From Paludibacteraceae bacterium (GTDB lineage: Bacteria > Bacteroidota > Bacteroidia > Bacteroidales > Paludibacteraceae): a stretch of 64,000 nt of DNA. A model generated the notes under the pieces. That model ran no database searches, was not told the origin of the DNA, and saw only the letters and a list, made by a program, of their open reading frames with translations. Position numbers and translations under genes: made by a program. The stretch spans positions 1-64,000 of the forward strand of contig JAKSNH010000012.1 in the NCBI GenBank assembly GCA_024399955.1, in the 5' to 3' direction. Numbering within the stretch: position 1 is the stretch's first letter; the number at the start of each line of letters is the position of its first letter. Shown piece after piece: positions 1-64,000 of the stretch.

Positions 1-2
1 AA

Positions 3-467
3 TTTTTAGGTCTTAAAACAGAATCTGCTTATAGTGAAACCAAATTGGAACAAGCTATTATTGATAAAATGCAGCAATTCTTGTTGGAGTTAGGCAAAGG
101 TTTTTTATTTGAAGCGAGACAAAAACGTTTTAGTTTTGATGAGGATAATTTTTATGTAGATTTGGTATTCTATAATCGTTTGTTGCAATGTTACGTATTG
201 ATAGACTTAAAAACGAAAAAACTCACTCATCAGGATTTGGGGCAAATGCAGATGTATGTAAATTATTATGATCGCTATGAACGCCAGGAATGGGAAAAAC
301 CAACGATTGGTATTCTGCTTTGTAAGGAGAAAAGTGATGCATTAGTAGAATTAACATTGCCCAAGGATGCCAATATTTATGCACAACAATATGCTCTTTG
401 TCTTCCTGATAAGCATTTGCTCCAAGCAAAATTAAAAGAATGGATAGACGAGATAGAAGAAAAATAG
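3..467 (+). CDS. C-terminal part of a YhcG-like (DUF1016) PDDEXK nuclease, 5' end outside the window
   Basis: The reading frame is open to the left edge, so the gene is cut by the window rather than starting at the in-frame TTG at 45. The translation from base 3 begins FLGLKTESAYSETKLEQA, the typical entry to the C-terminal nuclease domain of DUF1016/YhcG proteins. Key segments are the LELGKGF block, DEDNFYVDLVFYNR with the acidic metal ligand, and VLIDLKTKK with the Asp/Glu-x-Lys part of the PDDEXK core. YhcG proteins are known as accessory nucleases, often near restriction or mobile genes. The partner region is not visible, so its function here is inferred from family only. The gene ends 104 bases before the start of the next one. 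Confidence 0.85.
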   Translation, partial: FLGLKTESAYSETKLEQAIIDKMQQFLLELGKGFLFEARQKRFSFDEDNFYVDLVFYNRLLQCYVLIDLKTKKLTHQDLGQMQMYVNYYDRYERQEWEKPTIGILLCKEKSDALVELTLPKDANIYAQQYALCLPDKHLLQAKLKEWIDEIEEK

Positions 468-510
468 TAAAAAGCTATCCCCGTGTCACCAAATTGTCAC
501 TTTGAAGTTG

Positions 511-518
511 TACCTTTG
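511..518 (+). promoter_or_regulatory. Probable -7 box (TACCTTTG) of the 572 operon
   Basis: TACCTTTG fits the Bacteroidota -7 consensus TAnnTTTG and lies about 54 bases before the ATG at 572. No TTTG is present at the usual 20-base spacing, so the -33 element is weak and the call is tentative. Confidence 0.45.
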
Positions 519-571
519 CAAAGAAAATAATTTTGGAGTGCTCTAAGCACCATATAAAATCCTTAACAATC

Positions 572-2329
572 ATGCAAAAATACATTTTTGTTTTTATTAC
601 TATTGTTTTTACTTTTCCTTTATGGGGTAGCACTATCGGCTCTTTTTCGGTGTCCCCAACTACTAAGGTGACTTTTGCCCCGGGCAACCTGCAATACCAA
701 GCCTCTACCAACACTTGGCGTTTTGCCGAGCACCAGTATGATTACGTGGGTGACGCTACGCAAGGCAATGTCTATGCCAATGGCACTAAATGCGATAATA
801 CCCAAATCTCTGCCACCTACGATGGCTGGATTGACCTGTTCGGTTGGGGGACAAGTGGTTTTAATAGCAAGTATCCCTATATGACCTCTGTTACCAATTC
901 TGATTACGTAAATGGAACAATAGATATCACGCATACCCCATACGATTGGGGTGTGTATAACCAATTAGGAATCGACCCGAAGGGCACCTGGCGCACCTTA
1001 ACCAAAGATGAGTGGGTGTACCTTTGTAACACACGTCCTGATGCATCTAATCTCGTAGGACTTGCCACAGTAAATGAAGTTAATGGTCTCATTATCTTGC
1101 CCGACAATTGGGCTTTGCCTTCGGGATTATCATTCAATGCCTTATTAGATTTCAATGAGAATATATATACGCCAGAACAATGGGAGAAGATGGAGGCAGC
1201 AGGAGCATGCTTTTTGCCAGCTGCAGGCTACCGCAATAGTACGAATGTATTTAAGGTGCAGGAATATGGTAGTTATTGGTCATCTTCCCACAAAAATAGT
1301 GATAAGGCGTATAATCTTGATTTCTCAAACTCTGCCCTCGACCCTCAGTATAGTTATATCCGCATCGATGGTCAATCCGTTCGATTGGTGCATCAACTTG
1401 CAGAGGAGGGAAATACCGACATCTTCCTCCCTTACGATGCTACTTCTCTCACTCCTGAGCAGGCGGCAGCCAATCCTATTCATTTGGCTTATCCAACCGC
1501 CATGCAGGATAAGATGCCAACTATCCAATGCGGCGAAGTCAAAACAGAAGGCGTCTTCTCTGTCTCTGCCACCACTAAAGTGGCGTTCTCCTCGGGCAAC
1601 CTGCAATACCAAGCTTCTACCAACACTTGGCGTTTTGCGGAGCACCAGTATGATTACGTGGGTGACGCTACGCAAGGCAATGTCTATGCCAATGGCACTA
1701 AATGCGATAATGCCCAAATCTCTGCCACCTACGATGGCTGGATTGACCTCTTCGGTTGGGGCACCAGCGGATATAATGATAAGTATCCTTATATGACCTC
1801 CCCTACTGCTACTGACTATGGTGATGGAGACAAGGACATTGCCGGCACCAACTACGATTGGGGAGTATATAATCAAATTGGCGATTACTCCAAAGGCACG
1901 TGGCGCACTTTGACCAAAGATGAATGGGTGTATCTTTATGAACTCCGTCCTCATGCATCAGAACTTTATGGGCTTGCTACGGTAAATGAGGTTACAGGTC
2001 TCATTGTCCTGCCTGACAATTGGGAAATACCGAGTGGCTTGTCGTTTACGGCAGGAATGGGAAGTGGCTTTTCAACAAATACCTATACACAGGAACAATG
2101 GGCACAAATGGAAACATCCGGTGCATGTTTTTTGCCCACTACCGGCATACGTTTCTACACGGGGACGGTACAGGTACTTATATCAGGCGGTTTCTATTGG
2201 GCATCCACCTATAACGAGAGTGCTTGCGCATATAGACATACTTTTGATGACTATCAGTTTTATTCAGCGACTTGGGGCTCTTTATGTGCGGGGGCATCCG
2301 TTCGATTGGTACGTACTATTCAGAAATAA
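572..2329 (+). CDS. Secreted protein with two tandem FISUMP-like domains
   Basis: The start at 572 is chosen because it places a clean signal peptide (MQKYIFVFITIVFTFPLWG) at the N-terminus; the in-frame ATG at 533 would add 13 charged residues in front of it. The mature protein contains two copies of a domain of about 280 residues, each with the order FSVSxTTKVxFxxGNLQYQAS, WIDLFGWGTSG, YDWGVYNQ, GTWRTLTKDEWVYL, LPDNW and a C-terminal SVRLV. This resembles the Fibrobacter-type major paralogous (FISUMP) domain seen in surface proteins of Bacteroidales; the molecular role is unknown. The linker between the copies is acidic and proline-containing. It is 12 bases upstream of the next secreted protein and probably cotranscribed. 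Length is 585 residues from this start. Confidence 0.8.
   Translation: MQKYIFVFITIVFTFPLWGSTIGSFSVSPTTKVTFAPGNLQYQASTNTWRFAEHQYDYVGDATQGNVYANGTKCDNTQISATYDGWIDLFGWGTSGFNSKYPYMTSVTNSDYVNGTIDITHTPYDWGVYNQLGIDPKGTWRTLTKDEWVYLCNTRPDASNLVGLATVNEVNGLIILPDNWALPSGLSFNALLDFNENIYTPEQWEKMEAAGACFLPAAGYRNSTNVFKVQEYGSYWSSSHKNSDKAYNLDFSNSALDPQYSYIRIDGQSVRLVHQLAEEGNTDIFLPYDATSLTPEQAAANPIHLAYPTAMQDKMPTIQCGEVKTEGVFSVSATTKVAFSSGNLQYQASTNTWRFAEHQYDYVGDATQGNVYANGTKCDNAQISATYDGWIDLFGWGTSGYNDKYPYMTSPTATDYGDGDKDIAGTNYDWGVYNQIGDYSKGTWRTLTKDEWVYLYELRPHASELYGLATVNEVTGLIVLPDNWEIPSGLSFTAGMGSGFSTNTYTQEQWAQMETSGACFLPTTGIRFYTGTVQVLISGGFYWASTYNESACAYRHTFDDYQFYSATWGSLCAGASVRLVRTIQK
681..838 (+). repeat. First copy of a 158-bp near-identical intragenic repeat
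   Basis: This stretch encodes the GNLQYQAS to WIDL part of domain 1. It matches 1593-1750 with only about three visible base differences, whereas the rest of the two domains is much more divergent. Confidence 0.85.
1593..1750 (+). repeat. Second copy of the 158-bp intragenic repeat
   Basis: This is the partner of 681-838, offset by 912 bases and in the same reading frame. The sharp drop in identity on either side suggests gene conversion or a recent partial duplication. Confidence 0.85.
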
Positions 2330-2341
2330 TATTGTATTACT

Positions 2342-5300
2342 ATGAAACAGAAATCCATATACATATTACTTTTCTTGCTATTTAGTTGCCCTCTATTAAG
2401 CCGTGCTGCACAAACTACCGAGGGTACAGAGTTTTGGCTCACATTTATGAAAAACTATATATTCTCGGCTACTAATGGTGCTATGCAACTCAAACTCATT
2501 ATCTCTTCGCGTCAAAGTGGTCACATAACAGTTACTAATCCGCAGACCGGTTGGAGCAATACACTCTCCGTTACTGCCAATCAAATAAGCGAAATGGTTA
2601 TCCCCAACGAACAAGCCTATACCTACGCAGCCGAGACGGTGGAGAACCATGGATTGCAGGTAACTGCTACTGTGCCTATCTCCCTTTATGCCTCTAACTA
2701 TCACGAATACACCTACGATGCTACTATCGTCTTGCCTACTACGGCACTCGGTAAAGACTATATCATTCAGACTTACGAGAACGAATTGATGTCCAAGGAG
2801 TTTTGTGTAGTAGTTACTACCGATAACACGACCTTATCTATTACGCCTCACGCACGCACAACCACAGAACGTGACAAGAACGAAGTGTTTACTGTTACAC
2901 TCAACAAAGGACAAACCTATCAAGTTATGTCCTCTGATGGCAATAATGACTTCTCCGGCTCGCAAATACATGCTTCTGCCCCTGTGGCTGTCTTCTCCGG
3001 ACACCAATGTATCAATGTACCAACAAATAATATGGCATGCGACCATATCGTGGAACAGTCCATCCCTGTAGGACAATGGGGCACACAATTCGCCCTTACC
3101 AAAACAAAAGGACAAAACGGCGATCGTGTAGCTATCACAGCCCGCTATGACAACACACAAGTCAAAATGAACGGAGAAGTGCAAACGACCCTCAATGCCT
3201 TACAAACATGGGAGTTCCGTCTTACGGACAATAGTGCTTTTGTGGAAACAAGCCAACCGGCTGCTTGCTACATCTATTTAGAGGGGGCCACTGCCAACAA
3301 CGACATGGGTGATCCCAGTAGCGTACATATTAGTCCAATGGAGCAGCGTATCAAAGAGATTACTTTTGCCACCTTTCAAACCTATGTATCGCGCTCGCAT
3401 TATGTTAACGTAGTAACCACCCAAAGTGGCGCAGAAAACATGACCTTGGATGGAAAAAATGTGGCTGAATTATTTTCTCCGTTAACGGGAAATTCGTCGC
3501 TCTATTTTGCACAAATATCTATATCCCACGGCACACACACCTTGCGTACTACCACAGATGGTTTCATTGGGCACGTCTATGGTTTAGGTTGGTGCGAATC
3601 GTATGCCTATTCGTTTGGTTCAGCCACTATGTGGTTGGATGGACAGATAGTAGTAGATGGTGAACCCCACAACGAACAAGATGATGGCATACAGCGTTGT
3701 TACCTTAAGCCGGTTGTCTTTTCTCCGGCTGCTAATATCAACTACAATGCTCTCAAATGGGATTTAGGAGATGGCACTATTTCCACTCAATCAACGATTA
3801 CCCACACCTATTCTGCCCCCGGTGATTACACAGTTACCCTAATTCTATACGGTGATGAAAATAATGATACCACTCACACCGTTCTTCATTTAGTGGATGT
3901 GCTACATAATACGATTCGCGCTACGCTTTGTCAGGGCGAGACCTACCAAGTGGGAACAGAAGTGTTCTCCGAATCGGGGACGTATGATGTGAAACTTACC
4001 TCAGCAAGCGGTTGCGATAGTATAGTCACCCTTGTACTCAATGTGTTGCCTACTTATCAAACCGACATTTACCAAACGATTGTGACCGGCACTTCTTTCC
4101 GCTGGCACTATAAATGGTATAACGCTGCCGGCACATATACCGATATCTTTACTTCCTCCACCGGTTGCGATAGTGTTACTATTCTACATCTTGAACTCGT
4201 AGATCAAACAGAGGATATGTATGACACTATCTGCTATCGTCCTACGTATTCCTTCAAAGGATATGACTATACATTGCCGCCTATTGATGACTATAAAGAC
4301 CGCGATTATGTAGATTATACATTGGAATATCGTGATTTAGAATTATGTACCACCTATCGCATGCACTTGGCGATTGTTCCCATGGAAAATGGCGAACAGG
4401 TCATTCTTCATGATACAATTTTACAGGGTTCTACGTACGATTTCTACGGGCAATTACTCGACAAGACGGGTACCTATACTACCATTGCCGAAGGAGCTTG
4501 TGGTTGTTCGCTTAACTACACACTTTATTTGGTAGTATTACCAATGCCTATTCATGATGTATCTGCGTCACTCTGCCTTGAAGATACGTTTATCTTTTGT
4601 GGCAAACCATATACCAAGCCCGGACAATACATGGATACCATTTGGAACGATGCCGGTATAGTATCTATTGAACGGCTCACATTAACGGACGACCGTTCCT
4701 TTACTACGCTGAATGTATCTGATGTTACGTCCTATGATTTTAATGGCAAGACCCTAACCGAATCCGGCACATATAGAGATACATTGCCGGCTGCTAATGG
4801 GTGTGATAGTATCATAACCCTCAACCTCGGTATAGGTGGTCGATGCGTCGCTTCTTATGAAGAAAACATCCAAATTTGTTATGGTGAATCTTACTCGTGG
4901 AATGGCGAAACGTATTCGGAAGAAGGCTCCTATAAGGCAACCTTCACTACCGATGCCGGCTGCGATAGTACGGCTACTTTGCATCTAACCATATTACCTA
5001 AATTAGAAGATGAGTTTAGTGCCACTATCAACGAAGATGAATACTACAAATGGAATGGCGTCAAATACACCGAATCCGGTGATTATGAACAAATTCTAAC
5101 TTCTCAAACCGGCTGCGACAGCGTGGTTACATTGCATCTAACCGTTTTACCGCCGGTTATTACATGCGTTGATACGATTCCTGTCGTTACACGATTTGAT
5201 TGGGTGTTGATGATTCATCGCAAAGCCATCAAAGAAATGGGATTTGATCCCACAATAGAACAGATTAAATGGTATAGAGTGGTGGGCGAACCGGATAGCA

Positions 5301-5581
5301 TACCTGATCCTGCGGGCGATGACATCTATTTGACCTCCGGCTATTCGTACACAATGGATGCTAACTTACAAGGCTCCGGACTGTATTACGCCGTGATGGA
5401 TGCCACAACTGCCGATAGTATTTTCTGTCAGAAGTTTATCCGTTCTCGACTAATCAAATACGATACACCTCCGGCAGAGAAACAACAAGTACCAATTAGG
5501 AAATTTATTCTAAATGAGCATCTGTATATCCGAACAGAACAAGGCATCTATGATGCAGAAGGAAGGGAGGTAAGACTATGA
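2342..5581 (+). CDS. Large secreted protein: IgGFc-binding-like N-terminus, PKD domain, GCDS repeats
   Basis: The 1079-residue product has a signal peptide (MKQKSIYILLFLLFSCPLLSRA). Residues of roughly 25-440 resemble the IgGFc-binding-protein N-terminal domain of Bacteroidota surface proteins (GTEFWLTFMKNY at its start). A PKD domain follows near 470-520, marked by WDLGDGTISTQ and HTYSAPGDYTV. Beyond it come several degenerate repeats built on GCDSxxTLxLxVLP, for example ASGCDSIVTLVLNVLP and SQTGCDSVVTLHLTVLP. The last residues, LYIRTEQGIYDAEGREV, form a short tail like that of the protein ending at 39639. These features suggest an exported adhesin-like protein; ligand unknown. It overlaps the next gene by ATGA. 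Confidence 0.85.
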   Translation: MKQKSIYILLFLLFSCPLLSRAAQTTEGTEFWLTFMKNYIFSATNGAMQLKLIISSRQSGHITVTNPQTGWSNTLSVTANQISEMVIPNEQAYTYAAETVENHGLQVTATVPISLYASNYHEYTYDATIVLPTTALGKDYIIQTYENELMSKEFCVVVTTDNTTLSITPHARTTTERDKNEVFTVTLNKGQTYQVMSSDGNNDFSGSQIHASAPVAVFSGHQCINVPTNNMACDHIVEQSIPVGQWGTQFALTKTKGQNGDRVAITARYDNTQVKMNGEVQTTLNALQTWEFRLTDNSAFVETSQPAACYIYLEGATANNDMGDPSSVHISPMEQRIKEITFATFQTYVSRSHYVNVVTTQSGAENMTLDGKNVAELFSPLTGNSSLYFAQISISHGTHTLRTTTDGFIGHVYGLGWCESYAYSFGSATMWLDGQIVVDGEPHNEQDDGIQRCYLKPVVFSPAANINYNALKWDLGDGTISTQSTITHTYSAPGDYTVTLILYGDENNDTTHTVLHLVDVLHNTIRATLCQGETYQVGTEVFSESGTYDVKLTSASGCDSIVTLVLNVLPTYQTDIYQTIVTGTSFRWHYKWYNAAGTYTDIFTSSTGCDSVTILHLELVDQTEDMYDTICYRPTYSFKGYDYTLPPIDDYKDRDYVDYTLEYRDLELCTTYRMHLAIVPMENGEQVILHDTILQGSTYDFYGQLLDKTGTYTTIAEGACGCSLNYTLYLVVLPMPIHDVSASLCLEDTFIFCGKPYTKPGQYMDTIWNDAGIVSIERLTLTDDRSFTTLNVSDVTSYDFNGKTLTESGTYRDTLPAANGCDSIITLNLGIGGRCVASYEENIQICYGESYSWNGETYSEEGSYKATFTTDAGCDSTATLHLTILPKLEDEFSATINEDEYYKWNGVKYTESGDYEQILTSQTGCDSVVTLHLTVLPPVITCVDTIPVVTRFDWVLMIHRKAIKEMGFDPTIEQIKWYRVVGEPDSIPDPAGDDIYLTSGYSYTMDANLQGSGLYYAVMDATTADSIFCQKFIRSRLIKYDTPPAEKQQVPIRKFILNEHLYIRTEQGIYDAEGREVRL

Positions 5582-6477
5582 GAACTAAATATTTCATAAC
5601 TGTATTACTTGTCTTTGGAATGAGTTCTGCTGCGTTGGCACAAACCAATGGCGCTGCCTTCGGCATCTTTGGTGGCGCATCTTGGTGGAAAGCAAATGGC
5701 GATTTAACCAATACCCCCGGAGCTACATTCGGATTTGAGATTGATTATGTGGGACGTGCCGCCTTATCATCTAACACAGAATTAGGTGCTAAATTAGGCC
5801 TCGCCATCGGATTTGCATCGGCTTCCCATCAATTAACCAACTACACCGAACAATACACCAATCAGGACTATTATCCGGAAAATTTGGATTATACCATCAC
5901 CGCCGATACCTATAAACAGAAACAAAAACAATGGCAATTAATGGTGCCGGTCATGCTGTCACTTAAAACACACGGAGTGGTGCTAAATGTGGGTGCTAAA
6001 ATGATGTACTTACTCACGCAAAATAGACAATTAGATGTTACCAATGCACATATCAATGTGTACTATCCCGATTTTGATGTACCAACAATAGATTATTTGG
6101 CTACAGGACGATTACCAGGTTTCAAGGACCACCAATCCGGCACCGGTAACATGCCTAAATTATCTGTTCTTTTGGCAGGAGAAATAGGGTATGAATGGTC
6201 CTTGTCCAATGCGGCTTACATCGGGCTCGTTGCTTATGTCGATTATAGTGTATGGAATAACTATTCCAACACCCCTGCCGGGCATCGCCTCATTGATGTG
6301 GCACCTATCATGAATAAGGAATATCCCGTTCCTGATATTAAGGTCAATTATTTGACGGATACCTATACCGATAAGGTGAACTATCTAAGTGTGGGAGTGC
6401 GCTTTTACTATCTGCTCTCCTCCAAATCGACCAAGCAAAAACATTCATCGTATCCTTGCCACTGCCTAATCAACTAA
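5578..6477 (+). CDS. Outer-membrane beta-barrel protein
   Basis: The 299-residue product has a signal peptide ending in ALA-Q and glycine/aromatic alternating strands throughout (for example AAFGIFGGASWWKANGD and YLSVGVRFYYLL), as in small outer-membrane barrels of the PorT/OmpA-like type. No OmpA C-terminal peptidoglycan-binding domain is present. The start codon overlaps the stop of the preceding secreted protein, so translation is probably coupled and the two products may work together at the cell surface. The last about 20 residues after the final strand are polar and Cys-containing and may be non-structural. The exact family cannot be fixed by eye. Confidence 0.75.
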   Translation: MRTKYFITVLLVFGMSSAALAQTNGAAFGIFGGASWWKANGDLTNTPGATFGFEIDYVGRAALSSNTELGAKLGLAIGFASASHQLTNYTEQYTNQDYYPENLDYTITADTYKQKQKQWQLMVPVMLSLKTHGVVLNVGAKMMYLLTQNRQLDVTNAHINVYYPDFDVPTIDYLATGRLPGFKDHQSGTGNMPKLSVLLAGEIGYEWSLSNAAYIGLVAYVDYSVWNNYSNTPAGHRLIDVAPIMNKEYPVPDIKVNYLTDTYTDKVNYLSVGVRFYYLLSSKSTKQKHSSYPCHCLIN

Positions 6478-6692
6478 ACTTTCCTCTTATTCATCTCTTG
6501 CGGGGCAGAAAAAAGTTTGTTTTTTATCATCCAAAAATCAAAAAGTAACCACAAATAATATACGTTTCGTGACCATTTCGGGATCACTTCGTGACCACAA
6601 AAGCCCCTAGTAACCCCCGCCTAAACCTGCCAAAAACCTTGCTTTTCGTGGGGATTAGGTGGGGCTTGTGTCAGCAGCATGTGGTCGCGAGA

Positions 6693-6742
6693 GTGTCGAG
6701 AGACCCTCGACACATAATAATAAGATAAAATCTTATTTTTTT
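6693..6742 (+). terminator. Two consecutive hairpins ending in a T tract
   Basis: GTGTCGAG (6693-6700) pairs with CTCGACAC (6706-6713) around a 5-base loop. AATAAGAT (6719-6726) then pairs with ATCTTATT (6730-6737) around AAA and runs straight into Ts. The second has the form of a weak intrinsic terminator for the 572-6477 operon. Confidence 0.5.
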
Positions 6743-6751
6743 CGCTTAAAA

Positions 6752-6783
6752 TTTGCATATATCAGATTTTTTTTATAATTTTG
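6752..6783 (+). promoter_or_regulatory. Promoter of the Myb-like gene (TTTG-N20-TAATTTTG)
   Basis: The -33 TTTG is at 6752-6755 and the -7 TAATTTTG at 6776-6783, a 20-base spacer. The -33 is the extended form TTTGCATATATC that recurs in other promoters of this window. Confidence 0.8.
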
Positions 6784-6817
6784 CGGGCAAAATTGAAAGT
6801 AATAAATATATAAAGGT

Positions 6818-7096
6818 ATGGAAAAAACTGATATCATGGCATCTCCAGTAGAGAAAACAGCCGCTAAAGAGCCACAAAAGAACGTTGCGCGAGGTGAAAC
6901 TGCGACAGGTATTAAAAGAAGAAAATGGCGCAGAGAGGAGGAGAGAATACTGATAACTATGTACGATGCTAATGAGGATTATGCGGTCATAGGGCAAAGG
7001 ATAAACAGAACGGTATCTGCGGTGACTTCACGGTTACAGCGCATGGGGTATCTGATGTATGATAAAGAGAACAAAACAATGATTAGAATAAAATAA
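6818..7096 (+). CDS. Small Myb/SANT-like DNA-binding protein
   Basis: The 92-residue product has a disordered, charged N-terminal third and then RKWRREEERILITMYDANED followed by a helix-turn-helix-like run (AVIGQRINRTVSAVTSRLQRMG). The spaced Trp, the acidic first helix and the RTxxAVxxRLxxxG recognition helix match small Myb/SANT-like domains. It is therefore a likely DNA-binding regulator, target unknown. It has its own strong promoter. An in-frame ATG at 6836 is an alternative start. The next gene, pdxJ, begins 45 bases downstream and may be cotranscribed. Confidence 0.65.
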   Translation: MEKTDIMASPVEKTAAKEPQKNVARGETATGIKRRKWRREEERILITMYDANEDYAVIGQRINRTVSAVTSRLQRMGYLMYDKENKTMIRIK

Positions 7097-7141
7097 TCAT
7101 TTGCGTATATCAAGACGAACGGAACTCTTGCTATTGAACTC

Positions 7142-7864
7142 ATGACAAGGTTAAGCGTCAATATCAACAAAGTGGCTACATTGCGTAATGCACGAGGCGG
7201 TAATTTGCCTGATGTAGCCCGTTTTGCGCATGACTGTGAACGATTTGGAGCCGAGGGCATAACGGTGCATCCTCGTCCCGATGAGCGGCATATTCGTCGC
7301 ACGGATGTGTATGCGCTTAAGCAGTTGGTGACGACTGAGTTTAACATCGAGGGTAATCCTCAGCCACCGTTTATTGATTTAGTGATGGATGTTCGTCCCA
7401 CACAGGTGACGTTGGTGCCGGATGCATTGTCTCAATTAACCAGTAACCATGGTTGGGATACGGAGACTAACTTGGATTACCTGACACCTATTATTCGTGC
7501 ATTTAAGTGCGCAGGCATACGCGTGAGTGTGTTTGTAGATGCAGACCCTCGCATGGTGGAATATGCTGCTAAAGCCGGAGCGGATAGGGTGGAACTGTAT
7601 ACGGGTCCCTATGCTGCTTTATATGACACCGACCCTGATGCCGCCCTTGCAGCCTATCGTCCGGCGGCTGAAAAAGCGCATGAGTTAGGACTTGGTTTGA
7701 ATGCCGGTCATGATTTGAATCTGCGTAACTTGCGTCCCTTCATCACCGCCTTCCCCTGGGTGGATGAAGTGAGTATAGGTCACGCTCTCATTGCGGATGC
7801 GTTGTATTTAGGAATAGAAGAAACAATTAAACAATATAAACTATGTTGCAAATCGATACATTAG
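7142..7864 (+). CDS. pdxJ: Pyridoxine 5'-phosphate synthase PdxJ
   Basis: PdxJ condenses 1-deoxy-D-xylulose 5-phosphate with 3-amino-2-oxopropyl phosphate in the last step of de novo vitamin B6 synthesis. The 240-residue product has the family length and order: [17 protein letters not shown] at the N-terminus, [13 protein letters not shown] with the active-site His, FNIEGNP, a central RVSVFVDAD strand, [10 protein letters not shown], and the C-terminal [11 protein letters not shown] and [11 protein letters not shown] phosphate-binding segments. The last 22 bases overlap the start of the TolQ-like gene in another frame, an unexpected operon partner that suggests tight packing rather than a shared pathway. 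Confidence 0.96.
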
Positions 7865-8541
7865 TAACGGAAGTGGCCGAACAGATGGCTGCAGAGGAGC
7901 CTATCGCAGAGGTGGCTCAAGAGATTAATTTATGGACTATGGCTTCCTACGGAGGCTGGATTATGATTGTATTGGCTATCTTATTGGCCGGTGCTATCTA
8001 TTTATTTATTGAGCGAATGGTAGTGTTGCATCATGCCATGCAGGAGGATAAGAACTTTATGAATCGCATCAAGGACTTTATTCATGAAGGTAAGATTGAT
8101 TCGGCGCTTAATCTATGCCGTGCGTCGGAAACTCCCGCTGCTCGCATGATAGAGAAGGGCATAACCCGTATAGGTCGTCCCATGCAGGATGTGCAAGTGG
8201 CTGTAGAGAACGTAGGAAACTTAGAGGTTAGTAAGTTGGAGAAAGGTTTAGTCATTATGGCTACTATTGCTGCCGGTGCACCTATGTTAGGTTTCTTGGG
8301 AACTGTACTGGGTATGGTGCAGACCTTCTATAACATGGCCCAAAACGCCAGCGGTGTGATTGAAATGGCTTCTTTGTCCGAAGGTATGTATCAGGCGATG
8401 GTAACTACGATTGGAGGTTTGATTGTAGGTATATTGGCTATGTTTGCCTATAATTTCCTCGTTTCTCGTATCGACCGCGTGGTACGCAGTTTAGAGGGAC
8501 GGACGATGGAGTTTATGGATTTATTGAATGAACCCGCTTAA
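7843..8541 (+). CDS. MotA/TolQ/ExbB proton channel family protein
   Basis: This is the inner-membrane channel subunit that with the next two genes would couple the proton gradient to outer-membrane work. The 232-residue product has a first membrane helix at about 38-57 ([20 protein letters not shown]), a cytoplasmic loop, and two C-terminal helices near 135-158 and 182-205 with the family's conserved [13 protein letters not shown] and [13 protein letters not shown]. The start overlaps the end of pdxJ, and the first about 30 acidic residues precede the membrane helix. Whether it serves TonB or Tol cannot be decided from sequence alone; the TonB-like third gene favours an ExbB role. Confidence 0.93.
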
Positions 8542-8552
8542 GAGAGTCTATT

Positions 8553-8960
8553 ATGGCATTAAAAAAACGAAATAGAGTAGAGGCCTCCTTCGCCATGTCG
8601 TCCATGACGGACTTGATTTTCTTGCTATTGCTATTCTTTGTGATGGCCAGCACGATGTCCGCACCTAATGACATCAAGATCAATCTGCCTCAGTCTCGCG
8701 CCAACACTGCTACTAAGCAAGTAGTGGCTAAGGTCTTTATCGATAACTTAGGTCAGTACTCGGTGGCAATAGGTAAGGAAAAGCCCATTGCTATTATGGA
8801 GGAGGACCTGGAAGGTTATTTGAGTAGCGTTCAGCAGCAGGATTCGACGATGTATATTGCCCTGCATGCCGATGAAGATATAGCATATAAGCAGGTCGTT
8901 AAAGTGCTCGATATCGCTAATGAGTACAAGATGAAACTCGTAATTGCTACTAAGAAGTGA
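8553..8960 (+). CDS. ExbD/TolR family biopolymer transporter
   Basis: The 135-residue product is a single-span inner-membrane protein with a short cytoplasmic N-terminus, then SSMTDLIFLLLLFFVMAST holding the conserved membrane Asp (residue about 19) thought to carry protons in this family. A periplasmic domain follows (VFIDNLGQYSVAIG, YIALHADEDIAYKQVVKVLDIA). It lies 11 bases after the TolQ/ExbB gene and overlaps the TonB-like gene by four bases (GTGA), so the three are one operon and probably one complex. Confidence 0.93.
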   Translation: MALKKRNRVEASFAMSSMTDLIFLLLLFFVMASTMSAPNDIKINLPQSRANTATKQVVAKVFIDNLGQYSVAIGKEKPIAIMEEDLEGYLSSVQQQDSTMYIALHADEDIAYKQVVKVLDIANEYKMKLVIATKK

Positions 8961-9703
8961 AAACAGAATACAAATCACATATCATCGCTTCGGTAGGTAC
9001 CGCCATTGTGATGGCACTTATCTTCCTGCTGCTATGGTTCATTTTTATTGGTGTACCTCAGCCCGAGGAGGACGAAGGCATTATGGTGTCTTTTGGTGAC
9101 GAGATAGAGATGGGTGGTGGACTGCCCACTCAGGAGCCTTATCAGCCTACCGAATCATCTGAGGCTGCTTCTCCCGAAGTGGCTAAGCCTGAACCGCTGA
9201 TGACCCAGGAGGACGAATCGGCTATGGCGGTGCAGCGTGAGCAGGAGCGTCAGCGCAAGGCAGAAGAGGAACGTTTGGCTGCGGAGAAGCGTAAACAACA
9301 GGAGGCCATAGCTAAGGCCAACCAATTAGGAGCACTCTTCGGCAATACCGAATCGCCACAAGGAGCCAATGGTCAGACAGGAGAACAGGGGACGGCTAAG
9401 AACGGCAATCCGTTGGGACATGGGGCATCCGGAGGCAATACATGGGACTTAAATGGACGTCGTTTGATTGGTGCATTGCCCCAACCGGCTGCGACCTTTA
9501 ATCAGGAAGGTAAAGTGGTGGTGGAAATAGTAGTGGATAAGGAAGGAAATGTTGTGAATGCTCGTGCCGGCAAAGGTACCACTATCTCGGACGAAGCCAC
9601 TAAACAACTGGCCGTCAAGGCCGCTTACCGCGCTAAGTTTAACATGGTAGATCATCCTAATGCAGTGATGGGTAACATAACCTATTACTTCAAATTTAAA
9701 TAA
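8957..9703 (+). CDS. TonB-like energy transducer
   Basis: The start is GTG at 8957 inside the stop of the previous gene. The 248-residue product has a membrane anchor near residues 10-30, an acidic then Lys/Glu/Gln-rich periplasmic region (EQERQRKAEEERLAAEKRKQ), a glycine-rich linker, and a C-terminal TonB-like domain with VVVEIVVDKEGNVVNARAGKG and a closing YYFKFK strand. It likely carries force from the ExbB/ExbD-like pair to outer-membrane receptors such as the one at 17041-20361. A TolA-like role is the alternative. Confidence 0.9.
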   Translation: MKTEYKSHIIASVGTAIVMALIFLLLWFIFIGVPQPEEDEGIMVSFGDEIEMGGGLPTQEPYQPTESSEAASPEVAKPEPLMTQEDESAMAVQREQERQRKAEEERLAAEKRKQQEAIAKANQLGALFGNTESPQGANGQTGEQGTAKNGNPLGHGASGGNTWDLNGRRLIGALPQPAATFNQEGKVVVEIVVDKEGNVVNARAGKGTTISDEATKQLAVKAAYRAKFNMVDHPNAVMGNITYYFKFK

Positions 9704-9726
9704 ACAAACCGACTAATTAAAAGTGT

Positions 9727-10254
9727 ATGAATTATCTTTTTTTAGACAATGGCTTTGAGGAAATAGAAGCCTTAACAACTGTTGATTTGTTACGTCGAGC
9801 TAATATCCAAGTGACTACCGTCTCTATTACCGGCAAGGCAATGGTATTAGGAGCCCACAACATAGCGGTGGAGGCTGACGGATTGATGGATGATGTTGAT
9901 TTCTCGGATGCCGAGATGCTTATCTTGCCCGGTGGCGCCAGCCATTTAGAGAATTGTAATGCCCTTTGCGACTTGCTCAAACAGCATAACGAACAGGGTA
10001 AGATGATTGCAGCTATCTGCTACGCGCCATCTGTATTAGGACGCTTAGGTATATTAGAAGGCAAACAGGCTACCTGCTACCCCGGCTTTGAGTCTTATTT
10101 AGGCGAGAGCTATGTAGGAGGATTGGTGGTCGAATCTAAGAATATCATTACTGCCAAAGGTCCCGGACTAAGTGCCGACTTTGCCTTCTGCATCATAGAA
10201 AAACTGGCCGGATCGGATGTGGCCGATAAGGTATATGACGCAGCACAGTACTGA
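9727..10254 (+). CDS. DJ-1/PfpI family protein
   Basis: The 175-residue product matches the DJ-1/YajL type: NGFEEIEALTTVDLLRRA with the conserved Glu, MLILPGGASHLENC, and AAICYAPSVLG with the nucleophilic Cys in the elbow. Family members are described as glyoxalases or deglycases, chaperones or redox sensors; here only the fold and the catalytic Cys can be read. It lies 23 bases after the TonB-like gene and may share its transcript. Confidence 0.92.
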   Translation: MNYLFLDNGFEEIEALTTVDLLRRANIQVTTVSITGKAMVLGAHNIAVEADGLMDDVDFSDAEMLILPGGASHLENCNALCDLLKQHNEQGKMIAAICYAPSVLGRLGILEGKQATCYPGFESYLGESYVGGLVVESKNIITAKGPGLSADFAFCIIEKLAGSDVADKVYDAAQY

Positions 10255-10301
10255 TTCTAAATAATAAAGAATAAAGAATAAATAACCAAAATTACAAGAT
10301 T

Positions 10302-11435
10302 ATGAAGAAAACTCTTCTTACTTTAGCCGCAATCATGGTATGCTCCGTGATGATGGCACAAGATGCAGCAGAGCAAGCACCTGTAGAAAAAGATTGGAAA
10401 TGGTCCGGTATCGTTGGATTGAACGCTAACGCAACCGGTATGGTTAACTGGGCAGCCGGAGGTAAGAACAATGTTACCGGTACCGTATTTGGTAAAGTTC
10501 GTTGCTTGTACGACAAGAATGACCTGAGTTGGGAAACTAACCTCGATGTAGAATATGGTATGAGTTACGTGGACCAAAAATACGACAAGGTTCAAAAAGC
10601 AAGTGACCATCTGAAATTCAATACCAAGTTTGGTTGGGCATTCAAGAAAACCTGGTACTTAACGGTTAATGCCGGATTCCAAACACAGTTTGACCTCGGT
10701 CGTGACTACACCGGTACAGCAGCTCCTAATAAGGTGATTTCTAATATCCTGGCTCCTTCCTATACCGATATATCTGTCGGTATTGACTGGAAACCCAACA
10801 GCATCTTCTCCGTTTATCTGTCACCGGTAGCAGGTCGTATCACCACGGCTTATGTGAGCGACAATGTGCAAGACCGTTTCAAAGATTACAATCGTGAATT
10901 AGCTATCTTCAACGGCGAAGAGCCTTCTGCATACGGCGATTATGACTTGCGTCGCGCTCTGCAAGAAGCTAATGGTACGTGGAAATACACGGACCATGGT
11001 GATGATGGTTATACCAAAGAGTACAAGAATGCCAAAGCTGAACTTGGTCTGACTTTGAAAGGTGGTATCAACTACGAGTACAAGGGTCTCAAAGTCATCA
11101 CTAATGTCACCCTGTTTACTCCTTATGCTTGGGACAAAACGAAATTGTATGCTATGCAGATTGGTGAGAGCAATATGATTTACTCTAAGGCCCAAATGGA
11201 AGAAAAATTTGGAACTACTGACGTAGGTGAGTATTTAGGTTATCGTGATAATAACCGTCGTTTCGGTAACTTTGATGTAGATTGGGATGTAACGTTGTCT
11301 TACCAACTGCTCAAGTGCCTCAACCTCTCGCTCACTACAAACCTCAAATATGTCAACGGTTTAATGATTGACGGTGGTAAAGAGAAAGTTCAGTTCCTGG
11401 CTAATCTTGGTTTAGGCGTTAGCTACGCTTTCTAA
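10302..11435 (+). CDS. DUF3078 outer-membrane protein
   Basis: The 377-residue product starts with a signal peptide (MKKTLLTLAAIMVCSVMMAQ) and continues with WKWSGIVGLNANATGMVNWAAGG, the opening of the Bacteroidota DUF3078 family. The rest alternates aromatic and polar residues in strands and ends in NLGLGVSYAF with a terminal Phe, as in outer-membrane barrels. Function is not known for this family. It lies two bases before the ZapB-like gene, so it may be cotranscribed with the cell-division pair. Confidence 0.88.
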   Translation: MKKTLLTLAAIMVCSVMMAQDAAEQAPVEKDWKWSGIVGLNANATGMVNWAAGGKNNVTGTVFGKVRCLYDKNDLSWETNLDVEYGMSYVDQKYDKVQKASDHLKFNTKFGWAFKKTWYLTVNAGFQTQFDLGRDYTGTAAPNKVISNILAPSYTDISVGIDWKPNSIFSVYLSPVAGRITTAYVSDNVQDRFKDYNRELAIFNGEEPSAYGDYDLRRALQEANGTWKYTDHGDDGYTKEYKNAKAELGLTLKGGINYEYKGLKVITNVTLFTPYAWDKTKLYAMQIGESNMIYSKAQMEEKFGTTDVGEYLGYRDNNRRFGNFDVDWDVTLSYQLLKCLNLSLTTNLKYVNGLMIDGGKEKVQFLANLGLGVSYAF

Positions 11436-11437
11436 TC

Positions 11438-11716
11438 ATGGAACCTTTAGCGCAATTGCAAAATAACGTGCACCTCTTGCTCCAACGCATTGACGATTTG
11501 GAGCAGGAGGTCGTAGCGTTGCGCCAAACTAATACAGAGCAGAGAGAAGAAGTGATGCAAGCGCATAGCGAATTAGTGGAAACACAAACAAAGTATCGCA
11601 AACTGCTGCTTGCGCATGCTATGGTTGGCGGAGATGAAGACCGCCAAAAAGCTAAAAATCAACTCACGAGCATGATTGCACAAGTGGATCATGCATTGGA
11701 ACTACTGAAACAATGA
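11438..11716 (+). CDS. Small coiled-coil protein, ZapB-like partner of ZapA
   Basis: The 92-residue product is almost entirely coiled coil, with heptads in QLQNNVHLLLQRIDDLEQEV and continuing through the Glu/Gln-rich middle. Its size, coiled-coil character and position directly before zapA (four-base ATGA overlap) match the small proteins that often accompany ZapA in Bacteroidota. The ZapB-like name is by position and form, not by a diagnostic motif. Confidence 0.7.
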   Translation: MEPLAQLQNNVHLLLQRIDDLEQEVVALRQTNTEQREEVMQAHSELVETQTKYRKLLLAHAMVGGDEDRQKAKNQLTSMIAQVDHALELLKQ

Positions 11717-12012
11717 GTGAGAATAAAGTGCATATTATCATTACCCTCAATGCACAACGTTTAGCATTTGATATCAATCGAGAGGACGAACCTTACTACC
11801 GTAAGGCGCAGAACATGCTGAACGAACGTTTCGCTGTATATCAACGCAAAAGACCCAATGATTCAGCGGAAAAAATATGGATGTACGTCGCTTTCTGGGT
11901 GGCAGTTAACCTGTTCGCACAAACGCGAGATAAGGATATAGAACCCTATCTGAAAGCTATTCGTGACATCAACCGAGAAATAGAAAATAAGTTAAACAAT
12001 AATATAAATTAA
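11713..12012 (+). CDS. zapA: Cell division protein ZapA
   Basis: ZapA binds and bundles FtsZ at the division site. The 99-residue product has the family's N-terminal beta part (VHIIITLNAQRLAFDI), the YYRKAQNMLNERFAVYQ helix and a C-terminal coiled coil (RDINREIENKL) used for dimerisation. The start overlaps the preceding coiled-coil gene and RNase Y follows 11 bases later, an arrangement typical of Bacteroidota. Confidence 0.88.
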   Translation: MSENKVHIIITLNAQRLAFDINREDEPYYRKAQNMLNERFAVYQRKRPNDSAEKIWMYVAFWVAVNLFAQTRDKDIEPYLKAIRDINREIENKLNNNIN

Positions 12013-12023
12013 TTTACTGAATT

Positions 12024-13547
12024 ATGCTTGAAACAATTGTTATAGCTATTGTCGCCTTAATTGTGGGCGCAGTGGCATGTTATCTCTTCTTCCGCTATTC
12101 ATCCAGCGGCATTATCCGCAAGGCAGAAGAAGAGGCTGAGGTCATCAAGAAGAACAAGATGATTGAGGCCAAGGAGAAATTTATTGCTCTTAAACTTGAG
12201 CACGACAACGCGATGCGTGCAGATGAGCAACGTAAACAGCAACGTGAGCAGCAACTCAACCAACGCCAGAATGAACTCAATCAGCGTCAAGGTGAACTGC
12301 AACGTCAACAAAACGAGCTGAACCAACAACAGCAGACTATCGAAGGACAACAAAAAGCCCTTGAGTTCAAACAACAAGAGGTGGAGAAAATGCACCAACA
12401 GGCTCAGAAGCAATTGGAGTCGCTGTCCGGTATGTCTGCCGAGGAAGCTAAGAAACAATTAGTAGAAGCTATGCGCGATGAAGCTAAAACGGCTGCTATG
12501 GCTTTTATTAACGAGACGATGGACGATGCACGTCTGACGGCTAATAAGGAGGCTAAGAAAATCATCATCCAAACCATCCAACGCGTTGCTTCAGAGACTA
12601 CAGCCGAGAATGCTGTATCGGTCTTCCATATTGATAACGACGAAGTGAAAGGTCGTGTTATTGGTCGAGAGGGACGTAATATCCGTGCCTTAGAGGCTGC
12701 CACCGGTGTGGAAATCGTAGTGGATGACACGCCCGAAGCTATCACCATCTCCGGCTATGATCCTATCCGTCGCGAGATAGCTCGTCTATCCTTGCACCAA
12801 CTCGTTCAGGACGGTCGTATCCACCCTGCACGTATCGAAGAAGTGGTGGCTAAGGTGACTAAACAAGTGGAAGACGAGATTATCGAAACCGGTAAGCGCA
12901 CAACCATCGACTTGGGCGTACATGGTCTGCACCCTGAACTGATTCGATTGATTGGTAAACTCAAATACCGTTCGTCATACGGTCAGAACTTGCTGCAGCA
13001 TGCTCGTGAAACAGCTAATCTCTGTGCCGTGATGGCTGCCGAGTTAGGTCTCAATGCTAAGAAAGCTCGTCGCGCAGGTTTATTGCACGATATAGGTAAG
13101 GTAGCCGAGAACGAGGAGGAACTGGCTCACGCTGAATTAGGTGGCAAGTTGTGCGAGAAATACGGAGAGAAACCTGATATATGCAATGCCGTAGCTGCTC
13201 ACCATGACGAATGTCCGATGGAGACGCTGATTGCTCCTATTGTACAAGCATGTGACGCTATCTCCGGTGCTCGTCCCGGTGCCCGCCGCGAGATTGTAGA
13301 GACGTACGTTAAGCGTCTCAATGACTTGGAGAATATGGCTATGTCCTATCCGGGCGTAGTTAAGACATACGCTTTGCAGGCCGGTCGTGAACTGCGTGTC
13401 ATCGTTGGTGCAGATAAGATCTCCGATAAGGATACTGAATTGCTTTCCTTTGACTTGGCTAAACGTATCCAGGATGAGATGACCTATCCCGGACAAGTTA
13501 AGGTGACTGTTATTCGTGAGGTTAGAGCCGTCAATGTAGCTAAGTAA
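12024..13547 (+). CDS. rny: Ribonuclease Y
   Basis: RNase Y is a membrane-bound endoribonuclease that starts mRNA decay. The 507-residue product has an N-terminal membrane helix (about 3-24), a long Gln/Glu-rich coiled coil to about residue 150, a KH domain ([20 protein letters not shown]), and an HD domain with the metal ligands in [12 protein letters not shown] and AAHHDE. The C-terminus ends in the family's [14 protein letters not shown]. Length and order are standard. The gene is closed by the hairpin at 13571-13594. Confidence 0.97.
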
Positions 13548-13564
13548 ACGAACTGTTGATATAC

Positions 13565-13602
13565 AAAAAATGTCGTAGCCACAGGGTTACGACATTTTTT
13601 TT
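13565..13602. terminator. Bidirectional intrinsic terminator between rny and cvpA
   Basis: TGTCGTAGCC (13571-13580) pairs with GGTTACGACA (13585-13594) around a 4-base ACAG loop, with one G-T wobble. As run off either strand, the stem is followed by a run of Ts, so it can stop both convergent transcripts. Confidence 0.9.
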
Positions 13603-13617
13603 GTTGTATGACTTATG

Positions 13618-14109
13618 TTATAAGGTCTTTACTTCCAGCCATGCCCGATTGGCGGTCTTAAGGGCAGTAGGGTAGAGTTTACTCTGTTGCTTAAGATTAT
13701 TGGGCATAATATTGAATGACTGATCCAATTGACCAATAATAAAGACGATAACCAGCACAATAACGGCCCATTTAATCGTTCCGCAGATACCACCGACCAA
13801 TCGGTTGACCCATCCTAATTTGATTGCCTTAATCAGTTTTTGCATAGCACGACCGATGAGGTTAATAATAATCGCAATGGCAAAGAAGATAATGACGTAG
13901 GAAAGGATGGTACATATGGTGCTGTTCCATCCAAAGGCGTTTTGCAGCCATGTGGCAAAGGCAAGACCCCACATACGTGCACCTATCACGCCGAGCAGAA
14001 CAGCCAATACGGCGTTCAGCTCAGCGATTAGGCCGCGCATCAAACCCCTAATAAGTCCGAAGAGTAGGGGCAGGATAATGACTACATCTAACCAACAGAT
14101 ATCTTTCAT
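13618..14109 (-). CDS. CvpA family membrane protein
   Basis: The 163-residue product has four predicted membrane segments, starting with WLDVVIILPLLFGLIRGLMRG, the CvpA family opening, and later FFAIAIIINLIGRAMQKLIK and GTIKWAVIVLVIVFIIGQL. CvpA proteins have been linked to colicin V production and envelope stress in enterobacteria; the role in Bacteroidota is not known. It is the last gene of the minus-strand block, nine bases after the repeat lipoprotein. Confidence 0.88.
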   Translation of the reverse strand: MKDICWLDVVIILPLLFGLIRGLMRGLIAELNAVLAVLLGVIGARMWGLAFATWLQNAFGWNSTICTILSYVIIFFAIAIIINLIGRAMQKLIKAIKLGWVNRLVGGICGTIKWAVIVLVIVFIIGQLDQSFNIMPNNLKQQSKLYPTALKTANRAWLEVKTL

Positions 14110-14118
14110 GATAGATTA

Positions 14119-15612
14119 TTATGGGATCTTGTCAATTTTCTTCATCTTGAAGTAGTTGCGGTCGCCGTTCTCACGATAACCTGTCCATTCCATGATGGTT
14201 TCTTCTCCTTCTTCCTTAATCTCAATATCCCACCATTCGAAGAACTGACCATTGTTCTCCCAACTGGTTACTAACCAATTACCATCAACTCCGTATAAAC
14301 CATCATTAGGTTGTCCAAAGCCTTGACGTTTCCAATCTTCCACGCCAGGAGTTGCACTGGAGTCGTTATAATAGTAATACGTACCATCATTAAGATATTC
14401 CCAAATATGGTGGTAATCACCATGGGCACCGCCACCGTCAATACCATACCATTTACCTTGAATGGCTTCGGAGAAGTCATCGGTAACCTTCTCTAATTCC
14501 AACATACGTTGTGGATCAGAAGCCTTTCCGTCACGACTACTGGAATAAGCTACTACTCGTAACATGTTGTTGGTCATGTTAATCAGACTGGAACGCCATT
14601 GAACCAGAGTTCCGGTATTGTCTTTACCGCTTTCAACCAGGTAGTTACCGGTCAATGTATAATTGAGTTGTAACTTATTATGCCATTCCGTTTTGGAGAA
14701 AGTTGTATCGGCAATAGTATAATACACGTTCCCTGCATTATCAAACGTATGTACAGAACGCTTATTGGTATAGATTTCTGCGCCATTCTCTTTGGTAACT
14801 CTCCATTTGCCGGGCAGCATCTGATTGACCTCGTCTTTGGTGGGAGAGATCCGTGCCATTGTGAAATTGCGGCGTTCGTTGTTATCACGTAAAGCGGTCC
14901 AAGACATCTGTTTGTCCTGAATGGTGATATCCCACCACTCACGGTCTTCGTTTGCGTCAGGAGTCTCTTTCCAACGGAATGCTACGAAATCGCCATCAAC
15001 GGCATATTCATTGAGCGTGTTCTCACTCAGTATCCATTGACCTAGGTTCTTCTCATCCGGACTAAAGTAGTAATACTTGCCTTCGGGTGTCATTAACCAT
15101 TGGTGGTTATAATCTCCGTAGTCTCCTCCACCGGATGTACCTTGCCATAAACCGATGATATCCTCCGTATAGTCCACATTCACTTTCTCAAACGTAGCCT
15201 TAGGCATCATATCTTTCTCGGGGTCGTCGTTCTTGAACATACGAGAAGGATCGGTTGTGAACTGCTTATCCGACATAGATGTGATGTTTGCCATCCATTC
15301 AATACGTATAGAGCCATCGCTCCAACGTGTATGCAGCGCATCTCCTTGTAGGGTATAATTGAGTTTTTTCTGGTTAAACCATACTTGCTCGCCCATTACT
15401 TCCATAAAATCAGCCATAGTCTGCGTACCGGCACTTACACCATCAAAGGTGTAGATAGTACGTTGGTTAGTCTGAACAGGCTTACCATCCAAAGTGGCTA
15501 ACTTCCACTTACCGGCAAGAGCTTTTTGGTCAAAAGAGATGCCGTTGTTGTCTTTCTTACAACTGCTTAAAGCAATCATAACGGCCAGTAGGCCAAATAT
15601 ATATTTCTTCAT
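14119..15612 (-). CDS. Lipoprotein with an A-B-A-B arrangement of lipocalin-like repeats
   Basis: The start at 15612 gives MKKYIFGLLAVMIALSSCKK, a lipoprotein signal with the lipobox Cys; the ATG at 15621 only adds three residues. The mature part has four segments in two kinds. Type A opens LAGKWKL or LPGKWRV and has TNxRxxxTFD and KLNYTL. Type B opens GLWQGTSGGGDYGDYNHQW or KWYGIDGGGAHGDYHHIW and ends in EWWDI and a WTxxRxN strand. The order A-B-A-B points to duplication of an ancestral pair. The lipocalin-like assignment is by pattern. It follows the DUF5689 lipoprotein by four bases and probably acts at the cell surface with it. Confidence 0.75.
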   Translation of the reverse strand: MKKYIFGLLAVMIALSSCKKDNNGISFDQKALAGKWKLATLDGKPVQTNQRTIYTFDGVSAGTQTMADFMEVMGEQVWFNQKKLNYTLQGDALHTRWSDGSIRIEWMANITSMSDKQFTTDPSRMFKNDDPEKDMMPKATFEKVNVDYTEDIIGLWQGTSGGGDYGDYNHQWLMTPEGKYYYFSPDEKNLGQWILSENTLNEYAVDGDFVAFRWKETPDANEDREWWDITIQDKQMSWTALRDNNERRNFTMARISPTKDEVNQMLPGKWRVTKENGAEIYTNKRSVHTFDNAGNVYYTIADTTFSKTEWHNKLQLNYTLTGNYLVESGKDNTGTLVQWRSSLINMTNNMLRVVAYSSSRDGKASDPQRMLELEKVTDDFSEAIQGKWYGIDGGGAHGDYHHIWEYLNDGTYYYYNDSSATPGVEDWKRQGFGQPNDGLYGVDGNWLVTSWENNGQFFEWWDIEIKEEGEETIMEWTGYRENGDRNYFKMKKIDKIP

Positions 15613-15625
15613 AGTAGTCACTTAT

Positions 15626-17035
15626 TTAATTAGGAGTATATTCAATTGGTGTCCATACTGTACCATCTGCTTTCTTGAGATCCAAGTCGCTTAAGTCGCA
15701 GATAGATATAGACCAGTTAGTGGGGTCCCAATCTGTAAGATATTTGGCATTATCCTCGTAGTAACTGAGAATACCTTGTACGCTACCGGAATACTCTCGG
15801 CAATGGACAATACCTAAAGCGGTTGACCAACCATTTCCCGTGTAAACATATCCGGTACCTTCTGTCTTTTCGGCAGATGTCCATACAACATCATCTATTT
15901 GCCAACCTTGTTGTGCTTTAATAAAACTTACAGGAATAACCACTTCGTTGATGCCGTCAAGTTTAGCCAATAGATATGGTTCTGAATAATCTACGATAGC
16001 GGAAGCATCATAGAAGAACACATCTCCTTCTTCTGCTGCACCGGCTCCGGGAAGATAGAAGTTTGCTTCCTTGGCATACTCGGACATTGAAATGTGTGAA
16101 TAATAGTCTTCATCCGCATCGGCGATATAACGTGATTGCGGATAGCCCACATTCTCTGTCGTTGGTGCAAAGACATTGAAGTTAGGATTAGTGGATGGAC
16201 TACCTGATGTTTGGCAATTGCCGCGAGTATAATTAATATCGCATTCGCCGGTATAGTGAATTCCTTCTATCTTAACCAATTTTCCATCTTCATAACGGAA
16301 TCTCTTGAGGTTCTTAAGCGTATTTAACTCGCTAATGTCCTTAAGGGTAATTTTATCGTAATATAATTCTTCCTTGGAGATTGGCGTGCCAATACGTTTA
16401 ACTGCGGCTTTGAAGCGTGCCACAGGAATACGTCCGGGAGCCCAACCAATTTTCTGTTTTGCATTGTCGGCATAAACATTATTGTTGTAGGACGGAACGC
16501 ATAACTGCGGTTGGTTAGCGTAACGGCCGATAGCTAAACCGTTGCAACGGATGAGTAACATTTGTCCGCGGGGATACATACCGGATATGGAACCGGCATC
16601 TATTGACAGACGGAGTGCTTCTTGATGTTCGCCATCATTATCTTCTACAACTTGTTGAATAACCAGAGCTTTGTAGAAGTTTCCTCCATAATCATCCGTA
16701 GTAACGCGGCCCATAATATAAATACCGGGACCTTTATCACGAATGGTATCAATTGAGAAGAGGTAATACGTATTACCTTCTTCGTCTTTCCCTTCTCCAA
16801 AGGAGCGAATACGATATAAGGAAGTATCACTTAAATAGTTGCCTTCTTCGGTCATAAAAGAATCTAAGAACTCATTGAGGGTATAGAGTTTACCATCAGC
16901 GGTTAACTGAGCAATGGTAGCCTCATCTTCTGCATAACGCAAATCGGCCTCCGATGGAGTTTTATATTTGCACGAAGAAAGGATAGTGGCTATAGCTGCT
17001 ATAGTGACTATAGAAAATATAGTGAATCGTTTCAT
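15626..17035 (-). CDS. DUF5689-type surface lipoprotein
   Basis: The 469-residue product has a lipoprotein signal with ILSSC as lipobox. Near residue 100 it has GPGIYIMGRVTTDDYGGNFY followed by KALVIQQVVE, the conserved core of DUF5689, a domain found in Bacteroidota lipoproteins encoded beside TonB-dependent receptors. The C-terminal half contains a domain with VTTxxNVG-like text (ENVGYPQSRYIADA) of unknown role. It lies five bases after the receptor gene, so it is likely a partner that caps or loads the receptor. The substrate cannot be told from sequence. Confidence 0.82.
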   Translation of the reverse strand: MKRFTIFSIVTIAAIATILSSCKYKTPSEADLRYAEDEATIAQLTADGKLYTLNEFLDSFMTEEGNYLSDTSLYRIRSFGEGKDEEGNTYYLFSIDTIRDKGPGIYIMGRVTTDDYGGNFYKALVIQQVVEDNDGEHQEALRLSIDAGSISGMYPRGQMLLIRCNGLAIGRYANQPQLCVPSYNNNVYADNAKQKIGWAPGRIPVARFKAAVKRIGTPISKEELYYDKITLKDISELNTLKNLKRFRYEDGKLVKIEGIHYTGECDINYTRGNCQTSGSPSTNPNFNVFAPTTENVGYPQSRYIADADEDYYSHISMSEYAKEANFYLPGAGAAEEGDVFFYDASAIVDYSEPYLLAKLDGINEVVIPVSFIKAQQGWQIDDVVWTSAEKTEGTGYVYTGNGWSTALGIVHCREYSGSVQGILSYYEDNAKYLTDWDPTNWSISICDLSDLDLKKADGTVWTPIEYTPN

Positions 17036-17040
17036 ATTCG

Positions 17041-20000
17041 TTAGAATTTATAGGTTAGTGTTAAATAGAAGTTAGCACCCCATGCATAGTAGTACTTAGA
17101 TGGGAACTTCCATATATTAGGCGTTATGGTAGAATTCTCGTTATCTGGTTGTCTCTGACGAGTGCCACGAGGCAGACGTGCTTGCTGATAACCACCGGTC
17201 TTGAGATAGACGTTGTTGGTGATATTGGTGCAAGACAGGTTGATGGACAATGACTGACGGTTCTTGAGATAAATCAGTTTGCCGACACTCAAATCAATGA
17301 CGAAACGATGCCATGGGTTCTTGTCAACAAGGGACTCTTGATTAGACATATATTTGTATGGTTCCAATAATTCAGGAATACCATACGAATTGAGAATAAG
17401 ATTGCCTTGTGCATCATGTTGACGGATATCGCCATCTTGACCTGGTACATTAGGATTGTCATATTTAGTGGCATTATCAATATATATACTAGTATAACTA
17501 CCATTTACGGTTGAACCATCGGCACGAGTGCCATAGAATAAACCTTGCATTCTACGAGAAGGAGCTACGCTCATCCAGTTCCAATCATAGTAACTAACGG
17601 TAACGTCAGCGAACCACATCTTGGGGTGGAAGAACGATAACTTCAGCGAAGCAGTCAGTTGAGGACCATTGCTAACGCGTAACCCGTTGTATAACACGGA
17701 GTCACGTAACTCATATAGCTGTCTTTCTGTACCGGTTTCGCCGTCCAAGTATGTATCCAAAGCCATACCATTTTCCGCAGAGGTTACGCAGTAAGCATTG
17801 CTCATATAACGTTGATCGCTGATACTGGTAGCTCCGGTTATGGTGAAGTATGTTCCTAATGGCACTTGTAACGCAGCCTCTACACCGGCGTGACGGCGAT
17901 TGATACCCGTGATAGCTTGGTTCACAAAGGTACGAGCCTCATCATCATAGTAACCGTTCAACTCACTGCCGTCCCAAAAACGAGTGTAGTAGCCCGTGAT
18001 ACGACCGCGCACAGCGTTGTAGTTAAACTCATAAGTCAGGTCTGCTCCAACTACTTTCTCAGAAGCAGCATAGAAGTCCTTCAGGTTAGACGCATTATCG
18101 TGCGTGTAGATGGTTTCTATCGCGCGATCGTGTACGCGCGGAGATATATAGGCATCGCGCGCGAGAGGAGCTTGGGTTTCTGCCATAACATTTAACGTAA
18201 TGCGGTTACGACCATTAATCTTATAGGTCAAGCCCATCTTGAAGGCCGGATCTACAAAGTGATGCCAGTCGCCCTCTAATCGGCTTGCGCAGTTACCTTG
18301 TTGGATTCTGAAGTAGTCGTTGTCAGAACCTAAATAACGCTTAGCAGCTTGAGGATCGGTTTGTGCTGTAACGGCAGCCAAATAAACGGCACGACCGTTA
18401 ATCATGTCTGTAGTACGTTGGATATTCGAATAAGTCAACTGTAAACCATAGTACAGATTGAGGTTTTGCCAGTTCCATTCGTTCTGCGCCCAAAGACGAG
18501 CGGTGGTCATATTGATACGATAATCGTAACCAAAGCGATCGCCATTCTTGATAGCCTGTGCCTCTTTGCCGTGCTCGTTCCAGTACTTAAGGTTATTTTG
18601 CTTAACGTAAGCGATTTGTGCTTGCGTCATACCGATATTGGTGGCTAACTCGCGAATATCACGTTCTGAGAAAGCATCCACATCAATCCATTGATTACCA
18701 CCCAAGAGGTCATCCATGGTCTTAAAGTGAATAGCTTGCGACTGTTTGAGTTCCAATCCGGCAGTGATTTTGAGGTGATCATAGTGCTTGTCCTGGTAGT
18801 TGATAGTAGCCATGGCTTCCTGAATGTCATTATGACGACGTTCAATGATATAGCGAGCCGAACCATTGGGATTCATTGCGTTTTGAGCATAGTTGGCTGC
18901 ATACAATGCGTCCCAGTCAATTTGGGTCGTCTTGTTGTCACGAGAGGTCCATAAGTCCGTTAAGGTCTTGTACGAATCCATGTCTACCGAGTGACCTACA
19001 GCATTGCCGTTGTAGGAAGCGGGATAGAGTAGATTGCCATCCTCATTCAATTGTCCCAATGGCTTACCGTTGATGTCCGTATTGATGAAGTCACCATTCT
19101 TGTCTAACTGACCGTCAAACAGGAAGGAGGGCATATTACGATAGTAATCCGGACGTGGGTCGGGAGCGTTGTAGAAGGACAGTGCCGAATTCGAATACAT
19201 GGAGTAGTGATAACCGGCTGCTACGTGTAATTTGCGCTCTTTGTCAATGTTGTAGTCGTATGAGAGAACCAGTGTCGGATCATAGGACTTAACAATACGT
19301 GAGTTACGCACTTTGCCATCCTGATAGCCCCAATATGGGTTGTAGTTGTTCCAACCCCACTTAGTGCTGTTGTATTGGTTTGTCAAGTCGTACACCTCTT
19401 GGGTTACGGCAGCAGATTGACCGCGCTTGGTAGGTGCACCAAAAGTGATAATACTTAAGCGATGTTGATCACCCCATTTCTTTTCTGCAGAGAAGAAATA
19501 ACCTAAGGAGTAATACTCAATACCTTCACCAATCTGACCTTTTTGATCAATATACGGTGAGAATCGGAAGGCTAATTGTCCCATAAAGAACCAACCGCTC
19601 TTTAGAGGACCTGAACTGTAGCTAACACGAGCAGCAGCCTTGTAGTTACGGTTCGTTCCGGCCAAAGATACTTTCCAACCTTGTGCATAATTGGAAGCAG
19701 TCATCAGGTAGTTGGTTGATTTACCTACATTACCAAAGGTGAAGTTAGTTGCTTCCAATGGGTTGGTAGTCTCTTTGTAACGACTGGCATCGTTCAAACC
19801 ACCCATGGCAGAGAAGTTAAACTGTCCGCGCTCTGCGGAATTGAACGACAAACCTTCAATGTAATTCTGCTCATACTTGGATTGGTATCCACGTTGACGA
19901 TAACGCGCTGTGGACCATGACCAAGAAGACATCTTGTTGAATACATCCTGATCAGACGAAGCCGAGGATGCTTGTTCTTGTGAGCGACCTTCATCATCGT

Positions 20001-20361
20001 TCAGTTCGTCATCAAGCAGGTTCAGCAGTACTTCGTCCTTGACTTCACGAGCCATGTCCGGTTGGATGTTAATACTGCCAAGATTTGTGCTCTCGTTGGC
20101 TTTAATCTGAATGATTTCGATTCCGGCATTGTAGCCATCGGCTTCGATAATCATTTCTTCTACGCCAGCATCCAGATAGAGCAAGTTAAACTCACCATTC
20201 TGGTTGGTGGTTGTACTTAGATTCTGATTGGCGAGGGTAATGGTTGCACCAATTACGGCTTTGCCGCTTTCTGCCTCTACAATACGGCCTTTAAGGCTCG
20301 TCTGTGCTGAAGCTGTTAGTGCCATAACACCTGCCAACAGGGTCAAAAGTGTTTTTCGCAT
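17041..20361 (-). CDS. TonB-dependent receptor with carboxypeptidase-regulatory-like N-terminal domain
   Basis: The 1106-residue product has a signal peptide (MRKTLLTLLAGVMALTASA), then a carboxypeptidase-regulatory-like fold (LKGRIVEAESGKAVIGATIT to GEFNLLYLDAG) common in Bacteroidota outer-membrane proteins. The remainder is a large barrel with many aromatic strands, ending NFYLTLTYKF with terminal Phe. A classical plug with a clear TonB box is not obvious, so it could be a receptor-like barrel of the SusC-related or OAR type rather than a standard one. It starts the cluster of two lipoproteins that follow it and could be energised by a system like 7843-9703. Confidence 0.85.
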   Translation of the reverse strand: MRKTLLTLLAGVMALTASAQTSLKGRIVEAESGKAVIGATITLANQNLSTTTNQNGEFNLLYLDAGVEEMIIEADGYNAGIEIIQIKANESTNLGSINIQPDMAREVKDEVLLNLLDDELNDDEGRSQEQASSASSDQDVFNKMSSWSWSTARYRQRGYQSKYEQNYIEGLSFNSAERGQFNFSAMGGLNDASRYKETTNPLEATNFTFGNVGKSTNYLMTASNYAQGWKVSLAGTNRNYKAAARVSYSSGPLKSGWFFMGQLAFRFSPYIDQKGQIGEGIEYYSLGYFFSAEKKWGDQHRLSIITFGAPTKRGQSAAVTQEVYDLTNQYNSTKWGWNNYNPYWGYQDGKVRNSRIVKSYDPTLVLSYDYNIDKERKLHVAAGYHYSMYSNSALSFYNAPDPRPDYYRNMPSFLFDGQLDKNGDFINTDINGKPLGQLNEDGNLLYPASYNGNAVGHSVDMDSYKTLTDLWTSRDNKTTQIDWDALYAANYAQNAMNPNGSARYIIERRHNDIQEAMATINYQDKHYDHLKITAGLELKQSQAIHFKTMDDLLGGNQWIDVDAFSERDIRELATNIGMTQAQIAYVKQNNLKYWNEHGKEAQAIKNGDRFGYDYRINMTTARLWAQNEWNWQNLNLYYGLQLTYSNIQRTTDMINGRAVYLAAVTAQTDPQAAKRYLGSDNDYFRIQQGNCASRLEGDWHHFVDPAFKMGLTYKINGRNRITLNVMAETQAPLARDAYISPRVHDRAIETIYTHDNASNLKDFYAASEKVVGADLTYEFNYNAVRGRITGYYTRFWDGSELNGYYDDEARTFVNQAITGINRRHAGVEAALQVPLGTYFTITGATSISDQRYMSNAYCVTSAENGMALDTYLDGETGTERQLYELRDSVLYNGLRVSNGPQLTASLKLSFFHPKMWFADVTVSYYDWNWMSVAPSRRMQGLFYGTRADGSTVNGSYTSIYIDNATKYDNPNVPGQDGDIRQHDAQGNLILNSYGIPELLEPYKYMSNQESLVDKNPWHRFVIDLSVGKLIYLKNRQSLSINLSCTNITNNVYLKTGGYQQARLPRGTRQRQPDNENSTITPNIWKFPSKYYYAWGANFYLTLTYKF

Positions 20362-20389
20362 AATTGTGTTGATTTTAGTTAATAATATA

Positions 20390-21787
20390 TTAAAACTCTG
20401 CTGTTTTAGGAGTTCTTGGGAAAGGAATGACGTCGCGTATGTTCTGCATACCAGTTACGAATAGCATGAGGCGTTCAAAACCCAGTCCGAATCCGGCATG
20501 GGGAGCTGCACCAAAGCGACGTGTATCTAAGTACCACCACATATCCTTCATTGGGATGTGACGGCGCTCAATCTCACCATTCAGTTTATCTAAACTCTCT
20601 TCTCGCACGGAACCACCAATAATCTCACCAATCTGTGGGAAGAGAACATCAGTGCCTTGTACGGTCTTATCATCTTCGTTTATCTTCATATAGAAGGCTT
20701 TAATCTCTTTCGGATAATCGGTCATAATAACCGGTTTACCAAAGTGCTCCTCTACTAGATAACGTTCGTGCTCCGAGGCCAAATCATCGCCCCAGTTGCA
20801 GGGGAACTCGAATTTATGCCCATTCTTAATGGCTTCTTGTAGGATTTCTACGCCTTTTGTGTATGGCAAACGAATGAATTTCGTATCCACTACCGATTTT
20901 AGACGTTCAATCAAGCCTTTATCTATGTATTGGTTGAGGAACTCCAAGTCGTCCATGCAGTTGTTCAACGCCCAACGTACGCAATACTTGATAAAGTCCT
21001 CTTCTAAGTCCATCAATTCGTCTTTTTGAATGAAAGCCACCTCAGGTTCAATCATCCAGAACTCCGCTAAGTGACGCGGGGTGTTGCTATTCTCGGCGCG
21101 GAAAGTAGGACCAAACGTGTAGATTTTACCTAAGGCCATGGCTGCTAATTCACCTTCCAATTGTCCACTGACAGTTAGGCTGGCTTGTTTGCCAAAGAAA
21201 TCGTCCGAGTAATCAATCTTGCCATCTTCACCCTTTTTTAGGTTATAGAGGTTCTTGGTGGTTACTTGGAACATTTGTCCTGCGCCCTCACAGTCGGAAG
21301 CAGTGATGAGTGGGGTATGGAAATAGAAGTAGCCGTGCTCGTGGAAGTAGGTATGAATGGCCATCGCCATGTGGTGACGGATGCGGAAGACTGCTCCAAA
21401 TGTATTAGTACGCGGACGTAAGTGCGCGATTGTGCGCAGGTATTCCATTGATAATCCTTTTTTCTGCAAAGGATACTGGTCCGGATCGGCAGTGCCATAT
21501 ACCTCTAAGTCCGTTAACTGAATCTCAACGGCTTGCCCTGCACCTTGGGAGGGCACTAATAAACCGGTGGCGGAGATACACGAACCGGTTGTGACGGGTT
21601 TGAGACTCTCTTCGGGGAACTTGGCCAGATCGACTACAATCTGAATGTTCTTGATGGTAGAACCGTCATTGAGGGCAATGAAACTAACCTGTTTATTGCC
21701 ACGACGACTGCGCACCCATCCACGAACATTGATTGGTTCGTTAAAGGCTGTGCTCAGAAGAGCTTGTTTAATTTCTGTTCGTTGCAT
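20390..21787 (-). CDS. asnS: Asparaginyl-tRNA synthetase
   Basis: AsnRS charges tRNA-Asn. The 465-residue product has the N-terminal OB-fold anticodon domain ([20 protein letters not shown]) and a class II catalytic core: motif 2 as [20 protein letters not shown] and motif 3 as [20 protein letters not shown]. The C-terminus ends with [10 protein letters not shown], the usual AsnRS ending, which separates it from AspRS. The receptor gene follows 28 bases later on the same strand. Confidence 0.97.
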
Positions 21788-21815
21788 ATTATAATTGTTA
21801 TACTACGTATCGTTT

Positions 21816-21848
21816 ATGTTTCGATTATGTTTCGATTATGTTAGGATT
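21816..21848. repeat. Three 11-bp tandem units upstream of asnS
   Basis: ATGTTTCGATT occurs at 21816-21826 and 21827-21837, with a degenerate third unit ATGTTAGGATT at 21838-21848. The repeat fills half of the gap between dnaB and asnS; a regulatory role is possible but unsupported. Confidence 0.75.
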
Positions 21849-21857
21849 TTGACCTTA

Positions 21858-23384
21858 TTAGAACGGTACATCTTGTGGGTTGTCCAGCTGAGCGCCATCC
21901 GGGCTACCTAACGAGGAACGAATGGATATCTCTCCTGCACCGGGTAATGGTGCTAAATCGTTCTCATCGTATGCTTCGTTCTCGTTTTGGAACTTAGCAA
22001 ACTTAGAGCGGAACCGCAACCATATCTCATCTACTGCACCGTTACGATGCTTGGCTACAATGATTTGACCTAATCCGCGTAAGTCCTTACCGGTTTTGTC
22101 ATCATTGTATAGATGGTAGTACTCAGGACGGTGGATGAAACATACCATATCGGCGTCTTGTTCAATGGCACCGGACTCACGTAAGTCACTCAACTGCGGT
22201 TTCTTACCATCAACACCCGTACGTGCTTCTACGCCACGGTTCAACTGCGATAGGGCTATGATAGGAATATCCAACTCCTTGGCCAAGGCTTTCAGGTTAC
22301 GCGATATGATACTGACTTCCTGCTCACGGGATCCAAAACTCATTCCCTGTGCGTTCATCAACTGCAGGTAGTCAATGATGATTAATTCTACGTGATGCTC
22401 CTTCACTAACTTACGTGCTTTGCTGCGCAACTCAAACACGGATAAGGCTGGTGTATCATCTACATAGATTGGAGCTCCTTTTAAGTCGCGAATCTTAGTC
22501 TCTAATTTTTTCCATTCGTCTTTGGTCAAGTGTCCGTTTTTAATCTTATCACCCTCAATCTCACATACGTTCATAATCAAACGGTTCACTAACTGAACGT
22601 TGGACATCTCTAACGAGAACATGGCTACAGGACGGTGATAATTAACGGCAATGTTCTTGGCCATAGATAGCACAAATGCCGTTTTACCCATAGCCGGACG
22701 GGCTGCGATGATAATCAGGTCGGACTTCTGCCAGCCGGATGTGATCTTATCCAATGCCGTGAACCCACTGGGTACACCGGATATATTACCTTCGTTCTTG
22801 CCTGCCGCTTCAATACGATTAAACGCTTCGGTAATCACATCGTCAATCTGATGCACATCGCGCTTCTGATTGCGTTGACTGATTGCAAAAACATCAGCTT
22901 CGGCTTTTTGCATCAAATCGTCTACATCCTGCGTTTCATCATATGCTAACTCTTCAATCTCCGCCGCCATACGAATCAATTCACGAGCAGTGTGCTTTTG
23001 CGCAATGATCTGAGCATGGTAACGTAAGTGTGCTGCCGAAGCTACACGACGGGTTAGGTCACTGATATAAATGACACCTCCTACTTCGTCTAAAGTACCT
23101 AATGACTTCAGCTTCTCCGTTACGGATAATACATCAATCGGTTGCTCCTTAGCGGCTAATGCTGCAATCGCCTCATATACGCGCTGGTTCTGCTCCTTAT
23201 AGAAAACCTCAGGAGATAATAAATCAGCTACTGTGATAAAGGCTTCTTTCTCAATCATCAGAGCTCCCAATACGGACTCTTCCAACTCAATAGCTTGAGG
23301 TGGCATCTTGCCCATGTCATTCGGACCCACTTTGATAGGACGAGTAGTCTTGCTTTTGTTTTTATTGGTGCTTGTTGTAGGCAT
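21858..23384 (-). CDS. dnaB: Replicative DNA helicase DnaB
   Basis: DnaB unwinds DNA ahead of the replisome. The 508-residue product has the N-terminal primase-interaction domain (PPQAIELEESVLGALMIE), a linker helix and the RecA-like core with Walker A in ARPAMGKTAF, Walker B in LIIIDYLQLM, and the H4-like SQLNRGVEAR and DLRESGAIEQDADMV motifs. No intein is present. Its start overlaps the end of meaB by 23 bases in another frame. Confidence 0.97.
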   Translation of the reverse strand: MPTTSTNKNKSKTTRPIKVGPNDMGKMPPQAIELEESVLGALMIEKEAFITVADLLSPEVFYKEQNQRVYEAIAALAAKEQPIDVLSVTEKLKSLGTLDEVGGVIYISDLTRRVASAAHLRYHAQIIAQKHTARELIRMAAEIEELAYDETQDVDDLMQKAEADVFAISQRNQKRDVHQIDDVITEAFNRIEAAGKNEGNISGVPSGFTALDKITSGWQKSDLIIIAARPAMGKTAFVLSMAKNIAVNYHRPVAMFSLEMSNVQLVNRLIMNVCEIEGDKIKNGHLTKDEWKKLETKIRDLKGAPIYVDDTPALSVFELRSKARKLVKEHHVELIIIDYLQLMNAQGMSFGSREQEVSIISRNLKALAKELDIPIIALSQLNRGVEARTGVDGKKPQLSDLRESGAIEQDADMVCFIHRPEYYHLYNDDKTGKDLRGLGQIIVAKHRNGAVDEIWLRFRSKFAKFQNENEAYDENDLAPLPGAGEISIRSSLGSPDGAQLDNPQDVPF

Positions 23385-24453
23385 TGATTAATTCAGATGC
23401 AGCAATAAAACTGCTTATTTCGTTATTAAGTACTTTCTTTTCCATTAATTGCGTTAACGCTTCCATTTCAGGATGTTGATAGAACCCGTTCAATAGGCTG
23501 GAATTGATGGTCTCGTACATCCAATATTTAGCTTGCTCTGTGCGCTTAGCATCAAAGTAACCGTTCTCGCGCGTGAACCTTATATATTGTTCTATCATGT
23601 TCCAAACCTCTTGGATGCCAGTCTTCTCTACTGCTGAGCAGGTCTCTGCATACGGTTTCCAGCCGGATTCGGTGGGAGGAAACAACGCTAATGCATTCTT
23701 AAAACTTACCTTAGCGGCTTGTGCGCGCTCTATGTTATGACCATCGCATTTGTTGATAGCTATGCCATCGGCCATCTCCATGATACCGCGTTTGATGCCT
23801 TGCAGTTCGTCTCCTGTACCGGTTACTTGCAGCAGCAGGAAGAAATCCACCATTGAGTGGGCAGCTGTCTCGGACTGACCTACACCTACTGTTTCCACCA
23901 ATATAGTATCAAACCCTGCAGCTTCGCATAACACAATCGTTTCACGTGTCTTACGCGCTACACCGCCTAATGAACCGGCAGAGGGACTGGGACGGATAAA
24001 CGCGTTGGCTTGCACCGACAACTCGTTCATTCTTGTCTTATCCCCTAAGATGGATCCTTTGCTGCGTTCGCTAGATGGATCAATAGCCAGAACGGCTAAG
24101 TGCTTACCCTGTTTACATAGTTCGGTACCTAAGGCTTCAATAAAAGTTGATTTACCGGCACCGGGCACTCCCGTTATGCCTACGCGCACCGATTCCCCTG
24201 CATGGGGCAAACAACGCTCAATCACCTGTTGCGCAATGACTTGATCGGACGGCAGGTTACTCTCCACTAGCGTCACCGCTTGGGATAGTAAGGTGATGTC
24301 GCCTTTTAGAATACCTTCTACGTATTCATCGGCTGTCAGCACGCGTTTCTTGCGGTGGAATGTGGAGTAGGGATTCACCTGCGGCAAATTCACTACTCCT
24401 TCGTTCACCACTAAACCTTTGTACTCGTTACTATTTTCAGGATGCTCCATCAT
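23362..24453 (-). CDS. meaB: Methylmalonyl-CoA mutase-associated GTPase MeaB
   Basis: MeaB is a G3E GTPase that protects and loads the cobalamin cofactor of methylmalonyl-CoA mutase. The product has Walker A GVPGAGKSTF, the Mg-binding DPSSERSKGSILGDKTRM, VETVGVGQSE and the guanine-specificity motif NKCDG. The start at 24453 is preferred because it overlaps the stop of the preceding DUF1573 gene (TAATG); the frame is open to an ATG at 24468 that would lie inside that gene. The mutase genes are not in the window. Confidence 0.95.
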   Translation of the reverse strand: MMEHPENSNEYKGLVVNEGVVNLPQVNPYSTFHRKKRVLTADEYVEGILKGDITLLSQAVTLVESNLPSDQVIAQQVIERCLPHAGESVRVGITGVPGAGKSTFIEALGTELCKQGKHLAVLAIDPSSERSKGSILGDKTRMNELSVQANAFIRPSPSAGSLGGVARKTRETIVLCEAAGFDTILVETVGVGQSETAAHSMVDFFLLLQVTGTGDELQGIKRGIMEMADGIAINKCDGHNIERAQAAKVSFKNALALFPPTESGWKPYAETCSAVEKTGIQEVWNMIEQYIRFTRENGYFDAKRTEQAKYWMYETINSSLLNGFYQHPEMEALTQLMEKKVLNNEISSFIAASELINAYNKHQ

Positions 24454-25520
24454 TATTGTACTTCCCAAGTCAACTTGATTGTTTGTATGGGGTTCTTAGG
24501 ATCGTTGGTAATCACCGTGATGGTGCGCTCGTAGCGAGACGAAGCCATATTGGTGGTGTTCACATAGAACTTATAATCTTTCGAAGCCTTGATGCCGCCC
24601 TTCAGTTCTGGGAAGTACATGTCGTTTGCACCGATGATGCGACGGATATACAGCGGGTTAACACCGGCATTCACGATATGTAGGCTCTTCGTTACTTTGG
24701 CTTTCTTGGCAGGCAATGTACCTAAGTTTATCTCGCGATTGATCTCAGCGATAGGAGCGTTTAACTTTTGCTCCTCGGTCATGTTCGAGAAGTCCTCTTG
24801 TACGTTAGCCGTCACGGTGATAGCATGGGCATTGTCCATAGCACCCTTGCCGTTCACGCGCACATATAACTTGGCCTGTACCGGACCATAAACAGGGCAG
24901 GCATTTGCGTCAAACAAGATGCTGAATTGTCCGGTTTGTTGAGGCTTAACGGTCTCTAAAGTAGCCAAAGCATCTACGTAGTCGGCTTGACTGATCTCTA
25001 CCTTCAAATCGCTATTCGTTTGGTTAGCATACTCAATGGTCTTGGTGATGGTGTTGCCTTTCTTAACGGCACCTAAGTTAAGGTCGGTGGTCTTAACACT
25101 CAGCTCCTCAATCTTAGCCATATAACGATTAACCGGTTGTGCAGGCTTCGGAATAACCTCACCCTTGATGTATACGCGTGTAGTAGCTTCCTTGGCGTTT
25201 GAGGTGATAGTAACAGTTTTAGAGAACTTACCGGGACGGCCATTGGGGTTATAGGTTACGGTAATCGCTCCTGTTGCTCCCGGTTCAATGGGTTCACGGT
25301 TCCACTTAGGAGTGGTGCAACCGCAACTGGCACGCACGTTGCTCAGCACAAGCGGAGTCATACCTTCGTTCTTGAAATTAAATACGGTTGTTACTCGACC
25401 ATCTGCTTCGTTGATCTTACCGAAGTCATGCGTGGTCTTTTCAAATGTGATAACCGGCTCTTGAGCCATCATGGTAGCAGCCATCAGCATGCTTGCCATT
25501 ACTGTAAAAATCTTTTTCAT
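24453..25520 (-). CDS. DUF1573 domain periplasmic protein
   Basis: The start at 25520 gives a signal peptide MKKIFTVMASMLMAATMMAQ. The next about 100 residues are a DUF1573 domain, an Ig-like fold with ITFEKTTHDFGKINE, FNFKNEGMTPLVLSNV and SCGCTTPKWNREPI, the Cys-rich SCGC being diagnostic. The second part contains further ASPM/Hydin-like beta repeats and ends with ERTITVITNDPKNPIQT. Function is unknown; such proteins are exported and common in Bacteroidota. It sits between rel and meaB and is probably cotranscribed with both. Confidence 0.88.
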   Translation of the reverse strand: MKKIFTVMASMLMAATMMAQEPVITFEKTTHDFGKINEADGRVTTVFNFKNEGMTPLVLSNVRASCGCTTPKWNREPIEPGATGAITVTYNPNGRPGKFSKTVTITSNAKEATTRVYIKGEVIPKPAQPVNRYMAKIEELSVKTTDLNLGAVKKGNTITKTIEYANQTNSDLKVEISQADYVDALATLETVKPQQTGQFSILFDANACPVYGPVQAKLYVRVNGKGAMDNAHAITVTANVQEDFSNMTEEQKLNAPIAEINREINLGTLPAKKAKVTKSLHIVNAGVNPLYIRRIIGANDMYFPELKGGIKASKDYKFYVNTTNMASSRYERTITVITNDPKNPIQTIKLTWEVQ

Positions 25521-25574
25521 AATCATGTGATTCTTGGTGTGTATTTTATTTATTTGTTTTTTGTTTGTTTTCGT

Positions 25575-27329
25575 CTACGTCAGTAATTCTACTTTGCTCA
25601 ACCCCTGTATCATACCTAATTCGGTGCATAGTTGTTCGGCGGATGTGCTGCTATATACCATCACTACAATCTTGCAGTCAAACATCTGATCTTCCGTCTG
25701 GATATGCAAATCCGACATGTTCAGTTGCATCTTCTCCGAGATGGTTTGAATGATTTGCACCAACATACCGAATCGGTCTATTCCGCGCACGTGCACCGTG
25801 ATAGGATAAGCCTGTGTGGGCGCCGGTGATAGGGGTGAATCAATATGTTTGAGGTATTTGCGAATTGCATCCTGCGCCTTAGCCGTCTCTACCATATTTA
25901 GCCATTCCGGAATAGGTGTTACGTTCTGTGACGTCAGTATCTCCACTTGGTCGCCTGACTTTAGTCGATACGAGATAGGTTGCATTTGGTGGTTTACTTT
26001 AGCACCTATACAATGCTGACCTAATTGGGTATGTAGCATATACGCAAAGTCTAGAACGGACGAGTGTTGCGGCAGGGTCTTCACTTCTCCACTGGGAGTA
26101 AATACAAATACTTCGTGGGCGAATAAACTTAACTTGAAATTATCCAAGAACGCCATGGCATCCGGATCCGGATTCTCCAGCACTTCCTTCACTTCTAACA
26201 ACCAGTGGTCTAACTCTTTTTCGCTACTGGATTCCCCTGTTTTATATTTCCAATGTGCAGCTAATCCGTGTTCCGCTATCTCATGCATACGCTTGGTGCG
26301 AATTTGTACTTCAACCCATCGACCATGTCTGCCCATTACTGTGATGTGCAGTGCTTCATATCCGTTAGCTTTAGGCTGCGATATCCAGTCTCTGATGCGC
26401 TCCGGATGAGGGTGGTAGATTTCTGTAATGGCGGCATATAAGATCCAACATTGGTCCTTCTCCGACATGGCTTCGTTGGGAGTGAATACGATGCGTACTG
26501 CCAATAAGTCATATACATCTTCAAAGGAGATGTTCTTACGTTGCATCTTGCGGAAAATCGAATATACCGATTTGATTCGTGCCGAGATGGTAAAGTTATA
26601 GCCCATCTGCGTCAGTTTTTCCCGAATAGGTACTGCAAACTCCTCAAAACTTTCCATTTGTGCATCCTTGCAGGCTGCTAAACGGCTCTCTATCTGTTCG
26701 TATAAATCCGGATGCTCGTACTTGAAACTCAGGTTCTCTAACTCGGACTTAATCGGGAAGAAACCCAATCGGTGCGCCAATGGTGCATAGATATACTGCG
26801 TTTCCCCGGCTATCTTGCGTTGTTTTTCCGGCAACTGTGCACCTAAGGTGCGCATGTTATGTAAGCGGTCTGCCAACTTGATGAGTACCACACGGATATC
26901 GTCCGACATAGTCAGCAATAATTTACGGAAGTTCTCCGCCTGCTTCTCCGCCTGGTCCGCGAATACACCGCCGGATATCTTAGTCAACCCATCTACAATC
27001 TGCGCGATCTTCTCTCCAAACTGACGCTCTATATCTTCCGTCGTATAATCCGTATCCTCCACTACGTCGTGCAATAGGGCCGAGCAGATACTTGTACTGC
27101 CTAAACCAATCTCCCGCACTACAATGCGAGCTACCGCTAAGGGATGCATGATGTATGGTTCACCACTTAACCGACGCACACCATTATGCGCCTTCTTTGC
27201 GAATTGGAAGGCACGAGTGATAATCTCCACTTTTTGGCGGTGATGCGAGGCAGCATAGTCGGCTAACAACTCCTGAAAGGATTGCTCAATTAGTTCCTCT
27301 TCGGCCTGTGTAAAGTTACTGGTTTCCAT
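25575..27329 (-). CDS. Rel/SpoT family (p)ppGpp synthetase/hydrolase, compact form
   Basis: The product makes and probably breaks the stringent-response alarmone. Residues of about 40-190 form the HD hydrolase domain (SALLHDVVEDTDY), about 230-350 the synthetase domain (KSVYSIFRKMQRK, YDLLAVRI, PKANGYEALH, EVQIRT), and about 395-455 a TGS domain (FVFTPSGEVKTLPQ). A C-terminal ACT-like domain (ITVHVRGIDRFGMLVQII) follows at once. At 584 residues it is about 150 shorter than the usual Rel; the helical and zinc-finger segments between TGS and ACT are absent. Both catalytic domains look intact. It has a canonical promoter at 27351-27382. Confidence 0.94.
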   Translation of the reverse strand: METSNFTQAEEELIEQSFQELLADYAASHHRQKVEIITRAFQFAKKAHNGVRRLSGEPYIMHPLAVARIVVREIGLGSTSICSALLHDVVEDTDYTTEDIERQFGEKIAQIVDGLTKISGGVFADQAEKQAENFRKLLLTMSDDIRVVLIKLADRLHNMRTLGAQLPEKQRKIAGETQYIYAPLAHRLGFFPIKSELENLSFKYEHPDLYEQIESRLAACKDAQMESFEEFAVPIREKLTQMGYNFTISARIKSVYSIFRKMQRKNISFEDVYDLLAVRIVFTPNEAMSEKDQCWILYAAITEIYHPHPERIRDWISQPKANGYEALHITVMGRHGRWVEVQIRTKRMHEIAEHGLAAHWKYKTGESSSEKELDHWLLEVKEVLENPDPDAMAFLDNFKLSLFAHEVFVFTPSGEVKTLPQHSSVLDFAYMLHTQLGQHCIGAKVNHQMQPISYRLKSGDQVEILTSQNVTPIPEWLNMVETAKAQDAIRKYLKHIDSPLSPAPTQAYPITVHVRGIDRFGMLVQIIQTISEKMQLNMSDLHIQTEDQMFDCKIVVMVYSSTSAEQLCTELGMIQGLSKVELLT

Positions 27330-27350
27330 GCATTACGTGCAATTATCGCG

Positions 27351-27382
27351 CAAAGTTACAACTTTTTTTTCATTTATGCAAA
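27351..27382 (-). promoter_or_regulatory. Promoter of the Rel gene
   Basis: On the minus strand, TTTG (27379-27382) and TAACTTTG (27351-27358) are separated by 20 bases. The -7 box lies about 22 bases before the ATG, so the leader is very short. Confidence 0.85.
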
Positions 27383-27417
27383 TATTTTTGTCTTTTTTTA
27401 TATAAAATAAAAATGTG

Positions 27418-27449
27418 TTTGTTTTCTTGGTACAAAAATTGTATCTTTG
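27418..27449 (+). promoter_or_regulatory. Promoter of the amidase operon
   Basis: TTTG (27418-27421) and TATCTTTG (27442-27449) are separated by 20 bases. The -7 box covers the apparent upstream TTG start at 27447, which decides for the ATG at 27468. Confidence 0.88.
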
Positions 27450-27467
27450 CAAACAAATTACGTTAAT

Positions 27468-28553
27468 ATGGCTAAAAAGTTTTTTATATCAACGTTCTTT
27501 ATCTTCATGTGTGCTTGTCTTATGGCGGCTCCATATACCGTGGTGATTGATGCCGGTCATGGAGGAAAAGATGGTGGTGCGGTGGGACGTAATGGGGTGA
27601 AGGAAAAGGACTTAAACCTGGATGTTAGTTTGCGTTTAGCGTCTAAACTTCGCACCCAATTTCCGGATATCCAAGTGTTACTCACTCGTTCTACCGATGT
27701 CTTCCTGCCTTTGCAACAGCGTGCGGATTTTGTTAATCAACATAATGCGAACCTGTTTATATGCATCCATACCAACGCGGCTGATGCGCGAAGTGCTAAG
27801 GGCACTGAGGTCTATGTGCTTGGCACCGATCGGCTGGAGCAGAATCTTGATGTGGCGATGCGGGAGAATGCCGTGATGAAACTGGAAGCAGATTATCAAA
27901 CCACATACCATGGTTTTGATCCCAATAGTGTGGAATCATATATCATGTTTGAATTGATGCAGAACCAGTATATAGACCAAAGTCTGCAGTTTGCTACGCT
28001 TGTGCAAAATCAGTTTGTTCAGACGCTTCATCGCGATAATCGCGGAGTGCATCAGGCTGCCTTTTGGGTATTGCTCAAATCGGCATGCCCAAGTGTGTTA
28101 GTGGAGATGGGATTTGTCAGCAATGCCGATGAAGAAAAATACCTCAATTCGGACCAAGGGAAACGCGAAATAACTGAGTCTATTTTTAATGCTTTCTGTG
28201 CTTATTACAAACCAACTTCTACACCTTCTCCCGTGTTGGAGCAAAAACCTGTACAAGAGAATGAAAATCAACCGGTTATGGTCGCTCCTGTGATATCGGA
28301 AAAAGAGCCTGAAAAAGTGCTTGAAAAATCGGCACTGAATCAAGGTCATTGGTGCGTGCAAATACTAGCGGGACGCTCCCGATTGTCGTCTACTGATCCG
28401 TGTTTTAAGTCGCTTAGCGACATATCGTATCGTGAAGTGAACGGACTGTATAAATACATGGTTGGGCATTGTGCTACCAAGCAGGAAGCAGTGGAATTAC
28501 GGGACCGCATCAAAAATAAATTCCCGGATTGTTTTGTGGTATATTACGAATGA
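27468..28553 (+). CDS. N-acetylmuramoyl-L-alanine amidase with SPOR domain
   Basis: The enzyme cleaves the peptide side chain from peptidoglycan glycan strands in the periplasm, mostly at division. After the signal peptide (MAKKFFISTFFIFMCACLMA) comes an Amidase_3 domain: VVIDAGHGGKDGGAVG with the first Zn ligand, KEKDLNLDV with Glu, FICIHTNAAD with His, and VEMGFVSNADEE with the catalytic Glu. A proline- and glutamate-rich linker leads to a C-terminal SPOR domain (HWCVQILAGRSRL) that binds denuded septal glycan. The start at 27468 is set by the promoter. It overlaps the next gene. Confidence 0.95.
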   Translation: MAKKFFISTFFIFMCACLMAAPYTVVIDAGHGGKDGGAVGRNGVKEKDLNLDVSLRLASKLRTQFPDIQVLLTRSTDVFLPLQQRADFVNQHNANLFICIHTNAADARSAKGTEVYVLGTDRLEQNLDVAMRENAVMKLEADYQTTYHGFDPNSVESYIMFELMQNQYIDQSLQFATLVQNQFVQTLHRDNRGVHQAAFWVLLKSACPSVLVEMGFVSNADEEKYLNSDQGKREITESIFNAFCAYYKPTSTPSPVLEQKPVQENENQPVMVAPVISEKEPEKVLEKSALNQGHWCVQILAGRSRLSSTDPCFKSLSDISYREVNGLYKYMVGHCATKQEAVELRDRIKNKFPDCFVVYYE

Positions 28554-28555
28554 TT

Positions 28556-29476
28556 ATGAAACATAAAAGAGAAATTAAAGTAGCACTATTAGCTATTGTG
28601 TGTGTGTGTTTACTGGTGTATGGACTGAGTTTCCTTAAGGGACGCGATATCTTTTCTCCCGTTAAACATTATGTAGGTGTGTTTGAAAACGTGAATGGTC
28701 TAGTCGCTCAGGCGCCCGTGTATGTGCGCGGTTATAAAGTAGGTCAGGTGGATGCTATCCAATATGACTTTACTCAGCAGCAGGCGTTTAATGTAACCAT
28801 CTCTATTGATAAGAGCATCGCTATCATCCGTCCTTCTCAAATGCGATTGTGCGACGATGGACTATTAGGTAGTAAGGCGATTGAAGTTATTGTGCCGGTG
28901 GGTGCTATTGATAATCAACCGCTCTATGCCGAAGGCGATACGATTCCTGCTGTGGTGGTGCAGGGACTGATGGAGAACTTGCAGCAGTCGTTGGTTGTTA
29001 AGATCGAAGATGCGGTGTCTAACTTAGATGCTCTCATCGTTAAAATCAATTCCCAAATCAATGATAATACGCTGCATCAAACGCTAACTAATGTTGAGCA
29101 AATATCTGAACAACTATCTGTGTCGGCCAAGGATATACGTGCTATCACCCATAATCAATTGCCTCATATCATCCTGAATGCCGATAGTGCGGTGAACGAT
29201 GCTAAAGTGGTGGTTCGGGGTCTCAAAGCGGCCGAACTCAGCCAAACTGTGGCGAAAGTCAATACCATGGTGGATTCTGTTAATACCATTCTCACTACCA
29301 AGCATGGTACGCTTGGACTGTTGCTGAATGATAAGAACCTCTATCAACATATTGACTCTACCGTCGTGTCAGTCGATAACTTAGTGGTGGATCTCAAGGC
29401 TAATCCCAAGAAATACGTGCATTTCTCCTTGTTTGGTGGGAAAGATAAATCGAACAAAAAAACCACACAAAAATAA
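28556..29476 (+). CDS. MlaD/MCE-domain lipid-transport protein
   Basis: The product has one N-terminal membrane helix (about 7-25, VALLAIVCVCLLVYGLSFL), then an MCE domain (YVGVFENVNGLVAQAPVYVR, GYKVGQVDAI, LLGSKAIEV) and a long helical C-terminus, the architecture of substrate-binding subunits of MCE phospholipid transporters. The ATPase and permease genes of such a system are not in the window. The ATG at 28550, which overlaps the amidase stop, is an alternative start two residues longer. The gene is followed by a strong terminator. Confidence 0.9.
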   Translation: MKHKREIKVALLAIVCVCLLVYGLSFLKGRDIFSPVKHYVGVFENVNGLVAQAPVYVRGYKVGQVDAIQYDFTQQQAFNVTISIDKSIAIIRPSQMRLCDDGLLGSKAIEVIVPVGAIDNQPLYAEGDTIPAVVVQGLMENLQQSLVVKIEDAVSNLDALIVKINSQINDNTLHQTLTNVEQISEQLSVSAKDIRAITHNQLPHIILNADSAVNDAKVVVRGLKAAELSQTVAKVNTMVDSVNTILTTKHGTLGLLLNDKNLYQHIDSTVVSVDNLVVDLKANPKKYVHFSLFGGKDKSNKKTTQK

Positions 29477-29595
29477 GTTTAGAATGTTTCTAATTTAGGG
29501 TGCATGTACTTATTTGATTTAGGGGGCAGAAATTAAGGGTTTAACGATTTTTGTTACACACCGTTTTTGTGGAACAGGTAACCCTAAGGGGGTAT

Positions 29596-29642
29596 AAAAT
29601 CAGGTAGTTAAGTGTTAAGGATATTTGTAACTACCTGATTTT
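29596..29642. terminator. Perfect 15-bp hairpin downstream of the MCE gene
   Basis: AAAATCAGGTAGTTA at 29596-29610 and its exact reverse complement at 29628-29642 flank a 17-base loop. The arms are A- and T-ended, so it can act as an intrinsic terminator from either side. Confidence 0.85.
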
Positions 29643-29713
29643 CATTTGGTTGTATGTAATGTGCTGATATACATATAGTTAGCCATGCTACAAAAAAAGC
29701 CTTTATTGCCAAA

Positions 29714-29745
29714 TTTGGTCATGTCAAAAAAAAGCAGTAATTTTG
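29714..29745 (+). promoter_or_regulatory. Promoter of dnaA
   Basis: TTTG (29714-29717) and TAATTTTG (29738-29745) are separated by 20 bases. The box lies about 41 bases before the TTG start. Confidence 0.85.
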
Positions 29746-29786
29746 CATCGTTTTTCCGGCTTTTTGGAAATAAATAGATAATTGTT

Positions 29787-31154
29787 TTGCAACAAAATGT
29801 GAACATATTATGGCAGCAATGCGCAAATATTTTGCGCGACAATGTGACCCCAAGTGTGTACAATACTTGGTTTGCCTCATTGGATCCTGTTGAGTTCACT
29901 AACAATACCTTAGTATTACGCGTACAAAGTCAGTTTGTGGCTTCGTATATTGAGGAGAACTACATCGACCTGTTAGGTAAGACCATCCGCCGCGTATTTG
30001 GTCCGGAAACGGCATTGGAGTATCGTGTATTAGTGGATTCAACTTCCGGTGCTTCAACCACTTACTTGTCCGATGGCGTGATGCAGGTTAGTGCGCATGC
30101 TATTCCCGGTCAGCCCGTAGTGCAACCTAATTGGCAGAGTCATCTTAATCCAAACTACACTTTCTCCACGTTCATTCAAGGGGAGACCAATAAATTGGCG
30201 CGCACCGTAGGTGTGGCGATATCTAAAGAACCAGGTAAGACTGTCTTCAATCCATTGTTTATCTATGGTAGCAGTGGAGTAGGTAAGACCCACTTAGCGA
30301 ATGCTATAGGTAATCAGATTCAGGCTGCTAATCCGGACTCGCGCGTGTTGTACGTGAATGCTAACACGTTTAAATTGCAGTTCCAAGAAGCGGTTAACCA
30401 GAATAAAGTGCAAGACTTCTTGCTCTTTTACCAAAACGTAGATGTGCTCATCTTGGATGATGTGCAGTTCTTCTCCAATCTTAAAGGCACCCAGGATACA
30501 TTCTTCCATATCTTCAATTACTTGCATCAGATGCGTAAGCAACTCATTCTGACTTCGGACCGCTCTCCTGTAGATCTTAAGGATGTAGAAGAGCGCTTGC
30601 TTACTCGCTTCAGATGGGGTTTGCCGGTGGAGATTCAACGTCCGGATTTGAATCTGCGCAAGGCAATCTTAATAGATAAGATGCATCGGGATGGTATCTC
30701 CTTTAGTGAAGACATCGTGGACTATATCGCTACGCATGCGTGCGAGAACATACGCGATATAGAAGGTGTCTTGGCCTCCCTCATTGCTTATTCTACGCTC
30801 ATGAACCAAGAGATTGATATGTCGCTGGCTCAATCTATTGTGGAGCGACTAGTGACCAAATTGGATAAGCCGGTCTCAATGCAAGATGTGATGGGAGCGG
30901 TTTGCGAACATATAGGTGTTACCGAAAAAGTGTTCGTGTCACGGTCTCGCCAGCGTGATGTGGCGCGTGCTCGACAGATGTTCGTGTATATCGTTAAGGA
31001 GATGACCGATCATACCTTATCGGAAATAGGAGCATGTATGTCCCGCGACCATGCTACGGCCCTCTATGCATTCAATACCATCAAAAAGCAGCTTCAGTAC
31101 GATAAAGTGCTGCATCATGAATTGCAGACACTAATGTACGAACTCAAGCACTAA
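29787..31154 (+). CDS. dnaA: Chromosomal replication initiator DnaA
   Basis: DnaA opens the replication origin. The 455-residue product has domain I (ILWQQCANILRDNVTPSVYNT), a short domain II, the AAA+ domain with Walker A in GSSGVGKTHLA and Walker B in VLILDDVQFF, and the DNA-binding domain IV with SRSRQRDVARARQM and MSRDHATALYA. No in-frame ATG exists near the start and a stop lies four codons upstream, so translation must begin at TTG 29787 or GTG 29799. dnaX follows eight bases later. Confidence 0.97.
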   Translation: MQQNVNILWQQCANILRDNVTPSVYNTWFASLDPVEFTNNTLVLRVQSQFVASYIEENYIDLLGKTIRRVFGPETALEYRVLVDSTSGASTTYLSDGVMQVSAHAIPGQPVVQPNWQSHLNPNYTFSTFIQGETNKLARTVGVAISKEPGKTVFNPLFIYGSSGVGKTHLANAIGNQIQAANPDSRVLYVNANTFKLQFQEAVNQNKVQDFLLFYQNVDVLILDDVQFFSNLKGTQDTFFHIFNYLHQMRKQLILTSDRSPVDLKDVEERLLTRFRWGLPVEIQRPDLNLRKAILIDKMHRDGISFSEDIVDYIATHACENIRDIEGVLASLIAYSTLMNQEIDMSLAQSIVERLVTKLDKPVSMQDVMGAVCEHIGVTEKVFVSRSRQRDVARARQMFVYIVKEMTDHTLSEIGACMSRDHATALYAFNTIKKQLQYDKVLHHELQTLMYELKH

Positions 31155-31162
31155 ATACAACT

Positions 31163-32893
<1,731 letters not shown>

Positions 32894-34603
32894 ATGGCAG
32901 AGGACCTGAAGAAATACTTACCCACCACCAAACGCGAATTGGAACTGCGTGGTTGGGATACGGTCGATGTAATCCTCTTTTCCGGAGATGCTTACATCGA
33001 TCATCCGCAGTTCGGTGCAGCGGTTATTGGACGCGTGCTTGAGGCCCACGGTTACCGTGTGGCTATCGTGCCTCAGCCTGACTGGCATGGTGATCATAGG
33101 GACTTCACTAAACTGGGAACACCGCGACTTTTCTTCGGTATCACGGCCGGGGCGATGGACTCGATGGTGAACCACTATACCGCCAATAAACGGCGTCGCT
33201 CCGATGATGCCTATACGCCCGAAGGGCGGGCAGGGATGCGACCGGATTATTGCACCGTCACGTACGCCCAAATTATTCGTCAGCATTTTCCATCTACACC
33301 AATCGTCATTGGTGGCATCGAAGCCAGCATGCGGCGATTGGCCCACTATGATTATTGGTCGGATAGTTTCAAGCCCTCTATCCTGGTTGAGTCGGATGCT
33401 GACCTGCTTGTTTATGGCATGGGTGAGAAGAGTATCGTAGCCATTGCGGATGCCATATCATCTACTGGCACTGTGCCTCACGATGTACCGCAAACGACCT
33501 ATCGCACGGCTTCATTACCTGCTATACCAGATGCTAACCAGATAGTGTTGCATGGTTATCAGGCCGAGAAGAACAACAAGATTCTCTATGCCGAGGATTT
33601 TAGGCTCACCGAGATTGAATCCAACCGCATCACGGCCAAGACGATTATCCAGGATGACATAGTCGTCAACCCGCCGTATCCCACCATGACTACGGATGAA
33701 CTAGATGCTATCTATGACCTGCCGTTCCAATACATGCCGCATCCTAAGTATAAAGATAAGCATATCCCGGCTTACGAGATGATTCGTTTCTCTGTATGCC
33801 TGCATCGAGGCTGCTTTGGCGGATGCTCGTTCTGCACGATTTCTGCTCATCAGGGCAAGCAGATCACCTCGCGGTCCAAGTCCAGTATAATTCGTCAAAT
33901 CAGTCGTCTTAAGGACCTGCCCGAATGGAAAGGTTACCTGAGCGATCTAGGTGGACCCTCCGCTAATATGTATGGTATGCATGGCAAGAACACCGACTTA
34001 TGCGCCAAGTGCGCACGACCTAGTTGCTTGCAGCCGGCAATATGCAAGAACCTGCATCAGAATTTCGCACCCATCCTGGATATATACCGATCCGTAGATA
34101 AACTGCCGTATATCAAGAAAGCCTTTGTAGGCAGTGGCATACGGTACGACCTAATGTCCGAGGCGTATGGACGGCAACTCATCACGCGGCATGTGTCCGG
34201 ACGACTCAAAGTGGCTCCGGAGCACTGCTCAGACTCTGTGCTGCAACTCATGCGTAAACCGCAATGGAGCGAGTACGTGCGTTTCCGTGATTTCTTCCAG
34301 CGTATCAACCGCGAAGCCGGTATGCATCAGCAGCTCATACCGTACTTTATCTCGTCCCATCCCGGATGCACCAACCGCGACATGATGGCGTTGGCTAACG
34401 AAACGAAACGGATGCATTACCATCCTGAACAAGTGCAGGACTTCACGCCTACACCGATGACACTCAGCACATGCATGTACTACACCGGACTTAATCCGTA
34501 TACCATGCAGCTCGTGTATGTGGCTAAGAGCAGTGACGATAAACGTAAACAGAACAGTTTCTTCTTCTGGTGGAAGGAGAACCCTAATTGTAATCGCAAA
34601 TGA
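32894..34603 (+). CDS. YgiQ-like radical SAM protein
   Basis: The 569-residue product has the N-terminal domain of the YgiQ/UPF0313 family (LPTTKRELELRGWDTVDVIL, SGDAYIDHPQFGAAVIGRVL), then the radical SAM cluster motif CxxxCxxC in RGCFGGCSFC, and a C-terminal part with CAKCARPSC and RHVSGRLKVAPEHCS. Such enzymes bind a 4Fe-4S cluster and S-adenosylmethionine; the YgiQ substrate is unknown. The protein is somewhat shorter than many homologues, which carry a longer C-terminal tail. It overlaps the M23 gene by ATGA. Confidence 0.93.
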   Translation: MAEDLKKYLPTTKRELELRGWDTVDVILFSGDAYIDHPQFGAAVIGRVLEAHGYRVAIVPQPDWHGDHRDFTKLGTPRLFFGITAGAMDSMVNHYTANKRRRSDDAYTPEGRAGMRPDYCTVTYAQIIRQHFPSTPIVIGGIEASMRRLAHYDYWSDSFKPSILVESDADLLVYGMGEKSIVAIADAISSTGTVPHDVPQTTYRTASLPAIPDANQIVLHGYQAEKNNKILYAEDFRLTEIESNRITAKTIIQDDIVVNPPYPTMTTDELDAIYDLPFQYMPHPKYKDKHIPAYEMIRFSVCLHRGCFGGCSFCTISAHQGKQITSRSKSSIIRQISRLKDLPEWKGYLSDLGGPSANMYGMHGKNTDLCAKCARPSCLQPAICKNLHQNFAPILDIYRSVDKLPYIKKAFVGSGIRYDLMSEAYGRQLITRHVSGRLKVAPEHCSDSVLQLMRKPQWSEYVRFRDFFQRINREAGMHQQLIPYFISSHPGCTNRDMMALANETKRMHYHPEQVQDFTPTPMTLSTCMYYTGLNPYTMQLVYVAKSSDDKRKQNSFFFWWKENPNCNRK

Positions 34604-35568
34604 AAAAGAAACAGTACCATATCAATCCGGTCACCCTGGCTATGGAGCGGGTGGAGCATGATGTCTTTTATTGGTTGAAACAATCCGGATTCTATATCCT
34701 GGGCGGAGTATGCTTGGGTATTATCTTCTTCTTTCTTTTCTACCATTTCTTTCCGTCCCCTCGCGAACGGCAACTGATGACGCAGAAACAGCAGTTAGAG
34801 ACCCAACTCAATCTGGTGGATGGGCGACTGGACCAGATGCAGATTGTCATGAATGACCTGTCCCAACGCGACGATAACCTGTATCGCGCCTTATTGGGAG
34901 CCGAACCTATCCCGCTGTCGGTTAGACAAGGAGCTACCCAGAAAATGGCGTACTACGACGAGATCAGTCGCATGACCGACTCCCAACTGGCCGCTAACCT
35001 GTCTCTCAAAACCGATATACTGGAGAAAGAACTGTATGTGCAGGCTAAGTCTTACGATGAGATATTGGTGTTGGCTAAGAACCAAGAGACTAAGATGGAA
35101 TATATCCCGGCTATTCAGCCGGTGCTCAATCAGAACCTCAAGCGGGTAGCCAGTGGTTATGGATGGCGTATCGACCCTGTTTATCATGTGCGTCGATTCC
35201 ATAGCGGCATGGACTTTACCGCTCCCAAGGGCACCGATATATACGCTACCGGCAAAGGTAAGGTTGTTTTTGTGGGACGTAAGCAAGGTTACGGCAATAC
35301 CGTCATCATCGACCATGGTTATGGTTACCAAACGTTGTATGCCCACTTGCATAAGTCGCTATGCCGGGTGGGACAAAAAGTAAACCGAGCCGACGTCATT
35401 GCATTGGTTGGTAATACCGGTAAATCCACCGGTCCGCATCTGCACTACGAAGTGCATTTCCAAGGCAAGGCCATCGACCCGCGTAATTTCTATTTCTACG
35501 ATTTATCTCCCGAGGAGTACGACCTGATGGTGCAGTTATCCAATAATTATGGTCGTATGTTAGACTAA
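34600..35568 (+). CDS. M23 family metallopeptidase
   Basis: The 322-residue product is a probable peptidoglycan endopeptidase anchored in the inner membrane. It has a membrane segment at about 31-50 (FYILGGVCLGIIFFFLFYHF), a coiled-coil region (LETQLNLVDGRLDQMQIVMN), and an M23 domain with zinc ligands in RFHSGMDFTAPKG and GPHLHYEVHF. The intact HxxxD and HxH suggest it is active rather than an EnvC-like activator. Its 3' end overlaps the convergent Crp/Fnr gene by four bases. Confidence 0.93.
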   Translation: MKKKQYHINPVTLAMERVEHDVFYWLKQSGFYILGGVCLGIIFFFLFYHFFPSPRERQLMTQKQQLETQLNLVDGRLDQMQIVMNDLSQRDDNLYRALLGAEPIPLSVRQGATQKMAYYDEISRMTDSQLAANLSLKTDILEKELYVQAKSYDEILVLAKNQETKMEYIPAIQPVLNQNLKRVASGYGWRIDPVYHVRRFHSGMDFTAPKGTDIYATGKGKVVFVGRKQGYGNTVIIDHGYGYQTLYAHLHKSLCRVGQKVNRADVIALVGNTGKSTGPHLHYEVHFQGKAIDPRNFYFYDLSPEEYDLMVQLSNNYGRMLD

Positions 35569-36263
35569 TCGGTCTCGGCGATGTGAATCAATGCCGCTTC
35601 ATCCTCAATGATAATGCGCTTACCATGCGTTGCTATCACTCCTTCTTTGGTTAATTGACGGATGGTGCGAATAGCATTGGCGGTGGTCATCGAACTGATG
35701 TTACTGATGTCCTCACGACTCAGTATGACACTCAATGTTTTACCATCAGATTCTGTGCCAAAACGAGCTTTGAGGGTCAATAATGCATCTGCCATTCGTC
35801 CGCGCACGTGCTTCTGCGTCAGCACGACTTGACGGTAACGAGCAATCTCTAACATGCTGCTCATACGAGCTAAGAAATACATGCATATCTGGTTATTTTG
35901 GTTTAGCACACGCATCAGTGCTTCGCGACGCACTTTACAGATACAACTGGGTTCAATGGCTGTAGCACTCGTACTATACATGCTATGCGATAGGATAGGC
36001 AGATAACTGAAAAACTCACCGGGAGCTACCAATCGCACAATCTGAGGTTTTTGATTGGCACTCCCGATGTACTCGCGCACTTTGCCAGTCAATAGGATCA
36101 TTAGACATTCCGGAAAATCGCCGGCTTGAAAGACCTTTTCTTTTTTAGCATAATCCACTACTTCCGATTCCGATTCAATGTAGGCTCTCTCTCCGGGAGT
36201 TAACATCTCCCAGGCAGGATGACCATCCCATAAGGAGGCAAAATTAACGTTTTTTCGGGTCAT
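35565..36263 (-). CDS. Crp/Fnr family transcriptional regulator
   Basis: The start at 36263 is chosen because the ATG at 36281 lies only about ten bases after the -7 box. The product has an N-terminal cyclic-nucleotide-binding-like beta roll (VFQAGDFPECLMILLTGKVR, APGEFFSYLPIL), a long dimerisation helix, and a winged helix-turn-helix (LSREDISNISSMTTANAIRT followed by RQLTKEGVI). No Fnr-type N-terminal cysteines are present. It is divergent from the glycosyltransferase gene and their promoters interlock, so it may control it. Confidence 0.9.
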   Translation of the reverse strand: MTRKNVNFASLWDGHPAWEMLTPGERAYIESESEVVDYAKKEKVFQAGDFPECLMILLTGKVREYIGSANQKPQIVRLVAPGEFFSYLPILSHSMYSTSATAIEPSCICKVRREALMRVLNQNNQICMYFLARMSSMLEIARYRQVVLTQKHVRGRMADALLTLKARFGTESDGKTLSVILSREDISNISSMTTANAIRTIRQLTKEGVIATHGKRIIIEDEAALIHIAETD

Positions 36264-36291
36264 AAAATGCTTTTTTTGCAAAAATTTTGCG

Positions 36292-36323
36292 CAAAGTTAC
36301 ATTTTTTTTTGCACAGTTGCAAA
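36292..36323 (-). promoter_or_regulatory. Promoter of the Crp/Fnr gene
   Basis: On the minus strand TTTG (36320-36323) and TAACTTTG (36292-36299) have a 20-base spacer. Its -33 box lies inside the spacer of the opposing promoter. Confidence 0.85.
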
Positions 36324-36339
36324 TTTTTTTGTAATTTTG
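36308..36339 (+). promoter_or_regulatory. Promoter of the family 2 glycosyltransferase/tdh transcript
   Basis: TTTG (36308-36311) and TAATTTTG (36332-36339) have a 20-base spacer. It shares 16 bases with the opposing promoter, so the two cannot easily be occupied at once. Confidence 0.85.
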
Positions 36340-36370
36340 CAGGCGTATTACAAGGTAATAACTTTTTTGT

Positions 36371-37324
36371 ATGAATATATCTGTTATTGTTCCGTTGTAT
36401 AATGAGGCAGAATCGCTGCCTAAGTTGTATGAGTGGATTGCCCGCGTGATGGTGGAGCATGGCTTTACGTATGAGGTCCTTTTTGTGAATGATGGCTCTA
36501 CGGATGATTCGTGGTCGGTGATTGAACAACTGCATCAGTCTGATAAGGCGGTGCGTGGTATCTGTTTCCGTCGTAACTACGGTAAGTCCGCGGCGTTGCA
36601 TTGCGGCTTTGCTGCGGTTCAGGGCGATGTGGTGATTACGATGGATGCGGACTTGCAGGATTCGCCGGACGAGATACCTGAGCTCTATCGCATGATTACG
36701 GAGGATGGTTATGACTTGGTGAGCGGATGGAAGCAGAAACGCTATGATAATCGTTTGACTAAGAACCTGCCAAGTAAACTTTTTAACGCCACTGCGCGTC
36801 GCGTGACGGGTATTCAGCTGCATGATATGAACTGCGGACTGAAGGCATATCGCAGGGAGGTGGTTAAGAATATAGAGGTGTTCTCGGAGATGCATCGGTA
36901 TATACCGTATTTGGCTAAAAACGCAGGCTTTACTAAGATAGGTGAGAAAGTGGTACAGCATCGTAAGCGTGAGTTTGGTACCAGTAAGTTCGGTCTCAAC
37001 CGTTTCATCAATGGTTATTTGGATTTGATGACCTTGTGGTTCCTGAATAAGTTTGGTAAGCAGCCTATGCATTTCTTCGGATTGGTAGGCAGCCTGATGT
37101 TCTTCATCGGCTTTGTGGCTGTTTGTGTTGTAGCCGGCATGAAACTCCATGCCCTGGCTAATGGCGTACCTGCCATGCTGATTGGCACGAATCCGTATTT
37201 CCACATTGCCATCCTGATGATGGTTCTCGGCTGTATGCTCTTCCTTGCCGGTTTCCTCGGCGAACTCATCCTCCGCAACTCCCCTAGCCGCAATGATTAC
37301 CTCATCAAATCAAAGATTGATTAA
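36371..37324 (+). CDS. Family 2 glycosyltransferase with two C-terminal membrane helices (GtrB/DPM1-like)
   Basis: The 317-residue product has a GT-A domain: NISVIVPLYNEAESLPKLYE, FVNDGSTDDSW, and the metal-binding TMDADLQDSPDEIP. Further on are GVKK-like KNLPSKLFNATARRVTG and HDMNCGLKAYRREV. Two membrane helices follow (FFGLVGSLMFFIGFVAVC, HIAILMMVLGCMLFLAGFLG). This is the architecture of polyprenyl-phosphate sugar transferases that build lipid-linked sugars. The sugar cannot be told. It leads an operon with tdh 20 bases downstream. Confidence 0.93.
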   Translation: MNISVIVPLYNEAESLPKLYEWIARVMVEHGFTYEVLFVNDGSTDDSWSVIEQLHQSDKAVRGICFRRNYGKSAALHCGFAAVQGDVVITMDADLQDSPDEIPELYRMITEDGYDLVSGWKQKRYDNRLTKNLPSKLFNATARRVTGIQLHDMNCGLKAYRREVVKNIEVFSEMHRYIPYLAKNAGFTKIGEKVVQHRKREFGTSKFGLNRFINGYLDLMTLWFLNKFGKQPMHFFGLVGSLMFFIGFVAVCVVAGMKLHALANGVPAMLIGTNPYFHIAILMMVLGCMLFLAGFLGELILRNSPSRNDYLIKSKID

Positions 37325-37344
37325 CAATAACGCAAACTAAGATT

Positions 37345-38370
37345 ATGAAAGCACTAGTTAAACGGTATGCGAAGCCGGGGATATGGATGGAAGATGTTCC
37401 GATGCCCGAAGTGGGAGTGAACGACGTCCTCATCCGTGTCAAGAAAGCCGCTATTTGCGGCACGGACCTTCATATGTATAAATGGGACGATTGGGCACAG
37501 AGTCACTGCCGTCCGCCATACACGATGGGTCATGAGTTCGTGGGCGAAGTAGCCGAGGTAGGTCTCGGTGTTCGTTCCTTCCGTGTGGGTGAACGTGTGA
37601 CGGCAGAAGGCCATATCGTTTGTGGTCATTGCCGCAACTGCCGTCGCGGCATGGGCCATGTATGCGAGAACACCATCTCGGTGGGTATCATGGGTAAGGA
37701 TGGTTGCTTTGCGGAGTATGTCACTATTCCTGAGTCTAATGTGGTTAAGTTACGTGACGAGATTCCGGACGACTTTGCAGCTATCATGGATCCGTTCGGT
37801 AATGCTACACATACGGCGCTGGCTTTTCCGTTGTTGGGTGAAGATGTGCTCATTACGGGTGCAGGATTGATTGGCACGATGGCCGCAGGAATATGCCGTT
37901 ATGCCGGAGCCAAGCATATCGTAGTCACGGATATCAATCCGCTGCGCTTGGATATAGCTAAGCGCATGGGTGCTACGCTGACGGTGGATGGCAGCAAGGG
38001 TGAGACTATCCAGGGGGCCATGGACCAACTCAACATACGAGGTTTTGATGTGGGACTGGAGATGTCCGGTGCACCGGCAGCTTTTAATGATATGGTGGCG
38101 CATATGTACAAGGGGTCTAATATAGCTCAGTTAGGTATTCTGCCGTCTAATACGCAGGTTAATTGGTCGGATGTTATCTTCAATGCCCTCACTATCAAGG
38201 GCATCACCGGCCGCCGCATGTGGGAGACGTGGTACCAGATGGAGCAGATGCTGCTGGGTGGCTTGGATCTCAGTCCGGTTATCACCCATCGCTTTAAGTT
38301 TGATGATTTCCAGAAGGGCTTTGATGTCATGGTTTCCGGCCAATGCGGCAAAGTCCTCCTCGAATGGTAA
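37345..38370 (+). CDS. tdh: L-threonine 3-dehydrogenase
   Basis: Tdh oxidises L-threonine to 2-amino-3-ketobutyrate with NAD. The 341-residue product is a zinc-containing medium-chain dehydrogenase: catalytic zinc from ICGTDLHMYKWD and MGHEFVGEV, structural zinc from CGHCRNCRRGMGHVC, and a Rossmann motif in VLITGAGLIGTMAAGIC. MDPFGNATHTAL and ITGRRMWETWYQM are characteristic of bacterial Tdh. The partner Kbl ligase is not in the window. Confidence 0.93.
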   Translation: MKALVKRYAKPGIWMEDVPMPEVGVNDVLIRVKKAAICGTDLHMYKWDDWAQSHCRPPYTMGHEFVGEVAEVGLGVRSFRVGERVTAEGHIVCGHCRNCRRGMGHVCENTISVGIMGKDGCFAEYVTIPESNVVKLRDEIPDDFAAIMDPFGNATHTALAFPLLGEDVLITGAGLIGTMAAGICRYAGAKHIVVTDINPLRLDIAKRMGATLTVDGSKGETIQGAMDQLNIRGFDVGLEMSGAPAAFNDMVAHMYKGSNIAQLGILPSNTQVNWSDVIFNALTIKGITGRRMWETWYQMEQMLLGGLDLSPVITHRFKFDDFQKGFDVMVSGQCGKVLLEW

Positions 38371-38382
38371 TAAAAGTGCTAT

Positions 38383-39639
38383 ATGAATCGTAAAGTATTA
38401 TATGTCTTATTGATGGTGTGCTGTGCCGGCACTACGTTCGCGCGCCCGATCATGGTGCGTGATAGTGCCCGCTCTACGGAACCTGTTGTTATTACAGAGC
38501 CTTTTGAATCAGTTTATGCGACCATTGGCTATGGAGATATAACCTATCGCGGTGCAATAACATGGCAACTGAAAAGCGGAAATGTGACGAGTAGCTATTC
38601 TATGTTTGGTGCGGGCAATAATTGTGCCATTCTAAAAGATAATGGTCAGATTGCAGCCGCGACTGCTGCCTCATTAACGTCCGAGAAAATACAGGGTTTA
38701 CGTGAGGTGCGCTGTAAGATGAAACGCAGTTCAGCGTTATCTTCAATGACTATATACATTTCTGCGGACCAGAATAAATGGCTTGACATTACAGATAAGT
38801 ATCCGATTACCGTTATTTGGAACGGAGGATCTGCTAATTTTACCAAAAAGGATTTAAATGATAAGGTAGGTGGGTTGATACCTACATCAACTTCTTCTAC
38901 TTATACTTTCTCTATCACTTTACCTCGTGATACGGATGTATATGTGCGGTGGATTGCATGCGATGCAAAAGACCAATATGCATTCATTGACGATGTGGAG
39001 TTGGTTACCTATCCTTGGGTTTATTCGCAGCACGAGGAAGATATTCCTGATTATACACGTTCCACCGATGCTGACCATCAGATTGGTATTGTATGCTGGC
39101 CGCAAGCGGTATATAAGAACGACTATGCAGGAGCTACTTTCTATGAGGTGGCATATCGAGTAGGAACGGCTGATCAGCCTACGGATTTTGTGGTGTCAGA
39201 GGTGGAAGATTTGGAGGCAGGTGTTCCGTATCTTTATATTGCATCGGGCAGTGCCATTACGGCTGACGGACATGGAGAGTCTGTGACTATAGCGCAACAT
39301 CGTAATGGTCTATATGGCGCATTGACTAAAATAGATAATCCTGAAATATTAGGTAATAAATGGGTCTTGTTCCAAAATGAGTTGTGGCAAATAGCTCCAA
39401 CTTCTACCGCCTCTATCAAGGCCAATAGTGGATATATAAATATGACGGAGGTGCCGGAGGAAAACACTTTTACTCCTGTGCCCAGTCGCCAGTACCGCAG
39501 TATAAGCGGGCATGGTTTCGTGGCAGATGAACGTGAAGTTAGGATGCCGACTAACAAGAATAAAATACTCTTGGATGGTGAAGTGGTCATAATAAGAGAT
39601 GGTCAACGATATGATATATTAGGGAGGAACCGAAGATGA
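38383..39639 (+). CDS. Secreted protein with Bacteroidales C-terminal tail
   Basis: The 418-residue product has a signal peptide (MNRKVLYVLLMVCCAGTTFA) and a beta-rich middle with a discoidin- or jelly-roll-like look (FESVYATIGYGDITYRG, YISADQNKWLDITDKYPI, YVRWIACDAKDQYAFIDDVE), suggesting a carbohydrate-binding type fold. It ends with VVIIRDGQRYDILGR, a tail like the one at 5581 and probably a relic or variant of a sorting signal. I do not recognise the family. It lies 12 bases after tdh and overlaps the small ORF that follows by ATGA. Confidence 0.8.
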   Translation: MNRKVLYVLLMVCCAGTTFARPIMVRDSARSTEPVVITEPFESVYATIGYGDITYRGAITWQLKSGNVTSSYSMFGAGNNCAILKDNGQIAAATAASLTSEKIQGLREVRCKMKRSSALSSMTIYISADQNKWLDITDKYPITVIWNGGSANFTKKDLNDKVGGLIPTSTSSTYTFSITLPRDTDVYVRWIACDAKDQYAFIDDVELVTYPWVYSQHEEDIPDYTRSTDADHQIGIVCWPQAVYKNDYAGATFYEVAYRVGTADQPTDFVVSEVEDLEAGVPYLYIASGSAITADGHGESVTIAQHRNGLYGALTKIDNPEILGNKWVLFQNELWQIAPTSTASIKANSGYINMTEVPEENTFTPVPSRQYRSISGHGFVADEREVRMPTNKNKILLDGEVVIIRDGQRYDILGRNRR

Positions 39640-39767
39640 AAATATATACTATTCCTCAAACGCACATAGCGCATGTCTGCTCAATGACTATCTTAACTGC
39701 TAGTACCCCCGCCAAAGCCAACATCCTCGTTCATGCAGGTGAACAATTATATGGAGGAGAATATTAG
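39636..39767 (+). CDS. 43-residue ORF following the secreted protein
   Basis: The start overlaps the previous stop (ATGA). The product begins MKIYTIPQTHIAHVCSMTIL and ends GGEY. Short ORFs opening with the pattern M-K-x-Y-x-x-P-x-T-x-V/I follow or sit near secreted-protein genes in Bacteroidales, which is why I list it; no function is known to me. It ends 25 bases before the ABC ATPase gene. It could equally be a decayed start of a longer gene. Confidence 0.5.
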   Translation: MKIYTIPQTHIAHVCSMTILTASTPAKANILVHAGEQLYGGEY

Positions 39768-39792
39768 TTAACGTTAAAAATTAAAAAAGATA

Positions 39793-41103
39793 ATGAACGC
39801 AATTGAATTTGATCATGTAAGTAAACAATACCGCTTAGGCTTGGTCTCTACCAAGACCCTTAGCCACGATATCCGCCGCTTCTGGATTACCAATATCCTC
39901 GGCAAGGAGGACCCTTACCTCAAGATTGGTGAAACCAACGACCGTGCATCCAAAGGCTCGTCCGAATATGTCTGGGCGCTGCGCGATATCAATTTCAATG
40001 TCGAGCAGGGTGATGTTGTAGGTATCATTGGTAAGAACGGTGCCGGTAAGAGTACGTTGCTCAAACTCCTCAGCCGCGTCACGGGTCCCACTACGGGTCA
40101 GATCCGTGCCCATGGCCGTATCGGTTCACTCTTGGAGGTTGGTACCGGTTTCCATGCTGAGATGACCGGCCGCGAGAATATCTTCATGAACGGAGCTATC
40201 TTAGGTATGACTCGCGCCGAGATCCAATCTAAGTTAGATGAGATAGTGGACTTCAGTGGTTGCGAGCGTTATATCGATACGCCGGTTAAGCGTTACTCCT
40301 CCGGTATGATGGTCCGCCTGGGCTTTGCCGTAGCGGCCCACCTCGACCCCGAGATTCTCGTTGTGGACGAAGTCCTCGCTGTCGGCGATGCCGAGTTCCA
40401 AAAGAAAGCCATCGGCAAGATGCAAGACGTCTCCAAAGGCGAAGGCCGCACCGTCCTCTTTGTCAGCCATAATATGGCATCCATTAAACAACTCTGCAAA
40501 ACAGGTGTTGTACTTAACCAGGGGCAAGTGGAGTTCTCCGGTTCGGCTAATGAAGCCGTGGATTTCTATCTCTCTGCCGGTCATAACGAAGTGCGTGAAG
40601 TATCCTATACTCTAGATGATGCCCCATACGAAGATGGTGTGCGTCTTCTATCGGCTAAGGTCTATGCCGACCCGCAGGATCCGAAGGGACGCATTTATAC
40701 GACTAATGATATCCATTTGGACTTTGAGTTCCTCAATGATAATAAGCAGGAAGGTCAGTATGATGTTACTTTCTTCTTGTACGATGAGATGAATAACGAG
40801 ATTTTCTGCACATCCAGTTATGGTAAGCCTCATGCAGTTGAATGTACCGCTGCCGGCACTTACCATGCGCATTGTGTCATCCCTTCCAATCTGCTTAACT
40901 TTGGCACGTATCGCGTAGGACGTTTGTTGTTCTTGCGCAACGATAGCATATTGATGGAACGCAAGGATGTACTGTATTTTGAAATTAATAAACCGGTTAT
41001 TCAAGATGCCTATGGGTTTATTGCTTCTCGCAAGGAAGGTTTGATTCATCCCAATTTGGATTGGCTCGTATCGTGTAATGACCAAACAACGGTTAAACCC
41101 TAA
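39793..41103 (+). CDS. Polysaccharide ABC transporter ATP-binding protein (Wzt-like)
   Basis: The 436-residue product carries an ABC ATPase domain: GKNGAGKSTLLKLLSRVTGP (Walker A), KRYSSGMMVRLGFAVA (signature), DPEILVVDEVLAVGD (Walker B). After the ATPase at about residue 265 comes a C-terminal Wzt-type beta-sandwich domain (TNDIHLDFEFLNDNKQEG, YDVTFFLYDEMNNEIF) that reads the end group of the exported glycan. Such ATPases pair with a Wzm permease; none is found near it here. It opens the polysaccharide locus. Confidence 0.93.
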   Translation: MNAIEFDHVSKQYRLGLVSTKTLSHDIRRFWITNILGKEDPYLKIGETNDRASKGSSEYVWALRDINFNVEQGDVVGIIGKNGAGKSTLLKLLSRVTGPTTGQIRAHGRIGSLLEVGTGFHAEMTGRENIFMNGAILGMTRAEIQSKLDEIVDFSGCERYIDTPVKRYSSGMMVRLGFAVAAHLDPEILVVDEVLAVGDAEFQKKAIGKMQDVSKGEGRTVLFVSHNMASIKQLCKTGVVLNQGQVEFSGSANEAVDFYLSAGHNEVREVSYTLDDAPYEDGVRLLSAKVYADPQDPKGRIYTTNDIHLDFEFLNDNKQEGQYDVTFFLYDEMNNEIFCTSSYGKPHAVECTAAGTYHAHCVIPSNLLNFGTYRVGRLLFLRNDSILMERKDVLYFEINKPVIQDAYGFIASRKEGLIHPNLDWLVSCNDQTTVKP

Positions 41104-41128
41104 TAACGAAATTTAATTTATCAATTAT

Positions 41129-42229
41129 ATGGAAAGAATAAATGTAACTCGTTCCTCAATGCCTTCATTTGAGGAGTATTGCGAAGAGATTCGTCCCTTA
41201 TGGGAGAGTCGTTGGTTAAGTAATCGTGGTGCTATTAGTAAAGAGTTTGAGCAGCAACTGCAATCTAAACTTGGTCCCAAGCATATTGCTCTCTTTGCCA
41301 ATGGTCACGTGGCAATGGAAGTGGCTATTGATGCCTTCCATTTTCCCAAGGGCAGTGAAGTCATTACTACTCCGTATACCCACTGCTCCACTACACATGC
41401 TATTGTGCGCAATGGTTTGAAGCCGGTCTTTGTGGATGTGAATGAAAAAGACTTGACGATTGATGTTAACCAAATTGAGAAGTATATCACTCCTAAGACG
41501 GTTGCTATTGTTACAACCCACGTTTATGGTTATATCTGTGATGTAGAAGCATTGGATGCTATCGCAAAACGTCATAATATCAAGGTCATCTATGATGCTG
41601 CCCATGCGTTTGGTGTTACCTATAATGGCAAAGGTATTGCCGAGTATGGCGATGCCGCTATGTTCAGTTGCCATGCTACTAAAGTGTTCCATACCATCGA
41701 AGGTGGTATAGTGGCTTTCAAGGATGACAAGGTTTTCTCTCAAGTGGATATTCTCACTAACTTTGGCTTTGTAGATGCAGAGCATGTAGCGTATGTTAGT
41801 ACTAATGCGCGTATGAACGAGTACGAAGCTGCTATGGGTATTTGTAACCTCCGTCATTTGGATGATGAGATAGCTAAGCGTAAGGCTGCGGCAGAGGTGT
41901 ATAATCGGATGTTGGGTAATGTGCCGGGCATCAAACTCATTCAACCTCAACCGAACGTAGTGATGAACTATAGTTACTATCCGGTCTTCTTTGATGGCTA
42001 CAAGCGCAACCGCAATGAAGTGCAGGCTTTATTAGCCGAGCATAATATCTTTGCTCGCAAGTATTTCTATCCCATTACGCCGGATTTAGATTGCTATGCT
42101 GCGGAATATGGTCAGTTAGATAATATCCCTGTTGCTCGTCATGCAGCGGATACGGTATTAACCTTACCCATGTATGCCGACCTTACTCCCGAACAGGCTA
42201 AACATATTTGTGAAATCATCCTTAGTTAA
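41129..42229 (+). CDS. DegT/DnrJ/EryC1/StrS sugar aminotransferase
   Basis: The enzyme transfers an amino group to a keto-sugar nucleotide with PLP. The 366-residue product has ALFANGHVAMEVAI for cofactor binding, VIYDAAHAFGVTYNGK with the Asp that holds the pyridine N, and FSCHATKVFHTIEGG with the Schiff-base Lys. Its loop after AHAFGV is short and normal, which makes it an internal reference for the insert in the paralogue at 49748. It lies 25 bases after the ABC ATPase gene. Confidence 0.93.
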   Translation: MERINVTRSSMPSFEEYCEEIRPLWESRWLSNRGAISKEFEQQLQSKLGPKHIALFANGHVAMEVAIDAFHFPKGSEVITTPYTHCSTTHAIVRNGLKPVFVDVNEKDLTIDVNQIEKYITPKTVAIVTTHVYGYICDVEALDAIAKRHNIKVIYDAAHAFGVTYNGKGIAEYGDAAMFSCHATKVFHTIEGGIVAFKDDKVFSQVDILTNFGFVDAEHVAYVSTNARMNEYEAAMGICNLRHLDDEIAKRKAAAEVYNRMLGNVPGIKLIQPQPNVVMNYSYYPVFFDGYKRNRNEVQALLAEHNIFARKYFYPITPDLDCYAAEYGQLDNIPVARHAADTVLTLPMYADLTPEQAKHICEIILS

Positions 42230-42257
42230 TCGTTAAACGTTAATCATCAATCTAATC

Positions 42258-42815
42258 ATGACAATCATCTCAACCGGCATTGAAGGCTTGGTAGAAATCC
42301 AACCTCAGGTCTTTCCTGATAGTAGAGGCGCATTCTGCGAACTATATAACGAAGAGCGTTATAAGGCGGCAGGTATATTGAATCATTTCTGCCAGGAGAA
42401 TCTATCTAAATCTACCTACGGAGTGATTCGTGGTCTGCATTTTCAACTCAATCCGTATAGTCAGGCTAAGTTGGCTACTTGCCTTCAAGGTCGGGTATTG
42501 GATGTGGCGGTGGATCTGCGTAAAGGCAGCCCTACTTATGGTCAATGGCGCAGCGTTATATTGGATAGTGATAAACATAATGAGTTCCTTATCCCTCAGG
42601 GCTTTGCCCATGGTTTTGCTGTACTGACAGAGACTGCGGTGTTCAATTATCGTTGCGATAACCCTTATCATCCTGAATCCGAAGGAGGCATTGCTTATGA
42701 TGATCCGGATTTGAATATTGATTGGATGATTCCTGTGGATAAACGTATCGTATCGGAAAAGGATGCGCATCGTACATTGCTCAAGGATGTGCAAACTAAT
42801 TTTGAGTGGAAGTAA
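42258..42815 (+). CDS. rfbC: dTDP-4-dehydrorhamnose 3,5-epimerase family protein
   Basis: The 185-residue cupin enzyme matches RfbC: FPDSRGAFCELYNEERYKAAG, FCQENLSKSTYGVIRGLHFQ with the active-site His-adjacent motif, RVLDVAVDLRKGSPTYG, and FLIPQGFAHGFAVLTE. The enzyme epimerises the 4-keto sugar on the way to dTDP-L-rhamnose or another deoxysugar. RmlA, RmlB and RmlD are not in the window, so the product could be another 6-deoxyhexose. The gene overlaps none of its neighbours; the MBOAT gene follows three bases later. Confidence 0.92.
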   Translation: MTIISTGIEGLVEIQPQVFPDSRGAFCELYNEERYKAAGILNHFCQENLSKSTYGVIRGLHFQLNPYSQAKLATCLQGRVLDVAVDLRKGSPTYGQWRSVILDSDKHNEFLIPQGFAHGFAVLTETAVFNYRCDNPYHPESEGGIAYDDPDLNIDWMIPVDKRIVSEKDAHRTLLKDVQTNFEWK

Positions 42816-42818
42816 CGC

Positions 42819-44366
42819 ATGCTCTTCAACTCCCTTCCATATCTCCTTTTCTTCCCAATAGTCTTCATTCTCTATTGGTTGATTGATTATTTTATTGGGC
42901 GCAAGTACCCCTCGGCTACCATTGTGCAGAATATCTTCTTGCTCATTGCGAGTTATATCTTCTATGCATGGTGGGATTGGCGGTTCTTGGGCTTACTCCT
43001 TGGTATGAGTTTTATCTCATGGTTGGCCGGTTATCTGCTGACGAATACCCTTGCTGGGGGGGGTATGACCCATTCGCGCAAAATTGTGATGTGGTCAGCC
43101 GTATCAATTGACTTGCTCACCCTCGGCTTTTTTAAGTACTATAATTTCTTCGTCGAGTCGTTCTGCAATATCTTTGCAATTAGCAATCATCAATCAGCAA
43201 TTACAATCATCCTTCCTCTTGGCATCTCGTTCTTCACTTTCCAAGCCATCTCCTACGTCGTTGATGCCTATCACCAAAAATTATCAATCAGCAATAATCA
43301 ATCTTCAATAAGTCAATTGGTAGATTGCTTTCTCTACATCGGTTTCTTCCCCAAGCTCTTAGCCGGTCCTATTGAGCGTCCCTCGCATCTCATTCCTCAG
43401 ATTCAGCAGCGCCGTATTTTTACTTATGAATTAGGCACGGATGGTCTCCGCCAGATCCTATGGGGATTATTTAAGAAAGTCGTTGTGGCTGATAACTGTG
43501 CCGTGTATGTGAATGCCGTGTATGCGGACTATACGAATCAGAGTGGTAGCACTTTGTTGCTTGCTGCTATTCTGTATACGATTCAGATTTATGGAGACTT
43601 CTCCGGATATAGTGATATGGCTATCGGCAGTGCTAAGTTGTTGGGCTTTAGGTTTAAAGATAACTTCTTGTTCCCGTACTTCAGCCGCAATATGGGTGAG
43701 TTCTGGAAACGTTGGCATATCAGTCTCAATACATGGTTCGTGGACTATGTCTATATTCCCTTAGGCGGTAGCCGTCCAAAGATTCCAAACTCAATCATCA
43801 ATAATCAATCATCAATAATCAATGTAGAAAAATACACTAAACTGATGACCATTCGCAATACGCTCATCATTTTCCTACTTAGTGGTCTCTGGCATGGTGC
43901 CGATTGGAGTTTCGTAGCATGGGGTGGGTATCACGGTTTGTTGTTGGTTATTCTTATTCTTTTTGGTTGGAATACCAAGTATGATCATGTTGTTGCGCAT
44001 GACCGTTTGTTTCCGTCCATCAAGGAACTATCTCAGATGTTATTAGTCTTTATTTTGGCTACCATCGGCTGGATGATGTTCCGTGCAGATAATATGGGTA
44101 TGTTTGTGGATTATTGTCGCAATATGATACAACCAAGTCTGATTTCTGTTCCTTGGCTGATGACGCGTGATTTCTATCTACCGCTTGTTATTTATATTGC
44201 AGTGATGACGGTTGTAGATTGGCTTTATCGCAAGGATGCTTCTAAGGTACTTACCATTCCTTGCCGTTATCATTGGGTACGTTGGCTGATATACTATGCC
44301 TTGATAGTTATCTGCTACTATGGAGCTCCATCTGAAACAATTCAATTTATCTATCAGCAGTTCTAA
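42819..44366 (+). CDS. MBOAT family O-acyltransferase (AlgI/DltB-like) with in-frame repeat tracts
   Basis: The 515-residue product is a polytopic membrane protein with the MBOAT signatures FPKLLAGPIERPSHL, YGDFSGYSDMAIGSAKLLG, FWKRWHISLNTWFVDYVYIP and LLSGLWHGADWSF with the catalytic His. Such enzymes acetylate extracellular polysaccharides. Three loops contain unusual Asn/Ser/Gln/Ile runs (AISNHQSAITI, ISNNQSSISQLV, SIINNQSSIINVEK) encoded by AATCA-type DNA repeats at 43179-43212, 43279-43320 and 43788-43827. The SGNH-like gene follows two bases later. Confidence 0.93.
   Translation: MLFNSLPYLLFFPIVFILYWLIDYFIGRKYPSATIVQNIFLLIASYIFYAWWDWRFLGLLLGMSFISWLAGYLLTNTLAGGGMTHSRKIVMWSAVSIDLLTLGFFKYYNFFVESFCNIFAISNHQSAITIILPLGISFFTFQAISYVVDAYHQKLSISNNQSSISQLVDCFLYIGFFPKLLAGPIERPSHLIPQIQQRRIFTYELGTDGLRQILWGLFKKVVVADNCAVYVNAVYADYTNQSGSTLLLAAILYTIQIYGDFSGYSDMAIGSAKLLGFRFKDNFLFPYFSRNMGEFWKRWHISLNTWFVDYVYIPLGGSRPKIPNSIINNQSSIINVEKYTKLMTIRNTLIIFLLSGLWHGADWSFVAWGGYHGLLLVILILFGWNTKYDHVVAHDRLFPSIKELSQMLLVFILATIGWMMFRADNMGMFVDYCRNMIQPSLISVPWLMTRDFYLPLVIYIAVMTVVDWLYRKDASKVLTIPCRYHWVRWLIYYALIVICYYGAPSETIQFIYQQF
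43179..43212 (+). repeat. AATCA-type repeat tract inside the MBOAT gene, first
   Basis: The tract TTAGCAATCATCAATCAGC and its continuation is in frame and encodes an Asn/His/Gln/Ser loop between membrane segments. Confidence 0.7.
43279..43320 (+). repeat. AATCA-type repeat tract inside the MBOAT gene, second
   Basis: The tract contains ATCAATCAGCAATAATCAAT and encodes ISNNQSSISQL in a loop just before FPKLLAGP. Confidence 0.75.
43788..43827 (+). repeat. AATCA-type repeat tract inside the MBOAT gene, third
   Basis: It has two direct copies of AATCATCAATAATC and encodes SIINNQSSIIN in a loop after the YVYIPLGGSR motif. Confidence 0.8.
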
Positions 44367-44368
44367 TT

Positions 44369-45433
44369 ATGAAAAAGTTTGCTACATATCTCTCCCTTTT
44401 CTTGCTACCGCTGATAGTAATTATGTTGCCTTTCTTTATAGAGGATCCCTTTAAAATCTTGCATCACTATGACCGTTACTATCCGGAGGATGGTCAACCC
44501 TTGTATCTTAATATCAACCGCAGTTATGTCTCTACTCGTATGTATCTGCAGTATAAGGACTCTTTCCATTATAACTCATTTATCTTTGGTAGTAGTCGCA
44601 GTGAGCACTTTTTAGTGGATGAATGGAAAAAGTATTTGCCGGATAGTTCATCCTGTTTCCATTTTGACGGATATAGTGATCCTCTATATTCTATTCATAA
44701 AAAAATCATGTTCTTAGATAAGCAACATGCTCCTATTGATAATGTAATCATTTGTTTTGATGCCGAGAACCTTGCTAAATCTTCTCCAATTGAGAACGAC
44801 CATCTGCGAGCATTACCGCCTCTGTTGGATTATTCATGGGGTACATTTGAGATGTTTTGTAAGACGCACTTGAATGTTTATTTTGAGCCTCATTTCTTTG
44901 TGAGCTATATCGATTTTCTCTTACATCACCAAATCAAACCTTACATGACGGAGTGGGGTATATGGGATATTAATCCGTCTTATTACGTTCTGCCTTATAA
45001 CGAGCGTGAACGTCCATTAGATGGACCATATTATGCTGAAAACCATTATTCCGATGCTCTATTAGGGGCTTTTCATAATAATGAGCAACATGCTGGTCAA
45101 CCCTATGAACCGGTTATTACCGATCAAGGCAAGTCGTTATTATCAGATATTGCGGCTGTTCTTGACCGCCATCATACTAATTATCGCATCATCCTCAATC
45201 CCATGTATGATAAAAGACCTTTGGCAGAGGCAGACGTTGCTGTGCTTACTTTTCTCTTTGGAAAGAACCTATATAACTTCACTGGTGTCAACATTTTCAC
45301 GACGGATTATCATAATTACAACGATCCTGCCCATTTCTCAGACAGGGTGGCAAGTAGCATTATGGAAATCATCTACGAACCGGACACCCTCCGCCAGCAA
45401 CAAATGATAGACTCAATATATATGCGAAATTGA
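44369..45433 (+). CDS. Membrane-anchored SGNH-like protein, partner of the MBOAT protein
   Basis: The 354-residue product has an N-terminal membrane anchor (YLSLFLLPLIVIMLPFFI) and an extracytoplasmic domain. Near residue 70 it has FIFGSSRSEHF, with Ser in a GSS motif, and near the C-terminus YNDPAHFSDRV with an Asp-x-x-His pair. Ser...DxxH is the catalytic pattern of the SGNH-like proteins (AlgJ/AlgX/DltD type) that work with MBOAT acyltransferases. With the gene directly before it, it likely moves an acyl group onto the exported glycan. It lacks a recognisable full family signature. Confidence 0.8.
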   Translation: MKKFATYLSLFLLPLIVIMLPFFIEDPFKILHHYDRYYPEDGQPLYLNINRSYVSTRMYLQYKDSFHYNSFIFGSSRSEHFLVDEWKKYLPDSSSCFHFDGYSDPLYSIHKKIMFLDKQHAPIDNVIICFDAENLAKSSPIENDHLRALPPLLDYSWGTFEMFCKTHLNVYFEPHFFVSYIDFLLHHQIKPYMTEWGIWDINPSYYVLPYNERERPLDGPYYAENHYSDALLGAFHNNEQHAGQPYEPVITDQGKSLLSDIAAVLDRHHTNYRIILNPMYDKRPLAEADVAVLTFLFGKNLYNFTGVNIFTTDYHNYNDPAHFSDRVASSIMEIIYEPDTLRQQQMIDSIYMRN

Positions 45434-45480
45434 AAAATAATGCATTTTATCAAAAAAATCTTTAAAAAGTTGCACATATA

Positions 45481-45512
45481 TTTGTGTATGTGCTTTTTTT
45501 TTTGTATCTTTG
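45481..45512 (+). promoter_or_regulatory. Promoter of the Panacea pair
   Basis: TTTG (45481-45484) and TATCTTTG (45505-45512) have a 20-base spacer. The leader to the ATG at 45700 is about 180 bases long and has no other gene that I can support. Confidence 0.85.
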
Positions 45513-45699
45513 CGGCGAAATTACGGATAAATGTACAAGAGTAAAAAATATTCTCCAACATTTCAGAGCTTTTCTATCAGAGAAAGAAACTGGATGTTGT
45601 GATAGGGTTATGCCCTCTGCTTAGCATTATGCGCTGAGTGAGGAGGATGTGAAGAGAGTTATAGAATGTATTGTGAAATAAATAAAATGACGAATAACA

Positions 45700-46179
45700 A
45701 TGGAAAATGTTATTAATGTTGCATCTTATATTGCCCAAAGATATTTTGATACTTTTGGGGAAACAATAGGTGAGATGAAGTTACATAAACTACTGTATTT
45801 TACTCAGCGTGAATGTTTTATTCAAAAAAATAAGCCTATGTTTGCTGAGCAATTTGCGGCTTGGCGCTATGGTCCTGTTATGACGAATATTCGCTCTTTG
45901 TATGCTCATGGTTTGTTGAATAAGTCTTTGTCGGTTGCTGCTCAAAAAGAGTATGCCACAGTGTTTGACTTTGTATTCAAACAGTACGCGCCTAAAGATG
46001 CTTGGAGTTTAAGTCGACTGTCGCATGGAGAGTGTTCGTGGAAACGGGCACGTCATGGGTTGAGAGAGGAAGAAAACGGAATGACTCCCTTGTTACTTGT
46101 GGATATTCGTAGAGATGCCGCAATCGCCAGGATTCGCAGAATGATTATTGACAGAATGAATAAGGTAGAAAATGTATGA
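45700..46179 (+). CDS. Panacea (DUF4065/SocA-like) antitoxin-like protein
   Basis: The 159-residue product has the Panacea core: VASYIAQRYFDTFGETIGEM, KLHKLLYFTQRECF, and EQFAAWRYGPVMTNIRSLYA, followed by LSRLSHGECSWKRARHG. Panacea-domain proteins are known as antitoxin modules paired with many unrelated toxins. It overlaps the next ORF by ATGA, as expected of a two-gene toxin-antitoxin operon, and has its own promoter. It sits as an island between two parts of the polysaccharide locus. Confidence 0.88.
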   Translation: MENVINVASYIAQRYFDTFGETIGEMKLHKLLYFTQRECFIQKNKPMFAEQFAAWRYGPVMTNIRSLYAHGLLNKSLSVAAQKEYATVFDFVFKQYAPKDAWSLSRLSHGECSWKRARHGLREEENGMTPLLLVDIRRDAAIARIRRMIIDRMNKVENV

Positions 46180-46598
46180 AAATTACGGAACAACAAATAG
46201 AATGTTTAGATACACTTGTAGTGGAGCGACTCTGTTCACACAAGGTTGATAATCTTGCTTTGGTTGAGCGTTTCTCCAATCCGCGTAACAATGTTTTAGT
46301 GGACATTATCAAATCTCAAAAAGCTATTAATAGAGATGAAGCTAATACAATTGCATACTATGTCGTCAAAACTAAGGATGGAAAATTGCTAGCCTATTTC
46401 TCATTAAAATGTGGTGAACTCTATGAGGCATACGCACAAAAAGAAGCAATTGAAACTCAGTATTGGTTGCGAGTCCTATATGGCTCAAAGTTAATAAACA
46501 AAGAGAAATATGATGAATTATTGGTGGATTTGAATGAACTGATGCGAATCATTACTGCAAGCATAAAAACGGTTAAAATTCAAATCAATCATCAATAA
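46176..46598 (+). CDS. Hybrid ORF: GNAT-toxin-like N-terminus, four-helix-bundle-like C-terminus
   Basis: The first about 85 residues (VERFSNPRNNVLVDIIKSQK, IAYYVVKTKDGKLLAYFSLK) look like the start of GNAT-type toxins that pair with Panacea antitoxins. At LYEAYAQKEAIETQYWLRVLY the text changes to one resembling the end of four-helix-bundle (23S rRNA intervening-sequence type) proteins: ETxYWL, then KEKYDELLVDLNELMRI and SIKTVK. The acetyl-CoA-binding part of a GNAT is missing, so the toxin is probably inactive or remodelled. The stop codon lies in an AATCA repeat tract. Both family assignments are by eye. Confidence 0.6.
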   Translation: MKITEQQIECLDTLVVERLCSHKVDNLALVERFSNPRNNVLVDIIKSQKAINRDEANTIAYYVVKTKDGKLLAYFSLKCGELYEAYAQKEAIETQYWLRVLYGSKLINKEKYDELLVDLNELMRIITASIKTVKIQINHQ

Positions 46599-46662
46599 TC
46601 CATCACCAATAATCAATCATCAATAAGCAATCATCAATAATTAATAAGCAATAATCAATTTT
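46578..46662 (+). repeat. AATCA-type repeat tract, intergenic
   Basis: About 85 bases of AATCATCAATAA/AATCAATAAGCA units with no coding function beyond the last codons of the preceding ORF. It ends just before the ATP-grasp gene. The same units occur in frame in the MBOAT gene. Confidence 0.85.
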
Positions 46663-46666
46663 TTAG

Positions 46667-47881
46667 ATGAGCAACGCGAAGAAAAAAATAATGTTCCTCG
46701 GAGGTATCCCATACATCATACCGGCTATTGAGGCTGCGCATGAATTGGGTTACTATGTCATTACGGCAGATTACCTCCCCAATAACCCCGCCCATCAATA
46801 TGCAGATGAGTATGTCAATGTCAGCATCATTGATAAAGATGCCGTCCTAAAAGTAGCCCGAGAAAAGCAGATTGATGGCGTGTTGTCCTTTGCTGTCGAT
46901 CCGGGTGCAACAACCGCGGCGTATGTTGCAGAGCAAATGGGGTTACCTAATGTGGGACCATATAAGAGTGTTGAGATATTGCAGAATAAAACACTTTTTC
47001 GCCAATTCTTAGCCGAGCATGGTTTCAATGTGCCGGCTGCTAAAGGGTATGATTCTATAGAGGCAGCTCTAAAGGATACCGATTGGCTGAGCTGGCCGAT
47101 GATTGTTAAGCCGGCTGATGGGAGTGGCAGTAAGGGGGTAACCAAGGTGGAACGAAGAGAGGATTATCAATCTGCATTAGAGGTCGCTCTACAAAAATCA
47201 TTAGGCAAGAAAGTGATTGTAGAGGAATTTATTGAGATGAGTGGTTATCAAAGTGGTAGTGATAGTTTTTCTATTGATGGTGAGTTAGTGTATTGTACCT
47301 TTGATGATCAGCGTTTTGATAGTAATGCCATCAATCCCTATACTCCGGCATCTCATGCTTGGCCCAGTACGATGTCTATAGATGCCCAGCAATACTTGCA
47401 TAGTGAATTGCAACGTTTATTGACCTTACTCAAAATGGGCACCGCTTTGTATAATATAGAAGTTCGTGTAGGTAAGAATGGGAAACCCTATATTATGGAA
47501 GTTAGTCCTCGTGCAGGAGGTAATCGTTTAGCTGAATTGCTAACTTTGGCTACAGGAAGTGATTTGGTCAAAGCTTCGGTTGCTGCTGCTATGGGAGAAG
47601 ATGTTAAACAGTACATTCATCCGGTACAATACGACGGTTTTTGGATGGTTGTGGTATTGCATGCTGAGAAAGCAGGTATATTCCGTGGAATTAAAGTAGA
47701 TGATGCGATTAAAACGAATATTATCCGTGAGAATTTGAATGTCAAACCGGGCGATGCCGTGCATGGCTTTGATTGTGCCACGAATACTATTGGCTCATTC
47801 TTTATGCGGTTTGAAACCAAAGAAGACTTAGGTGTGTTTGTTGCTCACCAAAGAGATTATATACAAGTGATAGTAGACTGA
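46667..47881 (+). CDS. ATP-grasp ligase-like protein 1
   Basis: The 404-residue product starts with a nucleotide-like domain (KIMFLGGIPYIIPAIEAAHE, VDGVLSFAVDPG-like DGVLSFAVDPGATTAAYVA). It continues with an ATP-grasp fold: WPMIVKPADGSGSKGVTKV (phosphate loop), KVIVEEFIEMSGYQSGSDS and YIMEVSPRAGGNRLAEL with the metal ligands. These enzymes join a carboxylate to an amine or thiol through an acyl phosphate. Substrate unknown; the neighbours suggest amino-acid decoration of a sugar. It overlaps the next gene by one base. Confidence 0.88.
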   Translation: MSNAKKKIMFLGGIPYIIPAIEAAHELGYYVITADYLPNNPAHQYADEYVNVSIIDKDAVLKVAREKQIDGVLSFAVDPGATTAAYVAEQMGLPNVGPYKSVEILQNKTLFRQFLAEHGFNVPAAKGYDSIEAALKDTDWLSWPMIVKPADGSGSKGVTKVERREDYQSALEVALQKSLGKKVIVEEFIEMSGYQSGSDSFSIDGELVYCTFDDQRFDSNAINPYTPASHAWPSTMSIDAQQYLHSELQRLLTLLKMGTALYNIEVRVGKNGKPYIMEVSPRAGGNRLAELLTLATGSDLVKASVAAAMGEDVKQYIHPVQYDGFWMVVVLHAEKAGIFRGIKVDDAIKTNIIRENLNVKPGDAVHGFDCATNTIGSFFMRFETKEDLGVFVAHQRDYIQVIVD

Positions 47882-48837
47882 TGAAAGCGATAGGCGGATA
47901 TTTTGAATTTGAACTGCATAAGGGACCCCATTACCATAAGCAGGCATTACGATTAAACACCGGTCGTAATTGTTTGGAGTATATTTTGCGTTGTAGAGGT
48001 TACGAACACATCTATATTCCCTATTATGGATGTGAAGTTATGTTAGAACCAATCAATAAGTTAGGTGTCCGTTATACATTCTATCGTATCAACGAACATT
48101 TAGAACCTATTGACTTGCCTGAATTAGGTGACAAGGAGGCATTCTTCTATACCAACTATTATGCTCTAAAGAATGACTTTATAAAGGCATTGGCTTTGCG
48201 ATATGGCAATCAACTGATTGTTGATAATGCACAGGCATTCTTTGCTCAACCATTGGAAGGTATAGATACGTTCTATACTGCTCGTAAGTTCTTCGGGGTA
48301 GCCGATGGCGCATACTTATATTTGTGTGGGAAAGATAATGCAGACGAATTGCCACAAGATGAATCGTGGAATCGTATGAACCATTTGCTGATGCGTCACG
48401 ATGGAGGTGCACAGTTTGGTTTTGAGGCGTTTCATACAAATAATGGCAGTTTACATAACCAACCTATTAAACGGATGTCACGGGTGACGGAGGCTATTAT
48501 GCAGTCCATAGACTATGCTGAGGTGATGCAACAAAGAAGAAATAACTTCAAGTTCTTACATCAACAATTAGGAGAGCAAAACGGTCTAAAGCATGTGATT
48601 AATGGACCTGTATTAGGATTAGACTATCCATTTTACATAGAGGATCATACGTTGCGTCAACGATTAATAGATAACCAAATTTTCATTGCTAAATTATGGC
48701 CTAATATAGCCGACTGGTGTGAGGAAGGAAGTTTGGAATGGAACCTAATGAACTACACCTTCCATTTACCGATAGATCAGCGGTATGGAATAGACGATAT
48801 GCAACGAATAGTAGATGTAATAAAGAATAGACAATGA
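47881..48837 (+). CDS. DegT-like PLP-fold protein
   Basis: The 318-residue product has a reduced DegT-like fold: LRLNTGRNCLEYILRCRG, IYIPYYGCEVMLEPI, LIVDNAQAFFAQPL with the Asp that contacts PLP, and DTFYTARKFFGVADGAYLYL with a likely Schiff-base Lys. It is about 50 residues shorter than the aminotransferase at 41129, so it may be a specialised aminotransferase or a non-catalytic relative. The start overlaps the ATP-grasp stop and the end overlaps the next glycosyltransferase start, so it is part of one operon. Confidence 0.75.
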   Translation: MKAIGGYFEFELHKGPHYHKQALRLNTGRNCLEYILRCRGYEHIYIPYYGCEVMLEPINKLGVRYTFYRINEHLEPIDLPELGDKEAFFYTNYYALKNDFIKALALRYGNQLIVDNAQAFFAQPLEGIDTFYTARKFFGVADGAYLYLCGKDNADELPQDESWNRMNHLLMRHDGGAQFGFEAFHTNNGSLHNQPIKRMSRVTEAIMQSIDYAEVMQQRRNNFKFLHQQLGEQNGLKHVINGPVLGLDYPFYIEDHTLRQRLIDNQIFIAKLWPNIADWCEEGSLEWNLMNYTFHLPIDQRYGIDDMQRIVDVIKNRQ

Positions 48838-49751
48838 AACGTCAGGAACAACAAATTTTAGTATCGGTTAGTACAATTGTGTATAATCATGAACGCTTTT
48901 TGCGTCAATGTATTGAGGGCGTTTTAAATCAGCAGACTAACTTTGCGTTTGAGTATCTCATCCATGATGATTGCTCTACGGATGGTTCTGCCGATATAAT
49001 TCGTGAGTATGCAGCTAAATATCCGGATGTTATCAAGCCTGTTTTTGAAACGGAGAATCAATATTCTAAAGGTGGTCCTTGGGGCTCTGCTGTATGGAAT
49101 TATCCTCGTGCCAAAGGTAAATATATTGCCCTTTGTGAGGGAGATGATTATTGGACGGACCCACTGAAGTTGCAAAAGCAAGTGGATTTTATGGAGTCCC
49201 ATCCGGACTATAGTGTATGCTTCTGCGATTATCGCAATTATAATATTTATACCAATCAATATTTGGAGCCCGAATACACCCGTTTGATGCGAGAACGTGG
49301 CGAAGCAGATGGTATGGATTTAGATATAGATACTATGTTTCGTCGTTGGGTTACGATGCCGTTGACGATTCTTTTCCGCGCTGATGCATTGGATTTTAAT
49401 TTGGTGCATCAATACAAATACTATCGAGACACACACGAAACCTATCACTTAATGCTGAATGGCAAATGCCGTCTTATGAATTTCGTGGGTGCTATGCATA
49501 ATATGCACAATGGTGGAATTGCTACAAATTTAAAAATAACTGAGAGCATACAAATTCATATTAATGTATCAGAAGAATTGTATTTGCATAATTTAGATAA
49601 AGATACTAAAAATAATTTGATATCTGCGTATGCTTGGAAATTACGTTATACGCGTCCGTTGAGTTTAGCTCGTGTTATTTGCGCAACTAAAATATTTAAC
49701 CTAAATCATAATATTTGGTTATACATTAAGAAATATAGTAAGAAGAAATGA
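48834..49751 (+). CDS. Family 2 glycosyltransferase
   Basis: The 305-residue product has an N-terminal GT-A domain: VSVSTIVYNHERFLRQCIEG, YLIHDDCSTDGSADIIREYA, and YIALCEGDDYWTDPLKLQKQ with the metal-binding Asp pair. It is paralogous to the gene at 59942; the two agree closely in the first 120 residues and differ after. No C-terminal membrane helix is seen. It overlaps both neighbours by four bases. The sugar donor cannot be read. Confidence 0.92.
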   Translation: MKRQEQQILVSVSTIVYNHERFLRQCIEGVLNQQTNFAFEYLIHDDCSTDGSADIIREYAAKYPDVIKPVFETENQYSKGGPWGSAVWNYPRAKGKYIALCEGDDYWTDPLKLQKQVDFMESHPDYSVCFCDYRNYNIYTNQYLEPEYTRLMRERGEADGMDLDIDTMFRRWVTMPLTILFRADALDFNLVHQYKYYRDTHETYHLMLNGKCRLMNFVGAMHNMHNGGIATNLKITESIQIHINVSEELYLHNLDKDTKNNLISAYAWKLRYTRPLSLARVICATKIFNLNHNIWLYIKKYSKKK

Positions 49752-51436
49752 ATAATAAACCTCAAATCACCGTTACATCCCCACTTCTTCCCAACTTAGA
49801 GGAGTACAATACCTTGCTTCAGGACATTTGGTCGCGTAAGTGGATTACCAACAATGGGCATTATCACCAAGAGTTGGAGGCAGCCCTAGCTAAGTACCTT
49901 GGGGTGGAGTATATCTCCCTCTTTACCAATGGTACACTGCCGCTGATTACGGCTTTGCAGGCGCTCGGTATCACTGAAGGCGAAGTCATCACTACGCCGT
50001 ACAGTTTTGTGGCTACCAGCCATTCTATTTGGTGGAATAAACTCAAGCCGGTCTTTGTGGACATAGATGAGAATACTTGCGGTATGGACCCGGCTAAGAT
50101 TGAGGCTGCTATCACTCCCAATACGGTAGCTATCATGCCGGTGCATTGCTATGGATGCCCCTGCGATGTGGAGGCTATTGACGCCATTGCCAAACGCCAC
50201 AACCTCAAAGTTATCTACGATGCCGCACATGCGTTTGGTGTAAAAGTAAAAGCCCCCAAGCCCCCTAAAGGGGGTGTGTTGGGTTCTGCCGATCCAATAC
50301 TATATGAGCGGCTTGAGGAGTTCGCGAAAGAGAATCGCAATCATCCTACCCAAGCAGAAGAAATTCTATGGTCTATCCTCTCGCGTACTCGTGAAGATCG
50401 AGCTCCCCAACCCCCTAAAGGGGGAGTATGTCTTGGGGGCTATAAATTCCGCCGTCAACATGTCATAGGTCAGTATATCGCTGATTTTGTGTGCTTGGAA
50501 AAAATGCTCATTATTGAGTTGGATGGTAAGTATCATTCCTTGCCCGACCAAATGGTAGATGATGTTGCTCGTACCAATTATCTCAATCGTCTTGGTTATC
50601 AGGTTCTTCGTTTTACTAATGAGGAAATTCTTTGTGATACGGATAATGCTTTAGCTAAAATCTTAGACGCTCTTCAACACCCCCTTCAGGGGGCTTGGGG
50701 GCATCTTCAACACCCCCTTCAGGGGGATGGGGGGCTGGTGTCCATTTTGGAGTGGGGCGATTTGAGTACGTTAAGTTTTCATGCCACGAAGGTATATAAT
50801 ACCATTGAAGGTGGAGCTATGGTGATGCATAGCGCGGAGATGAAGTACGATATAGATAACCTCAAGAACTTCGGTTTCCGCGGTGAAACAACTGTCGTTG
50901 CTCCAGGTATTAATAGTAAGATGGATGAGATGCGTGCAGCCTACGGTCTGCTTAACTTGCGTCAGGTGGATGCTGCTATCGCTGCTCGCAAAGCGGTTGC
51001 AACGAAGTATGTCGAGGCTCTCAAGGAAGTCAAGGGCATCAAACTCTTCCCTTACGAAATAGAGCAAACTAGAAATCTCCCCCTTCAGGGGGAGTCGGAG
51101 GGGGCTTTTAGTTGGAACTTCGCCTATTTCCCCATCTTAGTGGATGACTCTTTCCCAACACCCCCTTCAGGGGGACGGGGGGCTGGGGCTTTGTCTGCTC
51201 GCGACGCGCTCTACGAACACATGAAGTCCCAAGGTGTCCTTGGCCGCCGTTATTTCTATCCGTTAATTACGGACTTTGAACCGTATAAACATTTAGTGCC
51301 CTCCACCCTGCAGGGGGGAGTCGGAAGGGGGCTTCCTGTGGCTACGAAGTTAGCCTCGCAAGTCATCTGCCTCCCCATGCATCATGCACTTACGGATGCA
51401 GATGTTCATCGCGTTCTTGATTGTATATTGAAATGA
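49748..51436 (+). CDS. DegT-type aminotransferase interrupted in frame by a DUF559 cassette and palindromic repeats
   Basis: Flanking parts are a normal DegT aminotransferase: YISLFTNGTLPLITALQALG, VIYDAAHAFGVKVK, then after the insert VSILEWGDLSTLSFHATKVY with the Schiff-base Lys. Bases 50252-50737 (162 codons) insert a DUF559 domain, and three further short inserts (51079-51092, 51161-51174, 51304-51317 cores) add NLPLQGESEGA-, TPPSGGRGAG- and STLQGGVGRG-type loops. The frame is open throughout, so the gene may still be translated; the product is 562 residues against about 370 in the paralogue at 41129. Whether it remains active is uncertain. Start overlaps the previous gene, end overlaps the next. 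Confidence 0.9.
   Translation: MNNKPQITVTSPLLPNLEEYNTLLQDIWSRKWITNNGHYHQELEAALAKYLGVEYISLFTNGTLPLITALQALGITEGEVITTPYSFVATSHSIWWNKLKPVFVDIDENTCGMDPAKIEAAITPNTVAIMPVHCYGCPCDVEAIDAIAKRHNLKVIYDAAHAFGVKVKAPKPPKGGVLGSADPILYERLEEFAKENRNHPTQAEEILWSILSRTREDRAPQPPKGGVCLGGYKFRRQHVIGQYIADFVCLEKMLIIELDGKYHSLPDQMVDDVARTNYLNRLGYQVLRFTNEEILCDTDNALAKILDALQHPLQGAWGHLQHPLQGDGGLVSILEWGDLSTLSFHATKVYNTIEGGAMVMHSAEMKYDIDNLKNFGFRGETTVVAPGINSKMDEMRAAYGLLNLRQVDAAIAARKAVATKYVEALKEVKGIKLFPYEIEQTRNLPLQGESEGAFSWNFAYFPILVDDSFPTPPSGGRGAGALSARDALYEHMKSQGVLGRRYFYPLITDFEPYKHLVPSTLQGGVGRGLPVATKLASQVICLPMHHALTDADVHRVLDCILK
50252..50277 (+). repeat. Left inverted-repeat flank of the DUF559 cassette
   Basis: The 14-bp core CCCCCTAAAGGGGG is at 50261-50274, preceded by GCCCCCAAG. 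Read in reverse complement it equals 50677-50702 except for one base. Confidence 0.92.
50404..50440 (+). repeat. Palindromic repeat nested in DUF559
   Basis: The core CCCCCTAAAGGGGG is at 50411-50424, with CCCCAA before it and TTGGGG after it as outer complementary parts. It encodes PQPPKGGVCLG in a loop of the domain. Confidence 0.88.
50677..50702 (+). repeat. Right inverted-repeat flank of the DUF559 cassette
   Basis: The core CCCCCTTCAGGGGG is at 50680-50693, followed by CTTGGGGGC. Confidence 0.92.
50713..50726 (+). repeat. Tandem second copy of the right palindrome
   Basis: CCCCCTTCAGGGGG recurs 33 bases after the previous core, preceded by the same CTTCAACA and followed by a variant GGGGGGCTGG. 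Confidence 0.9.
51079..51092 (+). repeat. Solo palindrome in the aminotransferase, first
   Basis: CCCCCTTCAGGGGG sits in frame with no DUF559 and encodes LPLQGE, followed by GGAGGGGGCT-type sequence. Confidence 0.9.
51161..51174 (+). repeat. Solo palindrome in the aminotransferase, second
   Basis: CCCCCTTCAGGGGG in frame, encoding PPSGG, followed by ACGGGGGGCTGGGG. Confidence 0.9.
51304..51317 (+). repeat. Solo palindrome in the aminotransferase, third, degenerate
   Basis: CACCCTGCAGGGGGG-like text with a changed centre; the following GAGTCGGAAGGGGGCT matches the tail of the first solo copy. Confidence 0.7.
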
Positions 51437-52641
51437 ATACGAAGAAAAAAATAATGTCATCAATCATTTCACATAGGGTAACTAATTTAGAACCATCGCA
51501 GAGTTTAGTAATGGCTCAGCGGTTTCAAGAGATGCGCCAAAAAGGTGTTGATGTGGTAAGTTTTACATTGGGAGAACCAGATTTTGCTACGCCTAATCAT
51601 ATCAAAGATGCAATATGTAAGGCGGTGCATTCGGACTATTCTCACTATGGACCAGTTGCCGGATTGCAGAGTGTGCGAGAAACAATCAGTCGCTATTTGT
51701 TGAAGGAGAAACACATCGCTTATGCTCCTAATGAGTTGATTTTATCTGTTGGAGCCAAACAATCTATATGTAATTCGATACTTGCCTTGGTTAATTCCGG
51801 AGATGAAGTGATTATACCAACGCCGTGTTGGGTGAGTTATAGTGAAATGGTTAAATTAGCTGAAGGAACGCCGGTTTTTGTTAAGACTTGTGCAGAAACT
51901 GGATATAAGTTACAAGCAGGTGAATTGGAAGATGCGATTACCGATCGTACCAAATTGCTGATACTTTGTTCTCCGAATAATCCTACCGGAAGTATTTATT
52001 CTGCATCAGAATTAGGAGAACTAGTTCGTGTTTTGGAACGACATCCGAATATGTTTGTGATAAGTGATGAAGTCTATGCAGAAATTAATTATATAGGAGG
52101 CGCACCTTCGTTAACTGAATTTGCTTCTATTCAAGGTCGACTGATATATATAGATAGTGCAAGTAAAACGTATGCGATGCCAGGATACCGAATAGGGTGG
52201 ATGGCAAGTAAGAATAAAGAATTGATAGATGCTTGTTTGACTTTGCAAGGGCAATATAACACTTGTGCATGTTTAGTGTCTCAGAAGGCAGCAGAAACGG
52301 CTTGTGGGGGTAAACAGGATTGTGTGGAATTGATGCGAAAAGGATTTACTAAACGTCGGGAGTTGATGTGTGAATTAGCAAGTGATATACCGAATATTCG
52401 TTTTGCTAAACCGGATGGTGCGTTCTATCTTTTTCCCGATGTATCCGCTTACTATGGTGATGCTATTCACAATAGTGATGATATGGCAAATTATTTGTTA
52501 GAAACGGCACATGTAGCGGTAATGGCCGGTAGTGCGTATGGTGAGGATAACTGTATTCGAATATCCTTCTCCATGCCAGAAGATATAATCAAAAAAGGAA
52601 TGCAACGTATCAAAGATGCATTGATGCGACTGAAAAAATAA
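51433..52641 (+). CDS. Class I/II (aspartate-type) aminotransferase
   Basis: The start at 51433 overlaps the preceding stop (ATGA). The 402-residue PLP enzyme has the aspartate aminotransferase order: VVSFTLGEPDFATPNHIKDA, LILSVGAKQSICNSILAL, CSPNNPTGSIYSASELGEL, VISDEVYAEINY and IDSASKTYAMPGYRIGWMAS with the Schiff-base Lys, then a C-terminal Arg in NCIRISFSM for the substrate carboxylate. Substrate is probably aspartate or a related dicarboxylic or aromatic amino acid. Its place between ATP-grasp genes suggests supply of a building block for the locus rather than general metabolism. Confidence 0.92.
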   Translation: MNTKKKIMSSIISHRVTNLEPSQSLVMAQRFQEMRQKGVDVVSFTLGEPDFATPNHIKDAICKAVHSDYSHYGPVAGLQSVRETISRYLLKEKHIAYAPNELILSVGAKQSICNSILALVNSGDEVIIPTPCWVSYSEMVKLAEGTPVFVKTCAETGYKLQAGELEDAITDRTKLLILCSPNNPTGSIYSASELGELVRVLERHPNMFVISDEVYAEINYIGGAPSLTEFASIQGRLIYIDSASKTYAMPGYRIGWMASKNKELIDACLTLQGQYNTCACLVSQKAAETACGGKQDCVELMRKGFTKRRELMCELASDIPNIRFAKPDGAFYLFPDVSAYYGDAIHNSDDMANYLLETAHVAVMAGSAYGEDNCIRISFSMPEDIIKKGMQRIKDALMRLKK

Positions 52642-52654
52642 AATTGAGATAATA

Positions 52655-53866
52655 ATGACTAACATGAAAAATATATTAGTCGTGCCAGGTGGACAATGGC
52701 AAGTGCCTATTGTCAAGAAGATACAGTCAATGGGTTACAATGTAATTGCGGTTAATCCTTATAAAGATTCTCCGACATTTGCATTTTCAGATACGTGTAT
52801 TCAGTCAGATATTTTTAAACAAGATAATTACTTGGAGCAGGTCCGTGCTATGCAACCAGTGGCCGTTTTGTCTGATGAGTGCGATATTGCTACAGAATTA
52901 GTGGCTGATTTAGCGAACAAATTAGGAGTGCGTTCACAAACAGTGCCCATGGCGCAACTCTATACCAATAAGGTGAAGATGCGCGAATTTTTACAAAAGC
53001 ACAATCTCCCTTGTCCTGCATTTCAAATCTGCCACTCTTTGGATGAGGCAATGGATTTCTATCGTCGTTTGAATAGGCAAATGATTATCAAACCAATTGA
53101 TAGTAATAGCAGTCATGGGGTGTTTACCATCAATAATGAGAACGAATTGTTGCAACATTTTGATGAGGCACTTTCATTCTCTCGTATGGATAAAGCTGTG
53201 ATATGTGAACAGTATATTCATGGTACTGAATTTACGGTAGATGGTATCAAGACGGAGCATGGTCATACATGTTTAGCCATCTCAGAGAAAAAGCACTATG
53301 AGTATAATGAAAATGTGGCTTACGAACTATTCTTTTCACATGACAATCCCAATTACGACTATAATCGTCTTCGTGAAATTAATGATAGTTATGTGAATCT
53401 GAGCGGATTACCTTTTGGCTTGACACACGCGGAATATAAATACGAGGATGGTGAGTTTTATTTAATAGAGATAGGTGCCCGCGGTGGAGGAAATTTAATT
53501 TCGGCAGAGATTGTGCCATGTATGTCAGGTTACGATAACTATGAGACTCTTATTAAGATGGCGTTAGGTGAACCTGTTGAAAAAGTACCCGCAGTAGATG
53601 AAAAACTAAAGAATCGTTGTGCAGTATTGGAGTTCTTTGATGCTCCGGGTAATGGTGGAAGAGTTACTCGTATTGAAGGTGAAGATTTCTTAAAGAACAA
53701 TCCTAACATATTGTCCTATCAATTTAATTTCAAAGAAGGAGATGCTATTTTGCCTGCGGTTTGTGATACGGCTCGAATAGGTTTTTATATCGCGTATGCA
53801 GAGAGCAGGCAGGAAATGCTTGATTTAATGCAAGAGATTAAAGAAAAAGTGCAATTTATTTATTAA
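52655..53866 (+). CDS. ATP-grasp ligase-like protein 2
   Basis: The 403-residue product has an N-terminal VVPGGQWQVPIVKKIQSMGY domain and an ATP-grasp fold with QMIIKPIDSNSSHGVFTI, AVICEQYIHGTEFTVDGIK and FYLIEIGARGGGNLISAEI as phosphate loop and metal ligands. It is a paralogue of the gene at 46667 (both have the GG-x-N metal motif). The start could be the ATG at 52664. The RraA-like gene follows four bases later. Confidence 0.88.
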   Translation: MTNMKNILVVPGGQWQVPIVKKIQSMGYNVIAVNPYKDSPTFAFSDTCIQSDIFKQDNYLEQVRAMQPVAVLSDECDIATELVADLANKLGVRSQTVPMAQLYTNKVKMREFLQKHNLPCPAFQICHSLDEAMDFYRRLNRQMIIKPIDSNSSHGVFTINNENELLQHFDEALSFSRMDKAVICEQYIHGTEFTVDGIKTEHGHTCLAISEKKHYEYNENVAYELFFSHDNPNYDYNRLREINDSYVNLSGLPFGLTHAEYKYEDGEFYLIEIGARGGGNLISAEIVPCMSGYDNYETLIKMALGEPVEKVPAVDEKLKNRCAVLEFFDAPGNGGRVTRIEGEDFLKNNPNILSYQFNFKEGDAILPAVCDTARIGFYIAYAESRQEMLDLMQEIKEKVQFIY

Positions 53867-53870
53867 AATC

Positions 53871-54521
53871 ATGGAAGATATAAAATCTAAAATCATTGAT
53901 TACATCCGCCGCAACCGTGTATGTACGACGGAGGTGGCAGACTGCCTTGGTAAAAAAGGCGTGTTGGAAGATGTTATGCCCATCAATCGTGGACATTTCA
54001 AGGTAGGCAATATCAAGTGGGTATATGCTAATGCAGAGAGTAACTGGGATGTGCATGAGCAGATTATCTCCACTCAAGAGAATGATGTAGTCTTTATTGA
54101 GGCATTTGATTGTGGTAAACGTGCTATCATTGGCGAGTTAGTAAGTAAATATATTTTGCTATATCGTCAAGCAAGTGCCATTATTTGCAACACCAAGTTC
54201 CGTGATGCGGGTGCCTTACTTCGTGAAAACTATCCTATTTGGTGTACTGGTTTCACTCCGGTAGGCTGTTTTAATGTAAAACCTAAGCAAGATTTGGATG
54301 CCCAAGTTAAGGCAGAGCACATGGCTATGTATGATGGTGCGATTGCTGTATGTGACGATTGTGGTGTGGTTATTATTCCTAAGGAACAGCATACGGAGGA
54401 GTTTTACCAAAAACTCGTAGCCATTGAGGAACAAGAAGATATTTGGTTCAATCGCTTGGACCATTATAAGGAAAATACATTTGAAATTGTTTGTTTGAAA
54501 AATTATTTGAAGGAGAAATAA
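53871..54521 (+). CDS. RraA-like / HMG aldolase-like protein
   Basis: The 216-residue product has the RraA fold pattern: TTEVADCLGKKGVL near the start, VVFIEAFDCGKRAIIGELVS, AIICNTKFRDAGALL with the conserved RD, and YPIWCTGFTPVGCF. Family members are either RNase E inhibitors or class II aldolases acting on 4-hydroxy-2-oxo acids. RNase E control is implausible within this operon, so a lyase or aldolase step on a sugar-acid or keto-acid intermediate is more likely. The assignment rests on pattern and I hold it moderately. Confidence 0.78.
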   Translation: MEDIKSKIIDYIRRNRVCTTEVADCLGKKGVLEDVMPINRGHFKVGNIKWVYANAESNWDVHEQIISTQENDVVFIEAFDCGKRAIIGELVSKYILLYRQASAIICNTKFRDAGALLRENYPIWCTGFTPVGCFNVKPKQDLDAQVKAEHMAMYDGAIAVCDDCGVVIIPKEQHTEEFYQKLVAIEEQEDIWFNRLDHYKENTFEIVCLKNYLKEK

Positions 54522-54523
54522 AT

Positions 54524-54787
54524 ATGTTTTATAAAGTATTGGAAAAATATCTTACAAAGAAGTATAAAAAGGATGGTATGGATACAAAGCGTTCAATTGC
54601 GTTGGCGCATACAATGGTTACAGATCTAAAAGATTGTGACATTCCTTTTGCTCAAAAATTATGGTGTCTAAAGAGAGGGTTTCGTTCAACACGGTATCAA
54701 CAATATGGTTTGACGGAGAAGAATTATATGGATTATCTCTCAGATAAACAGTATTATCAACTACATCCTCTCAATAGTTTTGGATAA
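54524..54787 (+). pseudogene. 5' part of a frameshifted sugar-transfer ATP-grasp gene
   Basis: An AAGGAG ribosome site at 54510-54515 precedes the ATG. The 87-residue product contains DTKRSIALAHTMVTDLKDCD and ends YYQLHPLNSFG. This is the N-terminal part of an ATP-grasp of the sugar-transfer associated type, where the text normally goes on through a WINDKLTxKYM-like segment. That segment is present, but in another frame, starting at 54781. A one-base indel in the AGTTTTGG run at 54776-54783 would join the two. It may be a true mutation, slippage or a sequencing error. Confidence 0.7.
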
Positions 54788-54801
54788 ATGACAAACTGAC
54801 A

Positions 54802-55680
54802 TTGAAATATATGTTGCCTGAATATGTTTATATAGATGGAACATCAGATACAAAGTTTCGATTGATGCCCAAGTATTACTTATATGTAGAGAACGATGGG
54901 CACTTTACATATTTGGAAGATGCACCTGTCGAATTGAAACATGATAAGTATTTTCTTCTAAATCTTATCAAGGTCATTAAGGAAGTTGCTATGAAACCCA
55001 ATAATGGTAGTAGTGGAATAGGATTCGTACATCTTCGATATGAAAATGATACAATATTTTGGAATGATGATGTTTTGACTGAGGTTGAATTAGTCGAAAA
55101 ACAAGATTTGCTTCGAGGATATATTGTAATTGAATATATTCACCAACATGAGCAACATCGTAAAGTTTGGCCGAGTTCAGAGAATACTCTTCGTATTGTT
55201 GCTGTACGCGAGATGAATGATAAGTATAATGGTGGTGATGTTCGTATTATTTCTTCCTATGTGCGTTTTGGTACAAAGGTTTCGAAAGGAGTGTGCAACA
55301 TGGCAGCAGGTGGTTTGAATTTGTCTTTTGATTGGGAAACAGGTAAGTATGGTAATTTTATGAATAGACATTTAAAATATTGTCCTGATGGCAATATAAG
55401 ATTATTTGAACATCCGGATACCCATGTCTCAATCATCGGAGAGTATATCCCCCATTTAGATAAAATAAAAGCTGCTGTATATGAAGTTTGTAATCACTTA
55501 TCTTCTCTAGAATATTATGGATTAGATATAATTGTTGAGCAGGATAGTGTTCGGGTGTTAGAGGTGAACTCTTTACCAGGATTAGATAGCATCCAAATTT
55601 TAAATGGCCCAATATTTAGAAATCCATTAGCAGCACCATTCTTTGAGAGAAAATTGAAATTAAAAGGCATATTAAAGTAG
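54802..55680 (+). CDS. 3' part of the frameshifted sugar-transfer ATP-grasp gene
   Basis: The frame is open from 54781, where WINDKLTLKYML continues the 5' part; the ATG at 54802 is only the first in-frame start. The product has the ATP-grasp text AMKPNNGSSGIGFVHLRYEN, RGYIVIEYIHQHEQ, TLRIVAVREMNDKY and SLEYYGLDIIVEQDSVRVLE followed by VNSLPGLDS. Sugar-transfer ATP-grasp proteins are found in polysaccharide loci beside glycosyltransferases. If translated alone it would lack the N-terminal domain. A+T content is visibly higher than in the genes to the left. Confidence 0.8.
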   Translation: MKYMLPEYVYIDGTSDTKFRLMPKYYLYVENDGHFTYLEDAPVELKHDKYFLLNLIKVIKEVAMKPNNGSSGIGFVHLRYENDTIFWNDDVLTEVELVEKQDLLRGYIVIEYIHQHEQHRKVWPSSENTLRIVAVREMNDKYNGGDVRIISSYVRFGTKVSKGVCNMAAGGLNLSFDWETGKYGNFMNRHLKYCPDGNIRLFEHPDTHVSIIGEYIPHLDKIKAAVYEVCNHLSSLEYYGLDIIVEQDSVRVLEVNSLPGLDSIQILNGPIFRNPLAAPFFERKLKLKGILK

Positions 55681-55697
55681 CACGTTAATTCGGAGTG

Positions 55698-56150
55698 ATG
55701 ATGAAGTCTATATGTGTAAAAAGTGATACGATGTCTGCAGAAGATATTTATAAGCATTTTACTTATTGCAAAACACCTATTGTTGGAGTTGATTTGATGG
55801 AACATTCTCAAAAACTCCGTCAACATGCAACTACTGTTGAGGCATGGAGTGGGGAACAACTATTGGGAATGTGCGCGTGTTATATGAACGATAATGTGAA
55901 TAAGATTGCTTACATTTCACATATTGAAGTTCATCCTGAATGCAAAGGAAAGGGTATTGGTAAGTCTATTTTGACTGCGACTGAACAATGTGCCAAGAAT
56001 AAAGGGATGGAAAGTATTCGCTTGGAAGTCGCTATGCAGAACACAACCGCATACAACTTTTATCTTCATTGTGGATATGAAGTTATGCAAGAACATGGGA
56101 CGAAGTTTTTAATGCAACGAATGTTAATAACAAATAAATGGCGATTGTAG
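55698..56150 (+). CDS. GNAT family N-acetyltransferase
   Basis: The ATG at 55698 follows CGGAG and is preferred to GTG at 55695; a third ATG at 55701 is possible. The 151-residue product has GNAT motif A in ISHIEVHPECKGKGIGKSIL, preceded by LLGMCACYMNDN, and the C-terminal NTTAYNFYLHCGYEVM helix. It may acetylate an amino sugar or amino acid made by the genes before it. It is the last gene of this run of the polysaccharide locus. Confidence 0.88.
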   Translation: MMKSICVKSDTMSAEDIYKHFTYCKTPIVGVDLMEHSQKLRQHATTVEAWSGEQLLGMCACYMNDNVNKIAYISHIEVHPECKGKGIGKSILTATEQCAKNKGMESIRLEVAMQNTTAYNFYLHCGYEVMQEHGTKFLMQRMLITNKWRL

Positions 56151-56521
56151 AAATAGCAAATTTGTAATTTTACTCTGCTTAATTACCCTATCCCCCTTCG
56201 CATAATTCGTATGATGGAACATTAAAAAACAGCGAAGACTCATTGATGCCATCACGCTGAACCCATGATGGAAGATTGATGTTATGGTGGAAACTCCAAT
56301 GAGAGTATACATTGTATAGTTCAAATGTGACTATGAATCTAAAAGTAAATCGCAGGGAGCTATTGAGCAAATCTGAGATAAAAACTATGCGATGGCATAC
56401 ATGTTAAATATTAAAAACAGTAGAATAAACTTGTGTGCCTAAAGAATAATATGTATGGTTCATATTTAAGTGATTATTTTTTTTATGCTGTTTATATTAA
56501 ATATGCAAATAAATAATAAAT
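56151..56521. other. A+T-rich gap of 371 bases
   Basis: No convincing gene is found. The minus strand has short open frames of about 60 codons (56188-56370), one reading YNVYSHWSFHHNINLPSWVQ; I cannot place it in a family. It marks the change to an A+T-rich block and may be a relic. Confidence 0.4.
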
Positions 56522-57334
56522 ATGATAGAAGATAAAAGTATTTTTAGTCGAGAAAAAATTCACGATATTAATATGCGTGTCGTGATTGTTCGCCTTGATT
56601 TCGCTGGTATAAACGATTTAAACGACCTTGTAAAGACATTTGAAAAGAATTTTCCCAAAGCATTCAAACATAAGTGTGTTATGGAGAATCGTGAGGTTAA
56701 TGTCTCTTTTAGAGAGAAAGATTTTGAATCAATTAGTAAGTCTCTCTCTCTACCAATCGAAACTATTAAAAGCGAACGTTTTGTTAGATATGAAGGCATA
56801 GAAGGTTGCATGTGCGATGTTTCTTTTGATATATCGCAATTCTATTTGTGCTTGACTATCAAATGCCATGATAACTATGATGGTCTTATGAGTTATGTCG
56901 CTCCTATGAAAGGCGCAATTAAATTATTCAAAGAGAAATTTCATTATTTTGTACCAAAACGTCTTGGAATCCGCAAAGTTAGAGTGCAGACAAAGGATAT
57001 TATGCACGAATTCAACGAGGTTTTTGAACCTTTTGTATTCGGATTTCCTACATTTGGTTTGGATAATCCGATTTCGCGTAAATCCGAATACTTTGACATA
57101 TTAGAGGATAGGGCAAATAATTTATGTTTTAATATTCGCCGAGAAATTGGATATGTTCAAAACAAGGATGGTGAGAATAAATATTCTACAACATTAGATA
57201 TTGATGCTTATTATCATGAACAGGCACTGCAGAATGGTAAAGTTAATGAAATGCTCACATATGCAAACCAAATGGAATTTGACATATACAAGGAGTGTAT
57301 GAAATTTAAATATTTATCTCAGATTAGTCACTAA
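56522..57334 (+). CDS. TIGR04255-like sporadically distributed protein
   Basis: The 270-residue product opens with a beta-rich half (VVIVRLDFAGINDLNDLVKT, VEGIEGCMCDVSFD-like GIEGCMCDVSFDISQFYL) and has RLGIRKVRVQTKD in the middle and YANQMEFDIYKECM at the end. This is the layout of the TIGR04255 family, known for patchy distribution; members are uncharacterised but often near mobile or defence genes. It is six bases before the MBL-fold gene, so the two are a unit. Base composition is A+T-rich compared with the polysaccharide genes. Confidence 0.7.
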   Translation: MIEDKSIFSREKIHDINMRVVIVRLDFAGINDLNDLVKTFEKNFPKAFKHKCVMENREVNVSFREKDFESISKSLSLPIETIKSERFVRYEGIEGCMCDVSFDISQFYLCLTIKCHDNYDGLMSYVAPMKGAIKLFKEKFHYFVPKRLGIRKVRVQTKDIMHEFNEVFEPFVFGFPTFGLDNPISRKSEYFDILEDRANNLCFNIRREIGYVQNKDGENKYSTTLDIDAYYHEQALQNGKVNEMLTYANQMEFDIYKECMKFKYLSQISH

Positions 57335-57339
57335 TAACT

Positions 57340-58344
57340 ATGAATCAGCCAATTCAAATAGATGACTGTTCGAAGGTGGAGCTACATATCCATGTCTTAG
57401 GTTATTATCCGAAAGGAGAATCTATATTAGTAGTACTATGGGATAATAGTGACTCAAGTGTGCTTGTCTCAATACTTATAGATTGTTATCAACAAAAGCA
57501 TGTTAACCGATTTGAGTCTGTTTTGGGAAAATATGGAATAGATAGAAGCAAATTGGATTATCTTATTTGGACACATCCAGATTTTGATCATTCTCTAGGA
57601 TTGCCTGAGATTATTGCGAGTTATACAAGTAAGAAGACAAATATTCTTGTTCCATTGGGATACAAGACGCAAGCGCTTAGGTCTTTAAATGGCAGCATCT
57701 ATCATGCGGCAATTGCAGTTTGGAATAAGGCAAAGAGAGATAAACGCACCGTTGTGCCTATTTCGACATCTGCTTTATTTGATAGTGCTCCCAATATAAC
57801 GAAACGATATAATGATGGCTTTAGCGACCTTTTGCTGTTTTCTATTGAAATTTTAGCTCCGTATTCAGAACACTCGTTTCATGTGACAGAAATTCTGAAA
57901 TCGTTTAACAAGAATGATATATCTATTGCATTTAATATACATTTTGGTGCATATCGTTTTTTCTTTGGTGGTGATGCGATGAATTTCTCTCTCAGTAGAA
58001 TAGATAATAATAGGCTTCGTGATACTGTTTTTATAAAAATTCCCCATCATGGGTCGTCCACATCTGATATTTTACCAAGTCTTTATGAGAAGGCACTAAC
58101 TTATCCTATCGGAAAGAAAAAAACAACAATAACCTCCGTAACCACTACGTTCGAAGATCATCCCACCCACCTGCCAGAGATGGGTGTACTTGATAAATAT
58201 AAGGGAATAGTAAAGAAAATCCTTCAAACCCAAGGAACCATACAAAATGACAATTATGGTATATGGTCGTTTGTCTATACACTAAATTCGCAAGTTCCGA
58301 AGGTTAGTAAGATAGGGGATGCATCAGTTTATTTTAGGGAGTAA
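57340..58344 (+). CDS. MBL-fold (ComEC-like) hydrolase
   Basis: The 334-residue product has a metallo-beta-lactamase fold with YLIWTHPDFDHSLGLPEIIA (the HxxxxDH metal motif), AYRFFFGGDAMNF with the next Asp, and VFIKIPHHGSSTSD with a His pair. The last segment, KIPHHGS, is typical of ComEC/Rec2-type domains, here without membrane segments. It likely cleaves a phosphoester or acts on nucleic acid. As partner of the TIGR04255-like gene it is a candidate effector of a two-gene defence unit; that is inference from context. Confidence 0.8.
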   Translation: MNQPIQIDDCSKVELHIHVLGYYPKGESILVVLWDNSDSSVLVSILIDCYQQKHVNRFESVLGKYGIDRSKLDYLIWTHPDFDHSLGLPEIIASYTSKKTNILVPLGYKTQALRSLNGSIYHAAIAVWNKAKRDKRTVVPISTSALFDSAPNITKRYNDGFSDLLLFSIEILAPYSEHSFHVTEILKSFNKNDISIAFNIHFGAYRFFFGGDAMNFSLSRIDNNRLRDTVFIKIPHHGSSTSDILPSLYEKALTYPIGKKKTTITSVTTTFEDHPTHLPEMGVLDKYKGIVKKILQTQGTIQNDNYGIWSFVYTLNSQVPKVSKIGDASVYFRE

Positions 58345-58381
58345 AATGTTGGTCTCTGTACTATTCTTTTAGGATCTTTCT

Positions 58382-58489
58382 ATGGAAATACCCATTGTTG
58401 ACTTTGGAGAAGATAATGTGTCTTTCCCTAAAGCTCTGGATGCCATTGCAGATGCGACTTCAGTAATGCTGACCATATATGACAACTAA
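58382..58489 (+). pseudogene. Short ORF, probable gene remnant
   Basis: It encodes 35 residues: MEIPIVDFGEDNVSFPKALD and a further 15 ending in YDN. The related text resumes in another frame after a stop, which suggests decay by indels. No family recognised. Confidence 0.4.
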
Positions 58490-58603
58490 CTGCTCTTCTT
58501 GTTGATTTTACGGCAATAGTGGCAGATAATGCCCATTCTGGTACAGATTTTGTCCTTTTTATAAATGAAAATGCTGCTGATATTATAGAAAAACGCAAAA
58601 ATA

Positions 58604-58635
58604 TTTGCATATATCAAAAAAAAGTTGTACTTTTG
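58604..58635 (+). promoter_or_regulatory. Promoter of the second Panacea pair
   Basis: TTTG (58604-58607, in TTTGCATATATC) and TACTTTTG (58628-58635) have a 20-base spacer. The leader to the ATG at 58657 is short. Confidence 0.88.
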
Positions 58636-58656
58636 CACGATTTTTAAAACTACGTT

Positions 58657-59256
58657 ATGATGAATTCTGCTTTGGCAATAGCCGCTCATGAGAATAAAAT
58701 AGGCGCTCTATTGGCATACATTTGTTTTCAAATTCCACAAATACATCTCCGTAAACTACTTAAGATAGTGTATCTTATTGATGAAAAATCCGTAAGAGAA
58801 CGTTCTATCCCTCTTACATGGTTAGATTATTATGCGTGGAAAAAAGGACCAGTTGCTCCAGATGTGTATGCTGTTAGAGATGGCGCTTTATCTGCTTATG
58901 TAACTTGTTGTAAAGAAGCAGATAAAAAATGGCATGTCTCGGCAAATGGTACTAATCCATATCTGATTGATCAAGCGATGGAGGCTTATAGTGAGTACGA
59001 GATGGATATCATCAATAGTGTGATTGCTCAGTGTAAAGAAAAATCGGCTGATGACTTAACAAATGAAACGCATCAGGAAGATTCGCTATGGTCACGGGTG
59101 GTTGCAAATAATCATGTTTCTTTTGATGAAACGGGACGCTCCAACTATAAAGTTGATTTAAATGAATTAAATGATGAGGTCGGGCGAGAAATTTATGTCG
59201 AGGCTTTGGATTGTGTTATGATGCAAGCGTCCCTTAATTCTTCGACACATGTTTGA
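58657..59256 (+). CDS. Panacea (DUF4065/SocA-like) antitoxin-like protein
   Basis: The 199-residue product has the Panacea core HLRKLLKIVYLIDEKSVRER, DYYAWKKGPVAPDVYAVRDG and a long C-terminal helical part. It is longer than the copy at 45700 and not closely related to it. It overlaps the following gene by eight bases, as expected of a coupled toxin-antitoxin pair, and has a strong promoter. An in-frame ATG at 58660 is an alternative start. Confidence 0.85.
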   Translation: MMNSALAIAAHENKIGALLAYICFQIPQIHLRKLLKIVYLIDEKSVRERSIPLTWLDYYAWKKGPVAPDVYAVRDGALSAYVTCCKEADKKWHVSANGTNPYLIDQAMEAYSEYEMDIINSVIAQCKEKSADDLTNETHQEDSLWSRVVANNHVSFDETGRSNYKVDLNELNDEVGREIYVEALDCVMMQASLNSSTHV

Positions 59257-59716
59257 GCCTGGAGTTGTTACGTACGGGTTTGCTAAGAATATCACTAATC
59301 CGAAGAATAAGTATGCGATTAGTTTGTTCCGAGATGCAAATGTGCACGTTTTGATACATTTTACGACAAGTCAGCCGCGTGCCGGTGTTCCCGAAGAACA
59401 GATTCATCATGGTATCAATAAGAATGATGTTGGAGAAGTAATGTCCTTTGTGTTTGAATCAGGCGTGGCAATTGGTACAACTCCCAATGGTGGCCGTTTT
59501 AGTTTCCCCCAGCGAACCATAATGCAGTTTGACTATGGCTTCTTGCGTGATACAGATTGGAATTTGCAACAACAATTTTCTAATCTTGAAGTTAAATGTC
59601 ACTTAGATGAGAATATCTATCTTGACTTAATATATGCAATGTATAGGAGTAAACGCACACCGAATGAATATAAGTCATATTTAAAGAAAGTATTGGATGA
59701 TGCGTATAATGGATAG
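59249..59716 (+). CDS. Putative toxin partner of the Panacea protein
   Basis: The 155-residue product begins PGVVTYGFAKNITNPKNKYA and has VHVLIHFTTSQPRAGVPEEQ, FSFPQRTIMQFDY, and a C-terminal helix with YAMYRSKRTPNEYKSYLKKV. The N-terminal beta strands and the repeated basic and polar residues resemble small beta-barrel mRNA interferases, but no catalytic set can be named. It is called a toxin by position behind a Panacea gene, a known arrangement. I do not recognise the family. Confidence 0.6.
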   Translation: MFEPGVVTYGFAKNITNPKNKYAISLFRDANVHVLIHFTTSQPRAGVPEEQIHHGINKNDVGEVMSFVFESGVAIGTTPNGGRFSFPQRTIMQFDYGFLRDTDWNLQQQFSNLEVKCHLDENIYLDLIYAMYRSKRTPNEYKSYLKKVLDDAYNG

Positions 59717-59855
59717 TTTCTGTATATGCATTAATTGATATAGAGCTTGATAAACGTTAAGACTATTTCGTCACTTCTAATCTTTGAACAGATTTGGTAA
59801 CTGTGTAATTAACACCCAACCTGCTCAATAGAATTAAAATCTTAATAATTCCATC

Positions 59856-59892
59856 AAAAAATGGCAACTTCATGTGAAAATTGCCATTTTTT
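59856..59892 (+). terminator. Terminator of the Panacea pair
   Basis: AAAAAATGGCAA (59856-59867) pairs exactly with TTGCCATTTTTT (59881-59892) around 13 bases. Its T tract runs into the -33 box of the next promoter. Confidence 0.88.
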
Positions 59893-59924
59893 TTTGCATA
59901 TATGCAAATTATTTTGTATCTTTG
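59893..59924 (+). promoter_or_regulatory. Promoter of the glycosyltransferase gene at 59942
   Basis: TTTG (59893-59896) and TATCTTTG (59917-59924) have a 20-base spacer. The same promoter and leader recur at 63229-63277. Confidence 0.9.
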
Positions 59925-59941
59925 CACCCAAATTGTAGTTT

Positions 59942-60865
59942 ATGGAAAATCAATACAAATACACCGTCTGCATTCATTGCATGACGTACAATCACGAAAA
60001 CTATCTGGCTGATGCGCTGGAAGGCTTTGTGATGCAGAAAACAACCTTCCCTTTTGTCGCCGTTGTTATAGACGATTTCTCTACCGATGGCACGGCTGAT
60101 GTCTTGCGCAAATACGAAGCCAAGTATCCTGATATCATCAAGGCAGTTTATCTCACAGAGAATTATTACTCCCAACGCAAGTCCAAGAAACCTTTTTTAG
60201 AACCCTACGATAGCCAATCTAAGTACATCGCCATCTGCGAAGGAGATGACTATTGGACCGACCCATATAAACTGCAGAAGCAAGTAGATTTTTTGGAAAG
60301 TCATGATGATTACTCCATGTGCTTTCATAAAGTCAAGGTCTTGTCATATAACATGTCTCGTGATTCTATTTTATATGATCATTTAGAGGAACGGGAATAT
60401 ACCGCACGTGAGGTGTACGATAAGTGGACAATACCAACATGTTCGGAGATGCATCGTGCAAATATTCATATCCCGCCTGTACCCAAGGGGTTCCCATTCG
60501 GTGATATTTATGCTTATCTAAATATGTTGCGACAAGGGAGAGGCTATTGCCTGGGATTTGAAGGTGGCGTATATAGACGAGTTCAAACAGGTGTATCAAG
60601 TCAGGATAATGAGAAAATGTATATTCGTCTTATTCACCAATATGAGCAGATGTTACAATTGTTTCCTGAATTACAAGATATAACCTTGCGTAATATTGAA
60701 ATCTACCGCAATGAGTTGGCAGCAAATTATGTATTTAAAGGCAGTTATAAATATCGTTTTCAGAAAATGAAGCAGAATCCTAAACTGATTTATCGCCCAT
60801 ATATGTTGAAAACTTTATTTTGGCATATTATGAAATTAAATAAAAATATAATTATTGATTTATAA
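59942..60865 (+). CDS. Family 2 glycosyltransferase
   Basis: The 307-residue product has CIHCMTYNHENYLADALEGF, VIDDFSTDGTADVLRKYEAK and YIAICEGDDYWTDPYKLQKQ, and is a paralogue of the gene at 48834. A copy of its promoter and first 21 codons lies at 63229-63340. The gene has its own promoter, unlike most of the locus. Confidence 0.92.
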   Translation: MENQYKYTVCIHCMTYNHENYLADALEGFVMQKTTFPFVAVVIDDFSTDGTADVLRKYEAKYPDIIKAVYLTENYYSQRKSKKPFLEPYDSQSKYIAICEGDDYWTDPYKLQKQVDFLESHDDYSMCFHKVKVLSYNMSRDSILYDHLEEREYTAREVYDKWTIPTCSEMHRANIHIPPVPKGFPFGDIYAYLNMLRQGRGYCLGFEGGVYRRVQTGVSSQDNEKMYIRLIHQYEQMLQLFPELQDITLRNIEIYRNELAANYVFKGSYKYRFQKMKQNPKLIYRPYMLKTLFWHIMKLNKNIIIDL

Positions 60866-60873
60866 GTGGTATA

Positions 60874-60999
60874 ATGAATATCCTTTTTGTTGATGCACAT
60901 AATCCATTTGAACCGCAGAAAAATGGGGCGAGTCTATTCGCTTTACGGCCAAATATTATAAACTTCTGCAAAAATTTGGTAAGGAAAGGGTACGTATAA
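60874..60999 (+). pseudogene. Remnant of a family 4-type glycosyltransferase, N-terminus only
   Basis: The 41-residue ORF begins MNILFVDAHNPFEPQKNGAS and ends LVRKGYV. This is the pattern of the first strand and loop of GT4-type enzymes, with nothing after it. Its stop overlaps the next start (TAATG). It is either a decayed gene or a leader that couples translation to the next gene. Confidence 0.5.
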
Positions 61000-61952
61000 T
61001 GGTTAGTATCGTCATCCCACTATATAACAAAGAGAAAGCCATCGTTCGCACACTTGACTCCGTCTTGGCGCAAACCTATACGGACTACGAGGTTATCGTC
61101 GTTAATGATGGCAGCACCGATAATTCCAAACAGGTGGTGGAGGAGTATATACAATTATCAATTATCAATAGCCAGAACGGCGATAAATCATCAATCCGTT
61201 TGATTAATCAATCAAACGGTGGTGTTTGCTCCGCTCGCAATCGTGGTATTCAGGAGGCCCAAGGAGAATATATCGCCTTCCTAGATGCGGATGATTTATG
61301 GGATAAAGATTATCTTGCAGAGCAAGTTCGAATGATGTCCGACTTTCCTAAGGCTGCTATGTGGGGAATTAACTTTGCTGAAATGTATGATGGCAAACTC
61401 GTACGAGAATTACCAACAGGTTTGCAAAAGGGGTATCGCGGATATGTGGAAGATTATTTCAATATTCCAGGACGCATCTCGGATTTATTCTGTTCTTCAT
61501 CAGTAGTAATTCATAAAGAGGTATTTGACAAGGTCGGCTATTTTGATGAGCGAATCAAATATGCCGAAGATACGGATATGTGGTGGCGCATCATTGCGCG
61601 TTATCCGGTTGCATTCTATGACCGATATATGGTGTTCTACCAATTTGATGCAGAGAATCGAGCATTGCAACGTACTCGTAAGTTCAAATTCTTTTTGCCG
61701 TGCTATCCCGATAAATATAAACCATTTAAGGATAATGTCTCATTCTATCGCTATACCCAGCGATGGTGCGCCCAACGTATCAAAATAGCATATTTTGGAA
61801 CGGATGATGAAGATCGTCAATATGCCACTAAGGCTAAAGATATGGTTGATATTAAAGTTCTACCGCTTAAGTATATACTTTTCTTTAAATTGCCATATTC
61901 CATTGCTAAGTGGCTGCATAACTTAGACCTAAAAAGATTGCACAAAGCATGA
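60999..61952 (+). CDS. Family 2 glycosyltransferase, tandem copy 1
   Basis: The 317-residue product has VSIVIPLYNKEKAIVRTLDS, VVNDGSTDNSKQVVEEYIQ, SNGGVCSARNRGIQEAQGEY and FLDADDLWDKDYL with the metal-binding Asp pair. Between VVEEYIQ and SSIRLINQSNGG is a loop of about 12 residues, LSIINSQNGDKS, encoded by an AATCA-type repeat. It ends with a basic helical tail. It overlaps the next copy by four bases. Confidence 0.92.
   Translation: MVSIVIPLYNKEKAIVRTLDSVLAQTYTDYEVIVVNDGSTDNSKQVVEEYIQLSIINSQNGDKSSIRLINQSNGGVCSARNRGIQEAQGEYIAFLDADDLWDKDYLAEQVRMMSDFPKAAMWGINFAEMYDGKLVRELPTGLQKGYRGYVEDYFNIPGRISDLFCSSSVVIHKEVFDKVGYFDERIKYAEDTDMWWRIIARYPVAFYDRYMVFYQFDAENRALQRTRKFKFFLPCYPDKYKPFKDNVSFYRYTQRWCAQRIKIAYFGTDDEDRQYATKAKDMVDIKVLPLKYILFFKLPYSIAKWLHNLDLKRLHKA
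61197..61220 (+). repeat. Perfect 10-bp inverted repeat in glycosyltransferase copy 1
   Basis: CCGTTTGATT (61197-61206) and AATCAAACGG (61211-61220) flank AATC. It is conserved at 62146-62169 in copy 2 with a changed loop base. Confidence 0.85.
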
Positions 61953-62875
61953 TATCAATCATCATCCCTCTATATAACAAAGAACAGTCTATTGTTCGCA
62001 CACTCGACTCCGTCTTGGTGCAGACCTATACGGATTATGAGGTCATCATCGTCAATGATGGCAGCACCGACCATTCCCGCGAAGTAGTGGAGGAGTATAT
62101 ACAATCATCAATTATCAATAGCCGGAACGGCGAGCAATCATCAATCCGTTTGATTAACCAATCAAACGGTGGCGTTTGCTCCGCTCGCAATCGTGGTATT
62201 CAGGAGGCTAAAGGTGAGTATGTCGCCTTCTTGGATGGGGATGACCTGTGGGCTCCTACTTATTTGGAGGAATTGGCTGCCCTTATTGCTGATTATCCCT
62301 CTGCTGCTATCTATGGTATTGGCTGTCGTCATATAGATAGCAATGAATTGCCCAATACTCATTTTCAAGCCACTTTCCGTGGTCTTCTAGCCGATTGGTC
62401 TATGCGCGGAGCTGCTTTTACCGGCAGTAGCACCACTATTCGTAAGGACGTGTTTGATGCTGTTGGCATGTTTGATACGCGCATGACGCATGGTGAAGAT
62501 TTAGATATGTGGTGGCGGGTGTTGTTGCGATATGATGGTGCTTATTGTGATCAACCATTGGCATTCTATCGCCAGAATAGCGAAAATCGTGCTATGAATA
62601 GGGTCATGCCGTTAGAGAAACACATACCGTATTATATAGACAAATATGCGAATGCTCGTGCCAAAGATGCTGCCTTTCGCAAGTTCTTCGATACCCAGAT
62701 GGTCTATCGCCTCTATCCGTATCTCTTTGAACCGCAATACCGCAAGGATGCCCGACGTCTCTCTCGCAAGTTAGACTATTCCCAACTCAAGTGGTCCTTG
62801 CACTTCCGCATGGTTTGCCCGCACCTCTATCGCTTGTATGAGCGACTAAAGTTCAACCTCCATCATCCCAACTAA
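61949..62875 (+). CDS. Family 2 glycosyltransferase, tandem copy 2
   Basis: The 308-residue product has ISIIIPLYNKEQSIVRTLDS, IVNDGSTDHSREVVEEYIQ and FLDGDDLWAPTYL, where the second metal-binding residue is preceded by Gly instead of Ala. The first about 90 residues are very similar to copy 1, also at DNA level; the rest differs, suggesting different acceptors. It carries the same AATCA-type loop (SSIINSRNGEQSSI). It ends the polysaccharide genes in this window. Confidence 0.92.
   Translation: MISIIIPLYNKEQSIVRTLDSVLVQTYTDYEVIIVNDGSTDHSREVVEEYIQSSIINSRNGEQSSIRLINQSNGGVCSARNRGIQEAKGEYVAFLDGDDLWAPTYLEELAALIADYPSAAIYGIGCRHIDSNELPNTHFQATFRGLLADWSMRGAAFTGSSTTIRKDVFDAVGMFDTRMTHGEDLDMWWRVLLRYDGAYCDQPLAFYRQNSENRAMNRVMPLEKHIPYYIDKYANARAKDAAFRKFFDTQMVYRLYPYLFEPQYRKDARRLSRKLDYSQLKWSLHFRMVCPHLYRLYERLKFNLHHPN
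62146..62169 (+). repeat. Inverted repeat in glycosyltransferase copy 2
   Basis: CCGTTTGATT (62146-62155) and AATCAAACGG (62160-62169) flank AACC. Confidence 0.85.
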
Positions 62876-62984
62876 CTCCGGATAAAGAGAAACAAGAGTA
62901 GGGGGGGTACGAGATTAGAGAATGGAGTGGGAAAAATGACAAAATTGTGTGTTAGGTGAGAAATCGTGAAAAAATCCCACCAAA

Positions 62985-63016
62985 TTTGCATATATCGGAA
63001 AAAAGTAGTAATTTTG
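62985..63016 (+). promoter_or_regulatory. Promoter of the serine-type tRNA
   Basis: TTTG (62985-62988, in TTTGCATATATC) and TAATTTTG (63009-63016) have a 20-base spacer. Transcription would start at about the first base of the tRNA. Confidence 0.85.
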
Positions 63017-63021
63017 CATTC

Positions 63022-63107
63022 GGAAAGGTGGCTGAGTGGTTTAAGGCGCCTGACTGATAATCAGGTAAACATTATTTGTTTCAGGGGTTCGAATCCCCTC
63101 CTCTCAT
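63022..63107 (+). tRNA. Type II (serine-like) tRNA with apparent GAU anticodon
   Basis: The cloverleaf reads: acceptor GGAAAGG with CCTCTCA, D-arm GCT/GGC, anticodon stem CCTGA/TCAGG, loop CTGATAA, a long variable arm (AAAC/GTTT), and T-arm AGGGG-TTCGAAT-CCCCT. The long variable arm and GGCTGAGTGG text are of serine type, but the anticodon is GAT, which reads isoleucine codons; the usual tRNA-Ser loop is CTGCTAA, one base away. Acceptor pairs 1-72 (G-A) and 4-69 (A-C) are mismatched. The gene may be a decayed tRNA-Ser, a special tRNA, or misread by me at the loop. CCA is not encoded. Confidence 0.8.
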
Positions 63108-63108
63108 A

Positions 63109-63136
63109 GGGTAGGCAATCTTGTCTGCCCTTTTTT
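63109..63136 (+). terminator. Terminator of the tRNA
   Basis: GGGTAGGCA (63109-63117) pairs with TGTCTGCCC (63122-63130), with two wobble pairs, and is followed by six Ts. Confidence 0.85.
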
Positions 63137-63228
63137 ATTTAACAATTTACAGAATGTGAGTGATAAATAGGAAAATTCAGAAAAAACTTACCTATTCTCT
63201 TAATCCATATATAATTATTTTGAAATTA

Positions 63229-63260
63229 TTTGCATATATCCATTTTTTTTTGTATCTTTG
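63229..63260 (+). promoter_or_regulatory. Duplicated promoter in front of the truncated glycosyltransferase copy
   Basis: TTTG (63229-63232, in TTTGCATATATC) and TATCTTTG (63253-63260) have a 20-base spacer. From the -7 box on it matches 59917 onward almost exactly. Confidence 0.9.
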
Positions 63261-63277
63261 CACCCAGATTGTAGTTT

Positions 63278-63349
63278 ATGGAAAACCAGTACAAATACTC
63301 CGTCTGCATTCATTGCATGACATATAATCACGAAAAGTATCTAAAATAA
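63278..63349 (+). pseudogene. Truncated copy of the glycosyltransferase 5' end (23 codons)
   Basis: The ORF reads MENQYKYSVCIHCMTYNHEK and then YLK and stop, against MENQYKYTVCIHCMTYNHEN in the gene at 59942. The match covers leader and codons 1-21, then breaks off. The P-loop gene starts seven bases after its stop, so the fragment now serves as promoter and possibly as a leader peptide for that gene. Confidence 0.8.
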
Positions 63350-63356
63350 ATCAAAT

Positions 63357-63821
63357 ATGTCACGAAAGAAACTATTAATTATCGACAAGGGTGTCGGATA
63401 TACTGGGAAATCTACCGCAGTTAAAGAGATAATCCGGATGTTAAAGGATGTATATAAATTATATCCTAAACCGATATACGAAGAAGATAATTTTGACGAA
63501 ACAGATGTTGCGTGCGTTTTTATGCTGAATGGTGTTAAGATTGGTATAGAGAGTTGTGGCGATCCCGGATCTCGCCTTCCGGATACTCTTACAATATTTG
63601 ATGATAATTATCATTGCGATATTATCCTTTGCGCAAGTAGGACAAAAGGAGAAATCATGGATACCATCACGTCTATGGGGGATAAATACACCTTACTATA
63701 TGCACCACATTATTATCATGAAGATACTGAAGATTGCGCATTCGTTACGAGCTTAAATGCTCGGTATGCTAGGAATATCGTGGAGATTATGATGGAGTGG
63801 ATCGCAAAACATAGAGAATAG
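63357..63821 (+). CDS. P-loop protein of unknown function
   Basis: The 154-residue product begins KKLLIIDKGVGYTGKSTAVK, a Walker A motif (GxxxxGKS) next to the N-terminus, and continues with VFMLNGVKIGIESCGDPGSR and IILCASRTKGEIMDTITSMG as the likely nucleotide-fold strands. No other family mark is seen. It could be a small kinase or a sensor ATPase. It sits five bases before an FRG-domain gene, so the two are probably one unit. Confidence 0.75.
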   Translation: MSRKKLLIIDKGVGYTGKSTAVKEIIRMLKDVYKLYPKPIYEEDNFDETDVACVFMLNGVKIGIESCGDPGSRLPDTLTIFDDNYHCDIILCASRTKGEIMDTITSMGDKYTLLYAPHYYHEDTEDCAFVTSLNARYARNIVEIMMEWIAKHRE

Positions 63822-63826
63822 AAAAT

Positions 63827-64000
63827 ATGATGAATTCGTATGAGATAATAGTAACTGATTGGACTGATTTGTTTAAAATCAATCAAAAGTTTCTGTCTCA
63901 ATTTGTGTTTAGAGGACAAAGTAATCAAGAGTGGAAGTTAGAAACTTCACTAAGGCGTATGGTTGATGCTTACCATAATAACACCTATGAATTGGATAAA
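63827..64000 (+). CDS. FRG-domain protein, 3' end outside the window
   Basis: The 58 codons in the window include SQFVFRGQSNQEWKLETSLR, the diagnostic start of an FRG domain (named for its FRG motif). FRG proteins are uncharacterised but common in accessory regions. ATGATG at 63827-63832 gives two possible starts. The rest of the gene lies beyond the window. Confidence 0.85.
   Translation, partial: MMNSYEIIVTDWTDLFKINQKFLSQFVFRGQSNQEWKLETSLRRMVDAYHNNTYELDK

Follow-up and report, generated by a model that had tools for sequence, protein, structure and literature searches.

In the RAYT (TnpA-REP) systems the enzyme gene is flanked by inverted copies of a repeat. The REP and REPIN sequences are described as tagged palindromes dispersed mostly between genes, with a few inside ORFs (PMC3733652). 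Rickettsia palindromic elements (RPEs) are short palindromes of 105-146 bp that lie in frame in conserved protein genes, where they are translated and tolerated; the sections of the 2007 review drawn on here mention no enzyme and present the movement of such small elements as an open question (PMC2229807). Inteins and homing-endonuclease introns place a nuclease within conserved genes, which occur as empty and filled alleles, and splicing is the usual explanation for homing nucleases living in such genes (PMC3943268). One DUF559 gene has been assigned to the EDxHD family (PMC9403480).

In the window (the whole stretch of 64,000 nucleotides analysed, from a Paludibacteraceae bacterium) a DegT aminotransferase gene carries an in-frame cassette encoding a DUF559 nuclease. 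A first, sequence-only reading likened it to both an RPE and an intein. The likeness to the Rickettsia/Wolbachia palindromic elements holds for palindrome-only, in-frame inserts in protein genes, which are also seen here, but fails for the cassette, in which the same kind of insert encloses a nuclease gene and is not enzyme-free. The likeness to inteins holds for the in-frame placement and the nuclease, but neither a splicing domain nor an intron core was found in the window gene, and the cassette is predicted to remain in the protein. As in REPIN/RAYT systems, the gene is flanked by inverted palindromic copies, both in the window element and at many copies elsewhere, but it encodes a DUF559 nuclease and not a Y1 (HUH) transposase, and the unit in its entirety, with its enzyme, can sit in frame inside host proteins. 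The EDxHD/Vsr-like homing endonucleases that have been described are in introns or free-standing, unlike the in-frame cassettes considered here. A literature search, with bioRxiv-only papers and most subscription papers outside it, found no published description of unspliced in-frame nuclease cassettes. The cassette probably belongs to a class of selfish elements whose products are predicted to be translated with the host and to stay unspliced, and which would spread by nuclease-provoked copying into empty sites.

The window gene and the architecture of the cassette

The features of the gene, all on the + strand, are as follows.

49748..51436, +, host gene, a DegT/DnrJ/EryC1 sugar aminotransferase with cassette; single 562-aa open frame (ORF and Pfam)
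49748..50251, +, host N-terminal part (alignment with 16 empty sequences)
50252..50740, +, cassette (489 bp) relative to empty homologues, two host codons apparently replaced (alignment)
50252..50277, +, left palindromic end, translated as APKPPKGGV (sequence, repeat search)
50309..50677, +, DUF559 (PF04480) nuclease domain in which the conserved acidic and His residues are kept (Pfam, alignment)
50401..50427, +, further palindrome, in frame within the nuclease itself (13-15-column gap in 8 other alignment rows)
50677..50702, +, right palindromic end, copy 1, inverted relative to the left end, 25/26 (repeat search)
50710..50736, +, right palindromic end, copy 2, tandem (repeat search)
50741..51436, +, host C-terminal part, starting SILEWGD and including SFHATK (alignment)
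51070..51104, core 51079-51092, +, palindrome-only in-frame insert NLPLQGESEG, in a loop (repeat search, alignment)
51152..51184, core 51161-51174, +, palindrome-only in-frame insert PTPPSGGRGAG (missing in the other 18 aligned sequences)
51301..51330, +, degenerate in-frame palindrome STLQGGVGRG (repeat search, alignment)
41129..42229, +, paralogous DegT aminotransferase with the same site empty (ORF, Pfam, alignment)

The extent of the cassette, about 50252-50740, follows from the point at which the host restarts (50741, SILEWGD) in the alignment with empty homologues. The initial description of the locus as an in-frame insertion of a DUF559 domain into a DegT aminotransferase, with 26-nt inverted flanks containing one mismatch (50252-50277 against 50677-50702, 96%), was borne out in each of these parts. 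PF04480 is matched at E 1.3e-29 by residues 188-310 of the 562 aa (model positions 2-109 of 109), breaking the DegT Pfam match into two stretches. Five of the six reading frames of the 486-nt segment contain a stop and only frame 0 does not; in base shuffles that frame was stop-free in 4 of 20000. The motif SFHATK, downstream of the cassette, is presumably the PLP lysine motif. In the loop of NLPLQGESEG two other loci (L107 and L109) hold other extra peptides, of similar look at the peptide level only. The window contains six copies of the core CCCCCTNNAGGGGG (mean of shuffles 0.00), and the whole 2.02 Mb genome likewise six, every copy lying within this one gene. The predicted structure of the window protein retains the DegT fold (target TM 0.81-0.86 over the ten best PDB matches), and six of its seven segments with pLDDT <50 coincide with palindrome peptides.

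The clear homologue of the nuclease domain in the PDB is 3hrl ('Endonuclease-Like Protein', E 2.1e-21), which is a separate 104-residue chain and not, as here, part of a host protein. The second hit, the mobile intron protein 3r3p, which we take to be I-Bth0305I, was marginal only, and at E 0.51 the sequence relation to the EDxHD/Vsr-like enzymes is non-significant. The conserved acidic and His residues (E, D, ExDGxxH) are invariant in 9/9 aligned sequences, and the pattern recurs in 113 of 116 chimeras, these being the proteins with a DUF559 domain of >90 residues among the 120 listed. Values of dN/dS for the nuclease (0.06-0.15 in unsaturated pairs) indicate that the insert codons are under purifying selection. 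A defence-system role was also considered and rejected: PADLOC gave no match, and PHROGs gave two weak matches, one of them named HNH endonuclease.

An in-frame nuclease in a conserved gene resembles an intein, and the insert might be spliced out at the protein or RNA level. However, no splicing (Hint) domain was found by Pfam in the window protein, which matched only aminotransferase families, DUF559 and MTES_1575, and no group I/II intron core was found by Rfam in 49500-51600, where the sole match was a snoRNA at E 0.67, under its cut-off. The right-junction residues also differ from host to host, and the reading frame is preserved in short-repeat and deletion forms of the insert described below. 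Removal by splicing is thus highly improbable.

Empty and filled sites in host genes

In-frame nuclease cassettes occur in the Bacteroidota and a few relatives, even in essential genes, and individual sites recur as targets in different bacterial families. DUF559 was found in 157 of 395 Bacteroidia genomes, and in frame in >20 kinds of Bacteroidota host gene, including LeuRS, MetRS, MetH, MutS, RecG and RecJ. Pfam accession numbers gave about 20 host labels to the 120 proteins listed of 254 hits, with the host not always on both sides and with 7 of the 120 unlabelled; NCBIfam adds RecJ, MutS, IcmF, LeuRS, HsdR and others. A set of 40 copies was picked for large open frames, so that their in-frame state is a selection effect (in L096 and L101 the host is on one side only). 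Less selected fractions come from the 150 best-scoring DUF559 hits listed, 80 of which lie in open frames of at least 300 aa, and from 80 named loci, the best of 578 in a search queried with in-frame nucleases, which include 63 in-frame and 8 free-standing copies counted for inverted arms.

The alignment at the DegT site comprises 19 sequences including the window (19 of 24 matches, L123-L126 and L128 being dropped as distant), 16 of them empty and three filled. The empty sequences include two paralogues from the window's own genome: the one at 41129, which had been proposed to lack the insert and does so in the alignment, and G000:C6, which at 82% identity is empty at the exact site. The proposal of a mobile element was exposed to tests that could have refuted it, and the predominance of empty homologues supports it. 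A closely related insert is present in the independent genome G462, and synonymous divergence (pS) between the two is lower in the insert core (0.52) than in the host (0.79; p 4e-6), which indicates that the insert of this pair is younger than its host. A lower pS in the insert is clear in the window pair and in 6/6 pairs of MetH family II, and is seen by little in 4/6 pairs of family I; these pairs are non-independent and near saturation. No target-site duplication was seen by eye at the DegT or MetH junctions, where the empty alleles have diverged at the exact site, and no co-conversion, in the form of lower host divergence beside filled sites, was seen in pairwise and MetH flank comparisons.

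Two further hosts were followed. In 14/14 LeuRS-filled genomes the nuclease-bearing LeuRS is the sole LeuRS over the cut-off, and in G146 the LeuRS is broken into frames of 880 aa and 245 aa. The structure predicted for the LeuRS chimera (10-row alignment) had a pLDDT of 53 and was not used. At one site in MetH, the 30 matches with loci (of 36) comprise 16 empty sites, five short repeat inserts, eight filled sites of two nuclease families and one deletion remnant.

It is improbable that these are ancient domain insertions which have descended vertically and been kept for a host function, their patchiness reflecting loss. Such a history would be compatible with the purifying selection on the nuclease domain and with the MetH family I elements, whose synonymous divergence is about that of their hosts. 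The filled state, however, is scattered at random on the MetH host tree (8 changes against a shuffled mean of 7.8), and vertical descent is strained by the sister species G518 and G507, in which the MetH flanks are 95% and 94% identical and the nucleases only 49.5%. One nuclease is found in two host families, being 91% identical between PF28486 hosts and a DegT host, and both the apparent youth of the insert in the window pair and the palindromic ends tell against vertical descent as well.

Metagenome bins (judged by title) and incomplete assemblies make up many of the genomes, and an artefact of assembly has to be considered, as has a pseudogene. Related inserts are nevertheless present in G462 and in protein clusters P0002-P0007 from other contigs, chimeras occur in isolates and single-contig genomes (G374; Flavobacterium and Psychroflexus strains), and a dN/dS of about 0.1 is not that of a pseudogene; next to no credence can be given to either explanation.

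Palindromic ends, nuclease lineages and the mode of spread

Inverted arms were detected at 25 of the 40 large-frame copies compared with 0/120 and 0/120 controls (p 4e-19), and at 23 of the 38 that have host on both sides. Among the 80 named loci they flank 32/63 in-frame and 6/8 free-standing copies, and with a longer flank, for which there was no matched control, 10/14 free-standing copies. The expectation that DUF559 copies elsewhere would carry palindromes was therefore correct for about half to three quarters of them, the rest (15/40 of the large-frame and 31/63 of the in-frame copies) having none at the threshold used. In some genomes of the genus g54 the end motif additionally occurs as a dispersed, REP-like repeat, with 49 matches in G124, 24 in G505, 13 in G160 and 8 in G330; 9 of 11 genomes had any match, those in G507 being element ends only, and the reversed control gave 0. 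When 46 repeat copies were placed (40/49 of G124, 4/24 of G505 and 2/13 of G160, LeuRS cassette ends omitted), 44 lay outside long open frames, compared with 239 of 400 random positions. The window's own genome, with all its core copies in one gene, is unlike the g54 genomes in this respect, and across the 37 genomes of its genus the association of the palindrome with a strong DUF559 match was non-significant (5/9 vs 8/28, p 0.23).

These repeats raise the possibility, which we regard as the less probable one, of a REP/RAYT-type hairpin transposition in which the palindromic ends, perhaps folded into single-strand hairpins at the replication fork, would be the substrate of the nuclease, and palindromes and nuclease units would jump widely. 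Only in-frame insertions in tolerated linkers would survive, so that the reuse of sites would reflect tolerance and not homing. The dispersal of the end motif in some genomes, its position mostly outside long open frames, the inverted palindromes at free-standing nuclease genes, the short-repeat inserts that share the same loops and the strong single-strand fold of the window segment (z -5.2) are all in its favour. Against it, nuclease lineages track the host site: on a DUF559 tree, which omits three of 84 domains (L024-L026), 56 in-frame rows required 19 host/site changes for 15 states, near the possible minimum of 14 and far below the shuffled minimum of 34. Genus required 32 changes for 26 states (shuffled minimum 35). 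The cassettes at one LeuRS site scatter over several separate groups of the tree, which tells against homing and not against transposition. Nor were near-identical nucleases seen in different genes of one genome: a comparison of element-centred windows gave no long precise between-host blastn match among the matches listed, and for 14 free copies from 12 regions nothing turned up beyond the self-overlaps of adjacent copies and matches of 68-74%.

Taken at the level of the sequences compared, the cassettes are likely to be mobile and to enter empty sites by homing-like copying, hops to new genes being rarer. The chimera would be made and be functional, the nuclease forming an additional domain tethered by flexible linkers that the palindromes encode. 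The nuclease, acting within the chimera or made from an internal start, would cut or nick the empty allele, and repair would then copy the cassette, which is homing. The palindromes may mark or protect the ends and would remain as in-frame scars once the nuclease was lost. The fidelity to a site can also be explained by a scarcity of tolerated linkers, because unrelated repeat peptides are found in the MetH linker as well.

A broader proposal, to which we give slightly better than even chances, is that the cassettes constitute a mobile-element class of their own: homing nucleases that do without splicing and live on as one more domain of LeuRS, MetH, MutS or a sugar enzyme. In such a class splicing would be unnecessary because the palindromic ends read as stop-free flexible linkers. 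The palindrome-only copies would be scars and passengers, and the cassettes would be the missing autonomous partner of the in-frame palindromic elements known since Rickettsia.

Implications for Bacteroidota genes

If this explanation is true, a selfish element common in bacteria enters the coding sequence of essential single-copy genes with no splicing device, and the DUF559 nuclease becomes a candidate enzyme for the long-standing problem of how palindromic repeats are mobilised in frame. It would account for the 'DUF559' and 'very-short-patch-repair' labels that, oddly, are attached to housekeeping proteins among the hits. The proposal is directly testable, since filled alleles are carried by named or deposited strains of Flavobacterium and Psychroflexus, among them F. 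frigidimaris DSM 15937 and F. micromati DSM 17659 with a filled MetH and Psychroflexus curvus with a filled LeuRS. The filled sites would also constitute a natural library of positions at which enzymes tolerate a whole inserted domain.

The window gene and its cassette

The aminotransferase gene comprises 562 codons in a single open frame, and Pfam places DUF559 (PF04480, E 1.3e-29) in its protein between two stretches of a split DegT match. The relevant features are as follows.

49748-51436, DegT sugar aminotransferase gene, the host
50252-50277, left inverted arm of the cassette, 26 nt
50401-50427, in-frame palindrome of the cassette-end kind, within the nuclease domain
50677-50702, right inverted arm, 26 nt, 96% complementary to the left
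41129-42229 (+), DegT aminotransferase paralogue

The sequence-only reading had described a DUF559 domain with 26-base inverted flanks lying inside an aminotransferase and keeping its frame, and each of these points was borne out, the open frame running straight through the 486-nt segment. That segment is stop-free in frame 0 alone among the six frames, and frame 0 was stop-free in 4 of 20000 base shuffles. The window contains six copies of a 14-nt palindrome core, CCCCCTNNAGGGGG (shuffle mean 0.00). A scan of all 2.02 Mb of the genome likewise gave six, every copy falling inside the window gene (contig C4 of genome G000): one at the left end of the cassette, two at the right end, one in the nuclease interior and two further in-frame copies in the host's C-terminal half. 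It is as if the gene came with these cores or goes on collecting them. The interior palindrome gives a loop of about 13 residues that is missing from eight other aligned nucleases. At an E-value cut-off of 0.001 the genome yields a single DUF559 match. Judged from translations, the surrounding region (37345-55680) resembles a surface-polysaccharide gene cluster, with an ABC transporter ATPase, several aminotransferases, an epimerase-like gene, a glycosyltransferase and ATP-grasp enzymes.

When 81 genomes of the window's genus were searched with the N-terminal part of the host, close homologues were found in 21. In an alignment of 19 DegT sequences three were filled (the window, G462 and G011) and 16 were empty at exactly the same point, so that the homologues without insert sought by the earlier reading do exist; they include the paralogue at 41129, correctly read as lacking the insert, and a second paralogue from the same genome, 82% identical. 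One empty form reads AHAFGV-TYK-GK-SILEWGD and the filled form AHAFGV-KVK-[cassette]-SILEWGD; the cassette therefore spans about 50252-50740 and appears to have taken the place of two host codons. Genome G028 has a related cassette at the equivalent point of a DegT gene of another kind. Several homologues carry additional in-frame peptides in later loops of the host, and those at loci L107 and L109 look like palindrome readings.

Hosts and palindromic ends

A protein search with the window insert, in which host-sized proteins were allowed, gave 254 matches, and the 120 of these that were listed bore about 20 host labels, assigned from precomputed Pfam accessions with family names of our own. 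The commonest among these 120 of 254 were DegT (42), CinA/PncC (11), methionine synthase (MetH, 10), PF28486 (9), methionyl-tRNA synthetase (MetRS, 9) and SpoIID (8); seven of the 120 carried no host label, and some of the 120 have the nuclease close to one end. For 16 chosen proteins NCBIfam named RecG, RecJ, MutS, IcmF (two sites), acetate-CoA ligase, MetH (two sites), LeuRS (a tRNA synthetase, two sites) and HsdR; below its cut-off were a SiaA-like phosphatase, a RecB-like helicase and a PurQ-like protein with the nuclease C-terminal, and two of the 16 were unnamed. DUF559 was present at E 1e-10 or better in 157 of 395 Bacteroidia genomes, and open frames of at least 300 aa held 80 of the best 150 matches listed. 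A set of 80 named loci, retrieved with an alignment of in-frame nucleases as query, comprised 63 with over 60 open codons to each side, eight free-standing genes, six C-side and three N-side fusions only. By record title all were Bacteroidota but four Ignavibacteria (L183, L184, L200, L212), similar chimeras beyond the class Bacteroidia; carriers included Flavobacterium micromati DSM 17659, F. frigidimaris DSM 15937, F. cucumis DSM 18830 and Psychroflexus curvus. At one locus (L185) a DUF559 domain with inverted arms is fused to the N-terminal side of a protein that, to judge from its sequence, is a guanylate kinase; this is also the enzyme that served for work on a Rickettsia palindromic element (PMC2229807).

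Inverted pairs were sought within 180 nt on each side of the nuclease. At a score of 12 or more they flanked 25 of 40 large-frame copies (23 of 38 when only those with host sequence on each side are counted), against 0 of 120 codon-shuffled pairs and 0 of 120 same-locus pairs at equal spacing, an enrichment with Fisher p 4e-19; at 11 or more the figures were 27/40, 0/120 and 2/120. Free-standing genes had inverted flanks in 6 of 8 cases in one set and 10 of 14 in another. The expectation that DUF559 genes elsewhere carry palindromes held for between about half and three quarters of the copies, depending on the set, and failed for the 15 of 40 below threshold. Most free-standing nucleases have a stop codon at or near the domain end, which the in-frame copies lack. 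A well-preserved arm consists of a hairpin and an outer tag, e.g. GACCTCACCCCTAACCCCTCTCC-GAA-GGAGAGGGG. Certain members of genus g54 carry this motif as a dispersed repeat (G124 with 49 matches, G505 with 24, G160 with 13; reversed control 0); it is confined to the two element ends in G507 and was absent from the scanned genomes G518 and G253. Among 46 copies read, 40 of them from G124, 44 fell outside long open frames, compared with 239 of 400 positions drawn at random from those regions (p 2e-7). The core palindrome was present in 27 of 81 genomes of the window's genus; in the 37 with both data its association with strong DUF559 matches was not significant.

Likely movement and site fidelity

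Comparison of alleles suggests that the cassette moves. At one MetH linker in g54, 30 loci comprised 16 empty alleles (one of which, in G414, retains a stretch resembling the left end), five inserts of short repeats, eight complete cassettes belonging to two families and one remnant, in G508, with both ends kept and most of the nuclease gone; alleles of every form were open frames. The filled state changes eight times on the host-flank tree, equal to shuffled labels (mean 7.8). The sister species G518 and G507 have MetH flanks that are 95% and 94% identical in DNA right up to the site, and nucleases that are only 49.5% identical. Across genes, the nucleases of a PF28486 host and a DegT host (P0018 and P0038, the latter a gene call starting at the nuclease) are 91% identical, and those of P0015 and full-length P0024 84%. 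Between the window and G462, synonymous differences affect 44 of 84 sites in the insert core versus 192 of 242 in the host (p 4e-6), and the insert was the less diverged in 6 of 6 MetH family II pairs and, weakly, in 4 of 6 family I pairs. In related species (L143, L148, L156, L134, L155) the MetH linker is also occupied, in frame, by peptides that derive from other simple or repeat-like sequences, and it seems to take up small repeats generally.

On a tree of 81 DUF559 domains, short in alignment (119 columns) and with many forks open, the free or in-frame state changed four times (shuffled minimum 15). For the 56 in-frame domains, host or site, with 15 states, required 19 changes (shuffled minimum 34), and genus, with 26 states, required 32 (shuffled minimum 35). 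RecG cassettes of four bacterial families form a cluster that takes in one from IleRS, another tRNA synthetase. The acetate-CoA ligase cassettes of two families cluster with RecJ cassettes nested inside, and phosphatase cassettes from two families are sister groups. LeuRS cassettes at one site, on the other hand, are split over several groups. Nuclease lineages that follow sites are what allele-specific homing would predict. An ancient insertion with few tolerated sites also fits this fidelity, and the MetH linker does house repeat peptides of quite different kinds too.

Single-copy hosts, affinities and proposed mechanism

LeuRS is essential in bacteria. The nuclease-bearing copy is the sole locus above the TIGR00396 cut-off in 14 of 14 such genomes (mostly drafts, G374 being a single contig), and it is unbroken in 13, the frame in G146 being split near the C-terminus; the gene must therefore work with the cassette inside it. 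In one bacterial family (L086, L088, L089, L090) the nuclease is not the only addition to LeuRS, which also has very long linkers, in frame and containing palindrome-like peptides. Nuclease dN/dS was 0.06-0.15 in unsaturated pairs, and the catalytic pattern was intact in 113 of 116 chimeras. In a structure prediction for the window chimera, with a mean pLDDT of 77, the DegT fold is preserved (its ten best PDB matches have target TM-scores of 0.81-0.86) and the nuclease is folded. Seven stretches fall below pLDDT 50, six at palindrome-encoded peptides (172-182, 215-228, 313-328, 445-451, 475-479, 517-526) and one, 376-387, elsewhere.

REP/RAYT units have an architecture in common with the cassette. 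Their enzyme is a Y1 transposase (PMC3733652), whereas that of the cassette is a DUF559 nuclease. Rickettsia palindromic elements are translated in frame, but no enzyme is reported in the passages cited (PMC2229807). Inteins and intron-borne nucleases have the homing biology proposed here, but they splice (PMC3943268). A structure has been solved for one relative of the nuclease, 3hrl (E 2.1e-21), whereas the match to the mobile intron protein 3r3p is only marginal (E 0.51); one DUF559 gene has been assigned to the EDxHD family (PMC9403480). None of these known kinds matches the full feature set, and no description of such a unit was found in the literature searched, a search that bioRxiv and most subscription papers lay outside.

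We infer that the cassette is translated together with the host protein and retained in it as an added domain on flexible linkers. The nuclease may act while joined to the host protein or be made from an internal start; within the left end, GTG 50276 is where the database has gene call P0001 begin. It would cut an empty allele delivered by transfer or recombination, and repair would then copy the cassette into the cut allele. Jumps to new genes would be rarer, and there the palindromes may serve as hairpins, whilst loss of the nuclease would leave in-frame palindromes behind.
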